From Streptomyces sp. NRRL F-6676 (GTDB lineage Bacteria; Actinomycetota; Actinomycetes; Streptomycetales; Streptomycetaceae): 64,000 bases of DNA. This document shows, piece after piece, positions 1 through 64,000 of the stretch. The notes under the pieces are model-generated. The model ran no database searches. It saw only the letters and a list, made by a program, of their open reading frames with translations, and was not told the origin of the DNA. A program made the position numbers and the translations under genes. Location of the stretch: the NCBI RefSeq assembly GCF_000725625.1, contig NZ_JOHS01000028.1, positions 1-64,000 on the forward strand. The letters run 5' to 3'. How positions within the stretch are numbered: position 1 is the first letter of the stretch; the number at the start of each line of letters is the position of its first letter.

Positions 1-341
1 CACCACACCCCCGCCGCGACAACCGCCCCCGCCCCGACCCCCGCGACGACCAACGGCACCCTCTGCCGCTCCGACACCCGCACCGCCGTACTCCGCAACT
101 GCACCGACACCGCCCCGGCCCGGTCCCGCAGATCCTCCGCCCGCGCCCGCGCCCGCCCCTTCACATCGGCCTTCCCGGCCAGCTCCTCCACCGTGTCGCC
201 GAGCGCCCCCCGCGTCTCCTCGATCTGCCGCCGCAACTCGTCCGGTCCCTTCGCCCCCGTCGCGTTCCGCCCGGACGCCGGCACGGACCCGGCCAACTGC
301 CCGGCGTCCCCTCGCTCACCCGCTCCGCCGTGGCCCGTCAC
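1..341 (-). CDS. DUF3618-type envelope protein (partial, runs off the left edge)
   Basis: Only the N-terminal 113 codons are inside the window. After a variable Gly/Ala-rich stretch the protein reads GPDELRRQIEETRGALGDTV, typical of the DUF3618 family (about residues 34-60). A charged, probably helical region follows, and then the start of a hydrophobic segment (VPLVVAGVGAGAVVAAG) that should be a membrane anchor. The GTG start overlaps the stop of the holin-like gene in a GTGA, so the two are translationally coupled. No biochemical function is established for the family; a membrane-bound role with the upstream holin-like protein is inferred from the coupling. Confidence 0.75.
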   Translation of the reverse strand, partial: MTGHGGAGERGDAGQLAGSVPASGRNATGAKGPDELRRQIEETRGALGDTVEELAGKADVKGRARARAEDLRDRAGAVSVQLRSTAVRVSERQRVPLVVAGVGAGAVVAAGVW

Positions 342-775
342 CGGTGCACCCTCCCCTTGATCTCGTCGACATCGGCCTTGACGCTGTCCAGCGTCTCCTC
401 CGGCTTCGGCGGCGTCGCCCGCCGCAACTGCGCCCGCCCCATCAGCCCGAGCACGCCCGCCACCAGGAACAGCCCCGCCGTCACGATCAGCGCGGCGGCC
501 CACACGGGCAACGCCACCGCGATCGCGGCGATGGCCGTGGCCGCCAGCGCCATCAGCCCGACGTAGGCGACGGCGCCCGCCCCGCCCAGCAGCCCGCCGC
601 CGCGCCCGGCCCGGCGCCCCTTCTCGGCGAGTTCCTCCTTGGCGAGGCTCACTTCCTGACGTACGAGCCGGGAGAGCTGTTCGGTCGCCTGACCGACGAG
701 TTCCCCCACCGAATGGTGGTCCGGACGGTCCGGGTAGTGGACGGTGCGCACGGGCTTGGCCTCGGTCGTGGTCAC
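338..775 (-). CDS. phage-holin-family (DUF1469-like) membrane protein
   Basis: 145 residues. A soluble N-terminal part contains SVGELVGQATEQLSRLVRQE, the usual opening of the actinobacterial putative holin superfamily III. Two long hydrophobic segments follow (about residues 65-90 and 92-115, AVAYVGLMALAATAIAAIAV and WAAALIVTAGLFLVAG), then a charged tail with TPPKPEETLDSVKADVDEIK. GTG at 775 was chosen because GAGAGGAGG lies 5-6 nt upstream; an in-frame ATG at 850 has no such site. Despite the family name, members are common chromosomal genes beside DUF3618 genes, as here. Nothing else phage-like is nearby, so a lytic function is unlikely. Confidence 0.75.
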   Translation of the reverse strand: MTTTEAKPVRTVHYPDRPDHHSVGELVGQATEQLSRLVRQEVSLAKEELAEKGRRAGRGGGLLGGAGAVAYVGLMALAATAIAAIAVALPVWAAALIVTAGLFLVAGVLGLMGRAQLRRATPPKPEETLDSVKADVDEIKGRVHR

Positions 776-925
776 GGTCCGCCTCCTCTCGTGTCGGAAG
801 AATCCCGGGTACCCCTGGCCGCCGCTCCCTACCCTCCTCCAGACCACCACCGATTAGCGATCGACCCCACCACCTCGTAGCAAATTTAAGTAGTGCTACA
901 CAAAGAACCGCCCGAGACTCCCCGT

Positions 926-1831
926 ATGACACTCACACCGCCCCGCCCCACCCCCTTCGGCCGCGCCCTGTGCGCGATGGTCACCCCCTTCACCGACGAC
1001 GGCGCCCTCGACCTGGACGGCGCCCAGCGGCTGGCCGCCCGCCTGGTCGAGGAGGGCTGCGACGGACTCGTCCTCTCCGGCACGACGGGCGAGTCCCCGA
1101 CCACCACGGACGCGGAGAAGGTGGCGCTCGTGCGGTCGGTACGGGAAGCCGTCGGCGCACGCGCGACGATCGTGGCGGGGGTCGGCACGGCCGACACCGC
1201 GCACACCACGGAGCTGGCCCGTGCGGCGGAGAAGGCGGGCGCCGACGGCCTCCTGGTCGTCGCCCCGTACTACAGCCGCCCCCCGCAGGACGCCGTCGAG
1301 GCCCATCTGCGCGAGGTCGCCGACGCGACCGGACTGCCCCTGATGCTGTACGACATCCCGGCCCGCACGGGCACCCGCATCGAACCGGAGACACTGCTCC
1401 GCCTGGCCGGGCACCCCCGGATCGTGGCGGTGAAGGACTGCGCCCACGACCTCCTGGGCACCCAGAAGGTGCTGCACCGCACGGAGTTGGCGTACTACGC
1501 GGGCTGCGACGAACAGACCCTGGCGCTGTACGCGGTCGGCGGCGCCGGCTGTGTGAGCACCGTCGCGAACGTCGTACCGCGCCACTTCCGCGCGATCCTC
1601 GACACGTTCGACACCGGTGACACGACAGCCGCCGCCCGCCACCAGCACGCGGCGAACGACCTGATCGAGGCCATGATGGCGACCGCCCTCCCCGGCACGG
1701 TCACCACCAAGGCGCTCCTCACCCGCCTCGGCCTCCCCGCGGGCCCCGTCCGCCCGCCCCTGCGGCCCGCCGGCCGGCAGACGGCCGACGGGCTGCTGGC
1801 GCTGTACGAGCGCCTGGCGGGCGGGGTCTGA
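926..1831 (+). CDS. dapA: 4-hydroxy-tetrahydrodipicolinate synthase (DapA)
   Basis: 301 residues forming a class I aldolase (DHDPS/NAL superfamily) barrel. It condenses pyruvate with aspartate semialdehyde, the first committed step towards diaminopimelate and lysine. Visible active-site signatures are SGTTGESPTTT (Thr53-Thr54), PYYSRP (115-119), LYDIPARTG with Tyr142 and Arg147, and the Schiff-base lysine Lys170 in IVAVKDC. The ATG at 926 starts the conserved region; an in-frame GTG at 893 would add 11 unlikely residues. It converges on dapD, a later enzyme of the succinylase branch. Streptomyces can carry more than one DapA-like protein and the superfamily includes other lyases, but the residues and neighbour favour DapA. 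Confidence 0.88.
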   Translation: MTLTPPRPTPFGRALCAMVTPFTDDGALDLDGAQRLAARLVEEGCDGLVLSGTTGESPTTTDAEKVALVRSVREAVGARATIVAGVGTADTAHTTELARAAEKAGADGLLVVAPYYSRPPQDAVEAHLREVADATGLPLMLYDIPARTGTRIEPETLLRLAGHPRIVAVKDCAHDLLGTQKVLHRTELAYYAGCDEQTLALYAVGGAGCVSTVANVVPRHFRAILDTFDTGDTTAAARHQHAANDLIEAMMATALPGTVTTKALLTRLGLPAGPVRPPLRPAGRQTADGLLALYERLAGGV

Positions 1832-1868
1832 ACCGGCCGGTGCGACGCTGCCGGGGTCTTCCGGCCCG

Positions 1869-2858
1869 TCAGTTGTGGGCGTGCAGGATGTCGTTCAGGC
1901 CGCCCCAGACCGCGTTGTTGGGGCGGGCCTCGACCGTGCCGGTGACCGAGTTGCGGCGGAAGAGGATGTTCGAGGCGCCGGAGAGCTCGCGGGCCTTGAC
2001 GATCTGGCCGTCGGGCATGGTGACCCGGGTGCCCGCGGTGATGTACAGGCCGGCCTCGACCACGCACTCGTCGCCGAGCGCGATGCCGACGCCCGCCTCG
2101 GCGCCGACCAGGCAGCGCTCGCCGAGGGAGATGATCACGTTGCCGCCGCCGGACAGCGTGCCCATCGTGGAGGCGCCGCCGCCGATGTCCGAGCCGTCGC
2201 CCACCACGACGCCGGCGGAGATCCGGCCCTCGACCATGGACGTGCCGAGCGTGCCGGCGTTGAAGTTGACGAAGCCCTCGTGCATGACCGTGGTGCCCGC
2301 GGAGAGGTGCGCGCCGAGGCGGACCCGGTCCGCGTCGGCGATGCGGACGCCCTTCGGCACGACGTAGTCCGTCATGCGCGGGAACTTGTCGACCGAGGTC
2401 ACCTGGAGGTGCAGGCCCTCGGCGCGGGCGTTGAGCCGCACCTTCTCGATGTCGTCGACCGCGACCGGGCCGAGCGAGGTCCAGGCGACGTTGGCGAGGA
2501 AGCCGAACTGGCCCTCCAGGCTCAGCCCGTGCGGCTTGACCAGACGGTGCGAGAGCAGGTGCAGGCGCAGATAGACGTCGTGCGCGTCGAGCGGCTTGTC
2601 GTCCAGGGAGGCGATGACCGTGCGGACCGCGACGACCTCGACGCCGCGGCGGCTGTCCGGGCCGATCGCCTTGGCGGCGCCCTCGCCGAGCAGCTCCGCG
2701 GCACGCTCGGCGGACAGCCGCTCGGTGCCGGCCGGGCCGGGGTCCCCGGTCAGCTCGGGGGCGGGGAACCAGGTGTCGAGAACGGTGCCGTCGGGGGTGA
2801 GGGTGGCGAGGCCGGCGGCGGCGGCGCCGGTGGTGCGGGTGGTCGTCATGTCGGTCAT
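1869..2858 (-). CDS. dapD: 2,3,4,5-tetrahydropyridine-2,6-dicarboxylate N-succinyltransferase (DapD, actinobacterial type)
   Basis: 329 residues. DapD transfers succinyl from succinyl-CoA to tetrahydrodipicolinate in the succinylase branch of meso-diaminopimelate and lysine synthesis. The N-terminal 160 residues are specific to the actinobacterial form. Residues about 165-290 show the hexapeptide periodicity of a left-handed parallel beta-helix (for example [18 protein letters not shown]). MVEGRIS (208-214) contains the glutamate that is catalytic in the mycobacterial enzyme. The ATG at 2858 lies 6 nt after a TAGGTT -10-like box, so the mRNA may be leaderless; an in-frame ATG at 2849 is an alternative. 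It is convergent with dapA, 37 bp away. Confidence 0.92.
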
Positions 2859-2864
2859 GACGGC

Positions 2865-2870
2865 AACCTA
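2865..2870 (-). promoter_or_regulatory. -10 box for a leaderless dapD transcript
   Basis: TAGGTT (minus strand) ends 6 nt before the dapD ATG, and no Shine-Dalgarno lies between. The spacing puts transcription start at or next to the start codon. Confidence 0.5.
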
Positions 2871-3028
2871 ACCGGCGGGGACGGCCGGGGGCCAACCGGC
2901 GGGGTACGGGGCCGGCCCCCATGCCCCGGGAGGGGTGGCGGGGGTGCGTTTTCGGGTGCGGTACGGGGGGGGTCGCGCCCACGCGGCGGAGCCGCGGATC
3001 GACGCAGACCCGCGCCCTCTCGCGGACG

Positions 3029-3355
3029 CTAATGGCTGCCGCCCATGTTCAGGACCACCACCCCCGCCACGATCAGGGTCAGGCCGGCCAGTTTCGCCGC
3101 GGTGAGGGTTTCGCCGAAGGCCAGGAGGCCGATGGTGGCGATGGCGGCCGTGCCCACGCCGGACCAGATGGCGTAGGCCGTGCCGATCGAGACCGTTTTC
3201 AGGGTCTGGGCCAGGAGTGCGAAGGACAGCAGGTAGCCGGCGACGGTGATCAGGGAGGGCCAGAGCCGGGTGAAGCCCTCGCTGTACTTCATCGCGGTCG
3301 TGGCCGCCACCTCCGCCGCGATGGCCCCGCCGAGCAGCACGTATCCCATTCCCAT
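3029..3355 (-). CDS. SMR-family multidrug efflux protein (EmrE/QacE type)
   Basis: 108 residues, the usual length of small multidrug resistance proteins, with four hydrophobic helices. The essential membrane-embedded glutamate is Glu15 in AIAAEVAATTAMKYSEGFTR, and TAYAIWSGVG (59-68) is the family signature in helix 3. These motifs match EmrE/QacE more closely than the guanidinium-exporting SugE branch. It would exchange protons for lipophilic cations as a dimer in the cytoplasmic membrane. The gene is single, between dapD and the end of the suf operon. ATG at 3355 is used; ATG at 3349 is possible. Neither has a strong ribosome binding site. Confidence 0.88.
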   Translation of the reverse strand: MGMGYVLLGGAIAAEVAATTAMKYSEGFTRLWPSLITVAGYLLSFALLAQTLKTVSIGTAYAIWSGVGTAAIATIGLLAFGETLTAAKLAGLTLIVAGVVVLNMGGSH

Positions 3356-3429
3356 GCGGGCGACTGTACGACGCCCGCGCCGCACCCCGGCCCCGGCTCC
3401 GGCTCCGGCTCCCGGCTCCCGGCAACGCC

Positions 3430-3463
3430 ACGGCCCCCGGCGCTTACCCGCGCCGGGGGCCGT
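3430..3463 (-). terminator. terminator hairpin of the suf operon
   Basis: ACGGCCCCCGGCGC pairs perfectly with GCGCCGGGGGCCGT (14 bp, loop TTACCC), starting about 40 nt after the sufT stop. There is no U-run, as is usual in Streptomyces. Confidence 0.7.
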
Positions 3464-3503
3464 CGCCTGCTCACGCGGACCGCATGCCGCATGCCGCGTC
3501 CGC

Positions 3504-3836
3504 TCAGACGTTGAAGCCCAGCGCCCGCAGCTGCTCGCGGCCGTCGTCCGTGATCTTGTCGGGGCCCCACGGCGGCATCCAGACCCAGTTGATGCGCAGC
3601 TCGTTGACGAGGCCGTCCGTGGCGGACTTGGCCTGGTCCTCGATGACATCGGTCAGCGGACAGGCCGCGGACGTCAGGGTCATGTCGACGGTGGCGATGT
3701 TCGCCTCGTCGATGTGGATGCCGTAGATGAGGCCGAGATTGACGACGTCGATGCCCAGTTCGGGGTCGACGACGTCCATCAGGGCCTCGCGGAGCTCCTC
3801 CTCCGAGGCCGGCTTCATCTCCACGGTGTCGGTCAT
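3504..3836 (-). CDS. sufT: SufT-like Fe-S assembly factor (MIP18/DUF59 domain)
   Basis: 110 residues, one DUF59/MIP18 domain: LREALMDVVDPELGIDVVNL near the N-terminus, then DMTLTSAACPLTDVIEDQA with the conserved cysteine Cys59. Members help deliver or mature iron-sulfur clusters. It is the last gene of the suf operon and is coupled to sufU by an ATGA overlap; AAAGGA precedes the start. The product acts in the cytosol. SufT is named from domain and position; PaaD-like proteins share the fold, but phenylacetate genes are absent. Confidence 0.88.
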   Translation of the reverse strand: MTDTVEMKPASEEELREALMDVVDPELGIDVVNLGLIYGIHIDEANIATVDMTLTSAACPLTDVIEDQAKSATDGLVNELRINWVWMPPWGPDKITDDGREQLRALGFNV

Positions 3837-4306
3837 GCCGTTGTCCTTTCGGGGTCGGCGCCGGCGTCCTGGAGGGCCTGGGCCGTCGCGTCCTTCCACG
3901 CCATCCAGCTCAGCAGCGCGCACTTGACCCGCGCCGGGTACTTGGAGACCCCGGCGAACGCGACCGCGTCCTCCAGGACCTCCTCCATCGCGTCGTCGGG
4001 CTCGACCTTGCCCTTGGACTGCATCAGCTCCAGGAAGGTCTCCTGGATCCGCTGCGCCTCGGCGACGTCCTTGCCGACGAGGAGGTCGTTCAGCACGGAG
4101 GCGGAGGCCTGGCTGATCGAACAGCCCTGGCCCTCGTAGCTGACGTCGCTGATGGTGGTGCCGTCGTACTTCACACGCAGCGTGATCTCGTCACCGCACG
4201 TCGGGTTGACGTGGTGCACCTCGGCGTCGCCGTCCCGCAAGCCCCGCCCGTGCGGGTTCTTGTAGTGGTCGAGGATGACTTCCTGGTACATCGAGTCCAG
4301 CTTCAC
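3833..4306 (-). CDS. sufU: SufU-type iron-sulfur/zinc sulfurtransfer protein
   Basis: 157 residues of the NifU_N/IscU fold. Conserved ligands are Cys37 and Asp39 in NPTCGDE, Cys62 in GQGCSISQAS, and Cys129 in VKCALLSW. In studied SufU proteins these residues hold zinc and accept persulfide sulfur from SufS. The insertion between the second and third cysteines is the mark of SufU rather than IscU. The gene starts 11 nt after sufS ends and overlaps sufT by 4 nt, placing sulfur donor and acceptor together. No sufE or iscU is present. Confidence 0.93.
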   Translation of the reverse strand: MKLDSMYQEVILDHYKNPHGRGLRDGDAEVHHVNPTCGDEITLRVKYDGTTISDVSYEGQGCSISQASASVLNDLLVGKDVAEAQRIQETFLELMQSKGKVEPDDAMEEVLEDAVAFAGVSKYPARVKCALLSWMAWKDATAQALQDAGADPERTTA

Positions 4307-4317
4307 GCCTCAGCCCT

Positions 4318-5574
4318 TCATCCGAAGAAGTTCCGTACGTGCTCCAGACCGTCGATCAGCGCGTCGACCTCGCCCGGTGTGGAGTACAGATAGAACGACG
4401 CTCGCGTGGTCGCGGGAATTCCGTACCGCAGGCAGACGGGGCGCGCGCAGTGGTGGCCGACGCGTACCGCGATGCCCTGCTCGTCGAGGACCTGGCCCAC
4501 GTCGTGCGGGTGGATGTCACCCAGGGTGAACGAGATCGCGGCGCCGCGGTCCTCGGCCGTGGTGGGGCCGATGAGCCGCAGGTCGGGCACTTCCAGCAGC
4601 CGCTTGACCGCGTACTCGGTGAGCGCGTGCTCGTGCGCGAGGACCTTGTCCATGCCGATCGAGTTCAGGTAGTCGATCGCCGCGCCGAGACCGACCGCCT
4701 GGGCGATCGGCGGGGTGCCCGCCTCGAACTTGTGCGGGGCGGGGGCGTAGGTCGAGGAGTGCATCGACACCGTCTCGATCATCTCGCCGCCGCCGAGGAA
4801 CGGGGGCAGGTCCTCCAGCAGCTCCTGGCGGCCCCACAGCACGCCGATGCCGGTCGGGCCGCACATCTTGTGGCCGGTGAAGGCCACGAAGTCGGCCTGG
4901 AGGGCCTGTACGTCCACGGGCATGTGCGGCGCGGCCTGGGAGGCGTCGACGCAGACCAGCGCGCCGACCTCCTGGGCGCGGCGGACTATCGCCTCGACCG
5001 GGTTGAGGGTGCCGAGGATGTTGGAGACCAGCACGAAGGAGACGATCTTCGTCTTCTCGGTGATGATCTCGTCGATCCGGGAGAGGTCGAGCCGGCCGTC
5101 GTCGGTCAGTCCGAACCACTTCAGCTTCGCGCCCGTGCGCTGCGCGAGCAGCTGCCAGGGCACGATGTTGGAGTGGTGCTCCATCTCCGTGATGACGATC
5201 TCGGTGTCGTGGTCGACCCGGTAGGGCTCGTCGGCCCAGCCGAGCATGTTGGCCACGAGGTTGAGCGACTCGGAGGCGTTCTTGGTGAAGATCACCTCGT
5301 CGCGGCTCGGAGCGTTGATGAACGCGGCGACCTTGTCGCGCGCGCCCTCGTACAGCGCCGTGGCCTCCTCGGCGAGCACGTGCACGCCCCGGTGGACGTT
5401 GGCGTTGTGCTGCTCGTAGTACTCGTCCAGGACGTCGATCACCTGGCGCGGGGTCTGCGAGGTCGCCGCGTTGTCGAGGTAGACGAGCCTGCGGCCGTCG
5501 TGGACCTGGCGGTCCAGGATCGGGAAGTCCTTGCGGATCGCCTCGGTGTCGAGGAGGCCCGGCAACTGCGTCAC
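4318..5574 (-). CDS. sufS: cysteine desulfurase SufS
   Basis: 418 residues, a class V aminotransferase-fold PLP enzyme. It takes sulfur from L-cysteine as an enzyme persulfide, releasing alanine, and passes it to SufU. The PLP lysine is Lys236 in AFTGHKMCGPTG. The persulfide cysteine is Cys376 in RVGHHCARPVCLRYG, the short-loop arrangement of group II desulfurases. Also visible are YLDNAATSQ (32-40) and TEMEHHSN (129-136). The GTG start overlaps the sufC stop (GTGA), giving coupled expression. Confidence 0.95.
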   Translation of the reverse strand: MTQLPGLLDTEAIRKDFPILDRQVHDGRRLVYLDNAATSQTPRQVIDVLDEYYEQHNANVHRGVHVLAEEATALYEGARDKVAAFINAPSRDEVIFTKNASESLNLVANMLGWADEPYRVDHDTEIVITEMEHHSNIVPWQLLAQRTGAKLKWFGLTDDGRLDLSRIDEIITEKTKIVSFVLVSNILGTLNPVEAIVRRAQEVGALVCVDASQAAPHMPVDVQALQADFVAFTGHKMCGPTGIGVLWGRQELLEDLPPFLGGGEMIETVSMHSSTYAPAPHKFEAGTPPIAQAVGLGAAIDYLNSIGMDKVLAHEHALTEYAVKRLLEVPDLRLIGPTTAEDRGAAISFTLGDIHPHDVGQVLDEQGIAVRVGHHCARPVCLRYGIPATTRASFYLYSTPGEVDALIDGLEHVRNFFG

Positions 5575-6335
5575 GCTGATACGCCACCCTTCGTGTATGC
5601 CTCGTAGCCCTCTTCCTCCAGCTTGTCGGCGAGTTCGGCGCCGCCGGACTCGACGATGCGGCCCGCGGAGAAGACGTGCACGAAGTCGGGCTTGATGTAG
5701 CGCAGGATGCGCGTGTAGTGCGTGATCAGCAGGGTGCCGACCTCGCCGGTCTCGCGGACGCGGTTGACGCCCTCGGAGACGATGCGCAGGGCGTCGACGT
5801 CGAGGCCGGAGTCGGTCTCGTCGAGGATGGCGACCTTCGGCTTGAGCAGTTCGAGCTGGAGGATCTCGTGGCGCTTCTTCTCACCGCCGGAGAAGCCCTC
5901 GTTGACGTTGCGCTCGGCGAAGGAGGAGTCCATGTGGAGGCGCTCCATGGCCTCCTTGACCTCCTTGACCCAGGTACGCAGCTTGGGGGCCTCGCCGCGG
6001 ACGGCGGTGGCGGAGGTGCGCAGGAAGTTGCTCACCGACACACCGGGGACCTCGACCGGGTACTGCATGGCGAGGAAGAGGCCGGCGCGGGCGCGCTCGT
6101 CGACGGACATCTCCAGGACGTCCTCGCCGTCGAGGGTGACGGTGCCGCCGGTGATCGTGTACTTGGGGTGACCCGCGAGGGAGTAGGCGAGGGTCGACTT
6201 GCCGGAGCCGTTGGGGCCCATGATGGCGTGCGTCTCGCCCTGCTTCACGGTGAGGTCGACGCCCTTGAGGATCTCCTTCGTGGCGTTGTCGGCCTCGACG
6301 GTGACGTGCAGGTCTCGGATTTCAAGCGTTGCCAT
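5571..6335 (-). CDS. sufC: SufC, ATPase of the SufBCD scaffold
   Basis: 254 residues, an ABC-type ATPase that acts in the cytosol with SufB and SufD rather than in transport. Walker A is GPNGSGKST (40-48). The signature is SGGEKKR, and Walker B runs into VAILDETDSGLD, where the usual DEPT is DETDSGLD as in SufC proteins. ATP binding drives the SufBCD shape changes needed for cluster assembly. It starts just after the ferredoxin gene and overlaps sufS. Confidence 0.95.
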   Translation of the reverse strand: MATLEIRDLHVTVEADNATKEILKGVDLTVKQGETHAIMGPNGSGKSTLAYSLAGHPKYTITGGTVTLDGEDVLEMSVDERARAGLFLAMQYPVEVPGVSVSNFLRTSATAVRGEAPKLRTWVKEVKEAMERLHMDSSFAERNVNEGFSGGEKKRHEILQLELLKPKVAILDETDSGLDVDALRIVSEGVNRVRETGEVGTLLITHYTRILRYIKPDFVHVFSAGRIVESGGAELADKLEEEGYEAYTKGGVSA

Positions 6336-6342
6336 GGGTGCC

Positions 6343-6660
6343 TCAGGACTCCTGGGTGAGGGAGACGAGCACGTCGTCCCCTTCGATCTTTACGGGGTAT
6401 ACGGGGACGGGACGTGTCGCCGGGGGGCTGTCGGGCTTTCCGGAACGGAGGTCGAAGCGCGAGCCGTGCAGCCAGCACTCGATGTGGCAGTCGTCGACCT
6501 CGCCCTCGGAGAGGGAGACGTTGGCGTGCGAGCAGATGTCGTGGATGGCGAACACCTCGCCCTCGGTGTGCACGAGGGAGACGGGCGTGCCGTCGAGTTC
6601 CACCCGCTTGGGGGTGTCCTCCTCCAGCTCGCTCAGCCCGCAGGCGCGTACGAAGGTCAT
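6343..6660 (-). CDS. Rieske-type [2Fe-2S] ferredoxin of the suf operon
   Basis: 105 residues. The Rieske ligands are C43-x-H45 (ICSHANVS) and C62-x2-H65 (CWLHGSRFD), which bind a [2Fe-2S] cluster through two Cys and two His. There is no signal peptide or membrane segment, so it is cytosolic, like the ferredoxin parts of non-haem oxygenases. It overlaps sufD by 4 nt and precedes sufC by 7 nt, which implies an electron-transfer role in cluster assembly. The redox partner cannot be read from sequence. Confidence 0.9.
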   Translation of the reverse strand: MTFVRACGLSELEEDTPKRVELDGTPVSLVHTEGEVFAIHDICSHANVSLSEGEVDDCHIECWLHGSRFDLRSGKPDSPPATRPVPVYPVKIEGDDVLVSLTQES

Positions 6661-7838
6661 GCGACCGACGCCTCCAGCTCCTCCTCGATCTTGGCGAGCA
6701 GGCGCTCCTCGATGTCGGCGATACCGATCCGCTGCACGAGCTCGGCGAAGAAGCCGCGCACGACCAGCCGGCGGGCGTCGATCTCGGGGATGCCGCGGGC
6801 CATCAGGTAGAAGAGCTGCTCGTCGTCGAACCGGCCGGTGGCGGAGGCGTGGCCGGCGCCGACGATCTCGCCGGTCTCGATCTCCAGGTTCGGCACCGAG
6901 TCGACGCGGGCGCCGTCGGTGAGGACCAGGTTCCGGTTCATCTCGTAGGTGTCGGTGCCCTCGGCCTTGGCCTCGATGAGCACGTCACCGATCCACACGG
7001 CGTGCGCGGAGTCGCCCTGGAGGGCGCCCTTGTAGACGACGTTGGACGTGCAGTGGGGGGTGTTGTGGTCGACCAGGAGGCGGTGCTCGTGGTGCTGGCC
7101 ACGGTCGGTGAAGTACAGGCCGATCAGCTCGGCCTCGCCGCCGGTGCCGGCGTAGCTGACGCGCGGGTGGATGCGCACCAGGTCGCCGCCGAAGGTGACG
7201 ACGATGTGCCGGAAGGTGGCGTCGCGGCCGACCAGGGCGCTCTGCTGGGAGGCGTGGACGGCGGTGTCGTCCCAGTCCATGACGGTGACGACGGTGAGCT
7301 TGGCGCCGTCCCCGAGGACGTACTCGACGTTGGCCGCGCGCACGGTGTCGCCGGTGTGGTCGATGACGACGGTGGCCTCGGCGAAGGCGCCGAGTTCGAA
7401 GACGGTGTGCCCGTAGGTCACGCCGCCCTCGCCGTGCAGGGCCAGGCGGACCGGCTCGCTGAGCGCGGTCTCCTTGGGCACGGTGACGATCGTCGCCTTC
7501 TCGAAGGCGGAGTAGGCCTGGGCCGCGACCCGGTCCACGGGGGCGCCGGTCCGGCCGAGCCGGGCGTCGTCCCGGGCGACGGACTCGACACGCACGCCGT
7601 CGGGGGCGGAGATCTCGGCCTTGATCGAGCCGTCGGCGACGGCGGTGCCGTCGTGCAGCCCGCGCAGGCGTTCGAGGGGGGTGAAGCGCCACTCCTCCTC
7701 ACGGCCGTGCGGTACCGGGAAGTCCGCCACGTCGAAGGACGGCGGCGCGCTCATGCGCGTGGCGACGGTCGACTCGGCGGCCACCGCGATCGAGCCGGCG
7801 GTGGTGGAACCGACCGGGTTGGTGTGGGCCTCGGCCAT
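6657..7838 (-). CDS. sufD: SufD, Fe-S scaffold subunit
   Basis: 393 residues of the SufB/SufD beta-helix family. The C-terminal part contains GHASATGRFDDEQLFYLMAR and ARRLVVRGFFAELVQRI, the characteristic SufBD ending. The N-terminal 60 residues (ADFPVPHGREEEWRFTPLER) are typical of SufD. With SufB and SufC it forms the platform on which clusters are built. ATG at 7838 follows an 89-nt gap after sufB, the only sizeable gap inside the operon. Confidence 0.94.
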   Translation of the reverse strand: MAEAHTNPVGSTTAGSIAVAAESTVATRMSAPPSFDVADFPVPHGREEEWRFTPLERLRGLHDGTAVADGSIKAEISAPDGVRVESVARDDARLGRTGAPVDRVAAQAYSAFEKATIVTVPKETALSEPVRLALHGEGGVTYGHTVFELGAFAEATVVIDHTGDTVRAANVEYVLGDGAKLTVVTVMDWDDTAVHASQQSALVGRDATFRHIVVTFGGDLVRIHPRVSYAGTGGEAELIGLYFTDRGQHHEHRLLVDHNTPHCTSNVVYKGALQGDSAHAVWIGDVLIEAKAEGTDTYEMNRNLVLTDGARVDSVPNLEIETGEIVGAGHASATGRFDDEQLFYLMARGIPEIDARRLVVRGFFAELVQRIGIADIEERLLAKIEEELEASVA

Positions 7839-7879
7839 GGCTGTCGTCGTGCTCTCTTCCTGCGTGTTGTCGTGTTCCG

Positions 7880-7903
7880 CGGCCCGCTCGGGCGGGCGGG
7901 CCG
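7880..7903 (-). other. hairpin between sufB and sufD
   Basis: CGGCCCGC pairs with GCGGGCCG across an 8-nt loop in the 89-nt gap between sufB and sufD. It could be an RNA-processing or stability element that sets different SufB and SufD levels. Stems of this size arise often in GC-rich DNA. Confidence 0.35.
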
Positions 7904-7927
7904 TCGGCTGTGCGCGGGGGCGGCGGG

Positions 7928-9349
7928 TCAGCCGACCGCGCCCTCCATCTGAAGCTCGATCAGCCGGTTGAGCTCCAGCGCGTACTCCATCGGCAGTTCC
8001 TTGGCGATCGGCTCGACGAAGCCGCGCACGATCATCGCCATCGCCTCGAACTCGCTCAGGCCGCGGCTCATCAGGTAGAAGAGCTGGTCCTCGGAGACCT
8101 TGGAGACGGTCGCCTCGTGGCCCATGGACACGTCGTCCTCGCGGACGTCCACGTAGGGGTACGTGTCGGAGCGGGAGATGGTGTCGACGAGCAGGGCGTC
8201 GCAGAGCACGTTCGACTTGGCGCCGGGGGCGCCCTCGCCGATCTCAATGAGGCCGCGGTAGGAGGTGCGGCCGCCGCCGCGGGCCACGGACTTCGACACG
8301 ATGTTGGACGACGTGTTCGGGGCCATGTGGACCATCTTGGCGCCCGCGTCCTGGTGCTGGCCCTCGCCCGCGAAGGCGATGGAGAGCGTCTCGCCCTTGG
8401 CGTGCTCGCCCATCAGGTAGACGGCCGGGTACTTCATCGTCACCTTGGAGCCGATGTTGCCGTCGATCCACTCCATGGTGGCGCCCTCGTAGGCGACGGC
8501 GCGCTTGGTGACCAGGTTGTAGACGTTGTTCGACCAGTTCTGGATGGTCGTGTAGCGGCAGCGGGCGTTCTTCTTGACGATGATCTCGACGACCGCGGAG
8601 TGCAGCGAGTCCGACTTGTAGATCGGCGCCGTGCAGCCCTCGACGTAGTGCACGTAGGCACCCTCGTCGACGATGATCAGGGTCCGCTCGAACTGGCCCA
8701 TGTTCTCCGTGTTGATGCGGAAGTAGGCCTGGAGCGGAATCTCGACGTGCACGCCCTTCGGCACGTAGATGAAGGAGCCGCCGGACCACACCGCGCTGTT
8801 CAGCGAGGCGAACTTGTTGTCGCCGACGGGGATGACGGTCCCGAAGTACTCCTTGAAGAGCTCGGGGTGCTCCTTCAGGGCGGTGTCGGTGTCCAGGAAG
8901 ATGACACCCTGCTCCTCCAGGTCCTCGCGGATCTGGTGGTAGACGACCTCCGACTCGTACTGCGCGGCGACACCGGCGACCAGGCGCTGCTTCTCCGCCT
9001 CGGGGATGCCGAGCTTGTCGTAGGTGTTCTTGATGTCCTCGGGCAGGTCCTCCCAGGACTCCGCCTGCTTCTCCGTGGAGCGCACGAAGTACTTGATGTT
9101 GTCGAAGTCGATCCCCGACAGGTCCGAGCCCCAGTTCGGCATCGGCTTCTTCTCGAAGAGCCGCAGGCCCTTCAGCCGCAGCTTCGTCATCCACTCCGGC
9201 TCGGACTTCTTCGCGGAGATGTCGCGGACGACGTCCTCGTTGATGCCGCGCTTGGCGGAGGCGCCGGCCGTGTCGGAGTCGGCCCAGCCGTATTCGTACT
9301 TGCCCAGGCCCTCGAGTTCGGGGTGAGCAGTCTCCGTGGGGAGAGTCAT
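7928..9349 (-). CDS. sufB: SufB, Fe-S scaffold subunit
   Basis: 473 residues, the full SufB length. Diagnostic stretches are [20 protein letters not shown], the beta-helix region with [40 protein letters not shown], and the SufBD ending [20 protein letters not shown]. The Cys in SNVLCDALL and the nearby acidic residues lie where the nascent cluster is thought to form. The ATG overlaps the sufR stop (ATGA), so scaffold and repressor are coupled. Confidence 0.95.
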
Positions 9350-10068
9350 GCGGGGTTCCTCCCGGCCGTGCGTGCAGATGCTTCGTGGGAAATCTTGGGG
9401 ATGAACGTCGTGCAGACGCCGTCGCCGTGCGCGATGGTCGCCAGTCGCTGCACGTGTGTACCCAACAGTTGCGAGAACACTTCTGTTTCCGCCTCGCAGA
9501 GTTGCGGGAACTGTTCCGCGACGTGGGCGACCGGGCAGTGGTGCTGGCAGAGCTGTTCGCCGTGGTGCGGGAGGGGCGCACTGCGTGCCGTGGCAGCGTA
9601 CCCGTCCGCGCTCAGCGCCCTGGCCAGGGCCTCGGTGCGCTCCTCGGGGCCGGCGGCGTCGATCGCCGCGCGGTAGGCGGCGGCCTGCTCGGCGATCCGG
9701 GCGCGGGCGAAGGCGACGACCGCCTCGTCGCCGCCGAAGCGCTCCCGGATGAAGCGGAGCGCGTCCGCGGCGAGCTGGTCGTACGACTGGTCGAAGGCGT
9801 CCCGGCCGCAGTCGGTCAGCGCGAACACCTTGGCCGGGCGGCCGCGGGTGCGGGCCCCGTAGACCCGGCGCTCACGGGCCTCCACGACGTTGTCCGCGAG
9901 CAGCGCGTCCAGATGCCGGCGTACGGCGGCCTGGGTGAGGCCGAGGCGGCCGGCGAGCTCGGCGACGGTCGAGGGGCCGTGGTCCAGGACGGAGCGCGCG
10001 ACACGGTTGCGGGTGGACCGCTCACCGGTCGCGAGATCCTCCTGCGGAGCCTCGCCGACGTTTTTCAC
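9346..10068 (-). CDS. sufR: SufR, Fe-S cluster-sensing repressor of the suf operon
   Basis: 240 residues. An N-terminal winged helix (about residues 18-80, with [20 protein letters not shown]) is followed by a sensor domain ending in cysteines at 174, 178, 191 and 219. Cys178-x12-Cys191 matches the cluster-ligand spacing of SufR proteins. With a [4Fe-4S] cluster the dimer represses; loss of the cluster induces the operon. GTG at 10068 was chosen because it sits 6 nt after a -10 (AACAAT) and shares a base with a CAAC-N6-GTTG operator. An upstream ATG at 10140 would place operator and promoter inside the gene. Confidence 0.92.
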
Positions 10069-10104
10069 AACGCCATTGTTGCGTAATTCGCCGGACCCGG
10101 GCAA
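10068..10104 (-). promoter_or_regulatory. sufR promoter with SufR operator CAAC-N6-GTTG
   Basis: On the minus strand the order is TTGCCC (-35, 10104-10099), an 18-nt spacer, AACAAT (-10, 10080-10075), 6 nt and the GTG start. The inverted repeat CAAC-AATGGC-GTTG (10081-10068) covers the -10 and touches the start codon. CAAC-N6-GTTG is the published SufR site in cyanobacteria and, to my recollection, in Streptomyces. Binding here would block RNA polymerase directly. Confidence 0.85.
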
Positions 10105-10140
10105 GCGAGGGTCCACCGGGCGGGTGGTGGGCTGAATCAC

Positions 10141-10154
10141 TTAGGCATACCTAA
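10141..10154. promoter_or_regulatory. iron-box-like palindrome upstream of suf
   Basis: TTAGG-CATA-CCTAA is a perfect inverted repeat, extended by one more C/G pair. It matches 12 of 14 bases of the right part of the DmdR/IdeR iron box (TTAGGCTAACCTAA). The left half-site is not conserved. It lies about 37 bp upstream of the sufR -35, suggesting iron input in addition to SufR; binding is not shown. Confidence 0.5.
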
Positions 10155-10223
10155 GCCGACCTGCGGAAACGTTTCGGGGCGCCGCGGGCGGGTGGTCCGG
10201 GCGCGGCCCGGTGGCGGCCGTTC

Positions 10224-10291
10224 GCGCAGTTCACCGCGCCCCTCGAAAGCGGCGGGTGCCGCCTGTTGTTCAGGGGCGCGGGGAACCGCGC
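10224..10291. repeat. intergenic repeat, copy 1 (diverged inverted pair)
   Basis: GCGCAGTTCACCGCGCCCCT (10224-10243) faces AGGGGCGCGGGGAACCGCGC (10272-10291) across 28 nt, giving an imperfect long stem. It is the same family as the elements at 13201-13290 and 22937-23110. It fills the middle of the 353-bp sufR/ABC-transporter gap; the rest of that gap shows no gene. Confidence 0.75.
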
Positions 10292-10408
10292 GACAAGCCA
10301 CGACGGACCCGCAGCCCCCGAACCGGCAGATCCCCCCGAGCCGGAAGGCGCCCCGGGGCCGAGGGCTCGCCCTGCCCACCCCCGCGCGGAGCGCACCCCG
10401 CACGAACC

Positions 10409-10414
10409 TAGACT
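10409..10414 (+). promoter_or_regulatory. -10 box for a leaderless ABC-transporter transcript
   Basis: TAGACT ends 7 nt before the ATG at 10422. No Shine-Dalgarno precedes the ATG and no clear -35 is visible. Confidence 0.45.
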
Positions 10415-10421
10415 TCGCCTC

Positions 10422-11345
10422 ATGCGAAGCGACCCGGTCGTCCAGGTGCGCGCCCTGGTGAAGCGGTACGGCGCCAAGACCGCCGTCGACGGTCTCGACC
10501 TCGTGGCCCGCCCCGGCGTCACCGCCGTGCTCGGCCCCAACGGTGCGGGCAAGACCACCACCGTCGAGACCTGCGAGGGCTACCGCAGACCGGACTCCGG
10601 AACCGTCCGCGTGCTCGGCCTCGACCCCGTGCGCGAAGGCGCCGCCCTGCGCCCCCGCATCGGCGTGATGCTCCAGTCCGGCGGCGTCTACTCCGGCGCC
10701 CGCGCCGAGGAGATGCTGCGCCACGTGGCGAAACTGCACGCCCACCCGCTCGACGTCGACGCGCTGATCGAACGGCTCGGCCTCGACTCGTGCGGCCGCA
10801 CCAGCTACCGCCGGCTCTCCGGCGGCCAGCAGCAGCGCCTCGCACTGGCGATGGCCGTCGTCGGCCGCCCGGAGCTGGTCTTCCTCGACGAGCCCACCGC
10901 CGGCCTGGACCCGCAGGCCCGCCGCGCCACCTGGGACCTCGTCCGGGACCTGCGCGCCGACGGCGTCTCCGTCATCCTCACCACGCACCACATGGACGAG
11001 GCCGAACAGCTCTCCGACGACGTGGCCATCATCGACGGCGGCCGGGTCATCGCCCAGGGCTCCCCCGAGGAGCTGTGCCGCGGCGGTGCCGAGAACACCC
11101 TGCGCTTCACCGGCCGCCCCGGCCTCGACGTGGGCTCGCTGCTCAAGGCGCTGCCCGCCGACTGCACGGCCGCGGAGCTGACGCCGGGCTCGTACCGGGT
11201 CTCCGGCAAGATCGACCCCCAGCTGCTGGCCACCGTCACCTCCTGGTGCGCGCAACACGGGGTGATGCCGGACCGCATCTCGGTCGAACGGCACACCCTC
11301 GAAGACGTCTTCCTGGCGCTCACCGGCAAGGAGCTGCGCTCATGA
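10422..11345 (+). CDS. ABC transporter ATP-binding protein (DrrA/daunorubicin-resistance type)
   Basis: 307 residues. Walker A GPNGAGKT (38-45), Q-loop MLQSGG (Gln86), signature LSGGQQQR (132-139), Walker B with LVFLDEPTAGLD (152-163) and a His switch in TTHHMDEAEQL are all intact. The C-terminal 90 residues are the DUF4162-like extension of ABC-2 drug exporters. It energises the membrane protein encoded by the next gene, which starts within its stop codon (ATGA). Substrate is unknown; antibiotics, lipids or polysaccharides are possible. ATG at 10422 is preferred because the longer in-frame reading upstream crosses repeat DNA. Confidence 0.9.
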   Translation: MRSDPVVQVRALVKRYGAKTAVDGLDLVARPGVTAVLGPNGAGKTTTVETCEGYRRPDSGTVRVLGLDPVREGAALRPRIGVMLQSGGVYSGARAEEMLRHVAKLHAHPLDVDALIERLGLDSCGRTSYRRLSGGQQQRLALAMAVVGRPELVFLDEPTAGLDPQARRATWDLVRDLRADGVSVILTTHHMDEAEQLSDDVAIIDGGRVIAQGSPEELCRGGAENTLRFTGRPGLDVGSLLKALPADCTAAELTPGSYRVSGKIDPQLLATVTSWCAQHGVMPDRISVERHTLEDVFLALTGKELRS

Positions 11346-12121
11346 CCACCGCCACCGGTACCGGCGCCTACGCACCGAAGCCCGGCGCGGCCCCGCTGCC
11401 GCGCATGATCGGGGCGCAGGCCGTGCTCGAGACGAAGATGCTGCTGCGCAACGGCGAGCAGCTGCTGCTGACCGCCGTCATCCCCACGCTGCTCCTCGTC
11501 CTCTTCAGCTCCGTGGACATCGTCGACACGGGCGCGGGCGAGGCCGTCGACTTCCTGGCCCCCGGCATCCTGGCGCTCGCCGTGATGTCGACGGCGTTCA
11601 CCGGGCAGGCGATCGCCACCGGCTTCGAGCGGCGCTACGGCGTCCTGAAGCGGCTCGCCGTCTCCCCGCTGCCCCGCTGGGCCCTGATGACCGCCAAGAC
11701 GCTGTCCGTACTGGTGACCGAGGCGCTCCAGGTGGCCCTGCTGACCGCGATCGCCTTCGCCCTCGGCTGGTCACCGCACGGCAACCCGGGCGCGGTGCTG
11801 CTCCTGCTGGTGCTCGGCACCGCCGCGTTCTCCGGGCTCGGCCTGCTGATGGCGGGCACGCTGAAGGCGGAGGCCACGTTGGCCGCCGCGAACCTGGTCT
11901 TCCTGCTGCTGCTGGTCGGCGGCGGCGTGATCGTGCCGCTGGACAAGTTCCCGGGCGCGGCCCAGGACGTCCTCGGGCTGCTGCCCATCTCCGCGCTCTC
12001 GGACGGGCTGCGGGACGTCCTGCGCGACGGCGCCGGGATGCCGTGGGGCGACCTGGGGATCCTCGCCGTCTGGGCGGTCGTGGGGCTCGCGGCGGCGGGG
12101 CGGTTCTTCCGCTGGGAGTGA
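11342..12121 (+). CDS. ABC-2 type transporter permease
   Basis: 259 residues with six predicted membrane helices, for example LLLTAVIPTLLLVLF, LAPGILALAVMSTAFTGQAI and NLVFLLLLVGGGVIVPLDKF. The pattern including FERRYGVLKRLAVSPLPRW is that of ABC-2 permeases. It is translationally coupled to the ATPase gene (ATGA), so the pair should form one exporter. ctaA follows after 68 bp in the same direction but has its own promoter-like signal. Confidence 0.9.
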   Translation: MTTATGTGAYAPKPGAAPLPRMIGAQAVLETKMLLRNGEQLLLTAVIPTLLLVLFSSVDIVDTGAGEAVDFLAPGILALAVMSTAFTGQAIATGFERRYGVLKRLAVSPLPRWALMTAKTLSVLVTEALQVALLTAIAFALGWSPHGNPGAVLLLLVLGTAAFSGLGLLMAGTLKAEATLAAANLVFLLLLVGGGVIVPLDKFPGAAQDVLGLLPISALSDGLRDVLRDGAGMPWGDLGILAVWAVVGLAAAGRFFRWE

Positions 12122-12176
12122 GCGGAGGCACACCTGTGGGGGGCGCCCCTCGTGAATCGGTGCACAAGCGGCCGCC

Positions 12177-12182
12177 TACGAT
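12177..12182 (+). promoter_or_regulatory. -10 box for a leaderless ctaA transcript
   Basis: TACGAT ends 7 nt before the GTG at 12190 and overlaps the more upstream ATG at 12181, which argues against that ATG as the start. Confidence 0.5.
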
Positions 12183-12189
12183 GGTGCCC

Positions 12190-13185
12190 GTGCCCAAGCT
12201 GACCCGCGCCGAGGCCGTACAGGCCGTGCGCAACCCGCTCGCCTTCATCGCCGCACGCTGGACGCCGACACCGCGGACCGTCCAGTGGGCGGCCTTCCTC
12301 GCGCTCGCCATGGCGGTCGTCCTGGTCGTCACCGGCGGCGCGGTACGGCTCACCGGCTCCGGGCTCGGCTGCCCGACCTGGCCCAAGTGCACCGGCGACT
12401 CGCTCACCACCACCAGCGCGATGGGCTTCCACGGGGTGATCGAGTTCGGCAACCGGATGCTGACGTACGTGCTGTGCGCGGCGGTCGGCTGGGCGATCAT
12501 CGCGGCGCGGGCCGAGAAGCCGTGGCGACGGAGCGTGACCCGGCTGGGCTGGGCGCAGTTCTGGATCGTCATGGGCAACGCGGTGCTCGGCGGCATCGTG
12601 GTGCTGGTCGGCCTCAACCCGTACACGGTCGCGGCGCACTTCCTGCTGACCTCGGCGCTCATCGGGGTGGCCACCGTGATGTGGCAGCGCACCCGGGAGG
12701 GCGACGGGGAGCCTCGGCCGCTGGTCGGCACGGCGGTGCGGCAGCTGGTGTGGGTCCTGGTCGTGGCGTCCGTGGTGCTGCTCGCGGTGGGCACGGTGGT
12801 GACCGGGGCGGGGCCGCACGCGGGGGACTCCAGCGAGGTGGAGCGGATGCCGCTGGACTGGGAGACGGTGAGCAAGCTGCACGCGGTGCTGGCGTGGATC
12901 GTGGTGACGCTGACGTTCGCGTTGTGGTTCGTGCTGAAGGCGGTGGACGCGCCGAGGGGGCCGCTGGTGCGGACCCGGGAGCTGTTCCTGATCCTGCTGG
13001 CGCAGGGTGTGATCGGTTATGTGCAGTACTTCACGAACCTGCCGGAGGCGCTGGTGGGGGCACACATGCTGGGCTCGGCGGTGATGTGGGTGGGCGTCCT
13101 CCGGGTGCATCTGTCGCTCCGCGAACGCCCGGCGATCCCGGCCGACCCGTCCGCCGCCCCGTCACCAACGCTCACCACGGCGTAG
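12190..13185 (+). CDS. ctaA: haem A synthase (COX15/CtaA family)
   Basis: 331 residues with eight predicted membrane helices in two four-helix halves. Conserved histidines, probable haem ligands, are His81 (GFHGVIEFGNRM), His150 (VAAHFLL), His231 (KLHAVLAW) and His292 (GAHMLGSA). The loop CPTWPKC has the cysteine pair Cys61/Cys67 seen in the Bacillus-type enzyme. It oxidises haem O to haem A for aa3 cytochrome oxidase. The haem O synthase ctaB lies 1.8 kb away. GTG at 12190 was chosen from -10 spacing; ATG at 12181 would add three residues. Confidence 0.92.
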   Translation: MPKLTRAEAVQAVRNPLAFIAARWTPTPRTVQWAAFLALAMAVVLVVTGGAVRLTGSGLGCPTWPKCTGDSLTTTSAMGFHGVIEFGNRMLTYVLCAAVGWAIIAARAEKPWRRSVTRLGWAQFWIVMGNAVLGGIVVLVGLNPYTVAAHFLLTSALIGVATVMWQRTREGDGEPRPLVGTAVRQLVWVLVVASVVLLAVGTVVTGAGPHAGDSSEVERMPLDWETVSKLHAVLAWIVVTLTFALWFVLKAVDAPRGPLVRTRELFLILLAQGVIGYVQYFTNLPEALVGAHMLGSAVMWVGVLRVHLSLRERPAIPADPSAAPSPTLTTA

Positions 13186-13200
13186 GCCCTGTAGTTCTTC

Positions 13201-13290
13201 CTCGCCCCCGCCGCCCCTACCCGTCCCATCCCCGGGGGCTCCGCTCCCGGACCCCCAAAAGATCGCGCGGTTCCCCGCGCCCCTGATCAG
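13201..13290 (+). repeat. intergenic repeat, copy 2 (single unit)
   Basis: This begins CGCCCCCGCCGCCCCTACC, has a short GGGGGCTCCGCTCCC hairpin segment in the middle, and ends GCGCGGTTCCCCGCGCCCCT. The same module order occurs at 22937-23018. It lies between the convergent ctaA and amidohydrolase genes, where it may act as a transcription end signal. Confidence 0.75.
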
Positions 13291-13333
13291 GTGCGAACCG
13301 CCCGACAGGCCCGGCGGGGGCGAAGACCTCCGG

Positions 13334-14440
13334 TCACCCCACGCCGTACAGTCGCCCCGCGTTGCCCGCCGCGATCAGCCCCGCCACCCGCTCCGCATCC
13401 GCCCGCGCCCACGCGCCCTCCCCCACCCACGCCCCCAGCACCCTCCCCAGCGCCTCCCGGAACAACCGCGCCCCCACCACATGCAGCTCCGGCAGCCCCC
13501 GCCCCCCGCTGGAGAACAGCAGCTTCCCGAACGGGGCCAGTTCCAGCGCCTCCGCGAGGACCTCCGCCGCCCGCGCCCCCGTCCGCACGAGCGGCGCCCC
13601 CAGATCGGCGTACACATGCGGAAACACCCCCGCGAGATGGGCCGCCTGCCGGTGGTAGGGGTAACCGTGCAGCAGCACCAGATCCGTACCGACCCCCGCC
13701 GTCGCCCGCGCGAACTCCGCGAGCACCCCGGGATCCACGACCCGCGCGGCCGCCCCCGCCCCGCCCGGCCCCGCGTGCAGCTGCAACGGCCGCCCCGCGG
13801 CCACCGCCACCCACAGCAGATGCCGCAGCAGCACGGGATCGGTCGGCGGGCCCCCCACCCCACGCCGGCCCAGCCACCGCGCGGCGGCCCCCCGCACCTC
13901 CCCCGGCCCCGGCGGCTCCGGCGCGAGCACCGACCCGTGCCGCAGCCCCGCGACCGACGTGAACGCCACCGCGTGCTCGGCCGCGGAGTGGACGGCCTCG
14001 GCGAGGCCCGCGAGGAAGGACTCCACCGTCCCGGAGGTGTCGGCGACCTGCTCCGCGAGCGGTTCGAGCCGTACGATCTCGTGCGCCTCGGCGTCCCCGG
14101 CGAGCGCCATCTCGCCGGGACCGGTGAGATCACCGGGCGGCCCGGTGTCGACGAGGTACGTGGTGATGCCGCTGCCCCGCAGCAGCCGCCGTCCGGCCTC
14201 CAGGGCGCCCAGTTCGCGCCGCCGGGCGAGATAGCGGGCCGGCGGGCAGTGCGGCTCCAGGCCGAGCAGGGGCGGGCACCAGCGGCGTACGGCGAAGCCC
14301 GTCTGGGTGTCGAAGAGGGTGGTGCCGGCGGCGGGCGGGCCCTCGGTACGGGCGAGCTGGGCCTCGAAGGTGCCGAGGCCCAGCTCGGTGCGGAGGACGC
14401 CGTGGCAGTACTGGTCCACCAGTGACGGCGTGTCGATCAT
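13334..14440 (-). CDS. amidohydrolase family protein
   Basis: 368 residues with the layout of the amidohydrolase-2/FluG-like group. Strand ends carry SLVDQYCHG near the N-terminus, PLQLHAG (218-224) and VLLHGYPYHRQAAHLA (255-270), with His222 and His258 as possible metal ligands. The C-terminal acidic motif expected of active metallohydrolases appears as LLFSSGGRG, without the usual Asp, so activity is uncertain. It converges on ctaA and is followed downstream by repeat copy 2. Codon use resembles its neighbours. Substrate unknown. Confidence 0.7.
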   Translation of the reverse strand: MIDTPSLVDQYCHGVLRTELGLGTFEAQLARTEGPPAAGTTLFDTQTGFAVRRWCPPLLGLEPHCPPARYLARRRELGALEAGRRLLRGSGITTYLVDTGPPGDLTGPGEMALAGDAEAHEIVRLEPLAEQVADTSGTVESFLAGLAEAVHSAAEHAVAFTSVAGLRHGSVLAPEPPGPGEVRGAAARWLGRRGVGGPPTDPVLLRHLLWVAVAAGRPLQLHAGPGGAGAAARVVDPGVLAEFARATAGVGTDLVLLHGYPYHRQAAHLAGVFPHVYADLGAPLVRTGARAAEVLAEALELAPFGKLLFSSGGRGLPELHVVGARLFREALGRVLGAWVGEGAWARADAERVAGLIAAGNAGRLYGVG

Positions 14441-14543
14441 TCGGGCTCCCCCGCGGCTGGACCGTTCCTCTCGGAAGGCCTAACGCCCGAAGGGCCCCGA
14501 CGGGTGCGCCCGGCACCGGCCGTTACGCGGCCACCCGCCCGCG

Positions 14544-14915
14544 TCAGCCGTTGCCCCGGCCGCCCACCTGGATCCCGGCCATGCGCGACCACTCGTAGGG
14601 TCCGGTGCGCACCCGGCCCGCGAACTCCCCGTCGAACGCCTCGTGCACGGTGAGGCCGGCCGCCGCCACCGCCTGCTTCGCGATCGCGTGGGTCGGTGCC
14701 ACCAGGTCGCCCCAGCCGCCGTCCGCGCCGACGAGGACGATGCGCGCGCCGCGCTGGCCGAGGTATGCGATCTGTCCCTCGGCGCCGCCGTGCGCCTTGG
14801 CGAAGGAGCCGATCTCCTTGGCCAGCCGGGTGGCCCTGCGGGCGTCCCGGGCGGCGCGCCGGGCGTCGGCGGAGCTGCCGTCCTGCTGGGTGTCGTCTGC
14901 CGTGTCGTCTGCCAT
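14544..14915 (-). CDS. conserved hypothetical protein (123 aa)
   Basis: 123 residues: a charged Ala/Arg/Asp-rich N-terminus (about 1-30), then a compact domain with EGQIAYLGQRGARIVLVGA and a WSRMAG motif near the C-terminus. No signal peptide or membrane helix is seen and I recognise no functional motif. Its ATG lies 7 nt after TAGCAT and lacks a Shine-Dalgarno, so it is probably leaderless and has its own promoter. It lies downstream of ctaB on the same strand, behind a very strong hairpin. Confidence 0.75.
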   Translation of the reverse strand: MADDTADDTQQDGSSADARRAARDARRATRLAKEIGSFAKAHGGAEGQIAYLGQRGARIVLVGADGGWGDLVAPTHAIAKQAVAAAGLTVHEAFDGEFAGRVRTGPYEWSRMAGIQVGGRGNG

Positions 14916-14922
14916 GGCCAGG

Positions 14923-14928
14923 ATGCTA
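14923..14928 (-). promoter_or_regulatory. -10 box for the leaderless 123-aa gene
   Basis: TAGCAT ends 7 nt before the ATG at 14915; no ribosome binding site is present. Confidence 0.45.
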
Positions 14929-14944
14929 CCGGCGGGTAGGAAGA

Positions 14945-14994
14945 ACGGCGACGGGCGGGCGCGTGGTCTTGCCCACGCGCCCGCCCGTCGCCGT
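14945..14994 (-). terminator. terminator hairpin of ctaB
   Basis: A perfect 22-bp stem (14945-14966 with 14973-14994) closes a 6-nt loop and begins 16 nt after the ctaB stop. It is the longest perfect hairpin in the window and should stop ctaB transcription ahead of the small gene's own promoter. Confidence 0.85.
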
Positions 14995-15009
14995 CGTGTC
15001 CGGAGGGGA

Positions 15010-15990
15010 CTACCTCAGGAAGGGGTCCACCGCGACCGCCACGAAGAGGATCGACACATAGGTGATGCTCCAGTGGAACAGGCGCATCTCCTTCAGCTTG
15101 GCGCCCGTCACCTCCGCCTTCGCGCGGTTCAACAGCGCGTGCGCCTCCCACAGCCACATGCCGCCGGCCGCCAGCGCCACCGCCAGGTAGAACCAGCCGG
15201 TGTAGCCGAGCGGGGTGAGCAGCAGGGAGGCCCCGACCATCACCCAGCTGTAGAGGACGATCTGCCGGGCGACCACCTTGTTGGAGGCGATCACCGGGAG
15301 CATGGGCACGCCCACGCGCGCGTAGTCGTCCTTGACCTTCATGGAGAGCGGCCAGTAGTGCGGCGGCGTCCAGAAGAACATCACCAGGAAGAGGATGATC
15401 GGCGCGTAGGAGACCGAGTCGGTGACCGAGGACCAGCCGATCAGCACCGGCATGCAGCCCGCGATGCCGCCCCACACGATGTTCTGCGAGGTGCGCCGCT
15501 TGAGGATCATCGTGTAGACGACGACGTAGAAGAGGAGCGCGCCGAGCGCCAGCCAGGCGGAGAGCCAGTTGACGGTGAGGCCGAACAGCAGCGTCGAGAC
15601 GACCGCGAGGCCGATACCGAAGGCGAGGCACTCCCGGGGGCTGACCATGCCGGTGACCAGCGGACGCTGCGAGGTGCGCTCCATCAGCGCGTCGATGTCG
15701 CGGTCGATGTACATGTTGAGCGCGTTGGCGCCGCCCGCGGAGAGGTAGCCGCCGAGGCAGGTGAGCAGGACCAGCTTGAGGTCCGGCACGCCCTGCTGGG
15801 CGAGGAACATCACCGGAACGGTGGTGATCAGGAGCAGTTCGATGATCCGCGGCTTGGTCAGCGCCACGAACGCCTTCACACGGGCCCCGAACGGCCGTTG
15901 GCGCCGGCTGCTGCCCGCCTCGACTTCCCCCGCATCCTTGACGGTGCGGGCGGTACCCCCATCCGCGGGTCGGGATTCGACGGCCGTCAC
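15010..15990 (-). CDS. ctaB: protohaem IX farnesyltransferase (haem O synthase, CtaB)
   Basis: 326 residues, UbiA-type prenyltransferase with about nine membrane helices. The first Asp-rich motif is [15 protein letters not shown] (N92, D96, D100), and the second region has [13 protein letters not shown]. It attaches farnesyl to haem b, making haem O for CtaA. The N-terminal 35 residues are a charged cytoplasmic extension. GTG at 15990 is preferred because AGGGG lies 5 nt upstream; in-frame ATGs at 16005 and 16011 lack this. It is divergent from tkt. Confidence 0.92.
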
Positions 15991-16015
15991 GCACACCCCT
16001 GACATGGACATCAAA

Positions 16016-16072
16016 GCGAGTCGTACCCGCACCAATGGCGGGTAAAGGACTCGCGCGTACCACGCCACTTTA
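16016..16072 (-). promoter_or_regulatory. ctaB promoter and 5'-leader stem-loop
   Basis: TAAAGT (16072-16067) is a good -10, placing transcription start near 16059. The leader then has a two-part stem: GCGAGTC (16016-16022) pairs with GACTCGC (16048-16054), and ACCCGC (16025-16030) with GCGGGT (16038-16043). This folds the first 45 nt of the ctaB mRNA. No known riboswitch class is recognised. Confidence 0.5.
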
Positions 16073-16329
16073 GACGTTGCCCCTCCTTCGCTCTGCGCGG
16101 GGGTGGCCGTGTGGGGCACCCCGCCCGACCTCCTCATTGAGCACTCGGGTGACGGGCCGCGTATGGAGGGGTCCACGGCCGGGCGGGACCCGTCCGGCCG
16201 GGGTGCCGGGGACAGGTCCGGCATCCGGGACGAGTCGAAAGAACGCACTACCTCCAGGGGTAGGCTCATCACGGCCGGTACGCGCCGCGTGACCGGCATT
16301 CGACATGTGGAGAGGAGCCCTGACCCAGG
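16073..16329. promoter_or_regulatory. intergenic region with tkt promoter candidate
   Basis: The rest of the 339-bp ctaB/tkt gap has no coding signature. A tkt -10 candidate, TAGGCT, is at 16261-16266, giving a leader of about 55 nt with AGGAG at 16313-16317. A clear -35 is not seen. Confidence 0.4.
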
Positions 16330-18417
<2,088 letters not shown>

Positions 18418-18451
18418 CGCTCATATACGACACGTAGGAGATGCATTTTCC

Positions 18452-19570
18452 ATGACAGACGCACTCAAGCGCCTCTCCGAGGAAGGCGTGGCGATCTGGC
18501 TGGACGACCTGTCGCGCAAGCGGATCACGTCCGGCAACCTCGCCGAGCTGATCGACCAGCAGCACGTCGTGGGCGTCACCACCAACCCGTCGATCTTCCA
18601 GAAGGCGATCTCGCAGGGCGACGGCTACGACCAGCAGCTCTCCGACCTCGCGTTCCGCAAGGTCACGGTCGAAGAGGCCATCCGCATGATCACGACGGCG
18701 GACGTCCGGGACGCCGCCGACATCCTGCGCCCGGTCTTCGACGCCACCGACGGCCAGGACGGCCGGGTCTCCATCGAGGTGGACCCGCGCCTGGCGCACA
18801 ACACCAAGGCGACCGTCGCCGAGGCCAAGCAGCTGGCCTGGCTGGTGGACCGCCCCAACACGCTCATCAAGATCCCGGCCACCCGCGCGGGCATCCCGGC
18901 GATCACCGAGACCCTGGGCCTCGGCATCAGCGTCAACGTCACGCTGATCTTCTCGCTGGAGCGCTACCGCGAGGTGATGGACGCCTACCTGGCCGGTCTG
19001 GAGAAGGCCAAGGAGCGCGGCCTGGACCTGTCGCAGATCCGTTCCGTGGCGTCCTTCTTCGTCTCCCGTGTGGACACCGAGATCGACAAGCGGATCGACG
19101 CGCAGGGCACCGACGAGGCCAAGGCGCTGCGCGGCAAGGCCGGCGTGGCCAACGCCCGGCTCGCCTACCAGGCGTACGAGGAGGTCTTCTCCTCGGACCG
19201 CTGGGCGGCCCTGGAGAAGGCGGGCGCCCGCAAGCAGCGTCCGCTGTGGGCCTCCACGGGCGTCAAGGACAAGGCGTACAAGGCGACGCTGTACGTCGAC
19301 GAGCTGGTCGCGCCCAACACGGTGAACACCATGCCGGAGGCCACCCTCCAGGCCACCGAGGAGAGCGGCGAGATCCGCGGCAACGCGGTGGCCGGCACCT
19401 ACGAGCAGGCCCGTGCCGACCTCGACGCGCTCGAGAAGATCGGCATCTCGTACGACGAGGTGGTCCAGCTCCTGGAGGACGAGGGCGTCGACAAGTTCGA
19501 GGGCGCCTGGAACGACCTGCTCAAGTCGACCGAGGCGGAGCTCAAGCGCCTCGCCCCTTCGGAGGGCTGA
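18452..19570 (+). CDS. tal: transaldolase
   Basis: 372 residues, the long actinobacterial form. [13 protein letters not shown] (41-53) is the N-terminal family signature, and the Schiff-base lysine is Lys140 in NTLIKIPAT. It transfers dihydroxyacetone units between sedoheptulose 7-phosphate and glyceraldehyde 3-phosphate. GGAG precedes the ATG by about 11 nt, 34 nt after tkt ends. zwf begins 4 nt after its stop, so it is in operon with both. Confidence 0.95.
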
Positions 19571-19574
19571 CCCC

Positions 19575-21104
19575 TTGACCGCACACGGAGCCAACCCGCT
19601 CCGTGACGCCGCGGACCGACGGCTCCCGCGTATCGCGGGGCCGTCGGGCCTTGTCATTTTCGGCGTCACGGGGGATCTGTCGCGCAAGAAGCTGATGCCC
19701 GCCGTCTACGATCTGGCCAACCGCGGCCTGCTGCCGCCGGGCTTCTCCCTGGTCGGCTTCGCCCGCCGCGAGTGGGAGCACGAGGACTTCGCGCAGGTCG
19801 TGCACGACGCGGTGAAGGAGCACGCGCGCACGCCCTTCCGCGAGGAGGTCTGGCAGCAGCTCGTCCAGGGCATGCGTTTCGTCCAGGGCACGTTCGACGA
19901 CGACGAGGCGTTCAAGCGGCTGCGCGGCACGATCGAGGAGCTGGACAAGGCGCAGGGCACGGGCGGCAACTTCGCCTTCTATCTGTCGGTGCCGCCGAAG
20001 TCGTTCCCGGTCGTCATCCAGCAGCTGAAGAAGCACGGCCTGGCCGACCAGTCGGGCGGCTCCTGGCGGCGCGCGGTGATCGAGAAGCCGTTCGGGCACG
20101 ATCTCGCCTCCGCCGAGGAGCTCAACTCGATCGTGCACGAGGTGTTCGGTTCGGACCAGGTGTTCCGGATCGACCACTACCTGGGCAAGGAGACCGTCCA
20201 GAACATCCTGGCGCTGCGCTTCGCCAACCAGATGTTCGAGCCGATCTGGAACCGGTCCTTCGTGGACCATGTGCAGATCACGATGGCCGAGGACATCGGC
20301 ATCGGCGGCCGGGCCGGGTACTACGACGGCATCGGCGCCGCCCGTGACGTCATCCAGAACCATCTGCTCCAGCTGATGGCGCTGACCGCGATGGAGGAGC
20401 CCGCCTCCTTCGGCGCGGACGCGCTGGCGGCGGAGAAGACCAAGGTGCTCGGCGCCGTCCGGCTGCCCAAGGACCTCGGTCTGGACACCGTGCGCGGGCA
20501 GTACGCGGCCGGCTGGCAGGGCGGCGAGAAGGCGGTCGGCTACCTCCAGGAGGAGGGCATCGACCCGCAGTCGAAGACCGACACCTACGCGGCGATAAAG
20601 CTCGGCATCGACAACCGCCGCTGGGCCGGGGTGCCGTTCTATCTGCGCACCGGCAAGCGGCTCGGCCGCCGGGTCACCGAGATCGCGGTGGTCTTCCAGC
20701 GGGCCCCGCACTCGCCGTTCGACACCACCGCCACCGAGGAGCTCGGCTCGAACGCCATCGTCATCCGGGTCCAGCCCGACGAGGGTGTCACGGTCCGCTT
20801 CGGCTCCAAGGTGCCGGGCACGTCGATGGAGATCCGGGACGTGTCCATGGACTTCGCCTACGGCGAGTCCTTCACCGAGTCCAGCCCGGAGGCGTACGAG
20901 CGGCTCATCCTGGACGTCCTGCTCGGCGACGCCAACCTCTTCCCGCGTACGGAGGAGGTGGAGCTGTCCTGGAAGATCCTCGACCCGATCGAGCGGTACT
21001 GGGACACCCACGGCACGCCCGCGCAGTACGCCTCGGGCACCTGGGGCCCCGCGGAGGCCGACGAGATGCTGGAGCGAGACGGACGGAGCTGGCGCCGGCC
21101 ATGA
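19575..21104 (+). CDS. zwf: glucose-6-phosphate 1-dehydrogenase
   Basis: 509 residues. The nucleotide-binding motif is GVTGDLSRKK (30-39) and the active-site signature is RIDHYLGKE (198-206). It makes 6-phosphogluconolactone from glucose 6-phosphate with NAD(P)+, the entry to the oxidative pentose phosphate pathway. The start is a rare TTG at 19575, supported by GGAGGG 9-10 nt upstream and by homology beginning at ANPLRDAADRRLPRIAGPSG. It overlaps opcA (ATGA), the gene for its assembly factor. Confidence 0.95.
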   Translation: MTAHGANPLRDAADRRLPRIAGPSGLVIFGVTGDLSRKKLMPAVYDLANRGLLPPGFSLVGFARREWEHEDFAQVVHDAVKEHARTPFREEVWQQLVQGMRFVQGTFDDDEAFKRLRGTIEELDKAQGTGGNFAFYLSVPPKSFPVVIQQLKKHGLADQSGGSWRRAVIEKPFGHDLASAEELNSIVHEVFGSDQVFRIDHYLGKETVQNILALRFANQMFEPIWNRSFVDHVQITMAEDIGIGGRAGYYDGIGAARDVIQNHLLQLMALTAMEEPASFGADALAAEKTKVLGAVRLPKDLGLDTVRGQYAAGWQGGEKAVGYLQEEGIDPQSKTDTYAAIKLGIDNRRWAGVPFYLRTGKRLGRRVTEIAVVFQRAPHSPFDTTATEELGSNAIVIRVQPDEGVTVRFGSKVPGTSMEIRDVSMDFAYGESFTESSPEAYERLILDVLLGDANLFPRTEEVELSWKILDPIERYWDTHGTPAQYASGTWGPAEADEMLERDGRSWRRP

Positions 21105-22150
21105 AGATCGATCTCACCGACACCACGGCCAGCAAGATCAACAAGGCGCTGGTGCAGGGCCGCCGCGCGATCGGCACCCCGGCCGTCGGACTGGTGCTCA
21201 CCCTCGTCATCGTCACCGACGAGGAGAACGCCTACGACGCGCTGAAGGCCGCCGGCGAGGCCGCGCACGAGCACCCCTCGCGCACGCTGGTCGTCATCAA
21301 GCGCGTCTCGCGCACCCCCCGGGACCGCACCACGTCCCGGCTGGACGCGGAGGTCCGGCTCGGCGCGGAGGCGGGCACCGGCGAGACGGTGGTGCTGCGG
21401 CTGTACGGCGAGGTGGCCGACCACGCCCAGTCCGTGGTGCTGCCGCTGCTGCTCCCCGACGCGCCCGTCGTCGTCTGGTGGCCGGTCAACGCGCCGCTCG
21501 ACCCGGCCGGCGACCCGCTGGGCGCGCTCGCCCAGCGCCGGGTCACCGACACCTACGCCGCCGAGGAGCCGGTCCGCGAGCTGAGCGCCCGCGCCGACGC
21601 CTACACACCCGGCGACACCGATCTGTCCTGGACCCGGATCACGCCCTGGCGCTCCATGCTGGCGGCCGCCCTGGACCAGGTCGCCTGCGAGGTGCAGGCG
21701 GTCGAGGTGGAGGGCGAGGAGTCCAATCCGAGCTGCGAGCTGCTGGCCATGTGGCTCGCGGACCGGCTGGACGTGCCGGTGCGGCGGTCGTCGTCCGGCG
21801 GCCCCGGTCTCACGGCGGTCCGGATGTCCACGGACTGCGGCCCGATCACCCTGGACCGCGCCGACGGCCGGCTGGCCACCCTCACCATCGAGGGCCAGCC
21901 GGAGCGGGCGGTGGCGCTCAAGCGCCGTGACACCGCCGAGCTGATCGCGGAGGAGCTGCGCCGGCTCGACCCGGACGACACCTACGCGTCCGCGCTGCGG
22001 TTCGGCGTGGAGCGGCTGCACGCCGGGAACGCGGGCGCGGCGGACGCGGCGTGGGCGGCGGCGGAGAAGGCCGCGGGGGGTGCGCCGGCGGGGAAGTCCG
22101 CGGACGCGTCCGCCGAGGGTTCCGCGGAGAAGGAGGCGGCCGCCAAGTGA
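21101..22150 (+). CDS. opcA: OpcA, glucose-6-phosphate dehydrogenase assembly protein
   Basis: 349 residues. It starts MKIDLTDTTASKINKALVQG, the characteristic OpcA opening, and carries WWPVNAPLDPAGDPLGALA in the middle. OpcA is needed for assembly or redox control of Zwf in cyanobacteria and actinobacteria. It overlaps zwf and pgl by 4 nt on each side, so the three are translationally linked. The C-terminal 35 residues are Ala/Lys/Gly-rich and probably disordered. Confidence 0.93.
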   Translation: MKIDLTDTTASKINKALVQGRRAIGTPAVGLVLTLVIVTDEENAYDALKAAGEAAHEHPSRTLVVIKRVSRTPRDRTTSRLDAEVRLGAEAGTGETVVLRLYGEVADHAQSVVLPLLLPDAPVVVWWPVNAPLDPAGDPLGALAQRRVTDTYAAEEPVRELSARADAYTPGDTDLSWTRITPWRSMLAAALDQVACEVQAVEVEGEESNPSCELLAMWLADRLDVPVRRSSSGGPGLTAVRMSTDCGPITLDRADGRLATLTIEGQPERAVALKRRDTAELIAEELRRLDPDDTYASALRFGVERLHAGNAGAADAAWAAAEKAAGGAPAGKSADASAEGSAEKEAAAK

Positions 22151-22929
22151 GCACACCGCAACTCGTCGTCCACCGCGACAAGGAACTGATGGCCCAGGCC
22201 GCCGCCGCGCGGCTGATCACCAAGGTCGTCGACGCCCAGGCCTCCACCGGCCACGCCTCCGTCGTGCTGACCGGCGGGCGCAACGGCAACGGCCTGCTGG
22301 CCGCGCTCGCCGCCGCGCCCGCGCGGGACGCGATCGACTGGGGGCGCCTGGACCTGTGGTGGGGCGACGAGCGGTTCCTGCCCGAGGGCGACCCCGAGCG
22401 CAACGTCACCCAGGCGCGCGAGGCGCTCCTCGACGCGGTGCCGCTGGATCCGGAGCGCGTGCACGCCATGCCCGCCTCCGACGGACGGTACGGCTCGGAC
22501 GTGGAGGCGGCGGCCGAGGGGTACGCGGCGGAGCTGGCCCGGGCGGCCGGGCCGGGGGACCACGGCGGGGTGCCGGCGTTCGACGTGCTGATGCTGGGCG
22601 TCGGGCCCGACACGCATGTCGCCTCGCTGTTCCCGGAGCTGCCGGCGGTGCGGGAGACCTCGCGGACGGTGGTGGGGGTGCATGGTGCGCCGAAGCCGCC
22701 GCCGGTGCGGGTGTCGCTGACGTTGCCGGCGATCCGTGCCGCACGTGAGGTGTGGTTGCTGGCGGCGGGCGAGGACAAGGCGGGGGCGGTGAAGATCGCC
22801 CTGTCGGGCGCGGGCGAGATCCAGGCACCGGCGGCGGGAGCCTACGGCACCGCCCGGACCCTGTGGCTCCTGGACGAGCCCGCGGCCTCGCAACTCCCGC
22901 GCTCGCTGTACCCGCCGGCGTCGGCGTAG
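22147..22929 (+). CDS. pgl: 6-phosphogluconolactonase
   Basis: 260 residues of the glucosamine-6-phosphate isomerase/lactonase superfamily. Motifs are VLTGGRNGNGLLAAL near residue 40, DLWWGDERFLPEGDPERN near residue 76, and FDVLMLGVGPDTHVASLFP. It hydrolyses the Zwf product to 6-phosphogluconate. The GTG overlaps the opcA stop (GTGA). It is the last gene of the pentose phosphate cluster and converges on pgi, with a hairpin-bearing repeat between. Confidence 0.94.
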   Translation: MSTPQLVVHRDKELMAQAAAARLITKVVDAQASTGHASVVLTGGRNGNGLLAALAAAPARDAIDWGRLDLWWGDERFLPEGDPERNVTQAREALLDAVPLDPERVHAMPASDGRYGSDVEAAAEGYAAELARAAGPGDHGGVPAFDVLMLGVGPDTHVASLFPELPAVRETSRTVVGVHGAPKPPPVRVSLTLPAIRAAREVWLLAAGEDKAGAVKIALSGAGEIQAPAAGAYGTARTLWLLDEPAASQLPRSLYPPASA

Positions 22930-22936
22930 GAGGTTT

Positions 22937-23110
22937 TCGCCCCCGCCGCCCCTACCCGTCCCATCCCTTCAAGGGGCTCCGCCCCTTGGACCCCGTTGCG
23001 CAGTTCCCCGCGCCCCTGGATCAGGGGCGCGGGGAACTGCGCGATCTTTTCGGGGGTCCGGGGGCTTGCCCCGGGTTGGGACGGGAAGGGGCGGCGGGGG
23101 CGAGGAAAAT
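22937..23110. repeat. intergenic repeat, copies 3 and 4 (head-to-head inverted pair)
   Basis: Two full modules face each other across the pgl/pgi gap. The left copy starts CGCCCCCGCCGCCCCTACC near 22938; the right copy is its reverse complement and ends near 23103. Between them the GCGCAGTTCCCCGCGCCCCT cores make a perfect hairpin. The pair fills nearly the whole 183-bp gap. Copies 1 and 2 lie at 10224 and 13201. Confidence 0.85.
22998..23042. terminator. bidirectional terminator hairpin between pgl and pgi
   Basis: A 21-bp perfect inverted repeat with loop GAT. It sits midway between convergent genes, so it could end transcription from both sides. Confidence 0.75.
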
Positions 23111-23112
23111 CC

Positions 23113-24765
23113 CTACCGCCCGCGCAGCGCCCGGTACTTGGCGACCAGCGCGCGGCTGGACGCGTCGAGCCCCGGCACGTCCGCCCCCTCCGTCAGCGCC
23201 GGCTCCACCCGCTTCGCCAGCACCTTCCCCAGCTCGACCCCCCACTGGTCGAACGAGTCGATCCCCCACACCGCGCCCTGCACGAACACCTTGTGCTCGT
23301 ACAGCGCGATGAGCTGCCCCAGCACCGACGGCGTCAGCTCGCGCGCGAGGATCGTCGTCGTGGGGTGGTTCCCGCGGAACGTCCGCGGCGCCACCTGCTC
23401 CTCCGGGACCCCTTCCGCCCGCACTTCCTCCGCCGTCTTCCCGAACGCCAACGCCTGCGTCTGCGCGAAGAAGTTCGCCATCAGCAGGTCGTGCTGCGCC
23501 TTCAGCTCCTCGCTCAGCTCCGCCACCGGCTCGGCGAAGCCGATGAAGTCGGCGGGGATGAGCTTCGTCCCCTGGTGGATCAACTGGTAGTACGCGTGCT
23601 GCCCGTTCGTGCCGGGCGTCCCCCACACCACGGGCCCCGTCTCCCACTCCACCGGCCGCCCGTCCCGGTCCACGGACTTGCCGTTGGACTCCATGTCGAG
23701 CTGCTGGAGGTAGGCCGTGAACCGCGAGAGATAGTGCGAGTACGGCAGCACCGCGTGCGACTGCGCCCCATGGAAGTTCCCGTACCAGATCCCCAGCAGT
23801 CCAAGGAGCAACGGCACATTGGACTCGGCCGGAGCCGTACGGAAGTGCTCGTCGACCAGCCGGAAACCGTCCAGCATCTCGCGGAACCGGTCGGGACCGA
23901 TCGCGATCATCAGGGACAGGCCGATCGCCGAGTCGTACGAGTACCGCCCGCCGACCCAGTCCCAGAACTCGAACATGTTGGCGGTGTCGATGCCGAAGTC
24001 GGCGACCTTCTCCGCGTTCGTCGAGAGCGCCACGAAGTGCTTGGCGACGGCGTCCTGACCGGCCTTCAGCTCGCCCAGCAGCCAGTTGCGGGCGGAGGTG
24101 GCGTTGGTGATCGTCTCGATGGTGGTGAACGTCTTGGAGGCGATGACGAACAGCGTCTCGGCGGCGTCCAGGTCGCGGATGGCCTCGTGCAGGTCCGCGC
24201 CGTCGACGTTCGACACGAACCGGACGGTGAGGTCGCGGTCGGTGAAGGCGCGCAGCGCCTCGTAGGCCATCGCGGGGCCCAGGTCCGAGCCGCCGATGCC
24301 GATGTTGACGACGTTCTTGATGCGCCGGCCGGTGTGCCCGGTCCACTCCCCCGAGCGGACCCGCCCGGCGAAGTCGGCCATCTTGTCGAGGACGGCGTGC
24401 ACGGCCGGGACGACGTTCTCGCCGTCCACCTCGATCACCGCGTCGCGCGGGGCGCGCAGCGCGGTGTGCAGGACGGCCCGGTTCTCCGTGGTGTTGATGC
24501 GCTCGCCGCGGAACATCGCGTCCCGCAGCCCGAACACGTCGGTGGCGGCGGCCAGCTCGCGCAGCAGCCGCAGGGTGTCGTCGGTGACGAGCTGCTTGGA
24601 GTAGTCGACGTAGAGGTCGCCGACCTGGAGGGTGTAGCCGGTGCCGCGCGCGGGGTCGGCCTCGAACAGCTCCCGCAGGTGGGTGCCGGCCAGTTCCTCG
24701 CGGTGCGCGGCCAGCGCGGACCACTCGGGTGTGCGGTCGAGCCGGGTACGGCTGTCTGCGTTCAT
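23113..24765 (-). CDS. pgi: glucose-6-phosphate isomerase
   Basis: 550 residues. Signature 1 region is [18 protein letters not shown] (154-171). The C-terminal half has [15 protein letters not shown] with the catalytic histidine and [11 protein letters not shown]. It interconverts glucose 6-phosphate and fructose 6-phosphate, linking glycolysis to the neighbouring pentose phosphate genes. GGAAG lies 6 nt before the ATG. A TAGGTT -10 candidate lies about 60 nt further upstream, so it has its own promoter. Confidence 0.95.
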
Positions 24766-24899
24766 CTCGGACTTCCGCCTTCTTCCTTGCCTTGCCTGTG
24801 CGTGCTGTGCCCCGCTGCCGGTCCCAACCTAATTGATCAGGGCATGCGAACGGGCCACGACGCCGTCACCGACAGGCGTGCGGCTCGGGAGAGGACTGC

Positions 24900-24927
24900 G
24901 GCCAGACACCTTCGTAGGTGCCTGGCC
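24900..24927 (-). terminator. terminator hairpin of the rbpA-like gene
   Basis: GGCCAGGCACCT pairs with AGGTGTCTGGCC (12 positions including one G-U) around a 4-nt loop, 12 nt after the stop at 24940. Confidence 0.7.
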
Positions 24928-24939
24928 GTTGTCGTCGCC

Positions 24940-25275
24940 CTAGATCTCGCCCCGCAGCTTCGCGAGCGCCTCCGCGAGGATCGCCTCGCCGTCCGCGTCG
25001 CTGCGCCGCTCCCGTACGTAGGCGAGGTGCGTCTTGTACGGTTCCGTGCGCGGGGGGTCCGGCGGGTTGTCCCGGTCCTGTCCGGCGGGGAAGCCGCAGC
25101 GCGGGCAGTCCCAGGTGTCGGGGACCTGCGCGTCGCTGGCGAAGCTCGGCTGCGTCTCGTGCCCGTTGGAGCACCAGAAGGAGATGCGCAGACGCGGCGC
25201 GGACTCGCCGCGCTCGGCCTCGCCCATCGGGCCGGCCCCGACCCGGCTTCCTCGGATCGCGTTGCCACTTGCCAC
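24940..25275 (-). CDS. RNA polymerase-binding protein of the RbpA family (RbpB-type paralogue)
   Basis: 111 residues. The N-terminal tail has ASGNAIRGSRVGAG. A zinc-ribbon-like core with FWCSNGHETQPSFASDAQVP and WDCPRCGFP (Cys-x3-His, Cys-x2-Cys) follows, then a basic linker and the sigma-interaction helix YVRERRSDADGEAILAEALA. RbpA binds RNA polymerase beta' and the principal sigma factor and stabilises open complexes. The sequence differs from the main Streptomyces RbpA in core and tail, so it is probably the second copy, RbpB. GTG at 25275 has GGGAG 8 nt upstream. Confidence 0.88.
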   Translation of the reverse strand: MASGNAIRGSRVGAGPMGEAERGESAPRLRISFWCSNGHETQPSFASDAQVPDTWDCPRCGFPAGQDRDNPPDPPRTEPYKTHLAYVRERRSDADGEAILAEALAKLRGEI

Positions 25276-25446
25276 GGTCGTAACTCCCTGCGTGATGGTG
25301 CCGCGAAGCGAGTCGGCGTTCCGCTTCGCTGCGAGCGCCTCAGTCTACGTAAGGCCCAACGCGCGTCCAGTGAGGGGAGTTACCCCCCGGCCCCGGACGC
25401 AACCCCATGATAGGCCGCGTCCCAAGGGCTGGTCGTGGGCTCCGGA

Positions 25447-25683
25447 CTAGTGATTGCCCTTCATCACCAGACCGAGGACGATAATGCACGCGAACCACAG
25501 CAGACCGACCACGACGGTGATGCGGTCCAGGTTGCGCTCGGCGACCGAGGAGCCGCCGACGGACGACTGCATGCCGCCACCGAACATGTCGGAGAGACCG
25601 CCGCCCTTCCCCTTGTGCATCAGCACCAGCAGCATCAGCAGCAGGCTGAACACGATCAGGGCGATTGAGAACCCCAGAACCAC
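25447..25683 (-). CDS. secG: preprotein translocase subunit SecG
   Basis: 78 residues with two membrane helices (IALIVFSLLLMLLVLMHKGK and ITVVVGLLWFACIIVLGLVM) joined by the Gly-rich loop GGGLSDMFGGGMQSSVGGSS that typifies SecG. It is the accessory subunit of the SecYEG channel. It follows tpiA and is separated from it by a strong hairpin. The tpiA-secG neighbourhood is common in bacteria. Confidence 0.93.
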   Translation of the reverse strand: MVLGFSIALIVFSLLLMLLVLMHKGKGGGLSDMFGGGMQSSVGGSSVAERNLDRITVVVGLLWFACIIVLGLVMKGNH

Positions 25684-25718
25684 GGCTGGACCAACTTCCT
25701 CGGATGCGGATGAACGAC

Positions 25719-25765
25719 GGGGGCCGGTGGCCGTGCGGCACGGCGCACGGTGGCCACTGGCCCCC
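25719..25765 (-). terminator. hairpin between tpiA and secG
   Basis: GGGGGCCAGTGGCCACCGTGCG folds on CGCACGGCCACCGGCCCCC with a 3-nt bulge, 34 nt after the tpiA stop. It may end or attenuate the gap-pgk-tpiA message before secG. Confidence 0.6.
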
Positions 25766-25798
25766 GCAAGGGTACGACGGATCGCCGCTAGGGCGTAC

Positions 25799-26575
<777 letters not shown>

Positions 26576-26581
26576 ACGGGG

Positions 26582-27793
26582 TCAGTCCTCCAGTGCGGCG
26601 AGGCCGGGGAGCGTCTTGCCCTCGAGGTATTCGAGGGAGGCGCCGCCACCGGTCGAGATGTGGCCGAATGCGTTCTCGTCGAAGCCCAGGGTGCGCACGG
26701 CCGCGGCGGAGTCTCCGCCGCCGACGACGGTGAAACCGTCCGAGTCGATGAGAGCCTGGGCGACCGCCTTGGTGCCCTCGGCGTAGTCGGGGTGCTCGAA
26801 GACGCCCATGGGGCCGTTCCAGAAGACGGTCGCGGCGTCGGCGAGCTTGCTCGCGTACAGTGCGCCGGTCTTCGGGCCGATGTCCAGGCCCAGCTGTCCC
26901 TCGGGCATCTTGTCGGCGTCGACGGCGGAGTGCTCGGTGGACGCCTTGGCCTTCAGGTCCGGGAAGCCCGGGGAGACCACGACGTCGATCGGGAGCACCA
27001 GCTCGACGCCCTGCTTCTCGGCGCGCTCCAGGTACTCGGTCACGGCCGGGATCTGGTCCTCCTGCAAGAGGGAGGCGCCGACCTCGTGGCCCTGGGCCTT
27101 GAGGAAGGTGAAGGCCATGCCGCCGCCGATGAGGATGCGGTCGGCCTTGTCGAGCAGCTGGTCGATCACGGCGAGCTTGTCGGAGACCTTGGAGCCGCCG
27201 AGCGCCACGACGTAGGGGCGCTTGACGTCCTCGGTGAGCTTCTTGAGGACGCCGACCTCGGTGGCGATCAGGTAGCCGGCGTAGTGCGGCAGCCGCTCGG
27301 GCAGGTCGAAGACGGAGGCGTGCTTGCGGTGCACCGCGCCGAAGCCGTCGCCGACGTACACGTCGGCGAGGCCGGCCAGCATGTCGGCGAAGGCGGCGCG
27401 CTCGGCGTCGTCCTTGGCGGTCTCCCCGGCGTTGAAGCGCAGGTTCTCCAGGACGGCGACCTGTCCGTCGGCGAGGCCGGAGACGGTGGACTCGGCGGAC
27501 TCGCCGACCGTGTCCGCCGCGAAGGCGACCTCCGCGCCGAGGAGTTCACCGAGGCGGGCGGCGGCCGGGGCGAGGGAGAAGGCGGGGTCAGGGGCGCCCT
27601 TGGGGCGGCCCAGGTGCGAGGCGACGATCACCCGGGCGCCCGCCTCGGCCAGGGCCTTGACCGTGGGCAGGACGGCGCGGATGCGGCCGTCGTCGGTGAT
27701 CGTGGTGCCGGCCAGCGGGACGTTGAGGTCGGCGCGGACGAAGACGCGCTTGCCCGCGACACCGTCCGAGAGGAGTTCGTCGATCGTCTTCAT
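26582..27793 (-). CDS. pgk: phosphoglycerate kinase
   Basis: 403 residues. The N-terminal domain has KRVFVRADLNVPLAG (about 14-28) and VASHLGRPKGAPD. The C-terminal nucleotide domain has NGPMGVFEHPDYAEGT and TVVGGGDSAAAV. It makes ATP from 1,3-bisphosphoglycerate. It lies between gap and tpiA in the usual glycolytic order. A 17-bp hairpin separates it from gap, so it may also have its own promoter in the 147-bp gap. Confidence 0.96.
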   Translation of the reverse strand: MKTIDELLSDGVAGKRVFVRADLNVPLAGTTITDDGRIRAVLPTVKALAEAGARVIVASHLGRPKGAPDPAFSLAPAAARLGELLGAEVAFAADTVGESAESTVSGLADGQVAVLENLRFNAGETAKDDAERAAFADMLAGLADVYVGDGFGAVHRKHASVFDLPERLPHYAGYLIATEVGVLKKLTEDVKRPYVVALGGSKVSDKLAVIDQLLDKADRILIGGGMAFTFLKAQGHEVGASLLQEDQIPAVTEYLERAEKQGVELVLPIDVVVSPGFPDLKAKASTEHSAVDADKMPEGQLGLDIGPKTGALYASKLADAATVFWNGPMGVFEHPDYAEGTKAVAQALIDSDGFTVVGGGDSAAAVRTLGFDENAFGHISTGGGASLEYLEGKTLPGLAALED

Positions 27794-27870
27794 GCAGGGG
27801 CTCCCTGGTGCTGTGGATCGCGTCGGTCGGTCTGATCGCGGCGATCGGCCGGCGATCGCCGGACGCGCGT

Positions 27871-27910
27871 CAGGGCTCGGACGGCGCGTCCTTGCGCCGT
27901 CCGAGCCCTG
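27871..27910 (-). terminator. terminator hairpin of gap
   Basis: CAGGGCTCGGACGGCGC pairs perfectly with GCGCCGTCCGAGCCCTG (17 bp, 6-nt loop), 31 nt after the gap stop. Confidence 0.8.
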
Positions 27911-27940
27911 CTGCGCATCGAGGTGTCTGCTCCCGGTCGA

Positions 27941-29014
<1,074 letters not shown>

Positions 29015-29019
29015 CTACG

Positions 29020-29025
29020 ACCCTA
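29020..29025 (-). promoter_or_regulatory. -10 box candidate for gap
   Basis: TAGGGT lies in the 268-bp whiA/gap gap with no strong -35. Nothing else definite is seen in this gap. Confidence 0.4.
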
Positions 29026-29216
29026 CCTCCCCAGGGGCCCCCGGGTGACATTGAGACGCCCCGTATGCGGCGGGGCGGCGTGTACCGGTCAGTAGGGGTA
29101 CGGATCACCCGGAACCGTCGGCTGTTCAGCCCTTCGGGCGGGCTTTCGGGCGGGCCTCCGGGTGAGGCGGTCAACTGGAGGCTGACGGTGGGGCGGTCGC
29201 CGCGGCCGGCCGCCGC

Positions 29217-30206
29217 TCAGCCCACGAGGTTGTCCGCCATCTCCTCCGTCAGATTGGACTCCGTGCCCGGGATGCCGAGGTCGGAGGCGCGCTTGTCGGC
29301 CATGGCGAGCAGCCGGCGGATCCGGCCGGCCACCGCGTCCTTGGTCAGCGGCGGGTCGGCGAGCGCGCCGAGCTCCTCCAGGGAGGCCTGCTTGTGCTCC
29401 ATGCGCAGCCGTCCGGCGGCGGCGAGGTGCTCGGGAACGTCGTCGGCGAGGATCTCCAGCGCGCGCTGCACTCGGGCGCCGGCGGCGACGGCCGCGCGGG
29501 CCGAGCGGCGCAGGTTGGCGTCGTCGAAGTTGGCGAGCCGGTTGGCGGTGGCGCGGACCTCGCGCCGCATCCGGCGCTCCTCCCAGGCGAGCACCGACTC
29601 GTGCGCGCCGAGCCGGGTGAGGAGCGCGCCGATCGCGTCGCCGTCGCGGACCACGACCCGGTCGACGCCGCGCACCTCACGGGCCTTGGCGGCGATGGAG
29701 AGCCGGCGGGCGGCGCCGACCAGGGCGAGCGCGGCCTCCGGGCCCGGGCAGGTGACCTCCAGGGAGGAGGAGCGGCCGGGCTCGGTGAGCGAGCCGTGGG
29801 CGAGGAAGGCACCGCGCCAGGCGGCCTCGGCGTCGCAGGTGGCCCCCGAGACCACCTGCGGCGGCAGACCCCGGATCGGGCGGCCCCGGCCGTCGACCAG
29901 GCCGGTCTGGCGGGCCAGCTGGTCGCCGCCCGCGACCACCCGGACCACGTAGCGCGAGCCGCGGCGCAGGCCGCCGGGGGCCATCACGATCAGTTCGGAG
30001 CTGTGGCCGAAGATCTCCAGGATGTCCCGCTTGAGGCGGCGGGCCGCCATCGCGGTGTCCAGCTCCGCCTCGATCACGATGCGGCCGCTGACCAGGTGCA
30101 GACCGCCCGCGAACCGCAGGATCGCCGAGACCTCCGCCTTTCTGCAGCAGGTCCGGGTGACGGGTAGCCGGGAGATCTCGTCCTTCACCGCTGCCGTCAT
30201 CGCCAT
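29217..30206 (-). CDS. whiA: WhiA, sporulation transcriptional regulator
   Basis: 329 residues. The N-terminal LAGLIDADG-homing-endonuclease-like domain (about 1-200, for example [20 protein letters not shown]) has lost catalytic function in this family. The C-terminal helix-turn-helix (about 225-315, with [20 protein letters not shown]) binds DNA. WhiA works with WhiB in Streptomyces to stop aerial growth and start sporulation septation. The ATG at 30206 follows GGAAGGA; ATG at 30200 would give an ATGA overlap with yvcK. It is the last gene of uvrC-rapZ-yvcK-whiA. Confidence 0.95.
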
Positions 30207-31288
30207 GGGCCGATCCTTCCATGCATCCGAAAAATACGGTCGTACGCGGCGGCCAACAGCTCCGGGTCGTGCCGCGGAGTGCCGTCGGTCCGGGCCACCG
30301 GCGCCAGCTCGACCGCGGCGCCGAACCGCTGGGCGGCAGCGGTCAGCACCTCGCGGTCGGGCACGGCGGCCTCGTCGGCCAGCACCACGTCCAGGGCGAG
30401 TTTAGGGGCGTGTCGTGCCAAAACCTCCAAATGACGCTGCGGGGAGAAGCCTTCGGTTTCTCCGGGCTGCGGGACGAGGTTCAGCGAGAGGACCCGGCGG
30501 GCCTTGGTCGCGGTCAGCGCGTCCAGCAGCTGGGGCACCAGCAGGTGCGGGATGACGGAGGAGAACCAGGAGCCGGGGCCGAGCACCACCCAGTCGGCGT
30601 CAAGGACCGCCTCGACCGCCTCGGGGACGGCCGGCGGGTCGTTCGGCACGAGGTGCACGGACTGCACCTCGCCGGGGGTGAGGGCGACGGTGGCCTGGCC
30701 GCGGACGGTGTCCACGTCGTCGGGCCGTTCCGGGTCGTGGCCCCTGACCAGGGCCTGGAGCTCCAGCGGTACGGCGGACATGGGCAGCACCCTGCCGTGC
30801 GCGCCGAGCAGCCGGCCGACCAGGTCGAGGGCCTGGACGTGGTCGCCGAGCTGTTCCCACAGGGCGACGATCAGCAGATTGCCGACCGCGTGTTCGTGCA
30901 GGTCGCCCTGGGACTGGAAGCGGTGCTGGATGACGCGGGCCCAGGTCTGGCCCCAGTCGTCGTCCCCGCACAGCGCGGCCAGCGCCTTGCGCAGGTCACC
31001 GGGCGGCAGGACGCCCAGTTCGTCGCGGAGCCGGCCGCTGGAACCGCCGTCGTCGGCGACGGTGACGACGGCGGTGAGGTCGCCGGTGATCCGGCGCAGC
31101 GCGGCGAGCGAGGCGGACAGCCCCATGCCGCCGCCGAGGGCGACCACCTTGGGCTGGGTGCCGCGGCGGCGCGGCTTGCCGCCGCGCGCCTCGACGGGCC
31201 GGGCGGGGCGGCCCTCGGCCGGGCGGCCGCCGCGGCCCTCGGGCACCACCCGGCGCAGCCGGCTCAGCCGCGGAGTACGTCCGGTCAC
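30197..31288 (-). CDS. yvcK: YvcK/CofD-like UDP-sugar-binding regulator
   Basis: 363 residues. After a basic, low-complexity N-terminus (about 1-45) the Rossmann-type core begins [19 protein letters not shown], with GGGMGLS at 52-58. It also has [20 protein letters not shown] and [17 protein letters not shown]. YvcK proteins bind UDP-GlcNAc-type sugars and affect carbon use and cell-wall growth. The GTG overlaps rapZ (GTGA) and the 3' end overlaps whiA by 10 nt. Confidence 0.92.
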
Positions 31289-32433
31289 TCGCGCCCCATG
31301 TCCCGGTGGACGACGACCGTCTCCACGCCCTCGGCCGCGAGGCGGGCGGCGAGCTTCTCCGACATGGCGACCGAGCGGTGCTTGCCGCCGGTGCAGCCGA
31401 CCGCGATGGTCACATAGCGCTTGCCCTCGCGCCGGTAGCCGGCGGCCACCAGGCGGAGCAGCTCGGCGTAGCGGTCGAGGAACTCCTTGGCGCCGGGCTG
31501 GTTGAAGACGTACGCGGCGACCTCCTCGTTGAGGCCGGTGAAGGGGCGCAGCTCCGGGACCCAGTGCGGGTTGGGCAGGAACCGCATGTCCACGACCAGG
31601 TCGGCGTCGACGGGAAGGCCGTACTTGAAGCCGAACGACATGACGGTGGCCCGCAGCTCGGGCTCCTCCTCGCCGGCGAACTGGGCGTCCATCTTGGCGC
31701 GCAGTTCGTGCACGTTGAGGCTGGAGGTGTCGATCACCAGGTCGGCGTCGCCGCGCAGTTCGCGCAGCAGTTCGCGTTCGGCGGCGATGCCGTCGACGAT
31801 GCGGCCGTCGCCCTGGAGGGGGTGCGGGCGGCGCACCGACTCGAAGCGGCGCACCAGGGCCTCGTCGGAGGACTCCAGGAAGACGATGCGCCGGGTGACG
31901 TGCCGGGCCTCGAGGTCGGCGAGGGATTCGCGCAGATTGTCGAAGAAGCGGCGGCCGCGCACGTCGACGACGACGGCGATGCGCGCCACGTTGCCCTGGG
32001 AGCGGGCGCCCAGCTCCACCATGGTGGGGATGAGCGCGGGCGGCAGGTTGTCGACGACGAACCAGCCGAGGTCCTCCAGACACTTGGCCGCGGTGGAGCG
32101 GCCGGCTCCGGACATGCCGGAGATGATCACCAGCTCGGGGATGGCCGTCTCGGGCGCCCCGGGCGCCCCGGCCGTTTCGCTGCCCGTACTCACCTGTGCT
32201 CCGTCGTCGTGGCCTGTGCCGCGCCCTGGGGCGCGGTGCGTGGGGGCGCTGTCGCGCGCGTCCTGCGCGTCGTGCACATCGTGCGTGCTGTGCACATCGT
32301 GCGTGCTGTGCGCTTCGTGCGTGCTCTGCGCGTCGTGCGCTTCGTGCCCGAGGGCATTGTCCTGCGGTTCGCTGTGGACGCGTCCCGGCGGTGCGGCGCC
32401 GCCGGGTTCCGTGCCCGCTTCGTGCTCGGTCAT
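31285..32433 (-). CDS. rapZ: RapZ-type nucleotide-binding protein with expanded His-rich N-terminus
   Basis: 382 residues. The conserved RapZ/YvcJ core starts near residue 98: Walker [10 protein letters not shown] (106-114), [12 protein letters not shown], and the C-terminal [16 protein letters not shown]. RapZ proteins bind nucleotides and in enterobacteria control glucosamine-6-phosphate synthase through small RNAs; the actinobacterial role is less clear. The first 97 residues form a disordered extension rich in His and Asp with tandem THDVHS-like units. ATG at 32433 overlaps uvrC (ATGA). A GTG at 32193 with GGAG upstream would give a protein without the repeats. Confidence 0.88.
32254..32340 (-). 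repeat. 18-nt tandem repeat coding for THDVHS units in RapZ
   Basis: About four to five degenerate copies of an 18-nt unit encode residues 32-60 of RapZ ([28 protein letters not shown]). Two adjacent units are nearly identical, which points to recent duplication. Confidence 0.7.
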
Positions 32434-34478
32434 GTCTCCTGCCCCCGTCGTTCCTGCGAGGTGCCCGCGGACACGGGCTCCTGGGAGGGATCCGCCGCCG
32501 CCACGGGCGGGCCGGCGGGTTCCTCCTCTTCCATGATCTCTCCCGTCGCGGTGTTCACGGCCGGTCCGGCCGGGGCCGAGCGGGCGAGGGCGACGGCGAT
32601 GGTCTCGGCGGTCTTGCGGCCGATGCCCGGGACCTCCTGTATCTGGTCGAGCGTGGCGGCGCGCAGCCGCTTGACCGAGCCGAAGTGCTTGATCAGCGCC
32701 TGCTTGCGGGTCTCGCCGAGGCCGGGGACGTCGTCCAGTGGGCCGGAGCGCAGCCGCTTGGCCCGCTTGGTGCGCTGGTAGGTGAGGGCGAAGCGGTGGG
32801 CCTCGTCACGGATGCGCTGGAGCAGATAGAGGCCCTCGCTGGTCCGGGGCAGCACCACCGGGTCGTCCTCGCCGGGCAGCCAGACCTCCTCCAGCCGCTT
32901 GGCCAGGCCGCAGACGGCGATGTCGTCGATGCCGAGGTCGTCCAGCGCCCGCTGGGCCGCGGCGACCTGCGGCTGCCCGCCGTCGACCACGACGAGCTGC
33001 GGCGGGTAGGCGAACCGCTTGGGCCGGCCGTCCTCCTCGGTGAGCGCGGCCTCGCCGTCGGACCACTCCCCCGTCTTCTCCTTGTCGGAGAGGTAGCGCC
33101 GGAAGCGGCGGGTGAGCACCTCGTGCATCGACCGGACGTCGTCCTGGCCCTCGAAGCCGCGGATCTGGAAGCGGCGGTACTCGCCCTTGCGCTGCAACCC
33201 GTCCTCGAAGACGACCATGGAGGCCACCACGTCCTCGCCCTGGAGGTGCGAGATGTCGTAGCACTCGATGCGGAGCGGGGCGCTGTCCAGGTCGAGGGCC
33301 TCGGCGATCTCCTCCAGGGCGCGCGAGCGGGTGGTCAGGTCGGAGGCGCGCTTGGTCTTGTGCAGCACGAGCGCCTGCTGGGCGTTGCGCTGCACCGTCT
33401 CCATCAGCGCCTTCTTGTCGCCGCGCTGCGGGATGCGCAGCGAGACGTTCGAGCCCCGGCGGGTGGTGAGCCAGTCCTGGACGGGCTCTATGGGGTCCGG
33501 GAGCGCGGGGACGAGCACCTCCTTGGGCACCGAGTCGCCCGTCTCCTCGCCGTAGAGCTGCTGCAACGCGTGTTCGACGAGGGCGCCGGTGGTGACGTCC
33601 TCCACCTTGTCGGTGACCCAGCCGCGCTGGCCGCGGACCCGGCCGCCGCGGACGTGGAAGATCTGGACGGCGGCCTCCAGCTCGTCCTCCGCGACCGCGA
33701 TCAGGTCCGCGTCGGTCGCGTCGGCGAGGACGACCGCGTTCTTCTCCATGGCCTTCTTCAGGGCCTCGATGTCGTCGCGCAGCCGGGCGGCCCGCTCGTA
33801 CTCCATCTCCTCGGCCGCCTCCGCCATCCGCTTCTCCAGACGGCGGATGTAGGTGCCCGTGCGCCCCGCCATGAAGTCGGAGAACTCCTCGGCCAGTTCG
33901 CGGTGGTCCTCGGCGGAGATGCGCTCCACGCAGGGCGCCGAGCACTTGCCGATGTAGCCGAGCAGACAGGGGCGGCCGGTGCGGGCGGCGTTCTTGAACA
34001 CCCCGGCGGAGCAGGTGCGCACGGGGAAGACGCGCAGCAGCAGGTCGACGGTGTCGCGGATCGCCCACGCGTGCGCGTACGGGCCGAAGTAGCGCACGCC
34101 CTTCTTCTTGTGACCGCGCATCACCTGCACGCGCGGGAACTCCTCGTTCATCGTCACCGCGAGGTAGGGGTAGCTCTTGTCGTCGCGGTACTTGACGTTG
34201 AACCGGGGGTCGTACTCCTTGATCCAGGAGTACTCCAGCTGAAGTGCCTCGACCTCCGTGGACACCACCGTCCACTCCACGGACGCCGCGGTGGTGACCA
34301 TGGAGCGCGTGCGCGGGTGGAGGCCCGCCAGGTCCTGGAAGTAGTTGGCCAGGCGCTGGCGCAGGCTTTTGGCCTTCCCGACGTAGATCACCCGGCGGTG
34401 CTCGTCGCGGAAGCGGTACACCCCCGGGGAGTCCGGGATCTGGCCCGGCCTGGGGCGGTAGCTGGAGGGATCGGCCAT
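32430..34478 (-). CDS. uvrC: UvrC, excinuclease ABC subunit C
   Basis: 682 residues. The GIY-YIG nuclease domain (about 12-95) has [21 protein letters not shown] Cys-rich middle follows ([12 protein letters not shown] and [14 protein letters not shown]), then the UVR motif around [17 protein letters not shown], the RNase H-like nuclease domain with [20 protein letters not shown], and a C-terminal helix-hairpin-helix pair ([31 protein letters not shown]). It cuts on both sides of UvrB-bound lesions. The ATG is 7 nt after TAGGGT, so the mRNA is leaderless, and a damage-promoter motif lies upstream. It heads an operon with rapZ, yvcK and whiA. Confidence 0.96.
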
Positions 34479-34485
34479 GTCACAC

Positions 34486-34507
34486 ACCCTACTGGCGGCC
34501 ACTGACA
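34486..34507 (-). promoter_or_regulatory. uvrC DNA-damage promoter (RecA-NDp/PafBC motif)
   Basis: TGTCAGTG (34507-34500), then 8 nt, then TAGGGT (34491-34486), 7 nt before the ATG. This is an exact match to the TGTCRGTG-N8-TANNNT motif of RecA-independent damage-inducible actinobacterial promoters. Confidence 0.88.
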
Positions 34508-34731
34508 GGCGGCCGTGGTGTGCCCGGCCGTCCCCGGCCGTGGGGCGGGCCCCGGCCAGGTTCCCCCATCTTGTTGTCCTTACATGGTCAACACGCTTCA
34601 ATGCGGGGGAACCCACGGGTCCCGGAAGACGGCGTTCCCCCTCGGGGCGCCCCGCGCCCCGCGCGCCCGTCTCGCCCGGTCCCCGCGCGCGGTCCGACCA
34701 GCCGTCGCGCACCCGACAGAAAGGCCCCTGC

Positions 34732-35673
34732 ATGCGGCATGGCACACAGCACGCGGATCCCGCCGCCGCGGAGTTGGAGACGGCACTGCGCCGCGGCCCC
34801 TTCCATGTCGCCCTGCGTGCCGCGATCACCGCGCGCGGGCTGCCGTTGCAGCGCGTCCAGCACCATCTGTCGCGCTACGGGGTCAAGGTCGGGGTGACGA
34901 GTCTCAGCTACTGGCAGCAGGGCGCCCGCCGCCCCCAGCGCCCCGAGTCGCTGCGGGCCGTGCGCGCGCTGGAGGAGATACTCCACCTCCCCGACGAGTC
35001 CCTGATCCGCCTGCTCGCCTCCGCCGAGGAGGAGCCGGGCCGGGCCGCGGGGCGCTCCTACCGCTCGCTGATGGAGGCGTCGGGGGTCCTGGAGGAGCTG
35101 CTCGCCGAGCTGGAGGCGCCGCTCGACGGCGGACTGCACAGCATCGGTCACCACGAGTATGTCCGGATCGGCGCGCGCCGGGAGCTGCTGGGCCGCGAGT
35201 CGCAGCACATCGTGCGCGCCCACCGGGACGGGGTGGACCGCTTCCTCGCCGTCCACCACGGCGACCCGGGCTGTGTCCCGGAGCACGTCATGGTGCGGGC
35301 GCTGGAGAACTGCCGCACCGGGCGCGTGCGCCGGCACGGCGAGACGGGGATGCTGGTGGCCGAACTCCTCTTCGACACGCGACTGCGGGCCGGGGATACG
35401 TTTCTGTTCCGCTACGGGTTCGAGGACGGCACGGCGGGCCAGAGCCGCGAGTACGTCCGGGGGTTCCGCGGCGCGGGCGGGCAGTACGCGCTCCAGGTGC
35501 GGTTCGACGACACGGCGCTGCCGGTGCGCTGCCACCGGTTCGCCCAGCATTCGACGGCGGCGCCGCGCGGCTCCCGCCAGGAGCTCCGGCTGAGCCGGGA
35601 GCACCGGTCGGTGCATCTCGTGGAGCAGCGGGTGCGGTCGGGGATCGTGGGGATCGCGTGGGACTGGGAGTAG
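34732..35673 (+). CDS. predicted HTH regulator, conserved actinobacterial hypothetical
   Basis: 313 residues. Residues about 15-95 look like an XRE-type helix-turn-helix ([20 protein letters not shown], then [20 protein letters not shown] and an [14 protein letters not shown] helix). The remaining 200 residues form a beta-rich domain I do not recognise, with few charged clusters and no membrane segment. AAAGG lies 7 nt before the ATG. It is transcribed divergently from uvrC, 253 bp away, and converges on the Rieske lipoprotein gene. DNA binding is inferred from the N-terminal half only. Confidence 0.72.
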
Positions 35674-35688
35674 GAGTCCCTTCGTCGC

Positions 35689-36129
35689 TCAGGCCTTCGG
35701 GCCTGCGACGATCCTGCCGTCCTTCGCCTCGACGGACAGCGTGTGCAGCGGCTCGGTGGCCGGGGCCTGGAGCACCTTTCCGGTCCGGGCGTCGAACTCG
35801 CTGCCGTGGCAGGGGCAGGTGAGGGTGGTGCCGGACAGCTTGGTGATGGCGCACCCCGCGTGCGTGCAGATCGTGCTGAACGCCTTCAGGGCTCCGGCGT
35901 CGGACCGGCTGACCACCACGTTCGCGTCCCGGTAGAGCTTCGCGCCGCCCTTGGGGACCTCGGCTTCGGCGCCCAGGTCGACCGGCGCGGTCGGGGTGGC
36001 GGGCGTCTTGCCGCCGTCGCCGCCGGTGGAGCAGGCCGCGAGCCCGGTACCGGCGACGGAGGCGAGCGCCGCTCCGCGCAGGACGGTGCGGCGCCGGGCG
36101 GTCGGGCTGCCGGTCGGGACGGTCTCCAC
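35689..36129 (-). CDS. Tat-exported Rieske [2Fe-2S] lipoprotein
   Basis: 146 residues. The N-terminus carries a twin-arginine motif (ARRRTVLRGAAL), a hydrophobic stretch and a lipobox ending LAAC, so it should be exported folded and lipid-anchored outside the membrane. The Rieske ligands are in CTHAGC and CPCHGSEFD (C-x-H and C-x2-H), with the extra cysteines of the disulfide-containing respiratory type. The Thr/Pro/Ala linker (about 37-55) spaces the domain from the membrane. GGAG precedes the GTG start. The redox partner is unknown. Confidence 0.92.
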   Translation of the reverse strand: METVPTGSPTARRRTVLRGAALASVAGTGLAACSTGGDGGKTPATPTAPVDLGAEAEVPKGGAKLYRDANVVVSRSDAGALKAFSTICTHAGCAITKLSGTTLTCPCHGSEFDARTGKVLQAPATEPLHTLSVEAKDGRIVAGPKA

Positions 36130-36405
36130 AGGGGGCTCCTCTCATTGGTCGGCGTACGTCGTCTGCGTACGGCCCGACCATACCGGTACGGATCATTCCG
36201 CCTCCGCTCGGCCGACGGTGGCCGCCCCCGACCACGGCTGTTCGTTTCGTGCCGGTCACCGCCCGTTTCGGTTCGGCCGGCGGCCCGTTTGACCGGCGCC
36301 GTGACCGTGCGGGGCCGGGGCGCCGTACCGGTGTTTACGTGCGGCGTCCGCATCGGATAGCTTCGCGCCCCGTATCCCCAGCCGGCCCGAGAAGGGACCC
36401 GTTTA

Positions 36406-37329
36406 GTGATCGTCGTCGCCGGTGAGGCCCTGATCGATCTGGTACCGCGGGGCGCGGGGGCGCTCGCGGCGCTCACGCCCGCGCGCGGCGGCGGCCCGTA
36501 CAACACCGCCGTGGCGCTCGGCCGCCTCGGCTCCCCCACCGCCTTCTGCTCCCGCGTCTCGCGGGACCCCTTCGGCGAGGCGCTGCTCGACCGGCTGCGC
36601 GAGTCCGGGGTGGACGTCTCGCCGGTGCAGCGCGGGCCCGAGCCGACCACGCTGGCGGTCGCCACGCTCGACGACGGCGGTTCGGCGGCCTACTCGTTCT
36701 ACGTCGAGGGCACCGCCGACCGGCTGTTCACGGTGCCGGAGCGGCTTCCCGAGGGCACCCGGGCCGTGTCGTTCGGCACCTGTTCGCTGGTCCTGGAGCC
36801 GGGCGCGAGCGCGTACGAGAAGCTGCTGCGGGAGGCGCACGGGCGCGGGCTGTTCACCGCCCTGGACCCGAACATCCGGGCGGGGCTCATCACGGACGCG
36901 GACGCCTACCGGGCCCGGTTCCGCGGCTGGCTGCCGTCGGTGACGCTGCTGAAGCTGTCCGCCGAGGACGCCGAGTGGCTGGGCGGCACGCCCCGCGAGT
37001 GGCTGGACGCCGGTCCCGCCGCCGTCGTGGTCACCCACGGCGGGGACGGGCTGACCGCCTTCGTACGCGAGGCCGGCGGGGTGGACGCCGTGTATGTGGC
37101 CCCGGGCGAGAAGGTGGACGTGGTGGACACCATCGGGGCGGGTGACACGGTCAACGCGGCACTGCTGCACGGCCTCGCGGCCCGCGACGCGCTGTCCGCC
37201 GCCGCCGTGGCGGATCTCGGTCCCGACGGCTGGCAGCGTCTGCTCCGCCTCGCGGCCCGCGCGGCAGCACTCACCTGCTCCCGTGCGGGCGCGGAACCGC
37301 CGTGGGCAGCGGAGCTGGCCGGCGCGTAG
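36406..37329 (+). CDS. PfkB-family sugar kinase (fructokinase-like)
   Basis: 307 residues of the ribokinase/PfkB family. GGGPYNTAVALGRLG (28-42) is the N-terminal signature. DTIGAGDTVNAAL (241-253) holds the catalytic Asp247 and the anion hole. The opening VVAGEALIDLVP is typical of bacterial fructokinases. GTG at 36406 follows AAGGGA by 8 nt. It stands alone, converging on uvrA across a hairpin. The sugar cannot be fixed from sequence. Confidence 0.88.
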   Translation: MIVVAGEALIDLVPRGAGALAALTPARGGGPYNTAVALGRLGSPTAFCSRVSRDPFGEALLDRLRESGVDVSPVQRGPEPTTLAVATLDDGGSAAYSFYVEGTADRLFTVPERLPEGTRAVSFGTCSLVLEPGASAYEKLLREAHGRGLFTALDPNIRAGLITDADAYRARFRGWLPSVTLLKLSAEDAEWLGGTPREWLDAGPAAVVVTHGGDGLTAFVREAGGVDAVYVAPGEKVDVVDTIGAGDTVNAALLHGLAARDALSAAAVADLGPDGWQRLLRLAARAAALTCSRAGAEPPWAAELAGA

Positions 37330-37336
37330 AGCGGCG

Positions 37337-37364
37337 CGCACCCGAGCTCGGGGGCTCGGGTGCG
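37337..37364. terminator. bidirectional terminator between the sugar kinase and uvrA
   Basis: CGCACCCGAGC pairs perfectly with GCTCGGGTGCG (11 bp, 6-nt loop), 8 nt after the kinase stop and 40 nt after the uvrA stop. Confidence 0.75.
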
Positions 37365-37403
37365 TCGGCGAGTGCGGGTGAGTGGGCTCGTTCGCGCGAA
37401 GGG

Positions 37404-40340
<2,937 letters not shown>

Positions 40341-40395
40341 GCCGGTCCGCACCTTTCTTGAGAGAAGTGACAGGGGCGGGGCCCCGGTCACTTTC

Positions 40396-40417
40396 AGACT
40401 AGGGGGAGCCACTGACA
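40396..40417 (-). promoter_or_regulatory. uvrA DNA-damage promoter (RecA-NDp/PafBC motif)
   Basis: TGTCAGTG (40417-40410), 8 nt, TAGTCT (40401-40396). It matches the motif exactly. Unlike uvrB and uvrC, it gives a leader of about 50 nt. Confidence 0.88.
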
Positions 40418-40526
40418 ACGCCGGTCGGATTCTGTGCTCCGTAACAATCCCGGACCCTCCAGCATGCCCGACGCCGCAGTCGACCTTATAGCACGCACAT
40501 TCGATTTCCGGGCGGAGTGAGCCGTC

Positions 40527-40555
40527 TTCACCCGAAGGAGTGGCGGGGCTAGGGT
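40527..40555 (+). promoter_or_regulatory. promoter of the mycothiol-dependent enzyme gene
   Basis: TTCACC (-35), 17 nt, TAGGGT (-10), then 7 nt to the ATG at 40563. A vegetative-type promoter with a leaderless start. Confidence 0.6.
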
Positions 40556-40562
40556 CGGCCGC

Positions 40563-41249
40563 ATGATGGATCACGCCCGCGACCTGGTCTCTCTCCGTGA
40601 CGCGACCGACCGGCTGCTCAGCGCGGCCGCCGCACTGGACAACGCCGCTGTGACGCAACCGTCACGGCTGCCGGGCTGGACCCGCGGCCATGTCCTCGCC
40701 CACCTCGCCCGCAACGCCGACGCCCTCGTCAACGTCCTCGAGGGGCGTCCGATGTACGTCTCGGCCGAGGCCCGCGACGCCGACATCGAGAAGTGCGCCC
40801 CGCGCCCGCTGGAGGAGCAGCTCGCCGACCTGCGCGAGAGCGCGGACCGCTTCGCGCGCGCGGCGGACTCCCCCGCGGACTGGTCGCGCACGGTGGAGCT
40901 GCGCAACGGGGTCACCGACGCGGCGGCCCGGGTGCCGTTCCGGCGCTGGGCCGAGGTCGCGCTGCACCACGTCGACCTCGGGATCGGCCATGAGCTGGAG
41001 GACTTGCCGCAGGAGTTCACCGAGCGCGAGACCGGCTTCCTCGCCGACCGCTTCACCGGCCGCCCCGACGTCCCGGCCACGCGCCTGACGGACGGCACGC
41101 GCGCGTGGAGCACGGGACGGGCGGCGGACGCCCCCGAGGTCGCCGTGGAGGGCCGCCCGGCGGATCTGCTCGGCTGGCTGGCCGGACGCCGCGACGGGGC
41201 CGCGCTGACCGTGCAGGGGGGCGCCCTGCCTGTCCTGCCCCCGCTGTGA
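40563..41249 (+). CDS. maleylpyruvate isomerase family mycothiol-dependent enzyme
   Basis: 228 residues of the DinB/MDMPI fold. The N-terminal bundle has [20 protein letters not shown], where His43 and His47 lie near the expected metal ligands. [10 protein letters not shown] near residue 140 supplies the third. A C-terminal MDMPI-type domain follows. Members use mycothiol, the actinobacterial thiol, for isomerisation or conjugation. The substrate is unknown; maleylpyruvate is only the founding example. The next gene, for an MBL-fold hydrolase, starts 30 nt later with its own -10. Confidence 0.88.
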
Positions 41250-41266
41250 CGCCCGGAACGCCGCTA

Positions 41267-41272
41267 TAGGCT
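41267..41272 (+). promoter_or_regulatory. -10 box for the leaderless MBL-fold gene
   Basis: TAGGCT ends 7 nt before the ATG at 41280, inside the 30-nt gap after the preceding gene. Confidence 0.5.
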
Positions 41273-41279
41273 GACGGCC

Positions 41280-41936
41280 ATGACGTACAGCGGAGCGGTG
41301 AGGGTCGGCGGTCCGGCCGATGTGCACGAGCTGCAAAACTTGATGATCACCAAGATCGCGGTCGGCCCCATGGACAACAACGCCTATCTGCTGCGCTGCC
41401 GGGCCACCGACGAGCAGCTCCTGATCGACGCCGCCAATGACGCCCACACGCTGCTCGGGACGATCGGTGACGACGGCATCACGTCCGTCGTCACCACCCA
41501 CCGGCACGGCGACCACTGGCAGGCGCTCGCCGAGGTCGTGGCCGCCACCGGCGCCCGCACCTACGCCGGCCGGGACGACGCCGAGGGCATCCCGGTCCCC
41601 ACGGACGTGCCGGTCGACGACGGCGACACGATCCGGGTGGGGCGCGTGACGCTCACCGCGCGCCACCTGGTCGGCCACACGCCGGGCTCGATCGCCCTCG
41701 TCTACGACGACCCGCACGGGCATCCCCATGTCTTCACGGGGGACTGCCTCTTCCCGGGCGGGGTCGGCAACACCTTCAAGGACGCGAAGGCGTTCGCCAG
41801 TCTGATCCACGACGTCGAGACCAGGATCTTCGACGTGCTCCCGGACGAGACGTGGGTCTACCCCGGCCACGGCAACGACACCACGCTGGGCGCGGAGCGC
41901 CCCCATCTGCCGGAGTGGCGCGCGCGGGGCTGGTAG
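41280..41936 (+). CDS. MBL-fold metallo-hydrolase (glyoxalase II-like)
   Basis: 218 residues. The metal motif HRHGDH is in VTTHRHGDHWQALAE (about 76-90). Later ligands are in GHTPGSIALVYDD, FTGDCLFPGGVGNT and YPGHGNDTT, which together match hydroxyacylglutathione-hydrolase-like enzymes. In an organism that uses mycothiol instead of glutathione, a thioester of mycothiol is a reasonable substrate, and the neighbour is a mycothiol-dependent family enzyme. ATG at 41280 follows a -10 by 7 nt; an internal ATG at about 41343 begins the conserved part. Confidence 0.88.
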   Translation: MTYSGAVRVGGPADVHELQNLMITKIAVGPMDNNAYLLRCRATDEQLLIDAANDAHTLLGTIGDDGITSVVTTHRHGDHWQALAEVVAATGARTYAGRDDAEGIPVPTDVPVDDGDTIRVGRVTLTARHLVGHTPGSIALVYDDPHGHPHVFTGDCLFPGGVGNTFKDAKAFASLIHDVETRIFDVLPDETWVYPGHGNDTTLGAERPHLPEWRARGW

Positions 41937-41957
41937 CCCCGGTCCCGCCGGTACGGC

Positions 41958-42431
41958 TCAGGTGGCCGCGCGGCCGTCCGCCGCGAGCGTCGCGACCCGC
42001 TCCACCCCGAACGCGTACCCCTGCACCCCGCACCCGGCGATGACCCCGTCGGCGCGCAGCGAGACGTACGAGTGGTGCCGGAACTCCTCGCGCTTGTGGA
42101 TGTTGGAGATGTGCACCTCCACCACCGGCAGTCCGTCGCAGGTGTTCAGGGCGTCGAGGATCGCCACCGAGGTGTGCGAGTAGGCCGCGGGGTTGATCAC
42201 GATCCCGGCGTGGTGCAGCCGCGCCTCGTGGATCCAGTCCACCAGCTCGCCCTCGTGGTTCGACTGCCGGAAGTCGACCGTGCCCCCGTGCGCGGCCGCG
42301 GCCTTGACGCACAGCGCCTCGATGTCGGCGAGCGTGTCCCGCCCGTAGATCTCCGGCTGCCGCTGCCCCAGCAGATTGAGATTGGGCCCGTTGAGAATCA
42401 TGATCGGGGCACTGGCAAGGGTGCGCGACAC
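41958..42431 (-). CDS. aroQ: type II 3-dehydroquinate dehydratase
   Basis: 157 residues, flavodoxin-like type II dehydroquinase. Motifs are [19 protein letters not shown] (with the catalytic loop Arg and Tyr), [27 protein letters not shown] and [17 protein letters not shown] with the catalytic His. It makes 3-dehydroshikimate in the shikimate pathway or in quinate breakdown. GTG at 42431 has a perfect GGAGGT six to seven nt upstream, so a longer reading from 42458 is rejected. No other shikimate gene is near. Confidence 0.94.
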
Positions 42432-42542
42432 GCTACCTCCGGTCCGAAACGGCTCCACCGGCCCGTTTGGACCGCTGCTGCCCCCGGTCTATCACGCTGC
42501 GCCGGCGCGGCGACGGCCCGTACGCCCTCCCGGCGCCCCGGC

Positions 42543-43643
42543 TCAGGGGTTGACCGCCAGTTCCAGGTAGGCGGCGAAGAGGACCAGGTGGACGCCGCCC
42601 TGGAGGGGGGTGGCGCGGCCCGGGACCACCGTCAGGGAGCTCACCACGACCGTGAGCAGGAGCAGCACCATGTGCAGCGGGGCCAGGCCCAGGACCAGGG
42701 GGCCGGGGAGCCAGACGGAGGCGGCGGCCACGGCGGGGATCGTCAGGCCGATGCTGGCCATGGCGGAGCCGAGGGCCAGGTTGAGGCTGGTCTGCACACG
42801 GTCGCGGCGGGCCGAGCGGAGCGCGGCGATGGTTTCGGGCAGCAGCACGAGCAGGGCGATGATCACGCCGACGACGGCGTGCGGCAGTCCGGCCGCCGCC
42901 ACTCCGGACTCCAGGGTGGGCGACACCCCTTTGGCCAGGCCGACCACCCCGATCAGTGCGGCGCCGAGCAGCCCCAGGCTGATCCCGGACTCCCGCGCGG
43001 ACGGCCTGCGGGCATGGTCCTCGGCCCGGATCACCTCTCCCTGCCGGGTGATCGGGAGGAAGTAGTCCCGGTGGCGCACCGTCTGGGTGGCGACGAACAG
43101 GCCGTAGAGGACGAGGGAGGACACGGCCGCGAAGGCGAGCTGGGGAGTGGAGAACTCGGGGCCCTGCTTGCTCGTGGTGAAGGTCGGCAGCACCAGGCTG
43201 AGCGTGGCCAGCGTCGCCACGGTGGCGAGTGCGGCGCCGGTGCCCTCCGGGTTGAAGACCGCCGTGCCGTGCCGCAGCGAGCCCACGAGCAGGCTCAGGC
43301 CGACCACTCCGTTGCAGGTGATCATCACCGCCGCGAAGACGGTGTCGCGGGCGAGCGTCGCGCTCTTGTCGCCGCCGTCCGCCATCAGGGTGACGATGAG
43401 GGCGACCTCGATGACCGTGACGGCGATGGCGAGCACCAGGGAGCCGAAGGGCTCGCCCACCCGGTGCGCGACCACCTCGGCGTGGTGGACCGCCGCCAGG
43501 ACCGCTCCGGCGAGCACGACGGTCACCAGGGCCACGACCGGGCCGGGCAGGTCGCGCCCCCAGGTGAGGGCCAGCAGGACGACCGCCAGCAGGGGCACGA
43601 CGGTCGTCCACCGCGTGGCGAGCGCCCGGGACCGAACGATCAT
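42543..43643 (-). CDS. chaA: calcium/cation:proton antiporter (ChaA type)
   Basis: 366 residues with about eleven membrane helices arranged as two sodium/calcium-exchanger repeats. The conserved acidic motifs are GEPFGSLVLAIAVTVIEVAL in the first half and LLVLLPETIAALRSARRDRV in the second, both of the ChaA/CAX type. It should export Ca2+ or related cations for protons. It begins 64 nt after terC on the same strand, so it may share the riboswitch-controlled terC message. Confidence 0.85.
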   Translation of the reverse strand: MIVRSRALATRWTTVVPLLAVVLLALTWGRDLPGPVVALVTVVLAGAVLAAVHHAEVVAHRVGEPFGSLVLAIAVTVIEVALIVTLMADGGDKSATLARDTVFAAVMITCNGVVGLSLLVGSLRHGTAVFNPEGTGAALATVATLATLSLVLPTFTTSKQGPEFSTPQLAFAAVSSLVLYGLFVATQTVRHRDYFLPITRQGEVIRAEDHARRPSARESGISLGLLGAALIGVVGLAKGVSPTLESGVAAAGLPHAVVGVIIALLVLLPETIAALRSARRDRVQTSLNLALGSAMASIGLTIPAVAAASVWLPGPLVLGLAPLHMVLLLLTVVVSSLTVVPGRATPLQGGVHLVLFAAYLELAVNP

Positions 43644-43707
43644 GACGCGATCGTCGCAGAGACGGGGTGGCCCCGCACGTCCGGACGCCGGTCCGCTGCC
43701 GGCACCG

Positions 43708-44709
43708 TCACGCGTCCACGCTGTTCTCGGCGGCGTCCTCCGTCTCGGCCTTCGCCGCCCCGGCGGCCTCCTGCTTCCGCGAGGCCATGAGGCTGGTGAT
43801 CGTGGTGACGATCAGCACCGCGCAGATCACGCCGAGCGAGACCGGTATGGAGATCTCGGGCACGTGCACCCCGGACTCGTGCAGCGCGTGCAGCACCAGC
43901 TTCACCCCGATGAAGCCCAGGATGACGGAGAGACCGTAGGAGAGGTGCACCAGCTTCTTCAGCAGTCCGCCGATGAGGAAGTACAGCTGCCGGAGCCCCA
44001 TCAGAGCGAACGCGTTGGCCGTGAACACGATGTACGGGTCCTGGGTCAGGCCGAAGATCGCGGGGATCGAGTCGAGCGCGAACAGCACGTCCGTGGTGCC
44101 GATCGCCAGCATCACGACGAGCATCGGGGTCATGACCCGCTTGCCGTTCTGCCGGATCCACAGCTTGGTGCCGTGGTAGCGGTCGGCGACACCGAACCTG
44201 CGCTCGGCGGCCTTGAGCAGCTTGTTCTCCTCGAACTCCTCGTCCTCCTCGTCGGCGCGTGCCTCCTGGATGAGCTTCCAGGCCGTCCAGACGAGGAAGG
44301 CCCCGAAGAGGTAGAAGACCCAGGCGAAGCTGGCGAGGATGGCGGCGCCCGCGGCGATGAAGATCGCGCGCAGCACCAGGGCTATGAGGACGCCGACCAG
44401 CAGCACTCGCTGCTGGTACTTCGAGGGCACCGAGAACTTCGCCATGATCAGGACGAAGACGAAGAGGTTGTCGACGCTGAGCGACTTCTCGGTGACGAAG
44501 CCGGCGAAGAACTCCCCCGACGGCCGGCCGCCGCCGAAGACCAGCAGGCCGAGGCCGAACAGCCCGGCCAGCGCGATCCACACGACCGTCCAGATTCCGG
44601 CTTCCTTGACGGACACGTCGTGCGGTTTGCGGCCGATGAGGAAGTCGACGGCGATCAGGGCGGCCAGCCCCACGAGGGTGAGAACCCACAGGTTCACGGA
44701 TACATCCAC
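43708..44709 (-). CDS. TerC-family integral membrane protein (putative Mn2+ exporter)
   Basis: 333 residues with about nine membrane helices. Family motifs are VTEKSLSVDNLFVFVLIMAK (about 73-92) and VMLAIGTTDVLFALDSIPAI (about 200-220), whose acidic residues lie within helices. TerC proteins of the Alx/YkoY group export manganese and can help metalate secreted proteins. The charged loop ADEEDEEFEENKL (about 148-160) may be cytosolic. GGAGG precedes the GTG start and lies inside a predicted switch helix. A manganese-type riboswitch is upstream and a cation antiporter downstream. Confidence 0.9.
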   Translation of the reverse strand: MDVSVNLWVLTLVGLAALIAVDFLIGRKPHDVSVKEAGIWTVVWIALAGLFGLGLLVFGGGRPSGEFFAGFVTEKSLSVDNLFVFVLIMAKFSVPSKYQQRVLLVGVLIALVLRAIFIAAGAAILASFAWVFYLFGAFLVWTAWKLIQEARADEEDEEFEENKLLKAAERRFGVADRYHGTKLWIRQNGKRVMTPMLVVMLAIGTTDVLFALDSIPAIFGLTQDPYIVFTANAFALMGLRQLYFLIGGLLKKLVHLSYGLSVILGFIGVKLVLHALHESGVHVPEISIPVSLGVICAVLIVTTITSLMASRKQEAAGAAKAETEDAAENSVDA

Positions 44710-44713
44710 TGCG

Positions 44714-44880
44714 CCTCCGGTAGTACGTCACGGCAATCTCGGTCGTGTCACCGGAGGTCTCTTCCACCCGTGCCGCCGGAACGCGAGGCGCGTCCGGTGC
44801 GCGGGCCGACGCCCCGGGATCCGATATCGGTCCGTACTGACGGGCACGTCGCGCAGACGGGGAGTACTCCCCTCCGTACG
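44714..44880 (-). promoter_or_regulatory. yybP-ykoY-type (Mn2+) riboswitch in the terC leader
   Basis: The leader RNA opens with CGGAGG-GGAGUA (from 44876), then has CCCGUCAGUACGG, CCGGGGCGUCGGCC and finally GAGA-CCUCCG (to about 44752). GGGGAGUA, CGUCA and GAGACC are the hallmark sequences of this class. CGGAGG and CCUCCG form the closing stem P1. CCUCCGGU (44757-44750) is also an 8-base perfect complement of ACCGGAGG (44721-44714), which contains the terC ribosome binding site. Ligand binding should free the site and turn translation on. Confidence 0.8.
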
Positions 44881-44884
44881 GACG

Positions 44885-44914
44885 AGAGTACCCGAATCAC
44901 CAAGGAAAGGTAAA
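44885..44914 (-). promoter_or_regulatory. terC promoter
   Basis: TTTACC (-35, 44914-44909), 18 nt, TACTCT (-10, 44890-44885). Transcription would start near 44878, right at the riboswitch P1 stem. The rest of the 313-bp gap (44915-45022) is partly AT-rich, with no supported gene. Confidence 0.65.
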
Positions 44915-45022
44915 GTGAATGGCAAAGGAAAGATCAAAGAGCCAGTTCAGACGCCTTTACTCGTACTTGGCAAACGTCTCGGAGCGGGCGGGGCAGGCAC
45001 GGCCAGGGGGCGGCTCACCGCC

Positions 45023-46969
45023 TCAGCGGTTCCACTCCCGGCGGGCCTTCGCGACGTGCTCCAGCACCTGCCCGAGCACCGGGCTGCCGGCCGGGATCTG
45101 CGGCGGCTCGTACGTCCAGGCGTGCCCCACCCACGGGTCCACGAGGTGGTCGTCGGAGACCGGGGTGAGCCGCAGCAGGGCGCGCCAGAGCGGGTCCAGG
45201 AGCGGTCCGTACCCGGCGGCGTCCTCCCGGTCGGCGACCAGCATCAGATGGACACCCACCGCCGGTCCCTCGTCCGCGAGATAGCGCAGCTGGGTCACGG
45301 CACGGTCGTCGAAGCCGTGCGGGAAGTCGTTGACGATCAGCAGCTGCTCGGCCGTGTCGACGTCCGGGGGCAGCGCGTCGGCCGCGCCGCCGCGGAACGC
45401 CATCTGAAGCAGGTCCACCCGCTGGGTGAGTGCTCCCAGCACCGACGCGACCCCGGCCGGTCCCGCACCCGGCGGACCTGCGAGCACACCGGACCGGACC
45501 AGGGGCGCGAACGCCTCCGTCCCGGAGCCCGCCGGGTCGATGACGTGCACGGCGAACTCGCCCGCCGGATAGGCCGCGAGCAACCGTGCCGCATGCGCCA
45601 CCGCCGCGCCGAGGGCGAGCCGGCGCACCTCGCCGGAGTCGGCGAGAGTCCCCTGGGCGGACGGGACGCGCCCGCTGTCGATCCATATGCCGCGCTCCAG
45701 CGGCAGCCGCACCAGCATCGGTATGCGGACGTCCTCGCACTCGGGCAGCTGGAGATCGCCCAGGCGCAGCGCCATCGGCAACTCCATCGGGACGCGGTAG
45801 CCCTGCCAGGCGGGGCTATCCCAGCGGGCGAACGCCGGGGGCAGCGCGGGTTCGACGACGCGGGACTCGGCCCGGAGCTGGGCGAGGTCCCGGTCGAGCA
45901 CCGTCCTGGCCCGGTCCACCAGGTCCGCGTACCGCGCGCGGGCAGCCTCCCGGGCCGCGTCGCCCTGGCCGCCGAGACGGTCGCGGGGGTCGGCGAGGGC
46001 CGCGTCCAGTTCGCGTTCCCGGCGCTGGTCGGCGAAGTCGACGGCACTGCGGTACGCGGCCGCCGTCCGTGCCAGGTCTTCGAACATGCCCCACACATGG
46101 TTGTAGAGCCGCTCCTCCAGGGACCAGCCGGTCGCGTCGCCCGCGACCGGCGCCGCGGGCTCGCCGGGCGGGGCCACGGGGGCGGACGGCGGGGGCGGCG
46201 GGGGCGCGGTGCGCTGCCGGGCGGGGTGCGTGTAGTCGACGGGGCCGCCGCCCGCGTCCGGCAGGCCGTACGGTTCCCCCGTTCCGGCGCCGTCGGTGGC
46301 GTCGGCGGGCGGCTGGGAGGGCAGGGACCGGCTCTGGTGCGCGCCGGGGCGTGCCTGGGCGGCGGATCCGCCGGAGGGGACGCGCGGCGGCGCCACGGAG
46401 CGGGCCGTACCCTCCGCCACGGCGTCGGCCACCTCGTCCGCGAGCCGCCGCGCCTCGGCCGCGTCCCGCCCGGCGAGGAGGTCGGCGAAGAGCGCGACGA
46501 GACCGCCCGCGTACCCCTGTCCGACCGCGCGCACCTTCCAGGCGCCCTGCCTGCGGTACAGCTCCAGGGCGACGACCGCGGACTCGCTGTCCAGTCCGGT
46601 GACCGTGTAGCCGGCGATCTCGGCGCCGTCCGATGCGGTGACCGCCACGAAGGGTGCCGGGAGGGCGCCGAACCGGGCCGGGCCGCCGGTGCCAGGCGGC
46701 AGCGCGAGCAGCACCGTGACCCGGTGCGCCTCCTCGGGCAGCGCCGCCAGGTCGACGGCGAGCCGGTGGTCGGCGGCGGCCTGCCGGGAGACCTCGATGC
46801 CGGGCAGCGCGGGCGTGCCCGGGTGGGCCACCCAGGCGGGCCCGGGCGTGCCGCCCTGTCCGTCGTCCAACGCCGCGCCCGCCACGATCGGCTTCCCGGC
46901 CGAGATCCGGATCTCCAGACGGGTCCCGGGCAGTGGATGGTTCTGTCCCCGGACCAGCTCGGCCGTCAT
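45023..46969 (-). CDS. TerD-domain protein with C-terminal FtsK/HerA-like region
   Basis: 648 residues. Residues about 1-175 are a TerD domain (LVRGQNHPLPGTRLEIRISA, then ELYRRQGAWKVRAVGQGYAG). Residues about 180-275 are a Pro/Ala/Gly-rich linker and 280-380 a charged, probably coiled-coil segment. The rest resembles the core of FtsK-like ATPases without a Walker A: an EFAVHVIDPAGSG strand and VNDFPHGFDDRAVTQLRYLA with GPAVGVHLMLVADRED. TerD domains belong to the Ter stress-response systems. The gene follows a stand-alone terD by 53 nt. Confidence 0.75.
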   Translation of the reverse strand: MTAELVRGQNHPLPGTRLEIRISAGKPIVAGAALDDGQGGTPGPAWVAHPGTPALPGIEVSRQAAADHRLAVDLAALPEEAHRVTVLLALPPGTGGPARFGALPAPFVAVTASDGAEIAGYTVTGLDSESAVVALELYRRQGAWKVRAVGQGYAGGLVALFADLLAGRDAAEARRLADEVADAVAEGTARSVAPPRVPSGGSAAQARPGAHQSRSLPSQPPADATDGAGTGEPYGLPDAGGGPVDYTHPARQRTAPPPPPPSAPVAPPGEPAAPVAGDATGWSLEERLYNHVWGMFEDLARTAAAYRSAVDFADQRRERELDAALADPRDRLGGQGDAAREAARARYADLVDRARTVLDRDLAQLRAESRVVEPALPPAFARWDSPAWQGYRVPMELPMALRLGDLQLPECEDVRIPMLVRLPLERGIWIDSGRVPSAQGTLADSGEVRRLALGAAVAHAARLLAAYPAGEFAVHVIDPAGSGTEAFAPLVRSGVLAGPPGAGPAGVASVLGALTQRVDLLQMAFRGGAADALPPDVDTAEQLLIVNDFPHGFDDRAVTQLRYLADEGPAVGVHLMLVADREDAAGYGPLLDPLWRALLRLTPVSDDHLVDPWVGHAWTYEPPQIPAGSPVLGQVLEHVAKARREWNR

Positions 46970-47022
46970 CGCCTTCGCCCCCCTGTGTGCTGTCCCGTCG
47001 TACTGTCGTGCGTGGTGCGGCT

Positions 47023-47601
47023 CTACAGGTGCGGCAGGATCGCCGGCATCAGGTCCTGGAAGGTCCGCCCGTTGGCCGGGGTGCCGAGGGCGGTCATCGT
47101 CCAGCCGGAGCCTGAACGGTGGACCTTGGCCATGATCTGCGCCGTGTAGGCCCCGCCGCCCGCGAGCGTGTAGCGGGCGAGTTCCTGCCCGTTGGTCTCG
47201 TCGACCAGGCGGCAGAACGCGTTCTGCACCTCCTGGAACGTCTGGCCCGTGAAGGAGTTGACGGTGAAGACGATCTGGTCGATGTGGACCGGCACGCGCT
47301 GGAGGTCGACCAGGACCGCCTCGTCGTCGCCGCCCTGACCGGCGCCGCCGACGAGGTTGTCACCGGTGTGCCGAACGGAGCCGTCGTCGCTGACGAGGTG
47401 GCGGAAGAAGACCACGTCGACCGGCTGCTTGTCCGCGAAGAGCACCGCGGAGGCGTCGAGGTCGATCTCGCGGGTGCGCGTGCCGAACAGTCCGCGCCGG
47501 GGTGCCGCCTGCCAGCCGAGCCCCATGCGCACCGCGGTCAGCGTGGCTCCGTCGCTCTTCTGCAGACTGATGGCCTGACCCTTGGTCATGTTGACGGTCA
47601 C
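47023..47601 (-). CDS. TerD-family calcium-binding stress protein
   Basis: 192 residues, one TerD domain. MTKGQAISLQKSDG opens the family sequence. The Ca2+-site loop is FRHLVSDDGSVRHTGDNLVG with GGDDEAVLVDL after it, and VFTVNSFTGQTFQEVQNAFC is the central motif. TerD proteins bind calcium and take part in tellurite, metal and differentiation-related stress responses in Streptomyces. GTG at 47601 has GAGGGG 8 nt upstream. It heads a two-gene operon with the TerD/FtsK-like fusion. Confidence 0.92.
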   Translation of the reverse strand: MTVNMTKGQAISLQKSDGATLTAVRMGLGWQAAPRRGLFGTRTREIDLDASAVLFADKQPVDVVFFRHLVSDDGSVRHTGDNLVGGAGQGGDDEAVLVDLQRVPVHIDQIVFTVNSFTGQTFQEVQNAFCRLVDETNGQELARYTLAGGGAYTAQIMAKVHRSGSGWTMTALGTPANGRTFQDLMPAILPHL

Positions 47602-47824
47602 GCGCTGTTCCCCTCTCGCAATGTCCCCTGTTGCCGTGGAAGTCCACGGATGACCAGCACTTTACGCAGGGGCACCGACAGTGCCGAGTCCCGGCGGAGG
47701 CTTTGTGTCGGTCTTGCAACACAGTGCGTGCACACCCGCCGGGCGGGTCGGCCCGGCCGTCCGGCGCGGCCCGCCCCGCTCCGGATCCCTCCCGTCCGCC
47801 CCGTCTCCTCAGGCCCTCGTGGCC

Positions 47825-49969
47825 TCAGGCCAGGCCGGCCTCCTTCATCTGCCGCAGTTCCTTCTTCATCTCCGAGACCTCGTCACGCAGCCGGGCGGCG
47901 ATCTCGAACTGAAGGTCGGCCGCGGCCGCCCGCATCCGCTGGGTCATGTCCTCGATCTGCTCCGCCAGTTCGGCGGCCGGCCGGTCGGTGGGAACCGTCG
48001 CGGCGGCCTTGCCCTTGGCCGCCTTGCCCTTCGCGGCCGGGGCGTTCGCGACCTGGTGGCCGGCCAGCGCGGGCACCGGCGCCTTGGCGTCCTTCCCCTT
48101 ACGGTAGCCCGTGCCCAGCAGCTGCTCGGTGTCGACGTCCTCGCGGGCGATCTGCGCCACGATGTCGTTGATCTTCTTGCGCAGCGGCTGGGGGTCGATG
48201 CCGTGCGCGGTGTTGTAGGCGACCTGCTTCTCGCGGCGGCGGTTGGTCTCGTCGATCGCCCGTTCCATCGCCGGGGTGATCCGGTCGGCGTACATGTGGA
48301 CCTGGCCGGACACATTGCGCGCGGCACGGCCGATCGTCTGGATCAGGGACGTTCCGGAACGCAGGAAGCCCTCCTTGTCGGCGTCGAGGATCGCCACCAG
48401 GGAGACCTCGGGCAGGTCGAGGCCCTCCCGCAGGAGGTTGATGCCGACCAGGACGTCGTACTCACCGGCGCGCAGCTCGCGCAGCAGTTCGACGCGGCGC
48501 AGGGTGTCGACGTCGCTGTGCAGATAGCGCACCTGGATGCCGAGTTCCACGAAGTAGTCGGTGAGGTCCTCGGCCATCTTCTTGGTCAGCGTGGTGACCA
48601 GGACCCGCTCGTTCTTCTCCGTGCGGATGCGGATCTCGTGCACCAGGTCGTCGATCTGGCCCTCGGTGGGCTTGACGACGACCTCGGGGTCGACGAGGCC
48701 GGTGGGTCGGATGATCTGTTCCACGTGCCCGTCGGCACGAGAGAGCTCGTAGGCGCCCGGTGTCGCCGACAGATAGACGGTCTGGCCGATGCGCTGCTGG
48801 AACTCCTCCCACTTCAGCGGGCGGTTGTCGAGGGCGGAGGGCAGCCGGAAGCCGTGGTCGACGAGGGTGCGCTTGCGGGAGGCATCGCCCTCGTACATGG
48901 CGCCGATCTGCGGCACGGTCACGTGCGACTCGTCGATGACGAGGAGGAAGTCCTCGGGGAAGTAGTCGAGGAGCGTGTTCGGCGCGGTGCCCGGCGCGCG
49001 GTCGTCGAAGTGCATCGAGTAGTTCTCCACGCCGGAGCAGGTGCCGATCTGGCGGAGCATCTCGATGTCGTACGTCGTCCGCATGCGCAGGCGCTGGGAC
49101 TCCAGGAGCTTGCCCTGCTGGTCCAGGGCGGCCAGGCGCTCCTCCAGCTCCTTTTCGATGCCGTTGATCGCCCGCTCCATGCGCTCGGGGCCGGCGATGT
49201 AGTGGGAGGCGGGGAAGATGTAGAGCTGCTCGTCGTCGCTGATGATCTCGCCGGTGAGCGGGTGGAGGGTGGACAGCGCCTCGATCTCGTCGCCGAACAT
49301 CTCGATCCGGACGGCCAGCTCCTCGTAGACGGGGAAGATCTCGATGGTGTCGCCGCGGACCCGGAAGGTGCCGCGGGCGAAGGCCACGTCGTTGCGCGTG
49401 TACTGGATGTCGACGAAGCGGCGCAGCAGCTGGTCGCGGTCGATCTCGTCGCCGACCCGGAGCGGGACCATCCGGTCCACGTACTCCTGCGGGGTGCCCA
49501 GGCCGTAGATGCAGGAGACGGAGGCGACCACGACGACGTCACGGCGGGTGAGCAGGGAGTTGGTGGCGGAGTGACGCAGCCGCTCCACCTCCTCGTTGAT
49601 CGAGGAGTCCTTCTCGATGTAGGTGTCCGACTGGGGGACGTAGGCCTCGGGCTGGTAGTAGTCGTAGTACGAGACGAAGTACTCGACCGCGTTGTTGGGG
49701 AGCAGTTCGCGGAACTCGTTGGCGAGCTGGGCCGCGAGGGTCTTGTTGGGCGCCATCACCAGGGTGGGGCGTTGCAGCTTCTCGATCATCCACGCGGTGG
49801 TGGCGGACTTGCCGGTGCCGGTCGCGCCCAGCAGGACGACGTCCTTCTCACCCGCGCGGATGCGCTGCTCCAGCTCGGCGATGGCCGTGGGCTGGTCGCC
49901 GCTGGGCCGATAGGGGCTGACGACCTCGAAAGGCGCCACCGTACGTTCGATCGTGGAAACGGGCCGCAT
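47825..49969 (-). CDS. uvrB: UvrB, excinuclease ABC subunit B
   Basis: 714 residues. It is a superfamily 2 helicase fold: Walker A GATGTGKS (48-55), the damage-probing beta-hairpin [13 protein letters not shown], the DE-box-like [10 protein letters not shown], and motif [10 protein letters not shown]. The C-terminal UVR motif ([19 protein letters not shown]) contacts UvrC. It verifies lesions delivered by UvrA. The ATG at 49969 is 7 nt after TACGGT, a leaderless start; an in-frame ATG at 49999 lies in the promoter motif and is rejected. Confidence 0.96.
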
Positions 49970-49976
49970 GTCATCC

Positions 49977-49998
49977 ACCGTACGACCCGCCACTGACA
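49977..49998 (-). promoter_or_regulatory. uvrB DNA-damage promoter (RecA-NDp/PafBC motif)
   Basis: TGTCAGTG (49998-49991), 8 nt, TACGGT (49982-49977), then 7 nt to the ATG. An exact match with the same geometry as uvrC. Confidence 0.88.
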
Positions 49999-50009
49999 AC
50001 GGGGTCCGG

Positions 50010-50891
50010 TCAGCGGTTCTGCGGGGTCCGGTGGCCCCGTGGCGCCGTGCGCTGCCCGGGGCGGGCGAGGGTGCGGCGCAGTCCGGCGTCGAGGGCGTCG
50101 ACGGCCGGGGGGTGGGCGGGGACGCCGGGGCGGCGGTGTTCCACCGGGGGCCGGCCGGATCCGCCGGCGACCATCAGCGGGTCGAACATCACGACGACGC
50201 CAGCCAGGCAGAGGAAGACCAGCGGGCCGATCATCAGGGGGGCGAGGAGGGAGGCCGGGGAGTCACCGGCCGGGCTGCCGGGCCCACCGTGCAGATGGAC
50301 GCTGAGGGCGGCCATGCCGGTGTAGTGCATGCCGCTGACGGCGAGCCCCATGACGAGGCTGGCGCCGACGCTCCACAGGAAGCCGCGGACCTGTCCGGCC
50401 GCCCAGAGCGCCGCGGTCGCGGCGGCCATGGCGATGATCACGGAGGCGGCGACGGTGAGGGTGTTGTACCGCAGCGTCCCGTTGAGCCGCATGCCGGCCA
50501 TGCCCAGGTAGTGCATCGTGGCGATGCCCAGACCCGTGACGGCGCCGCCGGTGAACAGGGGCACCCCCGTGGCGCCGCGGTAGCCGACGATGAACACGCC
50601 GATGCCGACCATGAGGACGCCCACCCCGAGGCTGGCGAAGGTGATCGCCTGGTCGTAGTGGACGGGGGTCTCCGCGACGGTGAACCCCATCATGGCGATG
50701 AAATGCATCGTCCAGATGCCGGAGCCGATGGCGGCCGAGCCCAGGGCGAGCCAGCCGGCCCGCCAGGACTGGGCGACGAGCATCGATCTGGTGGTGCAGC
50801 GCAGCCCCAGCGCCCCGCCCAGGAAGGCCAGGAAGAACGCCACCAGTGGGGTGACGATCCCGTAGCTGAAGCCGTCGACGGTGCCCTGCAT
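50010..50891 (-). CDS. MHYT-domain membrane protein
   Basis: 293 residues with seven hydrophobic helices. The MHYT repeats appear as [21 protein letters not shown] and [10 protein letters not shown], whose Met and His residues are proposed to bind copper and sense O2, CO or NO. No GGDEF, EAL or kinase domain follows, so this is a stand-alone sensor-type module. The last 50 residues are Pro/Arg-rich. It is divergent from the GDPD gene across 229 bp, and its 3' end lies just upstream of the uvrB promoter. Confidence 0.88.
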
Positions 50892-51120
50892 GCGCGGCTA
50901 CCCTTTCCGACGTACTGCGTTTTTGCCAGGCAGAGAGTATGACCCGGACCTGAATGGTCGAACGATTTTCCGGCAAACAATCACGGACCGCCCCCACTTG
51001 TGCATCCTGTGTGACCACAGTTGGACAACTCCTGGCAATCGACGCCCGCCGTGCGACTTGCCCGGTGACGCTGTGCTGTCAGTCTTGTGCTGTTCGTGTT
51101 CGCCGACGCGAGGAGTACGC

Positions 51121-51993
51121 ATGCACGCGCGCGTAGCCGCCGCCACGACCACCGCGCTCCTGGGGACGAGCATCGCCATACTGCCCCCGTCCCATGCCGG
51201 GGCCACGGTGCACGACGCCCCCGTGATCGTGGCCCACCGGGGCGCCTCCGGATACGCGCCGGAGAACACCCTGCCCGCCGTCGACAAGGCCGCTGCCATG
51301 GGCTTCGACTGGGTGGAGAACGACGTCCAGCGCACCAAGGACGGCCGCCTCGTCGTCCTCCACGACGACACACTGGCGCGCACGACCGACGTCGAACAGG
51401 TGTACCCCGACCGGGCGCCGTGGAAGGTCGGCGACTTCACCAAACGGGAGATCGCCCGGCTGGACGCGGGCAGCTGGTTCGGCCCCGAGTACGCCGGCAC
51501 CCGCGTGCCCACGCTGCGCCAGTACCTGGACCGGGCCACGCTGCGCCACGAGAAGCTGGTCCTGGAGATCAAGAACCCGGAGCTGTACCCCGGCCTCGCC
51601 CGGCAGACCCTGAACACCCTCGCCGACCGGGGCTGGCTCGACGCCGACCACGTCCGGCGGCGGCTGGTGGTGCAGAGCTTCGACGCGGACACCGTACGGA
51701 CCGTGCACGAGCTGCGGCCGGCGGTGCGTACCGCCTACCTGGGCACCCCGCGCGTCGCGGACCTGCCCCGGTACGCCGAGTTCACCGACGGCGTCAACGG
51801 CGCCCATCCCACGCTGTCGGCCGGGTACGTGTCCGCCGCCCACGCGGTCGAGGGCCCGCACGGCCGTCCGCTACGGGTGATGGCCTGGACGGTGAACACC
51901 GCCGACGTGGCCCGCCGCGTCGCCGGGTACGACGTCGACGGCATCATCACCAACGTGCCGGACGTGGTGCGGCGGGCGGTGGAGGAGGACTGA
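51121..51993 (+). CDS. secreted glycerophosphodiester phosphodiesterase
   Basis: 290 residues. An N-terminal signal peptide (MHARVAAATTTALLGTSIAI, cleavage probably after SHAGA) precedes the GDPD barrel. Catalytic motifs are IVAHRGASGYAPENT (His and Arg) and VENDVQRTKDGRLVVLHDDT (acidic metal ligands and second His), with LVLEIKNPELYPG later. It hydrolyses deacylated phospholipid or teichoic-acid-like glycerophosphodiesters outside the cell, releasing glycerol 3-phosphate. GAGGAG lies 5 nt before the ATG. Confidence 0.93.
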   Translation: MHARVAAATTTALLGTSIAILPPSHAGATVHDAPVIVAHRGASGYAPENTLPAVDKAAAMGFDWVENDVQRTKDGRLVVLHDDTLARTTDVEQVYPDRAPWKVGDFTKREIARLDAGSWFGPEYAGTRVPTLRQYLDRATLRHEKLVLEIKNPELYPGLARQTLNTLADRGWLDADHVRRRLVVQSFDADTVRTVHELRPAVRTAYLGTPRVADLPRYAEFTDGVNGAHPTLSAGYVSAAHAVEGPHGRPLRVMAWTVNTADVARRVAGYDVDGIITNVPDVVRRAVEED

Positions 51994-52024
51994 GCCGCCC
52001 GGCGGTCCTCCCGTGCCGGGGCGC

Positions 52025-52046
52025 TGTCAGTGGTGCGCCGTACCGT
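52025..52046 (+). promoter_or_regulatory. DNA-damage promoter of the alkyltransferase gene (RecA-NDp/PafBC motif)
   Basis: TGTCAGTG (52025-52032), GTGCGCCG, TACCGT (52041-52046), then 6 nt to the ATG. It matches the same motif as the three uvr genes. Confidence 0.85.
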
Positions 52047-52052
52047 GGGCGC

Positions 52053-52616
52053 ATGAACGGTGAGAACGGTGCGGGCAGCGCCGCACGGCGGGCCGTCTGG
52101 ACGGTGCTCCCCACGGACATCGGCCCGCTGCTGCTGGCCGCGACGCGGGACGGCCTGGTGAACGTCGTCTTCCACGCCACGGACCCGGTGCGCGACAAGG
52201 CGCTGGAACGGCTCACGACCCGGCTCGGCGGCGAGCCGCTGCACGATGCCGCCTCCCCCCTGCTGGCAGAGGCGATATCCCAGGTGGAGGGGTACTTCGC
52301 GGGCGGGCGGCGGGAGTTCGCGCTGCCGCTGGACTGGTCGCTGATCTCCGGCTTCCACCGCCAGGTACTGCGCGAGCTGGCTTCCGGGGTGCCCTACGGC
52401 TCGGTGGTGGGGTACGGCGATCTGGCCCGGCGGGTGGGCCAGCCGGGGGCGGCGCAGGCCGTGGGGCTGGCGATGGGCGCCAATCCGCTGCCGGTGGTGG
52501 TGCCCTGCCACCGGGTGGTGGAGAGCGACGGCGGCATCGGCGGCTTCGGGGGCGGTCTGGAGACCAAGCGCAGGCTGCTGGCGCTGGAGGGGGTGCTTCC
52601 GGAACCGCTCTTCTGA
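52053..52616 (+). CDS. ogt: methylated-DNA--[protein]-cysteine S-methyltransferase
   Basis: 187 residues. The C-terminal half has the winged-helix region YGSVVGYGDLARRVGQPGAA and the active site PVVVPCHRVV with acceptor Cys152. It removes methyl or alkyl groups from O6-alkylguanine by a suicide transfer. The N-terminal half lacks the zinc domain of Ada, so this is the Ogt type. ATG at 52053 is 6 nt after TACCGT and has no Shine-Dalgarno, a leaderless start within the uvr-type promoter motif. Confidence 0.94.
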   Translation: MNGENGAGSAARRAVWTVLPTDIGPLLLAATRDGLVNVVFHATDPVRDKALERLTTRLGGEPLHDAASPLLAEAISQVEGYFAGGRREFALPLDWSLISGFHRQVLRELASGVPYGSVVGYGDLARRVGQPGAAQAVGLAMGANPLPVVVPCHRVVESDGGIGGFGGGLETKRRLLALEGVLPEPLF

Positions 52617-52693
52617 CCCGCCCCGGCCCGCACGTTTGGCGGGGTGCGGCGCCCGCCAGAGATGAGGCAGGAGCCGAAGACGGGAGGCAGTGC

Positions 52694-53599
52694 GTGTTAG
52701 TGGTGTCCGAAGAGGTGCGGGAAGCGCTCGTCGCGGGCCGGCCGGTGGTCGCGCTGGAGTCCACGATCATCGCCCATGGGCTGCCGCGCCCGCGCAATCT
52801 GCGGGTCGCGCACGAGCTGGAGGAGCTGGTGCGCGAGGGCGGGGCGACCCCGGCCACGATCGCCGTGCTCGATGGGCAACCGCATGTGGGTCTCGACAAG
52901 GACCAGCTGGAACGGATCGCCCAGGAGGACGGAATCCGCAAGCTGGGCCATCGTGACCTGCCGCTCGCGGTGGCCTCCGGGGCGAGCGGCGCCACGACGG
53001 TGTCCGCGACGGCCCTCCTCGCCTCGCTCGCGGGCGTACGGGTGTTCGCGACCGGGGGCCTGGGCGGGGTGCACCGGGAGTGGACGGTGACCCAGGACGA
53101 GTCCGCGGACCTGGGACTGCTGGCGCGCACCAGGATCACCGTGGTGTGCGCGGGTGTGAAGTCGATCCTGGACGTGCCCGCGACGCTTCAGCGGCTGGAG
53201 ACGCTGGGGGTCTCCGTGGCCGGATACGGCACGGACCGGTTCCCCGGCTTCTACCTGTCCGACTCGGGCCATCCCGTCGACTGGCGGCTGGAAACCCCGG
53301 AGGAGGTCGCGGCGGTGATGCGGGCGCAGACCTCGCTGCGCGGGCCCGCGTCGGCGCTGATCGTGGCCAATCCGGTGCCCGAGGAGGAGCAGCTCGATCC
53401 GGCACTGCACGCGCGCGTGCTGGCCGACGCGCTGCGGGCGTGCGAGGAGCGGGGCGTGACGGGGCAGGCGGTCACCCCGTTCCTCCTGGACCACCTGGTG
53501 CGGCACACCGACGGCGCCTCGCTCGCCGCCAATCTGGCGGCGGTACGGGGCAACGTACGGCTCGCGGCACGGATCGCGGCGGTCTGGGCCGGAGCGTGA
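52694..53599 (+). CDS. psuG: pseudouridine-5'-phosphate glycosidase
   Basis: 301 residues. Catalytic residues by family alignment are Glu22 (VALESTIIAHGLP), Lys83 (IRKLGHRD) and the Schiff-base Lys156 (CAGVKSILD). It splits pseudouridine 5'-phosphate into uracil and ribose 5-phosphate. GTG at 52694 lies 6 nt after GGGAGG. With this start the second codon is TTA, the rare leucine codon read by the bldA tRNA in Streptomyces; a GTG at 52700 would avoid it but has poor spacing. The kinase gene that makes its substrate follows with a GTGA overlap. Confidence 0.93.
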   Translation: MLVVSEEVREALVAGRPVVALESTIIAHGLPRPRNLRVAHELEELVREGGATPATIAVLDGQPHVGLDKDQLERIAQEDGIRKLGHRDLPLAVASGASGATTVSATALLASLAGVRVFATGGLGGVHREWTVTQDESADLGLLARTRITVVCAGVKSILDVPATLQRLETLGVSVAGYGTDRFPGFYLSDSGHPVDWRLETPEEVAAVMRAQTSLRGPASALIVANPVPEEEQLDPALHARVLADALRACEERGVTGQAVTPFLLDHLVRHTDGASLAANLAAVRGNVRLAARIAAVWAGA

Positions 53600-54540
53600 C
53601 CGGTCCGGCCGGGCACGGAGGCACGGGCGGGGCGCTGCTCGTGGTCGGTGACGTGGTGACGGACGTCGTGGCCCGGCACCGGGGGCCGCCGGTGCCGGGT
53701 ACCGACACGGCCGCCGCGATCCGGACCGTGCCGGGCGGGGCGGGCGCCAATGTGGCGTGCTGGGCCGCCCACTGGGGCCTTGCGGATGTACGGCTGCTGG
53801 GCAGGGTGGGGGCCGAGTCGGCCGCCTGGCACGAGCGCGAGCTGACGGCGTGCGGGGTGCGTGCGCGGCTCGTGGTCGACCCGGACGCGCCGACGGGAAC
53901 CGTGATCTGTCTGGTGGACGCGGACGCCTCGGGGGAACGCACGTTCCTCACGGACAGCGGGGCCTCGCTGCGACTGGGGCCCGGCGACTGGTCACCGGCG
54001 CTGCTCGACGGTGTGGCGCGGCTGCATCTGTCGGGTTATCTGCTGTTCTCCGCCACGGGCAGGGCGCTGGTGGCGGTCGCCGTCCCGGCGGCACGCGCGC
54101 GGGGAGTGCCCGTGAGCGTCGATCCCGCGTCGGCCGGTTTCCTCACCGTGCTGGGGACGGAGCGCTTCCTCACGCTGATCGAGGGCGTCGACGTCCTCCT
54201 GCCCAGCCGGGACGAGGCGGGACTGCTGACCGGGCTGTCCGATCCGGAGGAGGCCGCGGCCGCCCTGAGCCGCCGGGTGCCCCTGGTCGTGGCCAAGCAG
54301 GGGGCGCACGGGGCCCTGGTGGCCGTGTCCGGAGCCGTACGGGGCCGGGTTCCGGCGCTGCCCGCCGCCGTACGGGACACCACGGGCGCGGGGGACGCCT
54401 TCACCGGGGCGTTCCTCGCCGCCCTGCTGTCCGGTGCGGGTACGGATCCGGTGGCGGCGGCGCGGGAGGGCTGCCGGGCAGGCGCGCTGGCCGTGGGCGA
54501 GGTGGGCGGACGGCCACCGGGCGGCGGCCGGGCGGGCTGA
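53596..54540 (+). CDS. psuK: PfkB-family kinase, probable pseudouridine kinase
   Basis: 314 residues. The N-terminal PfkB signature is PGGAGANVACWAAHWG (46-61), and the C-terminal one is DTTGAGDAFTGAF with catalytic Asp267. The family covers many sugars and nucleosides. Pseudouridine is inferred because the gene overlaps psuG and the two reactions are consecutive. It converges on a methyltransferase gene only 4 bp away, with no room for a terminator. Confidence 0.85.
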   Translation: MTGPAGHGGTGGALLVVGDVVTDVVARHRGPPVPGTDTAAAIRTVPGGAGANVACWAAHWGLADVRLLGRVGAESAAWHERELTACGVRARLVVDPDAPTGTVICLVDADASGERTFLTDSGASLRLGPGDWSPALLDGVARLHLSGYLLFSATGRALVAVAVPAARARGVPVSVDPASAGFLTVLGTERFLTLIEGVDVLLPSRDEAGLLTGLSDPEEAAAALSRRVPLVVAKQGAHGALVAVSGAVRGRVPALPAAVRDTTGAGDAFTGAFLAALLSGAGTDPVAAAREGCRAGALAVGEVGGRPPGGGRAG

Positions 54541-54544
54541 GCCG

Positions 54545-55339
54545 CTACTCCTTGCGTCCCCAGGCCGAGATCATCGGGGACGTGGCCAGGTCCATCGTTC
54601 CGGAGGCCAGGTTGGCGAGGTGCCGGTCGATCTCCTCGTCGGTGGCCAGGCCCGCGCCGACGAGGCGGTCGCGGACCTGACGGACCGTGGCCGCCTCGAG
54701 GTCGGTGCAGGCGGGCGAGGTGATCGGGAAATACGCGTCCGCCCGGACGTCCTTGAGCCCGGCCTCCCGCAGCAGCCGCGGCAGCCGGCGCCCGTACGAC
54801 AGATCGGCGCCGCGCTCGGCGAGCAGGGAGCGGAACCCCCTGCGCAGCCGGTTGGCGAGCTCCTGCGCGGGGCCGTACTCGTCTGGGCAGAGCAGCGGTT
54901 GCAGCGCGGGGTCGGCGTCCTCGATCAGCAGGTGACCGCCGGGGCGCAGGGAGTCGATCATCGAGCGCAGGGCGCGGTCCCGGTCGGGCACATGGACCAG
55001 GACCAGCCGGGCGTGCACCAGGTCGAAGCCCTCACCCGGCGGTTCCTCGGCGCCCACGTCGTGGGTGCGCACCTCGATCGGGGGCCGCGCGGCCGCGGTG
55101 GCCCAGGAGGTGTCGATGTCGGTCGCGAGGATCCGGCCGGACGGGCCGGTGCGTCCGGCCAGCCAGGAGATCACCGAGGTGCCGCCTGCGCCGACCTCCC
55201 AGCAGCGCCAGCCCGGTGCGACACCGAGATTCTCGATGTGACGGAAGGTGCCGGGGTCGAACAGGGTGGCGAGTGCGGCGAAGCGCCGGCCCGCCTCCGT
55301 CTGCCGGTTGTCGAGGAGGTATCCGTCGGATCGCGTCAT
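54545..55339 (-). CDS. SAM-dependent methyltransferase (class I)
   Basis: 264 residues. Motif I is CWEVGAGGTSVISWLA (46-61), the acidic strand-2 end is ILATDID, and the motif with HARLVLVHVPDRDRALRSM is typical of methyltransferase_11/25-type enzymes. The C-terminal cap region is helical. No substrate-defining feature or biosynthetic neighbour is visible. The first conserved residues MTRSDGYLLDNRQTEAG fix the ATG at 55339. Confidence 0.85.
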   Translation of the reverse strand: MTRSDGYLLDNRQTEAGRRFAALATLFDPGTFRHIENLGVAPGWRCWEVGAGGTSVISWLAGRTGPSGRILATDIDTSWATAAARPPIEVRTHDVGAEEPPGEGFDLVHARLVLVHVPDRDRALRSMIDSLRPGGHLLIEDADPALQPLLCPDEYGPAQELANRLRRGFRSLLAERGADLSYGRRLPRLLREAGLKDVRADAYFPITSPACTDLEAATVRQVRDRLVGAGLATDEEIDRHLANLASGTMDLATSPMISAWGRKE

Positions 55340-55445
55340 GCCGGCGATGCTCTCAGACTTATCCACAGGCTCGTCCCGCGATCCGGCGGTTCCGGCAGAC
55401 TGGCCTGCGGCGACACGGTGTTCGGGACGGTGCGCGAGGGGCGTA

Positions 55446-56102
55446 CTACGCCGGGCGGGCCCCGCCGTTCCATGCCGGATGCCGGGGGTCGTCCGCGCGG
55501 ACCAGGACGTCGACGGTGCCGGCGGGGTCCGTCTCAGCCTCGTAGCGCGCGTGGGCGGGCAAGGTCCAGTGCTCGGCCTCGGGGGTGCGGCGGCGCAGGG
55601 CGCCGGCGGAGAGGAGGACATGGACAGTCAGGTCGAACGGGAACCAGTGGTGCAGCAGGAAGGAGCCGTGCAGCAGGAGCACCCCGCCGGGCGGGAGCGG
55701 GACGTAGGGGCTGCGGGTGGCCCGGTCGGTGGCCGGGTCCCGCAGGTCCGGCAGGACGTGTCCGTCGGCGCCGGGTTCGAGGCGACCGAACACCTCGCGC
55801 CACAGGGCGCCGGTGTCCAGCCAGCCGCCGTAGTAGGAGTCGGGGTCGTGGTGTCCGTGCTCGAGCCGGAGTGACGCGGGGCGCCAGAAGCCCTCCGCGG
55901 CGACGACGAGGGACGGGCGGCCGCGCGCCCGGAGCGCCTCGCCGACGCGCTCGGCGAGCGCGCCGGGCCGGGCGGCCGGGGCTCCGTCCACCGCGACGCG
56001 CGGCCAGGAGCCGCCGTCCTCCGACTTCAGGTCGAGCAGACGGTCGGCGAGCGCCTCGGCGAGGCGCTCCCAGGTGATCGCTTCGAGTCGCACACGGCCC
56101 AT
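55446..56102 (-). CDS. uridine-kinase-like protein lacking a P-loop
   Basis: 218 residues. The overall order matches uridine kinase-like proteins of actinobacteria: WPRVAVDGAPAARPGALAER where Walker A should be, DPDSYYGGWLDTGALWREVF, and a PPGGVLLLHGSFLLHHWFPF strand-loop. The Walker A glycine-lysine-serine/threonine is missing (GAPAARPGA instead of G-x4-GK-S/T). It may bind without phosphorylating, or be a decayed enzyme. ATG at 56102 begins the conserved part. It is codirectional with the methyltransferase gene. Confidence 0.75.
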   Translation of the reverse strand: MGRVRLEAITWERLAEALADRLLDLKSEDGGSWPRVAVDGAPAARPGALAERVGEALRARGRPSLVVAAEGFWRPASLRLEHGHHDPDSYYGGWLDTGALWREVFGRLEPGADGHVLPDLRDPATDRATRSPYVPLPPGGVLLLHGSFLLHHWFPFDLTVHVLLSAGALRRRTPEAEHWTLPAHARYEAETDPAGTVDVLVRADDPRHPAWNGGARPA

Positions 56103-56194
56103 GATGCCGCGCCGGCACGGCGCCCCCGTGCGCACCCCGAAAGGCGGCGCCGTTCGGGGACGGGGGCGGCCGGACCGGTCGTGCACGCGGTGTT

Positions 56195-56245
56195 CCGGTG
56201 GGTCAACTCAACATCATTTAAAAGAAGATGATTAGTCAAAGCGGC
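56195..56245. other. AT-rich segment with inverted repeat
   Basis: This stretch of the 290-bp gap is about two-thirds A/T, unlike its surroundings. It contains ATCAT-N10-ATGAT and, on the minus strand, a TTGACT -35-like box (56239-56234). It is likely promoter or operator DNA for the uridine-kinase-like gene. The rest of the gap shows nothing clear. Confidence 0.4.
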
Positions 56246-56392
56246 GATCGAAGCGATCGGGGTGGTGCTGCGGGTCGGTGATCAACGCGAGAGGGCTGAT
56301 CGGAAGGGACAGGGTGAGCAAACAGGGTCCGGTGGCAATGTCCGGGCCGGTGTCCGTCGGGAAGGCCGTCGGCGGGGCCTTCGGGACGCACG

Positions 56393-56698
56393 TCAGGAGA
56401 GCAGGAAGTCGGCCTCACCCGCCTTCGCTCCCTCGATGAACGCGGTCATCTCGGCGGAGGTGTAGATCAGCGCGGGTCCGTCGGGGTCCGTGGACTGGCG
56501 GACGGCTATGCGGCCGTCGGAGAGCTTCATGGCCTCCAGGCAGTTGCCCCCGTTCCCGCCGCTCCACGGCTTGTGCCAGCCCTCGCTGCCCAGTTCCCGC
56601 GCGGGCATGCCGTTGTAGACGCGGTTGCGGGTCAGCGCGCCGGTCGCGGCGCGGCGGTCCTGCTTGATGTTGATGCGGTCGTGTGCGATGCGGTCCAT
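56393..56698 (-). CDS. DUF397-domain protein
   Basis: 101 residues. The core ELGSEGWHKPWSGGNGGNCL through IAVRQSTDPDGPALIYTSAE to the end FIEGAKAGEADFLL is the DUF397 domain. Such proteins are paired with XRE regulators across Streptomyces (the abaA/whiJ-type loci) and may bind or modulate them. The ATG follows the XRE stop directly. The first 30 residues are an unusual extension; an ATG at 56608 begins the canonical domain. Confidence 0.9.
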   Translation of the reverse strand: MDRIAHDRINIKQDRRAATGALTRNRVYNGMPARELGSEGWHKPWSGGNGGNCLEAMKLSDGRIAVRQSTDPDGPALIYTSAEMTAFIEGAKAGEADFLLS

Positions 56699-57559
56699 TC
56701 ACAGCTCCTTGCGAAGATCCTCGAGGATCTCCTTCGTGCGTTGTGCCGTGGCGGCCTGGGCCGCCATGCGGTCCATGACCTCGAGGTGGGTCGCCACCTC
56801 GGAGCGCGAGTCGAGGTAGACCGCGCCGGTCAGGTACTCGCTGTAGACCATGTCCGGGAGTTCCGGCATGGCGAACCGGAAGAGGACGAACGGCCCGTAG
56901 GTGCCCGGGTGGGGTCCCGAGGAGAACGGGATCACCTGGAGCGTCACGTTGGACAGCTCGCCGAGCTCGAGCAGCTTGTCGATCTGGGCGCGCATCACCT
57001 CCGGGGCGCCGACGGGGCGGCGCAGTACGGTCTCGTCCATCACGGCCCAGAAGTGGGGCGCGTCCTCGCGGGTGAGCAGCTGCTGACGGCGCATGCGCAC
57101 ATCCACGTGCCGCGAGATCTCGTCCGGGCTGGTCTGCCCGACGGCGCCCGACTTCAGGACGCCGCGGGCGTAGTCCTCGGTCTGCATGAGTCCGGGGACG
57201 AAATGGGGTTCGTACGAGCGGATGAGGGCCGCGGCTCCCTCCAGGCTGACGTACATCGAGAACCAGCCCGGGAGGATGTCGTGGTAGCGCTGCCACCAGC
57301 CGGGCTTGTTGGCGTCCTCGGCCAGCCGGACGAACGCCTCGGCCTCCTCCTCGTCGACCCCGTACGCCTGTAGCAGCAGCTGGAGGTACGGGATCTTGAG
57401 AGCGACCTCGGCGGTCTCCATCCGGCGCACGGTGGCGGGCGCGACGCGCAGGATGCGCGCGGCCTCCTCACGCTTGAGCTGCGCGCGTTCGCGCAGGTCG
57501 AGCAGGCGCCGGCCGAGAACGACCTGTCCGACCGTCGGCGCGGACCGCGGTTCGCTCAT
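56699..57559 (-). CDS. XRE-family regulator with DUF5753 domain
   Basis: 286 residues. A helix-turn-helix occupies about 14-68 (GRRLLDLRERAQLKREEAAR, then RVAPATVRRMETAEVALKIP). The rest is the DUF5753 domain (YEPHFVPGLMQTEDYARGVL, RRQQLLTREDAPHFWAVMDE, VIPFSSGPHPGTYGPFVLFR). This architecture is the WhiJ-like group of Streptomyces regulators. The ATG follows GGAGGAGGGG closely. With DUF397 on one side and a HATPase gene divergent on the other, it forms a typical regulatory cluster. Confidence 0.93.
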   Translation of the reverse strand: MSEPRSAPTVGQVVLGRRLLDLRERAQLKREEAARILRVAPATVRRMETAEVALKIPYLQLLLQAYGVDEEEAEAFVRLAEDANKPGWWQRYHDILPGWFSMYVSLEGAAALIRSYEPHFVPGLMQTEDYARGVLKSGAVGQTSPDEISRHVDVRMRRQQLLTREDAPHFWAVMDETVLRRPVGAPEVMRAQIDKLLELGELSNVTLQVIPFSSGPHPGTYGPFVLFRFAMPELPDMVYSEYLTGAVYLDSRSEVATHLEVMDRMAAQAATAQRTKEILEDLRKEL

Positions 57560-57623
57560 CTCGCCCCTCCTCCTGGTCCGGACAGGCCGGGCGGCGCCGT
57601 TCGGAGGCCTCCCCGCTCTTGTT

Positions 57624-57634
57624 CGAACGGTTCG
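57624..57634. promoter_or_regulatory. inverted repeat upstream of the XRE gene
   Basis: CGAAC-G-GTTCG, 65 bp upstream of the XRE start in the divergent XRE/HATPase gap. The 1-nt centre rules out a LexA box. It is a candidate operator for the XRE protein itself. Confidence 0.3.
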
Positions 57635-57792
57635 TCCGTAACGGGCGTCCGGGGAGGAAAACGACGTTCCATACCCGTATGACCACGTTCCGTGCAGAGG
57701 TTCCAACTGGCGCCGCTCGGCGTGCTGTTGCGAGCAGTGTGCCACGCCCTCTTTCGAGCGCACACCGCACTCTGCAATTTTCAGAGTGACTC

Positions 57793-57821
57793 TTGCCAAG
57801 TGTTCCCGACGGGGAGATAGT
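57793..57821 (+). promoter_or_regulatory. promoter of the HATPase gene
   Basis: TTGCCA (-35), 17 nt, GATAGT (-10), then 7 nt to GTG at 57829. It implies a leaderless message. Confidence 0.55.
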
Positions 57822-57828
57822 GGCAAGC

Positions 57829-58659
57829 GTGACTCCGCCCGCGCGTTTAGAAACAGACGCCGAGAACCGGTCGGGTCTGCATGCCGCTCCCGGGGTACGC
57901 CCCGAGGCGGCCGCAGAACACCGGTTCCGCTTCCAGCTGTCCGCCCATCCGGGTTCCGTGGCACGGGCCCGGCGGCTGACGCGGCAGCGGTTGAGTGACT
58001 GGGGGGCCTGCGGGGACACCTGCGACTCGGCCGCCCTGATCGTCTCCGAACTCGTCACCAACGCGATCGTGCACACCGCCAGCGAGAGCGTCGTCTGCGA
58101 GCTGCGCGACGACGACGAGCTGGTGCGCATAGCCGTGCGTGACGAGGGCTGCGCCCCGGGCGAACCGCATCCCTCCCCGCGCCGACCGGAGGAGGAGCAC
58201 GGCCGGGGTCTGCTCCTGGTCGAGGCACTGTGCCGGGCCTGGGGCGCCCAGGAGACCGGGCCGGGGCTGCTGGTCTGGGCGGAGCTTCCGCGCCGGGCCG
58301 AGGCCTCGGTCCCCCGGGACCTGTCGTGTTCCGGCGACAGGTCCCGCCCCGACTCCTCCGAGGGTCACGACTCCCCGCAGGACGTCCGGCCCGCCGAGCC
58401 CCACGGCTCCCCGGAAACCGCCGACGCCCCGGAAGCCGACGCTCCGGACACCGGCACCAGCACCAGCACCAGCACCAGCACCAGCACCAGCACCGAGCCG
58501 TACCCCGCTCCCGGACACCGCACCACCGCGCCCCCCGCCCCGCGCTCCGATCTCGGCTGGAGCGCGAAGAAGCCCCCGGCCGAGGGCGGACGCGGCGACG
58601 AGACGGAAGCACTCGACGAGGCGGAAGCCCTCTGGGACATGAGGTCCGTATGGATGTGA
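57829..58659 (+). CDS. HATPase_c regulatory protein (RsbW/anti-sigma-kinase-like)
   Basis: 276 residues. The GHKL ATP-binding fold spans about 30-155: N box SELVTNAIVH (73-82), G1 VRDEG (103-107), G2 HGRGLLLVEAL (124-134). Residues 160-276 are a disordered Pro/Asp/Glu-rich tail with a (Thr-Ser)6 tract. Such proteins often act as anti-sigma or switch kinases in Streptomyces. GTG at 57829 is preferred from promoter spacing; codon 7 is TTA (57847), so translation may need the bldA tRNA. It is divergent from the XRE gene. Confidence 0.85.
   Translation: MTPPARLETDAENRSGLHAAPGVRPEAAAEHRFRFQLSAHPGSVARARRLTRQRLSDWGACGDTCDSAALIVSELVTNAIVHTASESVVCELRDDDELVRIAVRDEGCAPGEPHPSPRRPEEEHGRGLLLVEALCRAWGAQETGPGLLVWAELPRRAEASVPRDLSCSGDRSRPDSSEGHDSPQDVRPAEPHGSPETADAPEADAPDTGTSTSTSTSTSTSTEPYPAPGHRTTAPPAPRSDLGWSAKKPPAEGGRGDETEALDEAEALWDMRSVWM
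58456..58494 (+). repeat. ACCAGC hexanucleotide microsatellite
   Basis: Six perfect copies of ACCAGC plus ACC encode the Thr-Ser tract of the HATPase protein. Length changes by whole units would stay in frame. Confidence 0.9.
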
Positions 58660-59132
58660 CGGGCGCCCCGGTCGGCGGCCCTCACGGCGCCCGGGTACTG
58701 ACCCTGGCCACTCTCGCGGGCCTCGGACGCGCCCGGCGCACGCCCGCCGCGCCCGACCGGCTCCCCATCCCCGCCGGCATGCACCTGCCGCTCGGCTGCG
58801 ACGCGGTGGCGGTACCCGCCGCCCTCGGGGCTCAGCTGATGCCCCGGCTCCCCCGCGTCGGCTGTGTCTACGCGGACCGCGCGCACTGGTGGTGGATCGT
58901 TCCCGCCGACTCCGACGTGGCCCTGGAGTGGCCGGCGCCCGCGCGCTACACGGCGGGCGCGGTGGTCACCCGCCGGCCGCACGGCCCCGGCGCGAGCCCC
59001 GGCCCCGGCCCCGTGGAGCTGATCCACCGGCCGCACGGCACTCTTCCCTACACCCCGCCGATCCCCCTCTACCTGGCGCTGTGCCGGGTCACCGGCGCGA
59101 CCCCGGCGTGGTCCCGGCCCCTCAGCGCCTGA
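58650..59132 (+). CDS. hypothetical protein (160 aa)
   Basis: 160 residues. A compact domain from about residue 38: LPIPAGMHLPLGCDAVAVPA, ADRAHWWWIVPADSDVALEW and LIHRPHGTLPYTPPIPLYLA. It resembles small proteins found with XRE/HATPase genes in Streptomyces and slightly recalls primase-polymerase-associated domains, but I assign no function. ATG at 58650 overlaps the HATPase gene by 10 nt, with GAGG five nt upstream; GTG at 58656 gives a GTGA overlap and is equally possible. Coupling suggests a joint role with the HATPase. Confidence 0.72.
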   Translation: MDVTGAPVGGPHGARVLTLATLAGLGRARRTPAAPDRLPIPAGMHLPLGCDAVAVPAALGAQLMPRLPRVGCVYADRAHWWWIVPADSDVALEWPAPARYTAGAVVTRRPHGPGASPGPGPVELIHRPHGTLPYTPPIPLYLALCRVTGATPAWSRPLSA

Positions 59133-59160
59133 AGCCCCCCTGCGACAGCCGGCGCCCCGA

Positions 59161-59337
59161 TCAGTCGGCCACGACCTCCGCCGCGCGCACGATCACGAGG
59201 AAGGTGTCCGTGGCGAGGTCCATGACGACCTCGGCGGGAGTTCCCTCCTGACGGCGCGCCTGCGCGAACTCCTCCGCGGGCCACGAGCCCCGGGGGCCGC
59301 CGGCGGGGAACCGCTCGAGCACCGTTCTCCCGTTCAC
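59161..59337 (-). CDS. small conserved-type hypothetical protein (58 aa)
   Basis: 58 residues: TVLERFPAGGPRGSWPAEEF, an Ala/Arg-rich helix, then GTPAEVVMDLATDTFLVIVR. A near-perfect GGAGGT lies 7 nt before the GTG start and third-position GC is high, which supports a real gene. No cysteines or membrane helix. It ends 28 nt from the convergent 160-aa gene at the edge of the XRE/DUF397/HATPase cluster. Function unknown. The 132 bp upstream of it are relatively AT-rich and should hold its promoter. Confidence 0.7.
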   Translation of the reverse strand: MNGRTVLERFPAGGPRGSWPAEEFAQARRQEGTPAEVVMDLATDTFLVIVRAAEVVAD

Positions 59338-59469
59338 CTGTACACCTCCGTGTCACGCGCCGTACTCCCCGGAACCTCTCCCGGAACGGTCGTGGTCCGT
59401 AGAGTTAAACGCCTGAGACAGGGTATAGGTCTCCGGACGTGACGGTACTGAGATGTTGTTGACACTCGT

Positions 59470-61362
59470 TCACCGTATTTGTGTGACGCCCGTCTCCTTT
59501 TGAGGGCTTTTCTCCGCAGGTCCGAGCCCCGCCCGCCGACGGCGTGCGGCGAGTTCGGCGAGCAGCTGGTCGAGCCGCTCCCGGTGGCCGGGGTCGAGGC
59601 TTCCGGTGTCGTCGAGGTGCACGGCGCAGGCGGTGGTGGTGTCCACCAGCCGCTCCACCGTGGCGGCCACCTCGGCGGTGCCCTCCGTGTGCCGTGCGAG
59701 GGCCGGCAGTTCGGCCGCGGCCCTGCCGATGGCGGCCTGGGCCTCGGCCAGCGCGTGGTAGGCGTCACGCCGCAGCGTCCACCGGCGGGCCCGGTCCCCG
59801 GGCTCGTGCAGGACGTGCGCGAGGTAGGCGTAGGCCGCGTCGGCCGCCGCCGTCAGCCGGGCCCTGACACCTCCGGCACGCTCCCCCGGCACCGGGAGAT
59901 GGCCGACGAGCAGGACGATGGCGCAGGCCAGCAGGGTCTCGCCGATCCGGTTCCAGGAGGCCCCCGGCTCCCCGCCGACCATGAGCAGGGCCAGGACGAG
60001 CACCGTGATGACGGCGGTCTGGGCGGCGAAGTGCCGTGCGGCGACCGGGATGAGCGCCCCGCACAGCGCGACCACCGCGATCAGCCCGCCCGGCCGGGGC
60101 ACGAGGGCGGCGACCCCGGCGAAGACGACGGCGCCCAGCACCGTCCCGGCCGCCCGGGAGAGCACACGCGAGACCAGCGGTCCGAGATCGGGCTTGACGA
60201 GGAAGACGGCGCTGGCCGGGAGCCAGTACCAGTGGGGGTGGCTGCCGTACCAGCCCGTCCGGTGCAGGGCCTGTGCGACGGCGGCACTCGCCCCGAAACT
60301 CAGTGCGACCCGGAACCCGTACTCGCGTCCGCCCGGGCCGAGCGCGGTCCGCAGCAGCGAGCGGGCGCCGCGCCGGCGGGTGTGCAGCCGGCCGCCGTCG
60401 CCGCGGTCGAAGGCCTCGGCGGCCTTGAGCAGGGCGTCGTCGAGTGCGCGCAGCGCGGCGGCGGTGCGGGTGGGCGCGGGCAGCGGGCCGGTGGGCGCGC
60501 CGGCGCGGACGGCGGCGGCGAGCCGGCGCGGCCCCTCCGCCGCCCGGGCCGGGACCGGGCGCCCGGCCCAGGCCAGCGCGGTCGCGGCCTCGGCCAGGGG
60601 CAGGGCGGCGGCGTACTGCGCGTGCAGCCGCCGCTCGGCCGGGGAACCGGCGTGCCGCCGCAGCCGGGGGCCGGCGAGGGCGTCCTGGGCCTGGTCGAGG
60701 GCGGCGGTCAGGGCGGCCCGGCGGGCGGTGGCCCGGGAGGTGCCGGTGGCGTCGAGGAGCGTGGAGACGGCCTCGTACACGTCGGCGACCGCCGCCCGCT
60801 CCCCGTCGAACCGGAAGTCGAGCCGGGCGCCGCCCGCCGCGGCGGCGCGCGGGGTGGGCAGCAGCAGGCGCAGGCCGAGCAGCCAGCCGGCGCCCACGAG
60901 GTAGACCATCGCGCTCTCCCAGCCCGGCTCCGGCAGCATCATCCCGGCGCCGACGGCGGAGGTGACCAGGAGCTGGGTGCCGGAGGCGGAGGCGACGGGC
61001 CCGACGGCACTGACCGCACCGGCCAGCAGCCCGAGGAGGGTGAGCAGCAGCGTCAGGGCCACCGCGCCGGTGTGCCGCCCGGCGTACGTGCCGACGAGCA
61101 GCCCGGCGGCGCCGGCGAGCGCCGGCAGGCCCAGCCGGCCGACCGAGGCGCGCCGGCTGCCGGGCCGGTCGTTGACCCCGGCGAGCATGGCGCCGAGCGC
61201 GGCGACGACCCCCACGGAGGTGCGTCCGGCGAGCACGCCCGCGAGCAGCAGCGGTCCGGCGGCCAGCGCTCCGCGCACCACCGCGTTCCAGGGCACCGGG
61301 CCGCGCTGGGCGCGCAGCGCGTGGGCGAGCCAGGGCGGCAGACGGAAGGGGGCGCGGGTCAC
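59470..61362 (-). CDS. FUSC-family (aromatic acid exporter-like) membrane protein
   Basis: 630 residues in the two-half FUSC layout. A first block of membrane helices (about 30-165, for example LLLAGVLAGRTSVGVVAALG and VALTLLLTLLGLLAGAVSAV) is followed by a cytosolic helical domain (about 190-355). A second membrane block has the FUSC motif WYWLPASAVFLVKPDLGPLV and VLSRAAGTVLGAVVFAGVAA, and a C-terminal helical region of about 120 residues ends the protein. Relatives include YccS and p-hydroxybenzoate efflux proteins; the substrate is unknown. GTG at 61362 has AGGAG four nt upstream. Confidence 0.88.
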   Translation of the reverse strand: MTRAPFRLPPWLAHALRAQRGPVPWNAVVRGALAAGPLLLAGVLAGRTSVGVVAALGAMLAGVNDRPGSRRASVGRLGLPALAGAAGLLVGTYAGRHTGAVALTLLLTLLGLLAGAVSAVGPVASASGTQLLVTSAVGAGMMLPEPGWESAMVYLVGAGWLLGLRLLLPTPRAAAAGGARLDFRFDGERAAVADVYEAVSTLLDATGTSRATARRAALTAALDQAQDALAGPRLRRHAGSPAERRLHAQYAAALPLAEAATALAWAGRPVPARAAEGPRRLAAAVRAGAPTGPLPAPTRTAAALRALDDALLKAAEAFDRGDGGRLHTRRRGARSLLRTALGPGGREYGFRVALSFGASAAVAQALHRTGWYGSHPHWYWLPASAVFLVKPDLGPLVSRVLSRAAGTVLGAVVFAGVAALVPRPGGLIAVVALCGALIPVAARHFAAQTAVITVLVLALLMVGGEPGASWNRIGETLLACAIVLLVGHLPVPGERAGGVRARLTAAADAAYAYLAHVLHEPGDRARRWTLRRDAYHALAEAQAAIGRAAAELPALARHTEGTAEVAATVERLVDTTTACAVHLDDTGSLDPGHRERLDQLLAELAARRRRAGLGPAEKSPQKETGVTQIR

Positions 61363-61541
61363 GGGGCTCCTGTCGGACGAGGGCGGGGCGGGGCCTTCGG
61401 GCGACGGTGGCCGGGCTCTTCGGTGTCTCCACGGTACGGCGGAGACGGGCGGGACGGGGAACGCCGGTGTTTCACCGGGGTGACGGCGGACGGGCCGGCG
61501 GGGTGCGGGGGCGTACGCCGGCATCGGTTCGGGCGCGGGCC

Positions 61542-62297
61542 CTACGGGGACGGCTCCGTGGTCGGCAGCCCCGCCGCCGTGGCCGCCGTGCGCAGTACCT
61601 CGCGGAGCATCTCGGGGGTGAGCCGCCCGGTGAACGTATTGCGTTGGCTGACGTGGAAGCACCCGAAGAGCTCCAGGCCGCCGTCGGCGCCGGTGGCGTC
61701 GGCGCCGGCGGTTCCCTCGGCCCGGTGCAGCCGGACGCGGGCCCCGTGGCCGAAAGCCGGCCGGGGGCGTGGCACCGTCCAGCCGGCTTCGGCGAAGGCC
61801 GGCAGTGCGGCCTGCCAGCCGAACGCGCCCAGCACCACCACCGCCCGGAGTGTCGGCCGGAGCAGCGCCAGTTCCCGCACGAGCCAGGGCCGGCAGGTGT
61901 CCCGCTCCCGCGGGGTGGGCTTGTTGGCGGGCGGGGCGCAGTGCACGGGCGAGGTGATCCGCATGCCGTACAGCTCCAGCCCGTCGCCCAGCCGTTCGGA
62001 CGTCGGCTGCGAGGCCAGCCCGACCTCGTGCAGTGCCGCGTACAGCACGTCTCCGGAGCGGTCGCCGGTGAACATCCGTCCGGTCCGGTTCCCGCCGTGG
62101 GCCGCCGGGGCGAGCCCGACGATCAGCAGCGCGGCGTCGGGCGGCCCGAAGCCCGGCACCGGCCGGCCCCAGTACGTCCAGTCGGCGAACGCGGCCCGCC
62201 GGGTACGGGCCACCTCCTCGCGCCAGGCGACCAGCCGCGGGCACGCCCGGCATCCGGCGATCCGCTCGTCGAGCTCCTCCAGCGCACTGCCGTCCAT
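61542..62297 (-). CDS. uracil-DNA glycosylase, family 5 (UdgB-like)
   Basis: 251 residues. Four cysteines fit a [4Fe-4S] cluster: Cys16 and Cys19 (GCRACPRL), Cys120 and Cys135. Motif A reads [13 protein letters not shown] (61-73), which lacks the polar catalytic residue of family 4 and fits family 5. The C-terminal motif is [15 protein letters not shown]. Family 5 enzymes remove uracil and some deaminated purines from DNA. ATG at 62297 is 7 nt after TACGGT; GTG at 62306 would overlap that box. It is divergent from the S4 gene. Confidence 0.9.
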
Positions 62298-62304
62298 GCC
62301 TCCC

Positions 62305-62310
62305 ACCGTA
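62305..62310 (-). promoter_or_regulatory. -10 box for the leaderless glycosylase gene
   Basis: TACGGT ends 7 nt before the ATG at 62297. No TGTCAGTG lies at the expected place, so this repair gene appears to be outside the uvr/ogt regulon. Confidence 0.5.
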
Positions 62311-62373
62311 GATGCCCGGGAGCGCGGCGGGAGTTCCGGTCCCGGGCGGGTCCGGTCCGCCGCCGCCTGCGAC

Positions 62374-62379
62374 TAAGGT
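62374..62379 (+). promoter_or_regulatory. -10 box for the leaderless S4-domain gene
   Basis: TAAGGT ends 6 nt before the ATG at 62386. The nearby GGAG is too close to the start to serve as a ribosome binding site. Confidence 0.5.
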
Positions 62380-62385
62380 CGGAGC

Positions 62386-62877
62386 ATGGCTTCTGAGGTC
62401 AGAGAAGGAGACACCGGCGCCGCGCCCGGCACCGGAACCCACCCCGACGCCGTCGCCGCCGCTGTCGCCGCGCGGCCCGCCGGGGGCGAGAGCGTGCGGA
62501 TCGACAGCTGGATCTGGTCCGTGCGCCTGGTGAAGACCCGCTCGATGGGTGCGACCGCCTGCCGGGGCGGCCATGTCCGTGTGAACGGCGAGCGCGTGAA
62601 GCCCGCGTACGCCGTCCGCGTCGGCGACGAGGTGCGGCTGCGGCACGCCGGCCGTGAGCGGGTCGTCGTCGTGAAGCGTCTGATCCGCAAGCGGGTCGGG
62701 GCCTCCGTCGCGGTCGAGTGCTACGTCGACAACAGTCCGCCCCCGCCGCCCCGCGAGGCCGTCGCCCCGATCGCCGTCCGCGACCGGGGCGCCGGCCGGC
62801 CCACCAAGCGCGACCGCCGCGAACTGGACCGGCTGCGGGGCCTGGCCGCAGGGGACACGGACGCCGGCACCCCCTGA
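62386..62877 (+). CDS. S4-domain RNA-binding protein (Hsp15/HslR-like)
   Basis: 163 residues. The S4 domain covers about 37-110: VRIDSWIWSVRLVKTRSMGA, CRGGHVRVNGERVKPAYAVR and VGDEVRLRHAGRERVVVVKR. The N-terminal 36 residues are Ala/Gly/Thr-rich and probably disordered. The C-terminal part is basic (GRPTKRDRRELDRLRG), as in Hsp15, which binds stalled 50S subunits carrying nascent chains. A ribosome-rescue role is inferred from the family. Confidence 0.87.
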   Translation: MASEVREGDTGAAPGTGTHPDAVAAAVAARPAGGESVRIDSWIWSVRLVKTRSMGATACRGGHVRVNGERVKPAYAVRVGDEVRLRHAGRERVVVVKRLIRKRVGASVAVECYVDNSPPPPPREAVAPIAVRDRGAGRPTKRDRRELDRLRGLAAGDTDAGTP

Positions 62878-62905
62878 GCCCGCTTCCGGCGGGGAACCAC
62901 GCCTC

Positions 62906-63595
62906 CTAGGCCGGCCTCTGGGCCGGCACCGCCCGTACCCACACCCGGTCCTCGGTCAGATAGCGGTCCACGCGCAGTCCGGCCTCGGCGAGCGCCTCCT
63001 CGAACTGCTGCCTGGTCAGGGGCCGCGCCAGGAACGTCTGCGTCCATGTGGCGTCCGGGAACTCGTACTCCGCGCGCACCTCGTTCACACCGTCGCCGAC
63101 GGGCTCCGCCGAGCGTATGCGCACGGTGAACCCGCTCGGGTCGACCCGTTCCCGCGGCAGGTCGGTGTGGTAGTCCTCGCCCTCGCGCTGGATCAGCACG
63201 CAGCCGTCCGCCGCCACGTGCCGCGCGCAGGTCCGCAGCAGGCCCCGGCGCACCTCGACGTCCCCGGCGTGGACGAGGAAGGAGGCGAGCAGCACCACGT
63301 CGAACGTCTCGTCCAGCCGTAGGTCCTCGATCGAAGCGCATATCGTGCGGGCGCCGCGGACCCGTTCCAGCATCTCCGCGGACTCGTCCACCGCCGTGAT
63401 CCGGAAGCCGCGCTCCCGCAGCGGATGCGTCATCCGCCCCACCCCGCTGCCCAGTTCCAGGACGCGCGCCCCCGGTGGCACCGCCGCGGCGATGATCCCG
63501 GGCTCCTCCCCCACGGGCAGCCGGGCGTAGAGCTCGACCGCGCAGCCGTCCGGGGTGATCGCTCCGGGCCCCGTCCCCTCGTGTCCCGCTCGCAT
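62906..63595 (-). CDS. class I SAM-dependent methyltransferase
   Basis: 229 residues. Motif I is VLELGSGVGRMTHPL (45-59), the ribose-binding acid is in ITAVDES, and FDVVLLASFLVHAG is motif II. The C-terminal part (ARPLTRQQFEEALAEAGLRV) is typical of methyltransferase_25-like enzymes. ATG at 63595 is preferred because GAGG lies six nt upstream; ATG at 63607 has none. No neighbour suggests a substrate. Confidence 0.82.
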   Translation of the reverse strand: MRAGHEGTGPGAITPDGCAVELYARLPVGEEPGIIAAAVPPGARVLELGSGVGRMTHPLRERGFRITAVDESAEMLERVRGARTICASIEDLRLDETFDVVLLASFLVHAGDVEVRRGLLRTCARHVAADGCVLIQREGEDYHTDLPRERVDPSGFTVRIRSAEPVGDGVNEVRAEYEFPDATWTQTFLARPLTRQQFEEALAEAGLRVDRYLTEDRVWVRAVPAQRPA

Positions 63596-63723
63596 GTCCT
63601 GCCTCATGCCGGGAGAACGGACGACCGGTCCGGCGCCGTTCCCCCGCGCCCGTCACTCGTTGGAGTGAACGTTCGACGGGGGAACAAGGAACCGGCGCGC
63701 GACAATGGGAAGGGGTGAGGCCT

Positions 63724-63990
63724 ATGCGTACGGGCAGCGAACCGACGACGGCACGCAGTCCGCTGCGGCTGCGCTTCTGGCTGAGTCTCTGGGGCGAGGT
63801 CTGGACGATCGGCGGCACGGTGGCGCTCGCGCTGGCGGGCCGGACGGGCTGGGCGGCCCTCTGCGGGGCGCTGTGGCTGATCGTGACCGTCGATCTGATC
63901 ATGGTGATCCGGCACATCCGGCAGGGCCCGCACTGGCAGCCGGGCCGCGACATCCCGCCCTATGCGCCACCGGAGCAGCGGCGTCGCTGA
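63724..63990 (+). CDS. small membrane protein, hypothetical (88 aa)
   Basis: 88 residues with two adjacent hydrophobic helices (about 20-40 and 44-62: TIGGTVALALAGRTGWAALC, GALWLIVTVDLIMVIRHIR) and a Pro/Arg-rich C-terminus. ATG at 63724 has GTGAGG just upstream; GTG at 63715 would add three residues. It is divergent from the methyltransferase gene and close to the window edge. Function unknown. Confidence 0.7.
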   Translation: MRTGSEPTTARSPLRLRFWLSLWGEVWTIGGTVALALAGRTGWAALCGALWLIVTVDLIMVIRHIRQGPHWQPGRDIPPYAPPEQRRR

Positions 63991-64000
63991 GCGGGGGCGC

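Follow-up and report, generated by a model that had tools for sequence, protein, structure and literature searches.

The locus studied here raises the question of whether the repair genes uvrC, uvrA, uvrB and ogt of Streptomyces, a genus whose members make many DNA-damaging natural products that they must survive, share one regulon under a PafBC-like activator rather than LexA, as a preliminary description had proposed. The window (the whole 64,000-nt stretch of Streptomyces sp. NRRL F-6676 that was analysed) does carry the four exact and correctly oriented TGTCRGTG-N8-TANNNT sites described upstream of these genes, and a fifth exact site, with G at position R, was found upstream of a TerD-domain gene. 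The sites and genes are as follows, the start codons of uvrC, uvrA, uvrB and ogt being sequence readings:

32430..34478, minus strand: uvrC (NCBIfam UvrC model, 1099 bits, for 32430-34436; ATG from sequence)
34486..34507, minus strand: predicted RecA-NDp-type promoter of uvrC, TGTCAGTGGCCGCCAGTAGGGT, exact match
37404..40340, minus strand: uvrA, GTG start (NCBIfam UvrA model, 1584 bits, for 37404-40394)
40396..40417, minus strand: predicted RecA-NDp-type promoter of uvrA, TGTCAGTGGCTCCCCCTAGTCT, exact match
40491..40504, minus strand: LexA-box-like site TCGAATGTGCGTGC, 73 nt before the uvrA RecA-NDp site, matrix score 12.0
47023..47601, minus strand: TerD-domain gene (Pfam TerD, 2.5e-42)
47659..47680, minus strand: RecA-NDp-type site of the TerD-domain gene, TGTCGGTGCCCCTGCGTAAAGT, exact match
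47825..49969, minus strand: uvrB (NCBIfam UvrB model, 1076 bits, for 47825-49999; ATG from sequence)
49937..49950, minus strand: half LexA-box-like sequence TCGAACGTACGGTG in uvrB codons 7-11, score 13.5 (random 95th-99th percentile), function uncertain
49977..49998, minus strand: predicted RecA-NDp-type promoter of uvrB, TGTCAGTGGCGGGTCGTACGGT, exact match
52025..52046, plus strand: predicted RecA-NDp-type promoter of ogt, TGTCAGTGGTGCGCCGTACCGT, exact match
52053..52616, plus strand: ogt-family methylated-DNA--protein-cysteine methyltransferase (NCBIfam TIGR00589, 2.1e-26, for 51087-52616; ATG from sequence)

The end of TANNNT lies 7 nt from the ATG of uvrC (34478), 7 nt from that of uvrB (49969) and 6 nt from that of ogt (52053), which bears out the spacing described for three of the four genes, and 55 nt from the GTG start of uvrA (40340). 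Dinucleotide shuffling of the window gave a mean of 0.02 motif matches with five matches in none of 100 shuffles, and the whole-genome scan that had been suggested as a check returned 59 exact sites, while the reversed control pattern gave 0; a chance origin of the sites was ruled out by these two comparisons. At least 17 of the 59 sites stand upstream of repair or replication genes, among them recA, ruvC, dnaX, uvrD, rarA and a LexA-family gene, and several others have neighbours with no clear link to damage (such as FolB, MoaA and GH20), the domain scan having covered 56 of the 59 sites (all except L024, L047 and L051).

The genome encodes PafB (E 1.5e-50 to PDB 7p5x_AY) and PafC (E 4.7e-52 to PDB 7p5x_AX); the two genes overlap and lie about 1.9 kb downstream of pafA. 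In eleven further genomes of the genus the mean was 46.7 sites against 0.8 for the control, sampled Streptomycetaceae genomes held 24-75 exact sites each, and one PafC match each (E up to 1e-15) was obtained in 12 of 12 genomes of the genus and one PafB match each in all seven named Streptomycetaceae examined. Elsewhere in the phylum, with the class itself set aside, 257 motifs against 53 controls were counted in 174 PafC-positive genomes and 122 motifs against 109 controls in 184 PafC-negative ones; three or more motifs were present in 36 of the 174 PafC-positive and 6 of the 184 PafC-negative genomes, and fewer than three in 138 of the 174. The motif excess outside the class thus follows PafC as a trend and not one-to-one, related genomes not being independent.

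Through comparison of single genes, the motif was located upstream of the matching gene for 18 of 58 regulon genes in S. gardneri and for 7 of 58 in Kitasatospora (40 and 51, respectively, being without an exact motif), each count including one paralogue match, L014. An identical copy of the uvrA 22-mer precedes uvrA in 10 of 80 compared loci, and uvrA of S. gardneri was without a RecA-NDp site. The uvrC site was exact in 4 of 44 loci and within one mismatch in 17 of them; the uvrB site stood 6 nt from the matching start in both S. gardneri and Kitasatospora. The motif also occurred upstream of the matching S. gardneri genes for ogt and the TerD gene (90% identity in the latter case), but of the 6 TerD loci with sufficient upstream sequence only 1 had an exact site. 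The best reading of the shared sites, and a well supported one, is a predicted PafBC/RecA-NDp regulon, for which the genome-wide sites, the repair genes, PafB and PafC and the relatives all speak, and this part of the earlier interpretation stands.

The part that set PafBC in the place of LexA does not hold at uvrA. It had been stated that no LexA palindrome precedes these genes, which was found to be incorrect, as uvrA has the LexA-like box and uvrB the half-site-like sequence listed above; of the 6 distinct uvrB starts listed, 5 keep the GAA of this half site and 4 keep GAA CGT. The score of the uvrA box is borderline: it coincides with the 95th percentile for random windows of 250 bp and was not counted as above it. 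A damage response that runs chiefly via LexA, with RecA-NDp sites weak or silent, would be in line with the TCGAA-type LexA-like box upstream of uvrA in 20 of 22 Streptomycetaceae-labelled loci, some of them without a RecA-NDp site (23 loci in all, L069 with only 92 bp upstream being set aside; the box is lacking in L070, a Kitasatospora, and in L113, with 39% GC probably no streptomycete, and 3 of the 20 boxes, in L060, L118 and L122, score under the random 90th percentile). It would also agree with the LexA ChIP peak and binding reported at uvrA of S. venezuelae (PMC9380542) and with the recA box TCGAACATCCATTC, identical here and in S. venezuelae. However, no LexA-like box was detected at uvrC, ogt or the TerD gene, where the best matrix scores (2.9, 4.9 and 4.4) stay below 6.6, the median for random windows; of the 59 sites only 7 have a box that exceeds the random 95th percentile, about 3 being expected by chance; and the RecA-NDp motif is enriched across the genome, so that a chiefly LexA-driven response appears very improbable.

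A -10 is part of the motif itself, and the motif also accompanies a gene for an ECF sigma factor both here and in Kitasatospora; these two points would suit an alternative sigma factor that reads the motif directly with no activator. The conserved upstream block, however, ends 8 nt from the -10 and is therefore too near for a usual -35 element, the -35/-10 spacing of S. lividans averaging 16.5-17.4 nt; as a sigma-adaptation mechanism is reported from M. smegmatis for -26 promoters (PMC11804915) and the motif excess follows PafC across the phylum, we regard direct reading by a sigma factor as very unlikely. A different WYL-family activator, taking the place of PafBC in Streptomyces, would be in keeping with the reported enrichment of Actinobacteria in WYL proteins (PMC6789036), and the G-to-A shift of Streptomycetaceae set out below could mark such another reader; against it stand the single PafC and PafB matches per genome and a core motif and spacing that are otherwise as given for mycobacteria, and we give this option very little credence.

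We consider it highly probable from the sequences that the five sites are candidate promoters of the RecA-NDp kind, served by PafBC and the housekeeping RNA polymerase, with LexA probably acting as an additional layer at uvrA and recA. By analogy with mycobacterial work, damage would give rise to single-stranded DNA that is bound by the WYL domains of PafBC, PafB would recognise the -26 element TGTCRGTG, PafC would touch the housekeeping sigma factor at its domain 4, and the transcript would begin about 6-7 nt past TANNNT; sigma adaptation has been solved in M. smegmatis for -26 promoters like these (PMC11804915). At uvrC, uvrB and ogt the transcription start would then coincide with the first codon or lie next to it and yield leaderless mRNA. 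The distance from TANNNT to ATG peaks at 5-10 nt, and an ATG or GTG stands at this distance in 59 of 134 sites. Leaderless starts account for 17% in S. lividans and 21% in S. coelicolor, and since TANNNT is commoner in leaderless promoters, the expected share rises to 35-41%; the excess over this was weak (p 0.02 to 0.28), and leaderless enrichment is not counted here as a distinguishing trait.

The fifth base of TGTCRGTG was A at 652 of 902 sites in Streptomycetaceae and at 70 of 856 elsewhere (80 of 89 chosen genomes entered the count, those outside the class needing at least 5 sites), at 41 of the 59 sites of this genome it was A, and in sampled Mycolicibacterium, Nocardia and most others it was G. 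This preference of Streptomycetaceae for A is new here. The residue of the PafB recognition helix that precedes the two outward arginines (residue 43) is Asn in this genome and Ser in M. smegmatis. Of the 13 Streptomycetaceae read, 12 have Asn at this position, and G171, which alone has Ser, shows the lowest share of A (13 of 29). A one-residue PafB code for A versus G is insufficient, since G298 has Asn with A at 0 of 23 sites, and the single residue was therefore rejected as a sufficient explanation.

The system resembles the mycobacterial PafBC/RecA-NDp regulon in its TGTCRGTG-N8-TANNNT consensus (as in the preliminary description), in pafBC near pafA and in repair targets including recA, and differs from it in the fifth base, mostly A here and G in sampled Mycolicibacterium; recA, uvrA and uvrC of mycobacteria are reported to be under both PafBC and LexA (PMC8223512). 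In Streptomyces itself, RecA-NDp promoters of this type have been reported for recA and for the S. coelicolor gene SCO6735 with its orthologues, SCO6735 being described as UV-induced (PMC5087735); those reports, as far as their available text goes, apparently concern single genes, whereas here a whole-genome set of 59 is given. The sole Macro-domain match of the present genome, a possible SCO6735 orthologue, had no exact or one-mismatch motif within its 3.4-kb locus; no motif was found at the AlkB-like locus of this genome, nor an exact or one-mismatch motif at L282, the top-ranking AlkB locus of S. gardneri, and two weaker AlkB-like loci had only a one- or two-mismatch site on the opposite strand. 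A literature text search with the bare motif gave, among the matches listed, chance-looking ones only. Earlier papers for this promoter type reportedly include one on S. rimosus from 2002 and one on M. tuberculosis from 2004. With the LexA/SOS regulon described for S. venezuelae (PMC9380542) the set has recA, lexA, ruvC and uvrA in common, but its operator is separate, LexA boxes above the random 95th percentile being confined to 7 of the 59 sites.

The promoter kind is thus already known, and its genome-wide reach and changed base bear on the LexA-independent damage response of Streptomyces, a question which the 2022 study, in its available text, leaves open (PMC9380542). In the initial search described there the M. 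smegmatis motif was not conserved in S. venezuelae, possibly because the fifth base in Streptomycetaceae is mostly A. The promoter list, the regulator pair and the lineage-specific base make the question directly testable. It is an evenly balanced proposition that Streptomycetaceae keep the full PafBC regulon with the -26 element drifted from TGTCGGTG to TGTCAGTG and the reading by PafBC changed (beyond PafB residue 43), LexA being overlaid only at few promoters. If true, the reported absence of the motif from S. venezuelae would trace back to a search made with the G form, some genes now listed under LexA, ruvC for instance, would be targets of PafBC, the LexA target lists of Streptomyces would deserve re-examination, and the base shift would be a natural experiment on the joint change of an activator and its promoter code.

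Scanning of the window for the RecA-NDp motif TGTCRGTG-N8-TANNNT (-26 element TGTCRGTG, -10 element TANNNT) yielded five matches, and the shuffled window sequence gave 0.02 matches per window. The sites that the preliminary description had placed before uvrC, uvrA, uvrB and ogt were all recovered, as was the short distance of 6-7 nt from the -10 element to the start codon in three of them (uvrC 7 nt, uvrB 7 nt and ogt 6 nt); the distance was 55 nt for uvrA and 57 nt for the TerD-domain gene that follows the fifth site.

47680-47659, minus strand: fifth RecA-NDp site, preceding a TerD-domain gene situated between uvrB and uvrA
47023-47601: TerD-domain gene, with the fifth site (47659-47680) upstream

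The S. gardneri match of this gene (90% identity) also carries the motif. As a member of a damage regulon, a TerD-type protein is puzzling.

A scan of the whole genome (8.12 Mb, 166 contigs) returned 59 exact sites against 0 for the pattern read backwards. Downstream genes were open frames selected by us and not annotated genes; five were identified in the window, recA through its family and 50 through Pfam, and three sites fell outside the domain scan. Repair or replication genes lay downstream of at least 17 of the 59 sites, namely uvrA, uvrB, uvrC, ogt, recA (55 nt from site to model match), a LexA-family gene, ruvC, dnaX and a PolIII alpha gene; two UvrD-type helicases, a PD-(D/E)XK nuclease and a DEAD helicase near pafBC; and an HhH-GPD (AlkA-type) glycosylase, a uracil-DNA glycosylase, a RarA-type ATPase and a dGTPase-like HD protein. 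Other downstream genes had no clear damage link (transporters, FolB, MoaA, GH20 and unknowns), and some sites may be chance occurrences because the shuffle rate predicts about 2-3 per genome. An ECF-type sigma factor with a SnoaL/NTF2-like tail (L048:3134-4210) lies behind a site at L048:3060-3081, and has one upstream in Kitasatospora as well. The motif at L038:3040-3061 stands 7 nt before the ATG of an MFS transporter (L038:3069-4691), with the same arrangement in S. gardneri; the transporter is a possible exporter within the damage regulon.

The predicted reader of these sites, PafBC, is encoded near the PafA gene.

C20:55727-57079: PafA gene, on contig C20 of this genome

About 1.9 kb downstream of it, two overlapping genes match PafB (E 1.5e-50) and PafC (E 4.7e-52) of solved structures. 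In M. smegmatis, PafBC is switched on by ssDNA, PafB reads the -26 element and PafC contacts domain 4 of sigma A (PMC11804915).

The 11 other genomes of the genus held 24-70 sites (mean 46.7, control mean 0.82) and 26 other genomes of the class averaged 14.6 against 0.42 for the control. Beyond the class, motifs numbered 257 against 53 controls in the 174 genomes that have a PafC match (E up to 1e-15), and 122 against 109 in the 184 that lack one (Mann-Whitney p 2e-6, only a guide as the genomes are related); 138 of the 174 had fewer than three motifs. At least one site was also present in each of the 32 further actinobacterial genomes accessed via named loci, in a few of them not above control, and PafB was present in 33/34 such genomes, the exception being Dietzia with 2 sites. 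S. gardneri, which we take to be a close relative of S. venezuelae, had 48 sites against 1 control.

Conservation was counted, with spacers of 7-9 allowed, at loci with enough upstream sequence (none for ogt). The motif was exact, or within one mismatch, at 29/73 and 38/73 uvrA loci (73 of 80 had enough sequence), 9/23 and 13/23 for uvrB, 4/44 and 17/44 for uvrC, 1/6 and 1/6 for the TerD gene, and 12/1600 and 22/1600 random windows. The uvrC site is decayed in many Streptomyces (e.g. TGTCGGTC, TGTCAGCG; seen upstream of uvrC at loci L056, L061, L062, L064, L066, L067 and L118) with its position 7 nt before the match start retained. The motif preceded the matches of 18 of 58 regulon genes in S. 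gardneri and of 7 of 58 in Kitasatospora, a paralogue match (L014) being counted once in each; the remainder had no exact motif before a match in these relatives.

Across 134 sites of three genomes, 48 had an ATG 5-10 nt after TANNNT (49 codons; 8.2 per position against at most 1.5 elsewhere), so that, judging from sequence, leaderless mRNAs are predicted for many of them. As a special feature of the sites this geometry was rejected, since ATG or GTG occurred there at 59/134 (44%) against 35-41% expected from the preference of S. lividans leaderless promoters for TANNNT (PMC8079986).

RecA-NDp promoters of Streptomyces recA and SCO6735 are already known (PMC5087735), and a review extends the motif to other Actinobacteria (PMC8223512). 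A genome-wide PafBC regulon for Streptomyces was not found in the literature searched; subscription papers were mostly outside its coverage and absence is not proven. For S. venezuelae, a 2022 study reports from an initial search that the M. smegmatis motif did not seem to be conserved, and leaves the question open (PMC9380542). A G-to-A shift is a possible explanation, the fifth base of TGTCRGTG being A at 652/902 sites in 19 Streptomycetaceae genomes and 70/856 in 62 others. Two of the 62, the distant actinobacterial genomes G061 (6/11) and G306 (5/7), are A-rich. The outward arginines of PafB, R44 and R48 (PMC6789036), would fall in the stretch F-x-R-M-F-E-R. The residue preceding them is Asn in 12/13 Streptomycetaceae read; as a sufficient cause of the A it was rejected, for genome G298 has Asn yet 0/23 A.

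The S. venezuelae ruvC "SOS box" TCCACCCCGAGAAC is placed at -23 of the predicted start (PMC9380542). In S. gardneri (locus L275) it lies on the other strand, by our reading within the apparent first ruvC codons, and an exact RecA-NDp promoter stands 46 nt ahead of it, a hint that PafBC may control ruvC. A search at the ruvC gene of this genome did not find the box.

A LexA matrix built from 15 boxes of PMC9380542 scored above the 95th percentile at 7/59 sites against about 3 expected. The earlier remark that no LexA palindrome precedes these genes stands for uvrC and ogt, where, as at the TerD gene, the matrix scan found no LexA-like box. At uvrB a LexA-like TCGAACGTACGGTG (score 13.5; window 49937-49950) lies within the first codons. 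In six distinct Streptomycetaceae uvrB starts, codon 8 is GAA in 5/6 and codons 8-9 are GAA CGT in 4/6, in a gene whose third codon positions are about 95% GC; the stretch may represent a LexA half site or some other signal. The remark fails at uvrA, where TCGAATGTGCGTGC stands 73 nt before the RecA-NDp site with a score just at the random 95th percentile (12.0), and TCGAA-type boxes precede the match at 20/22 Streptomycetaceae-labelled loci with enough sequence, 11 with an exact RecA-NDp site and 9 without; three score low. Mycobacterial recA, uvrA and uvrC are under both PafBC and LexA (PMC8223512), and, given the recurring box, uvrA of this genome is likely under both systems as well.
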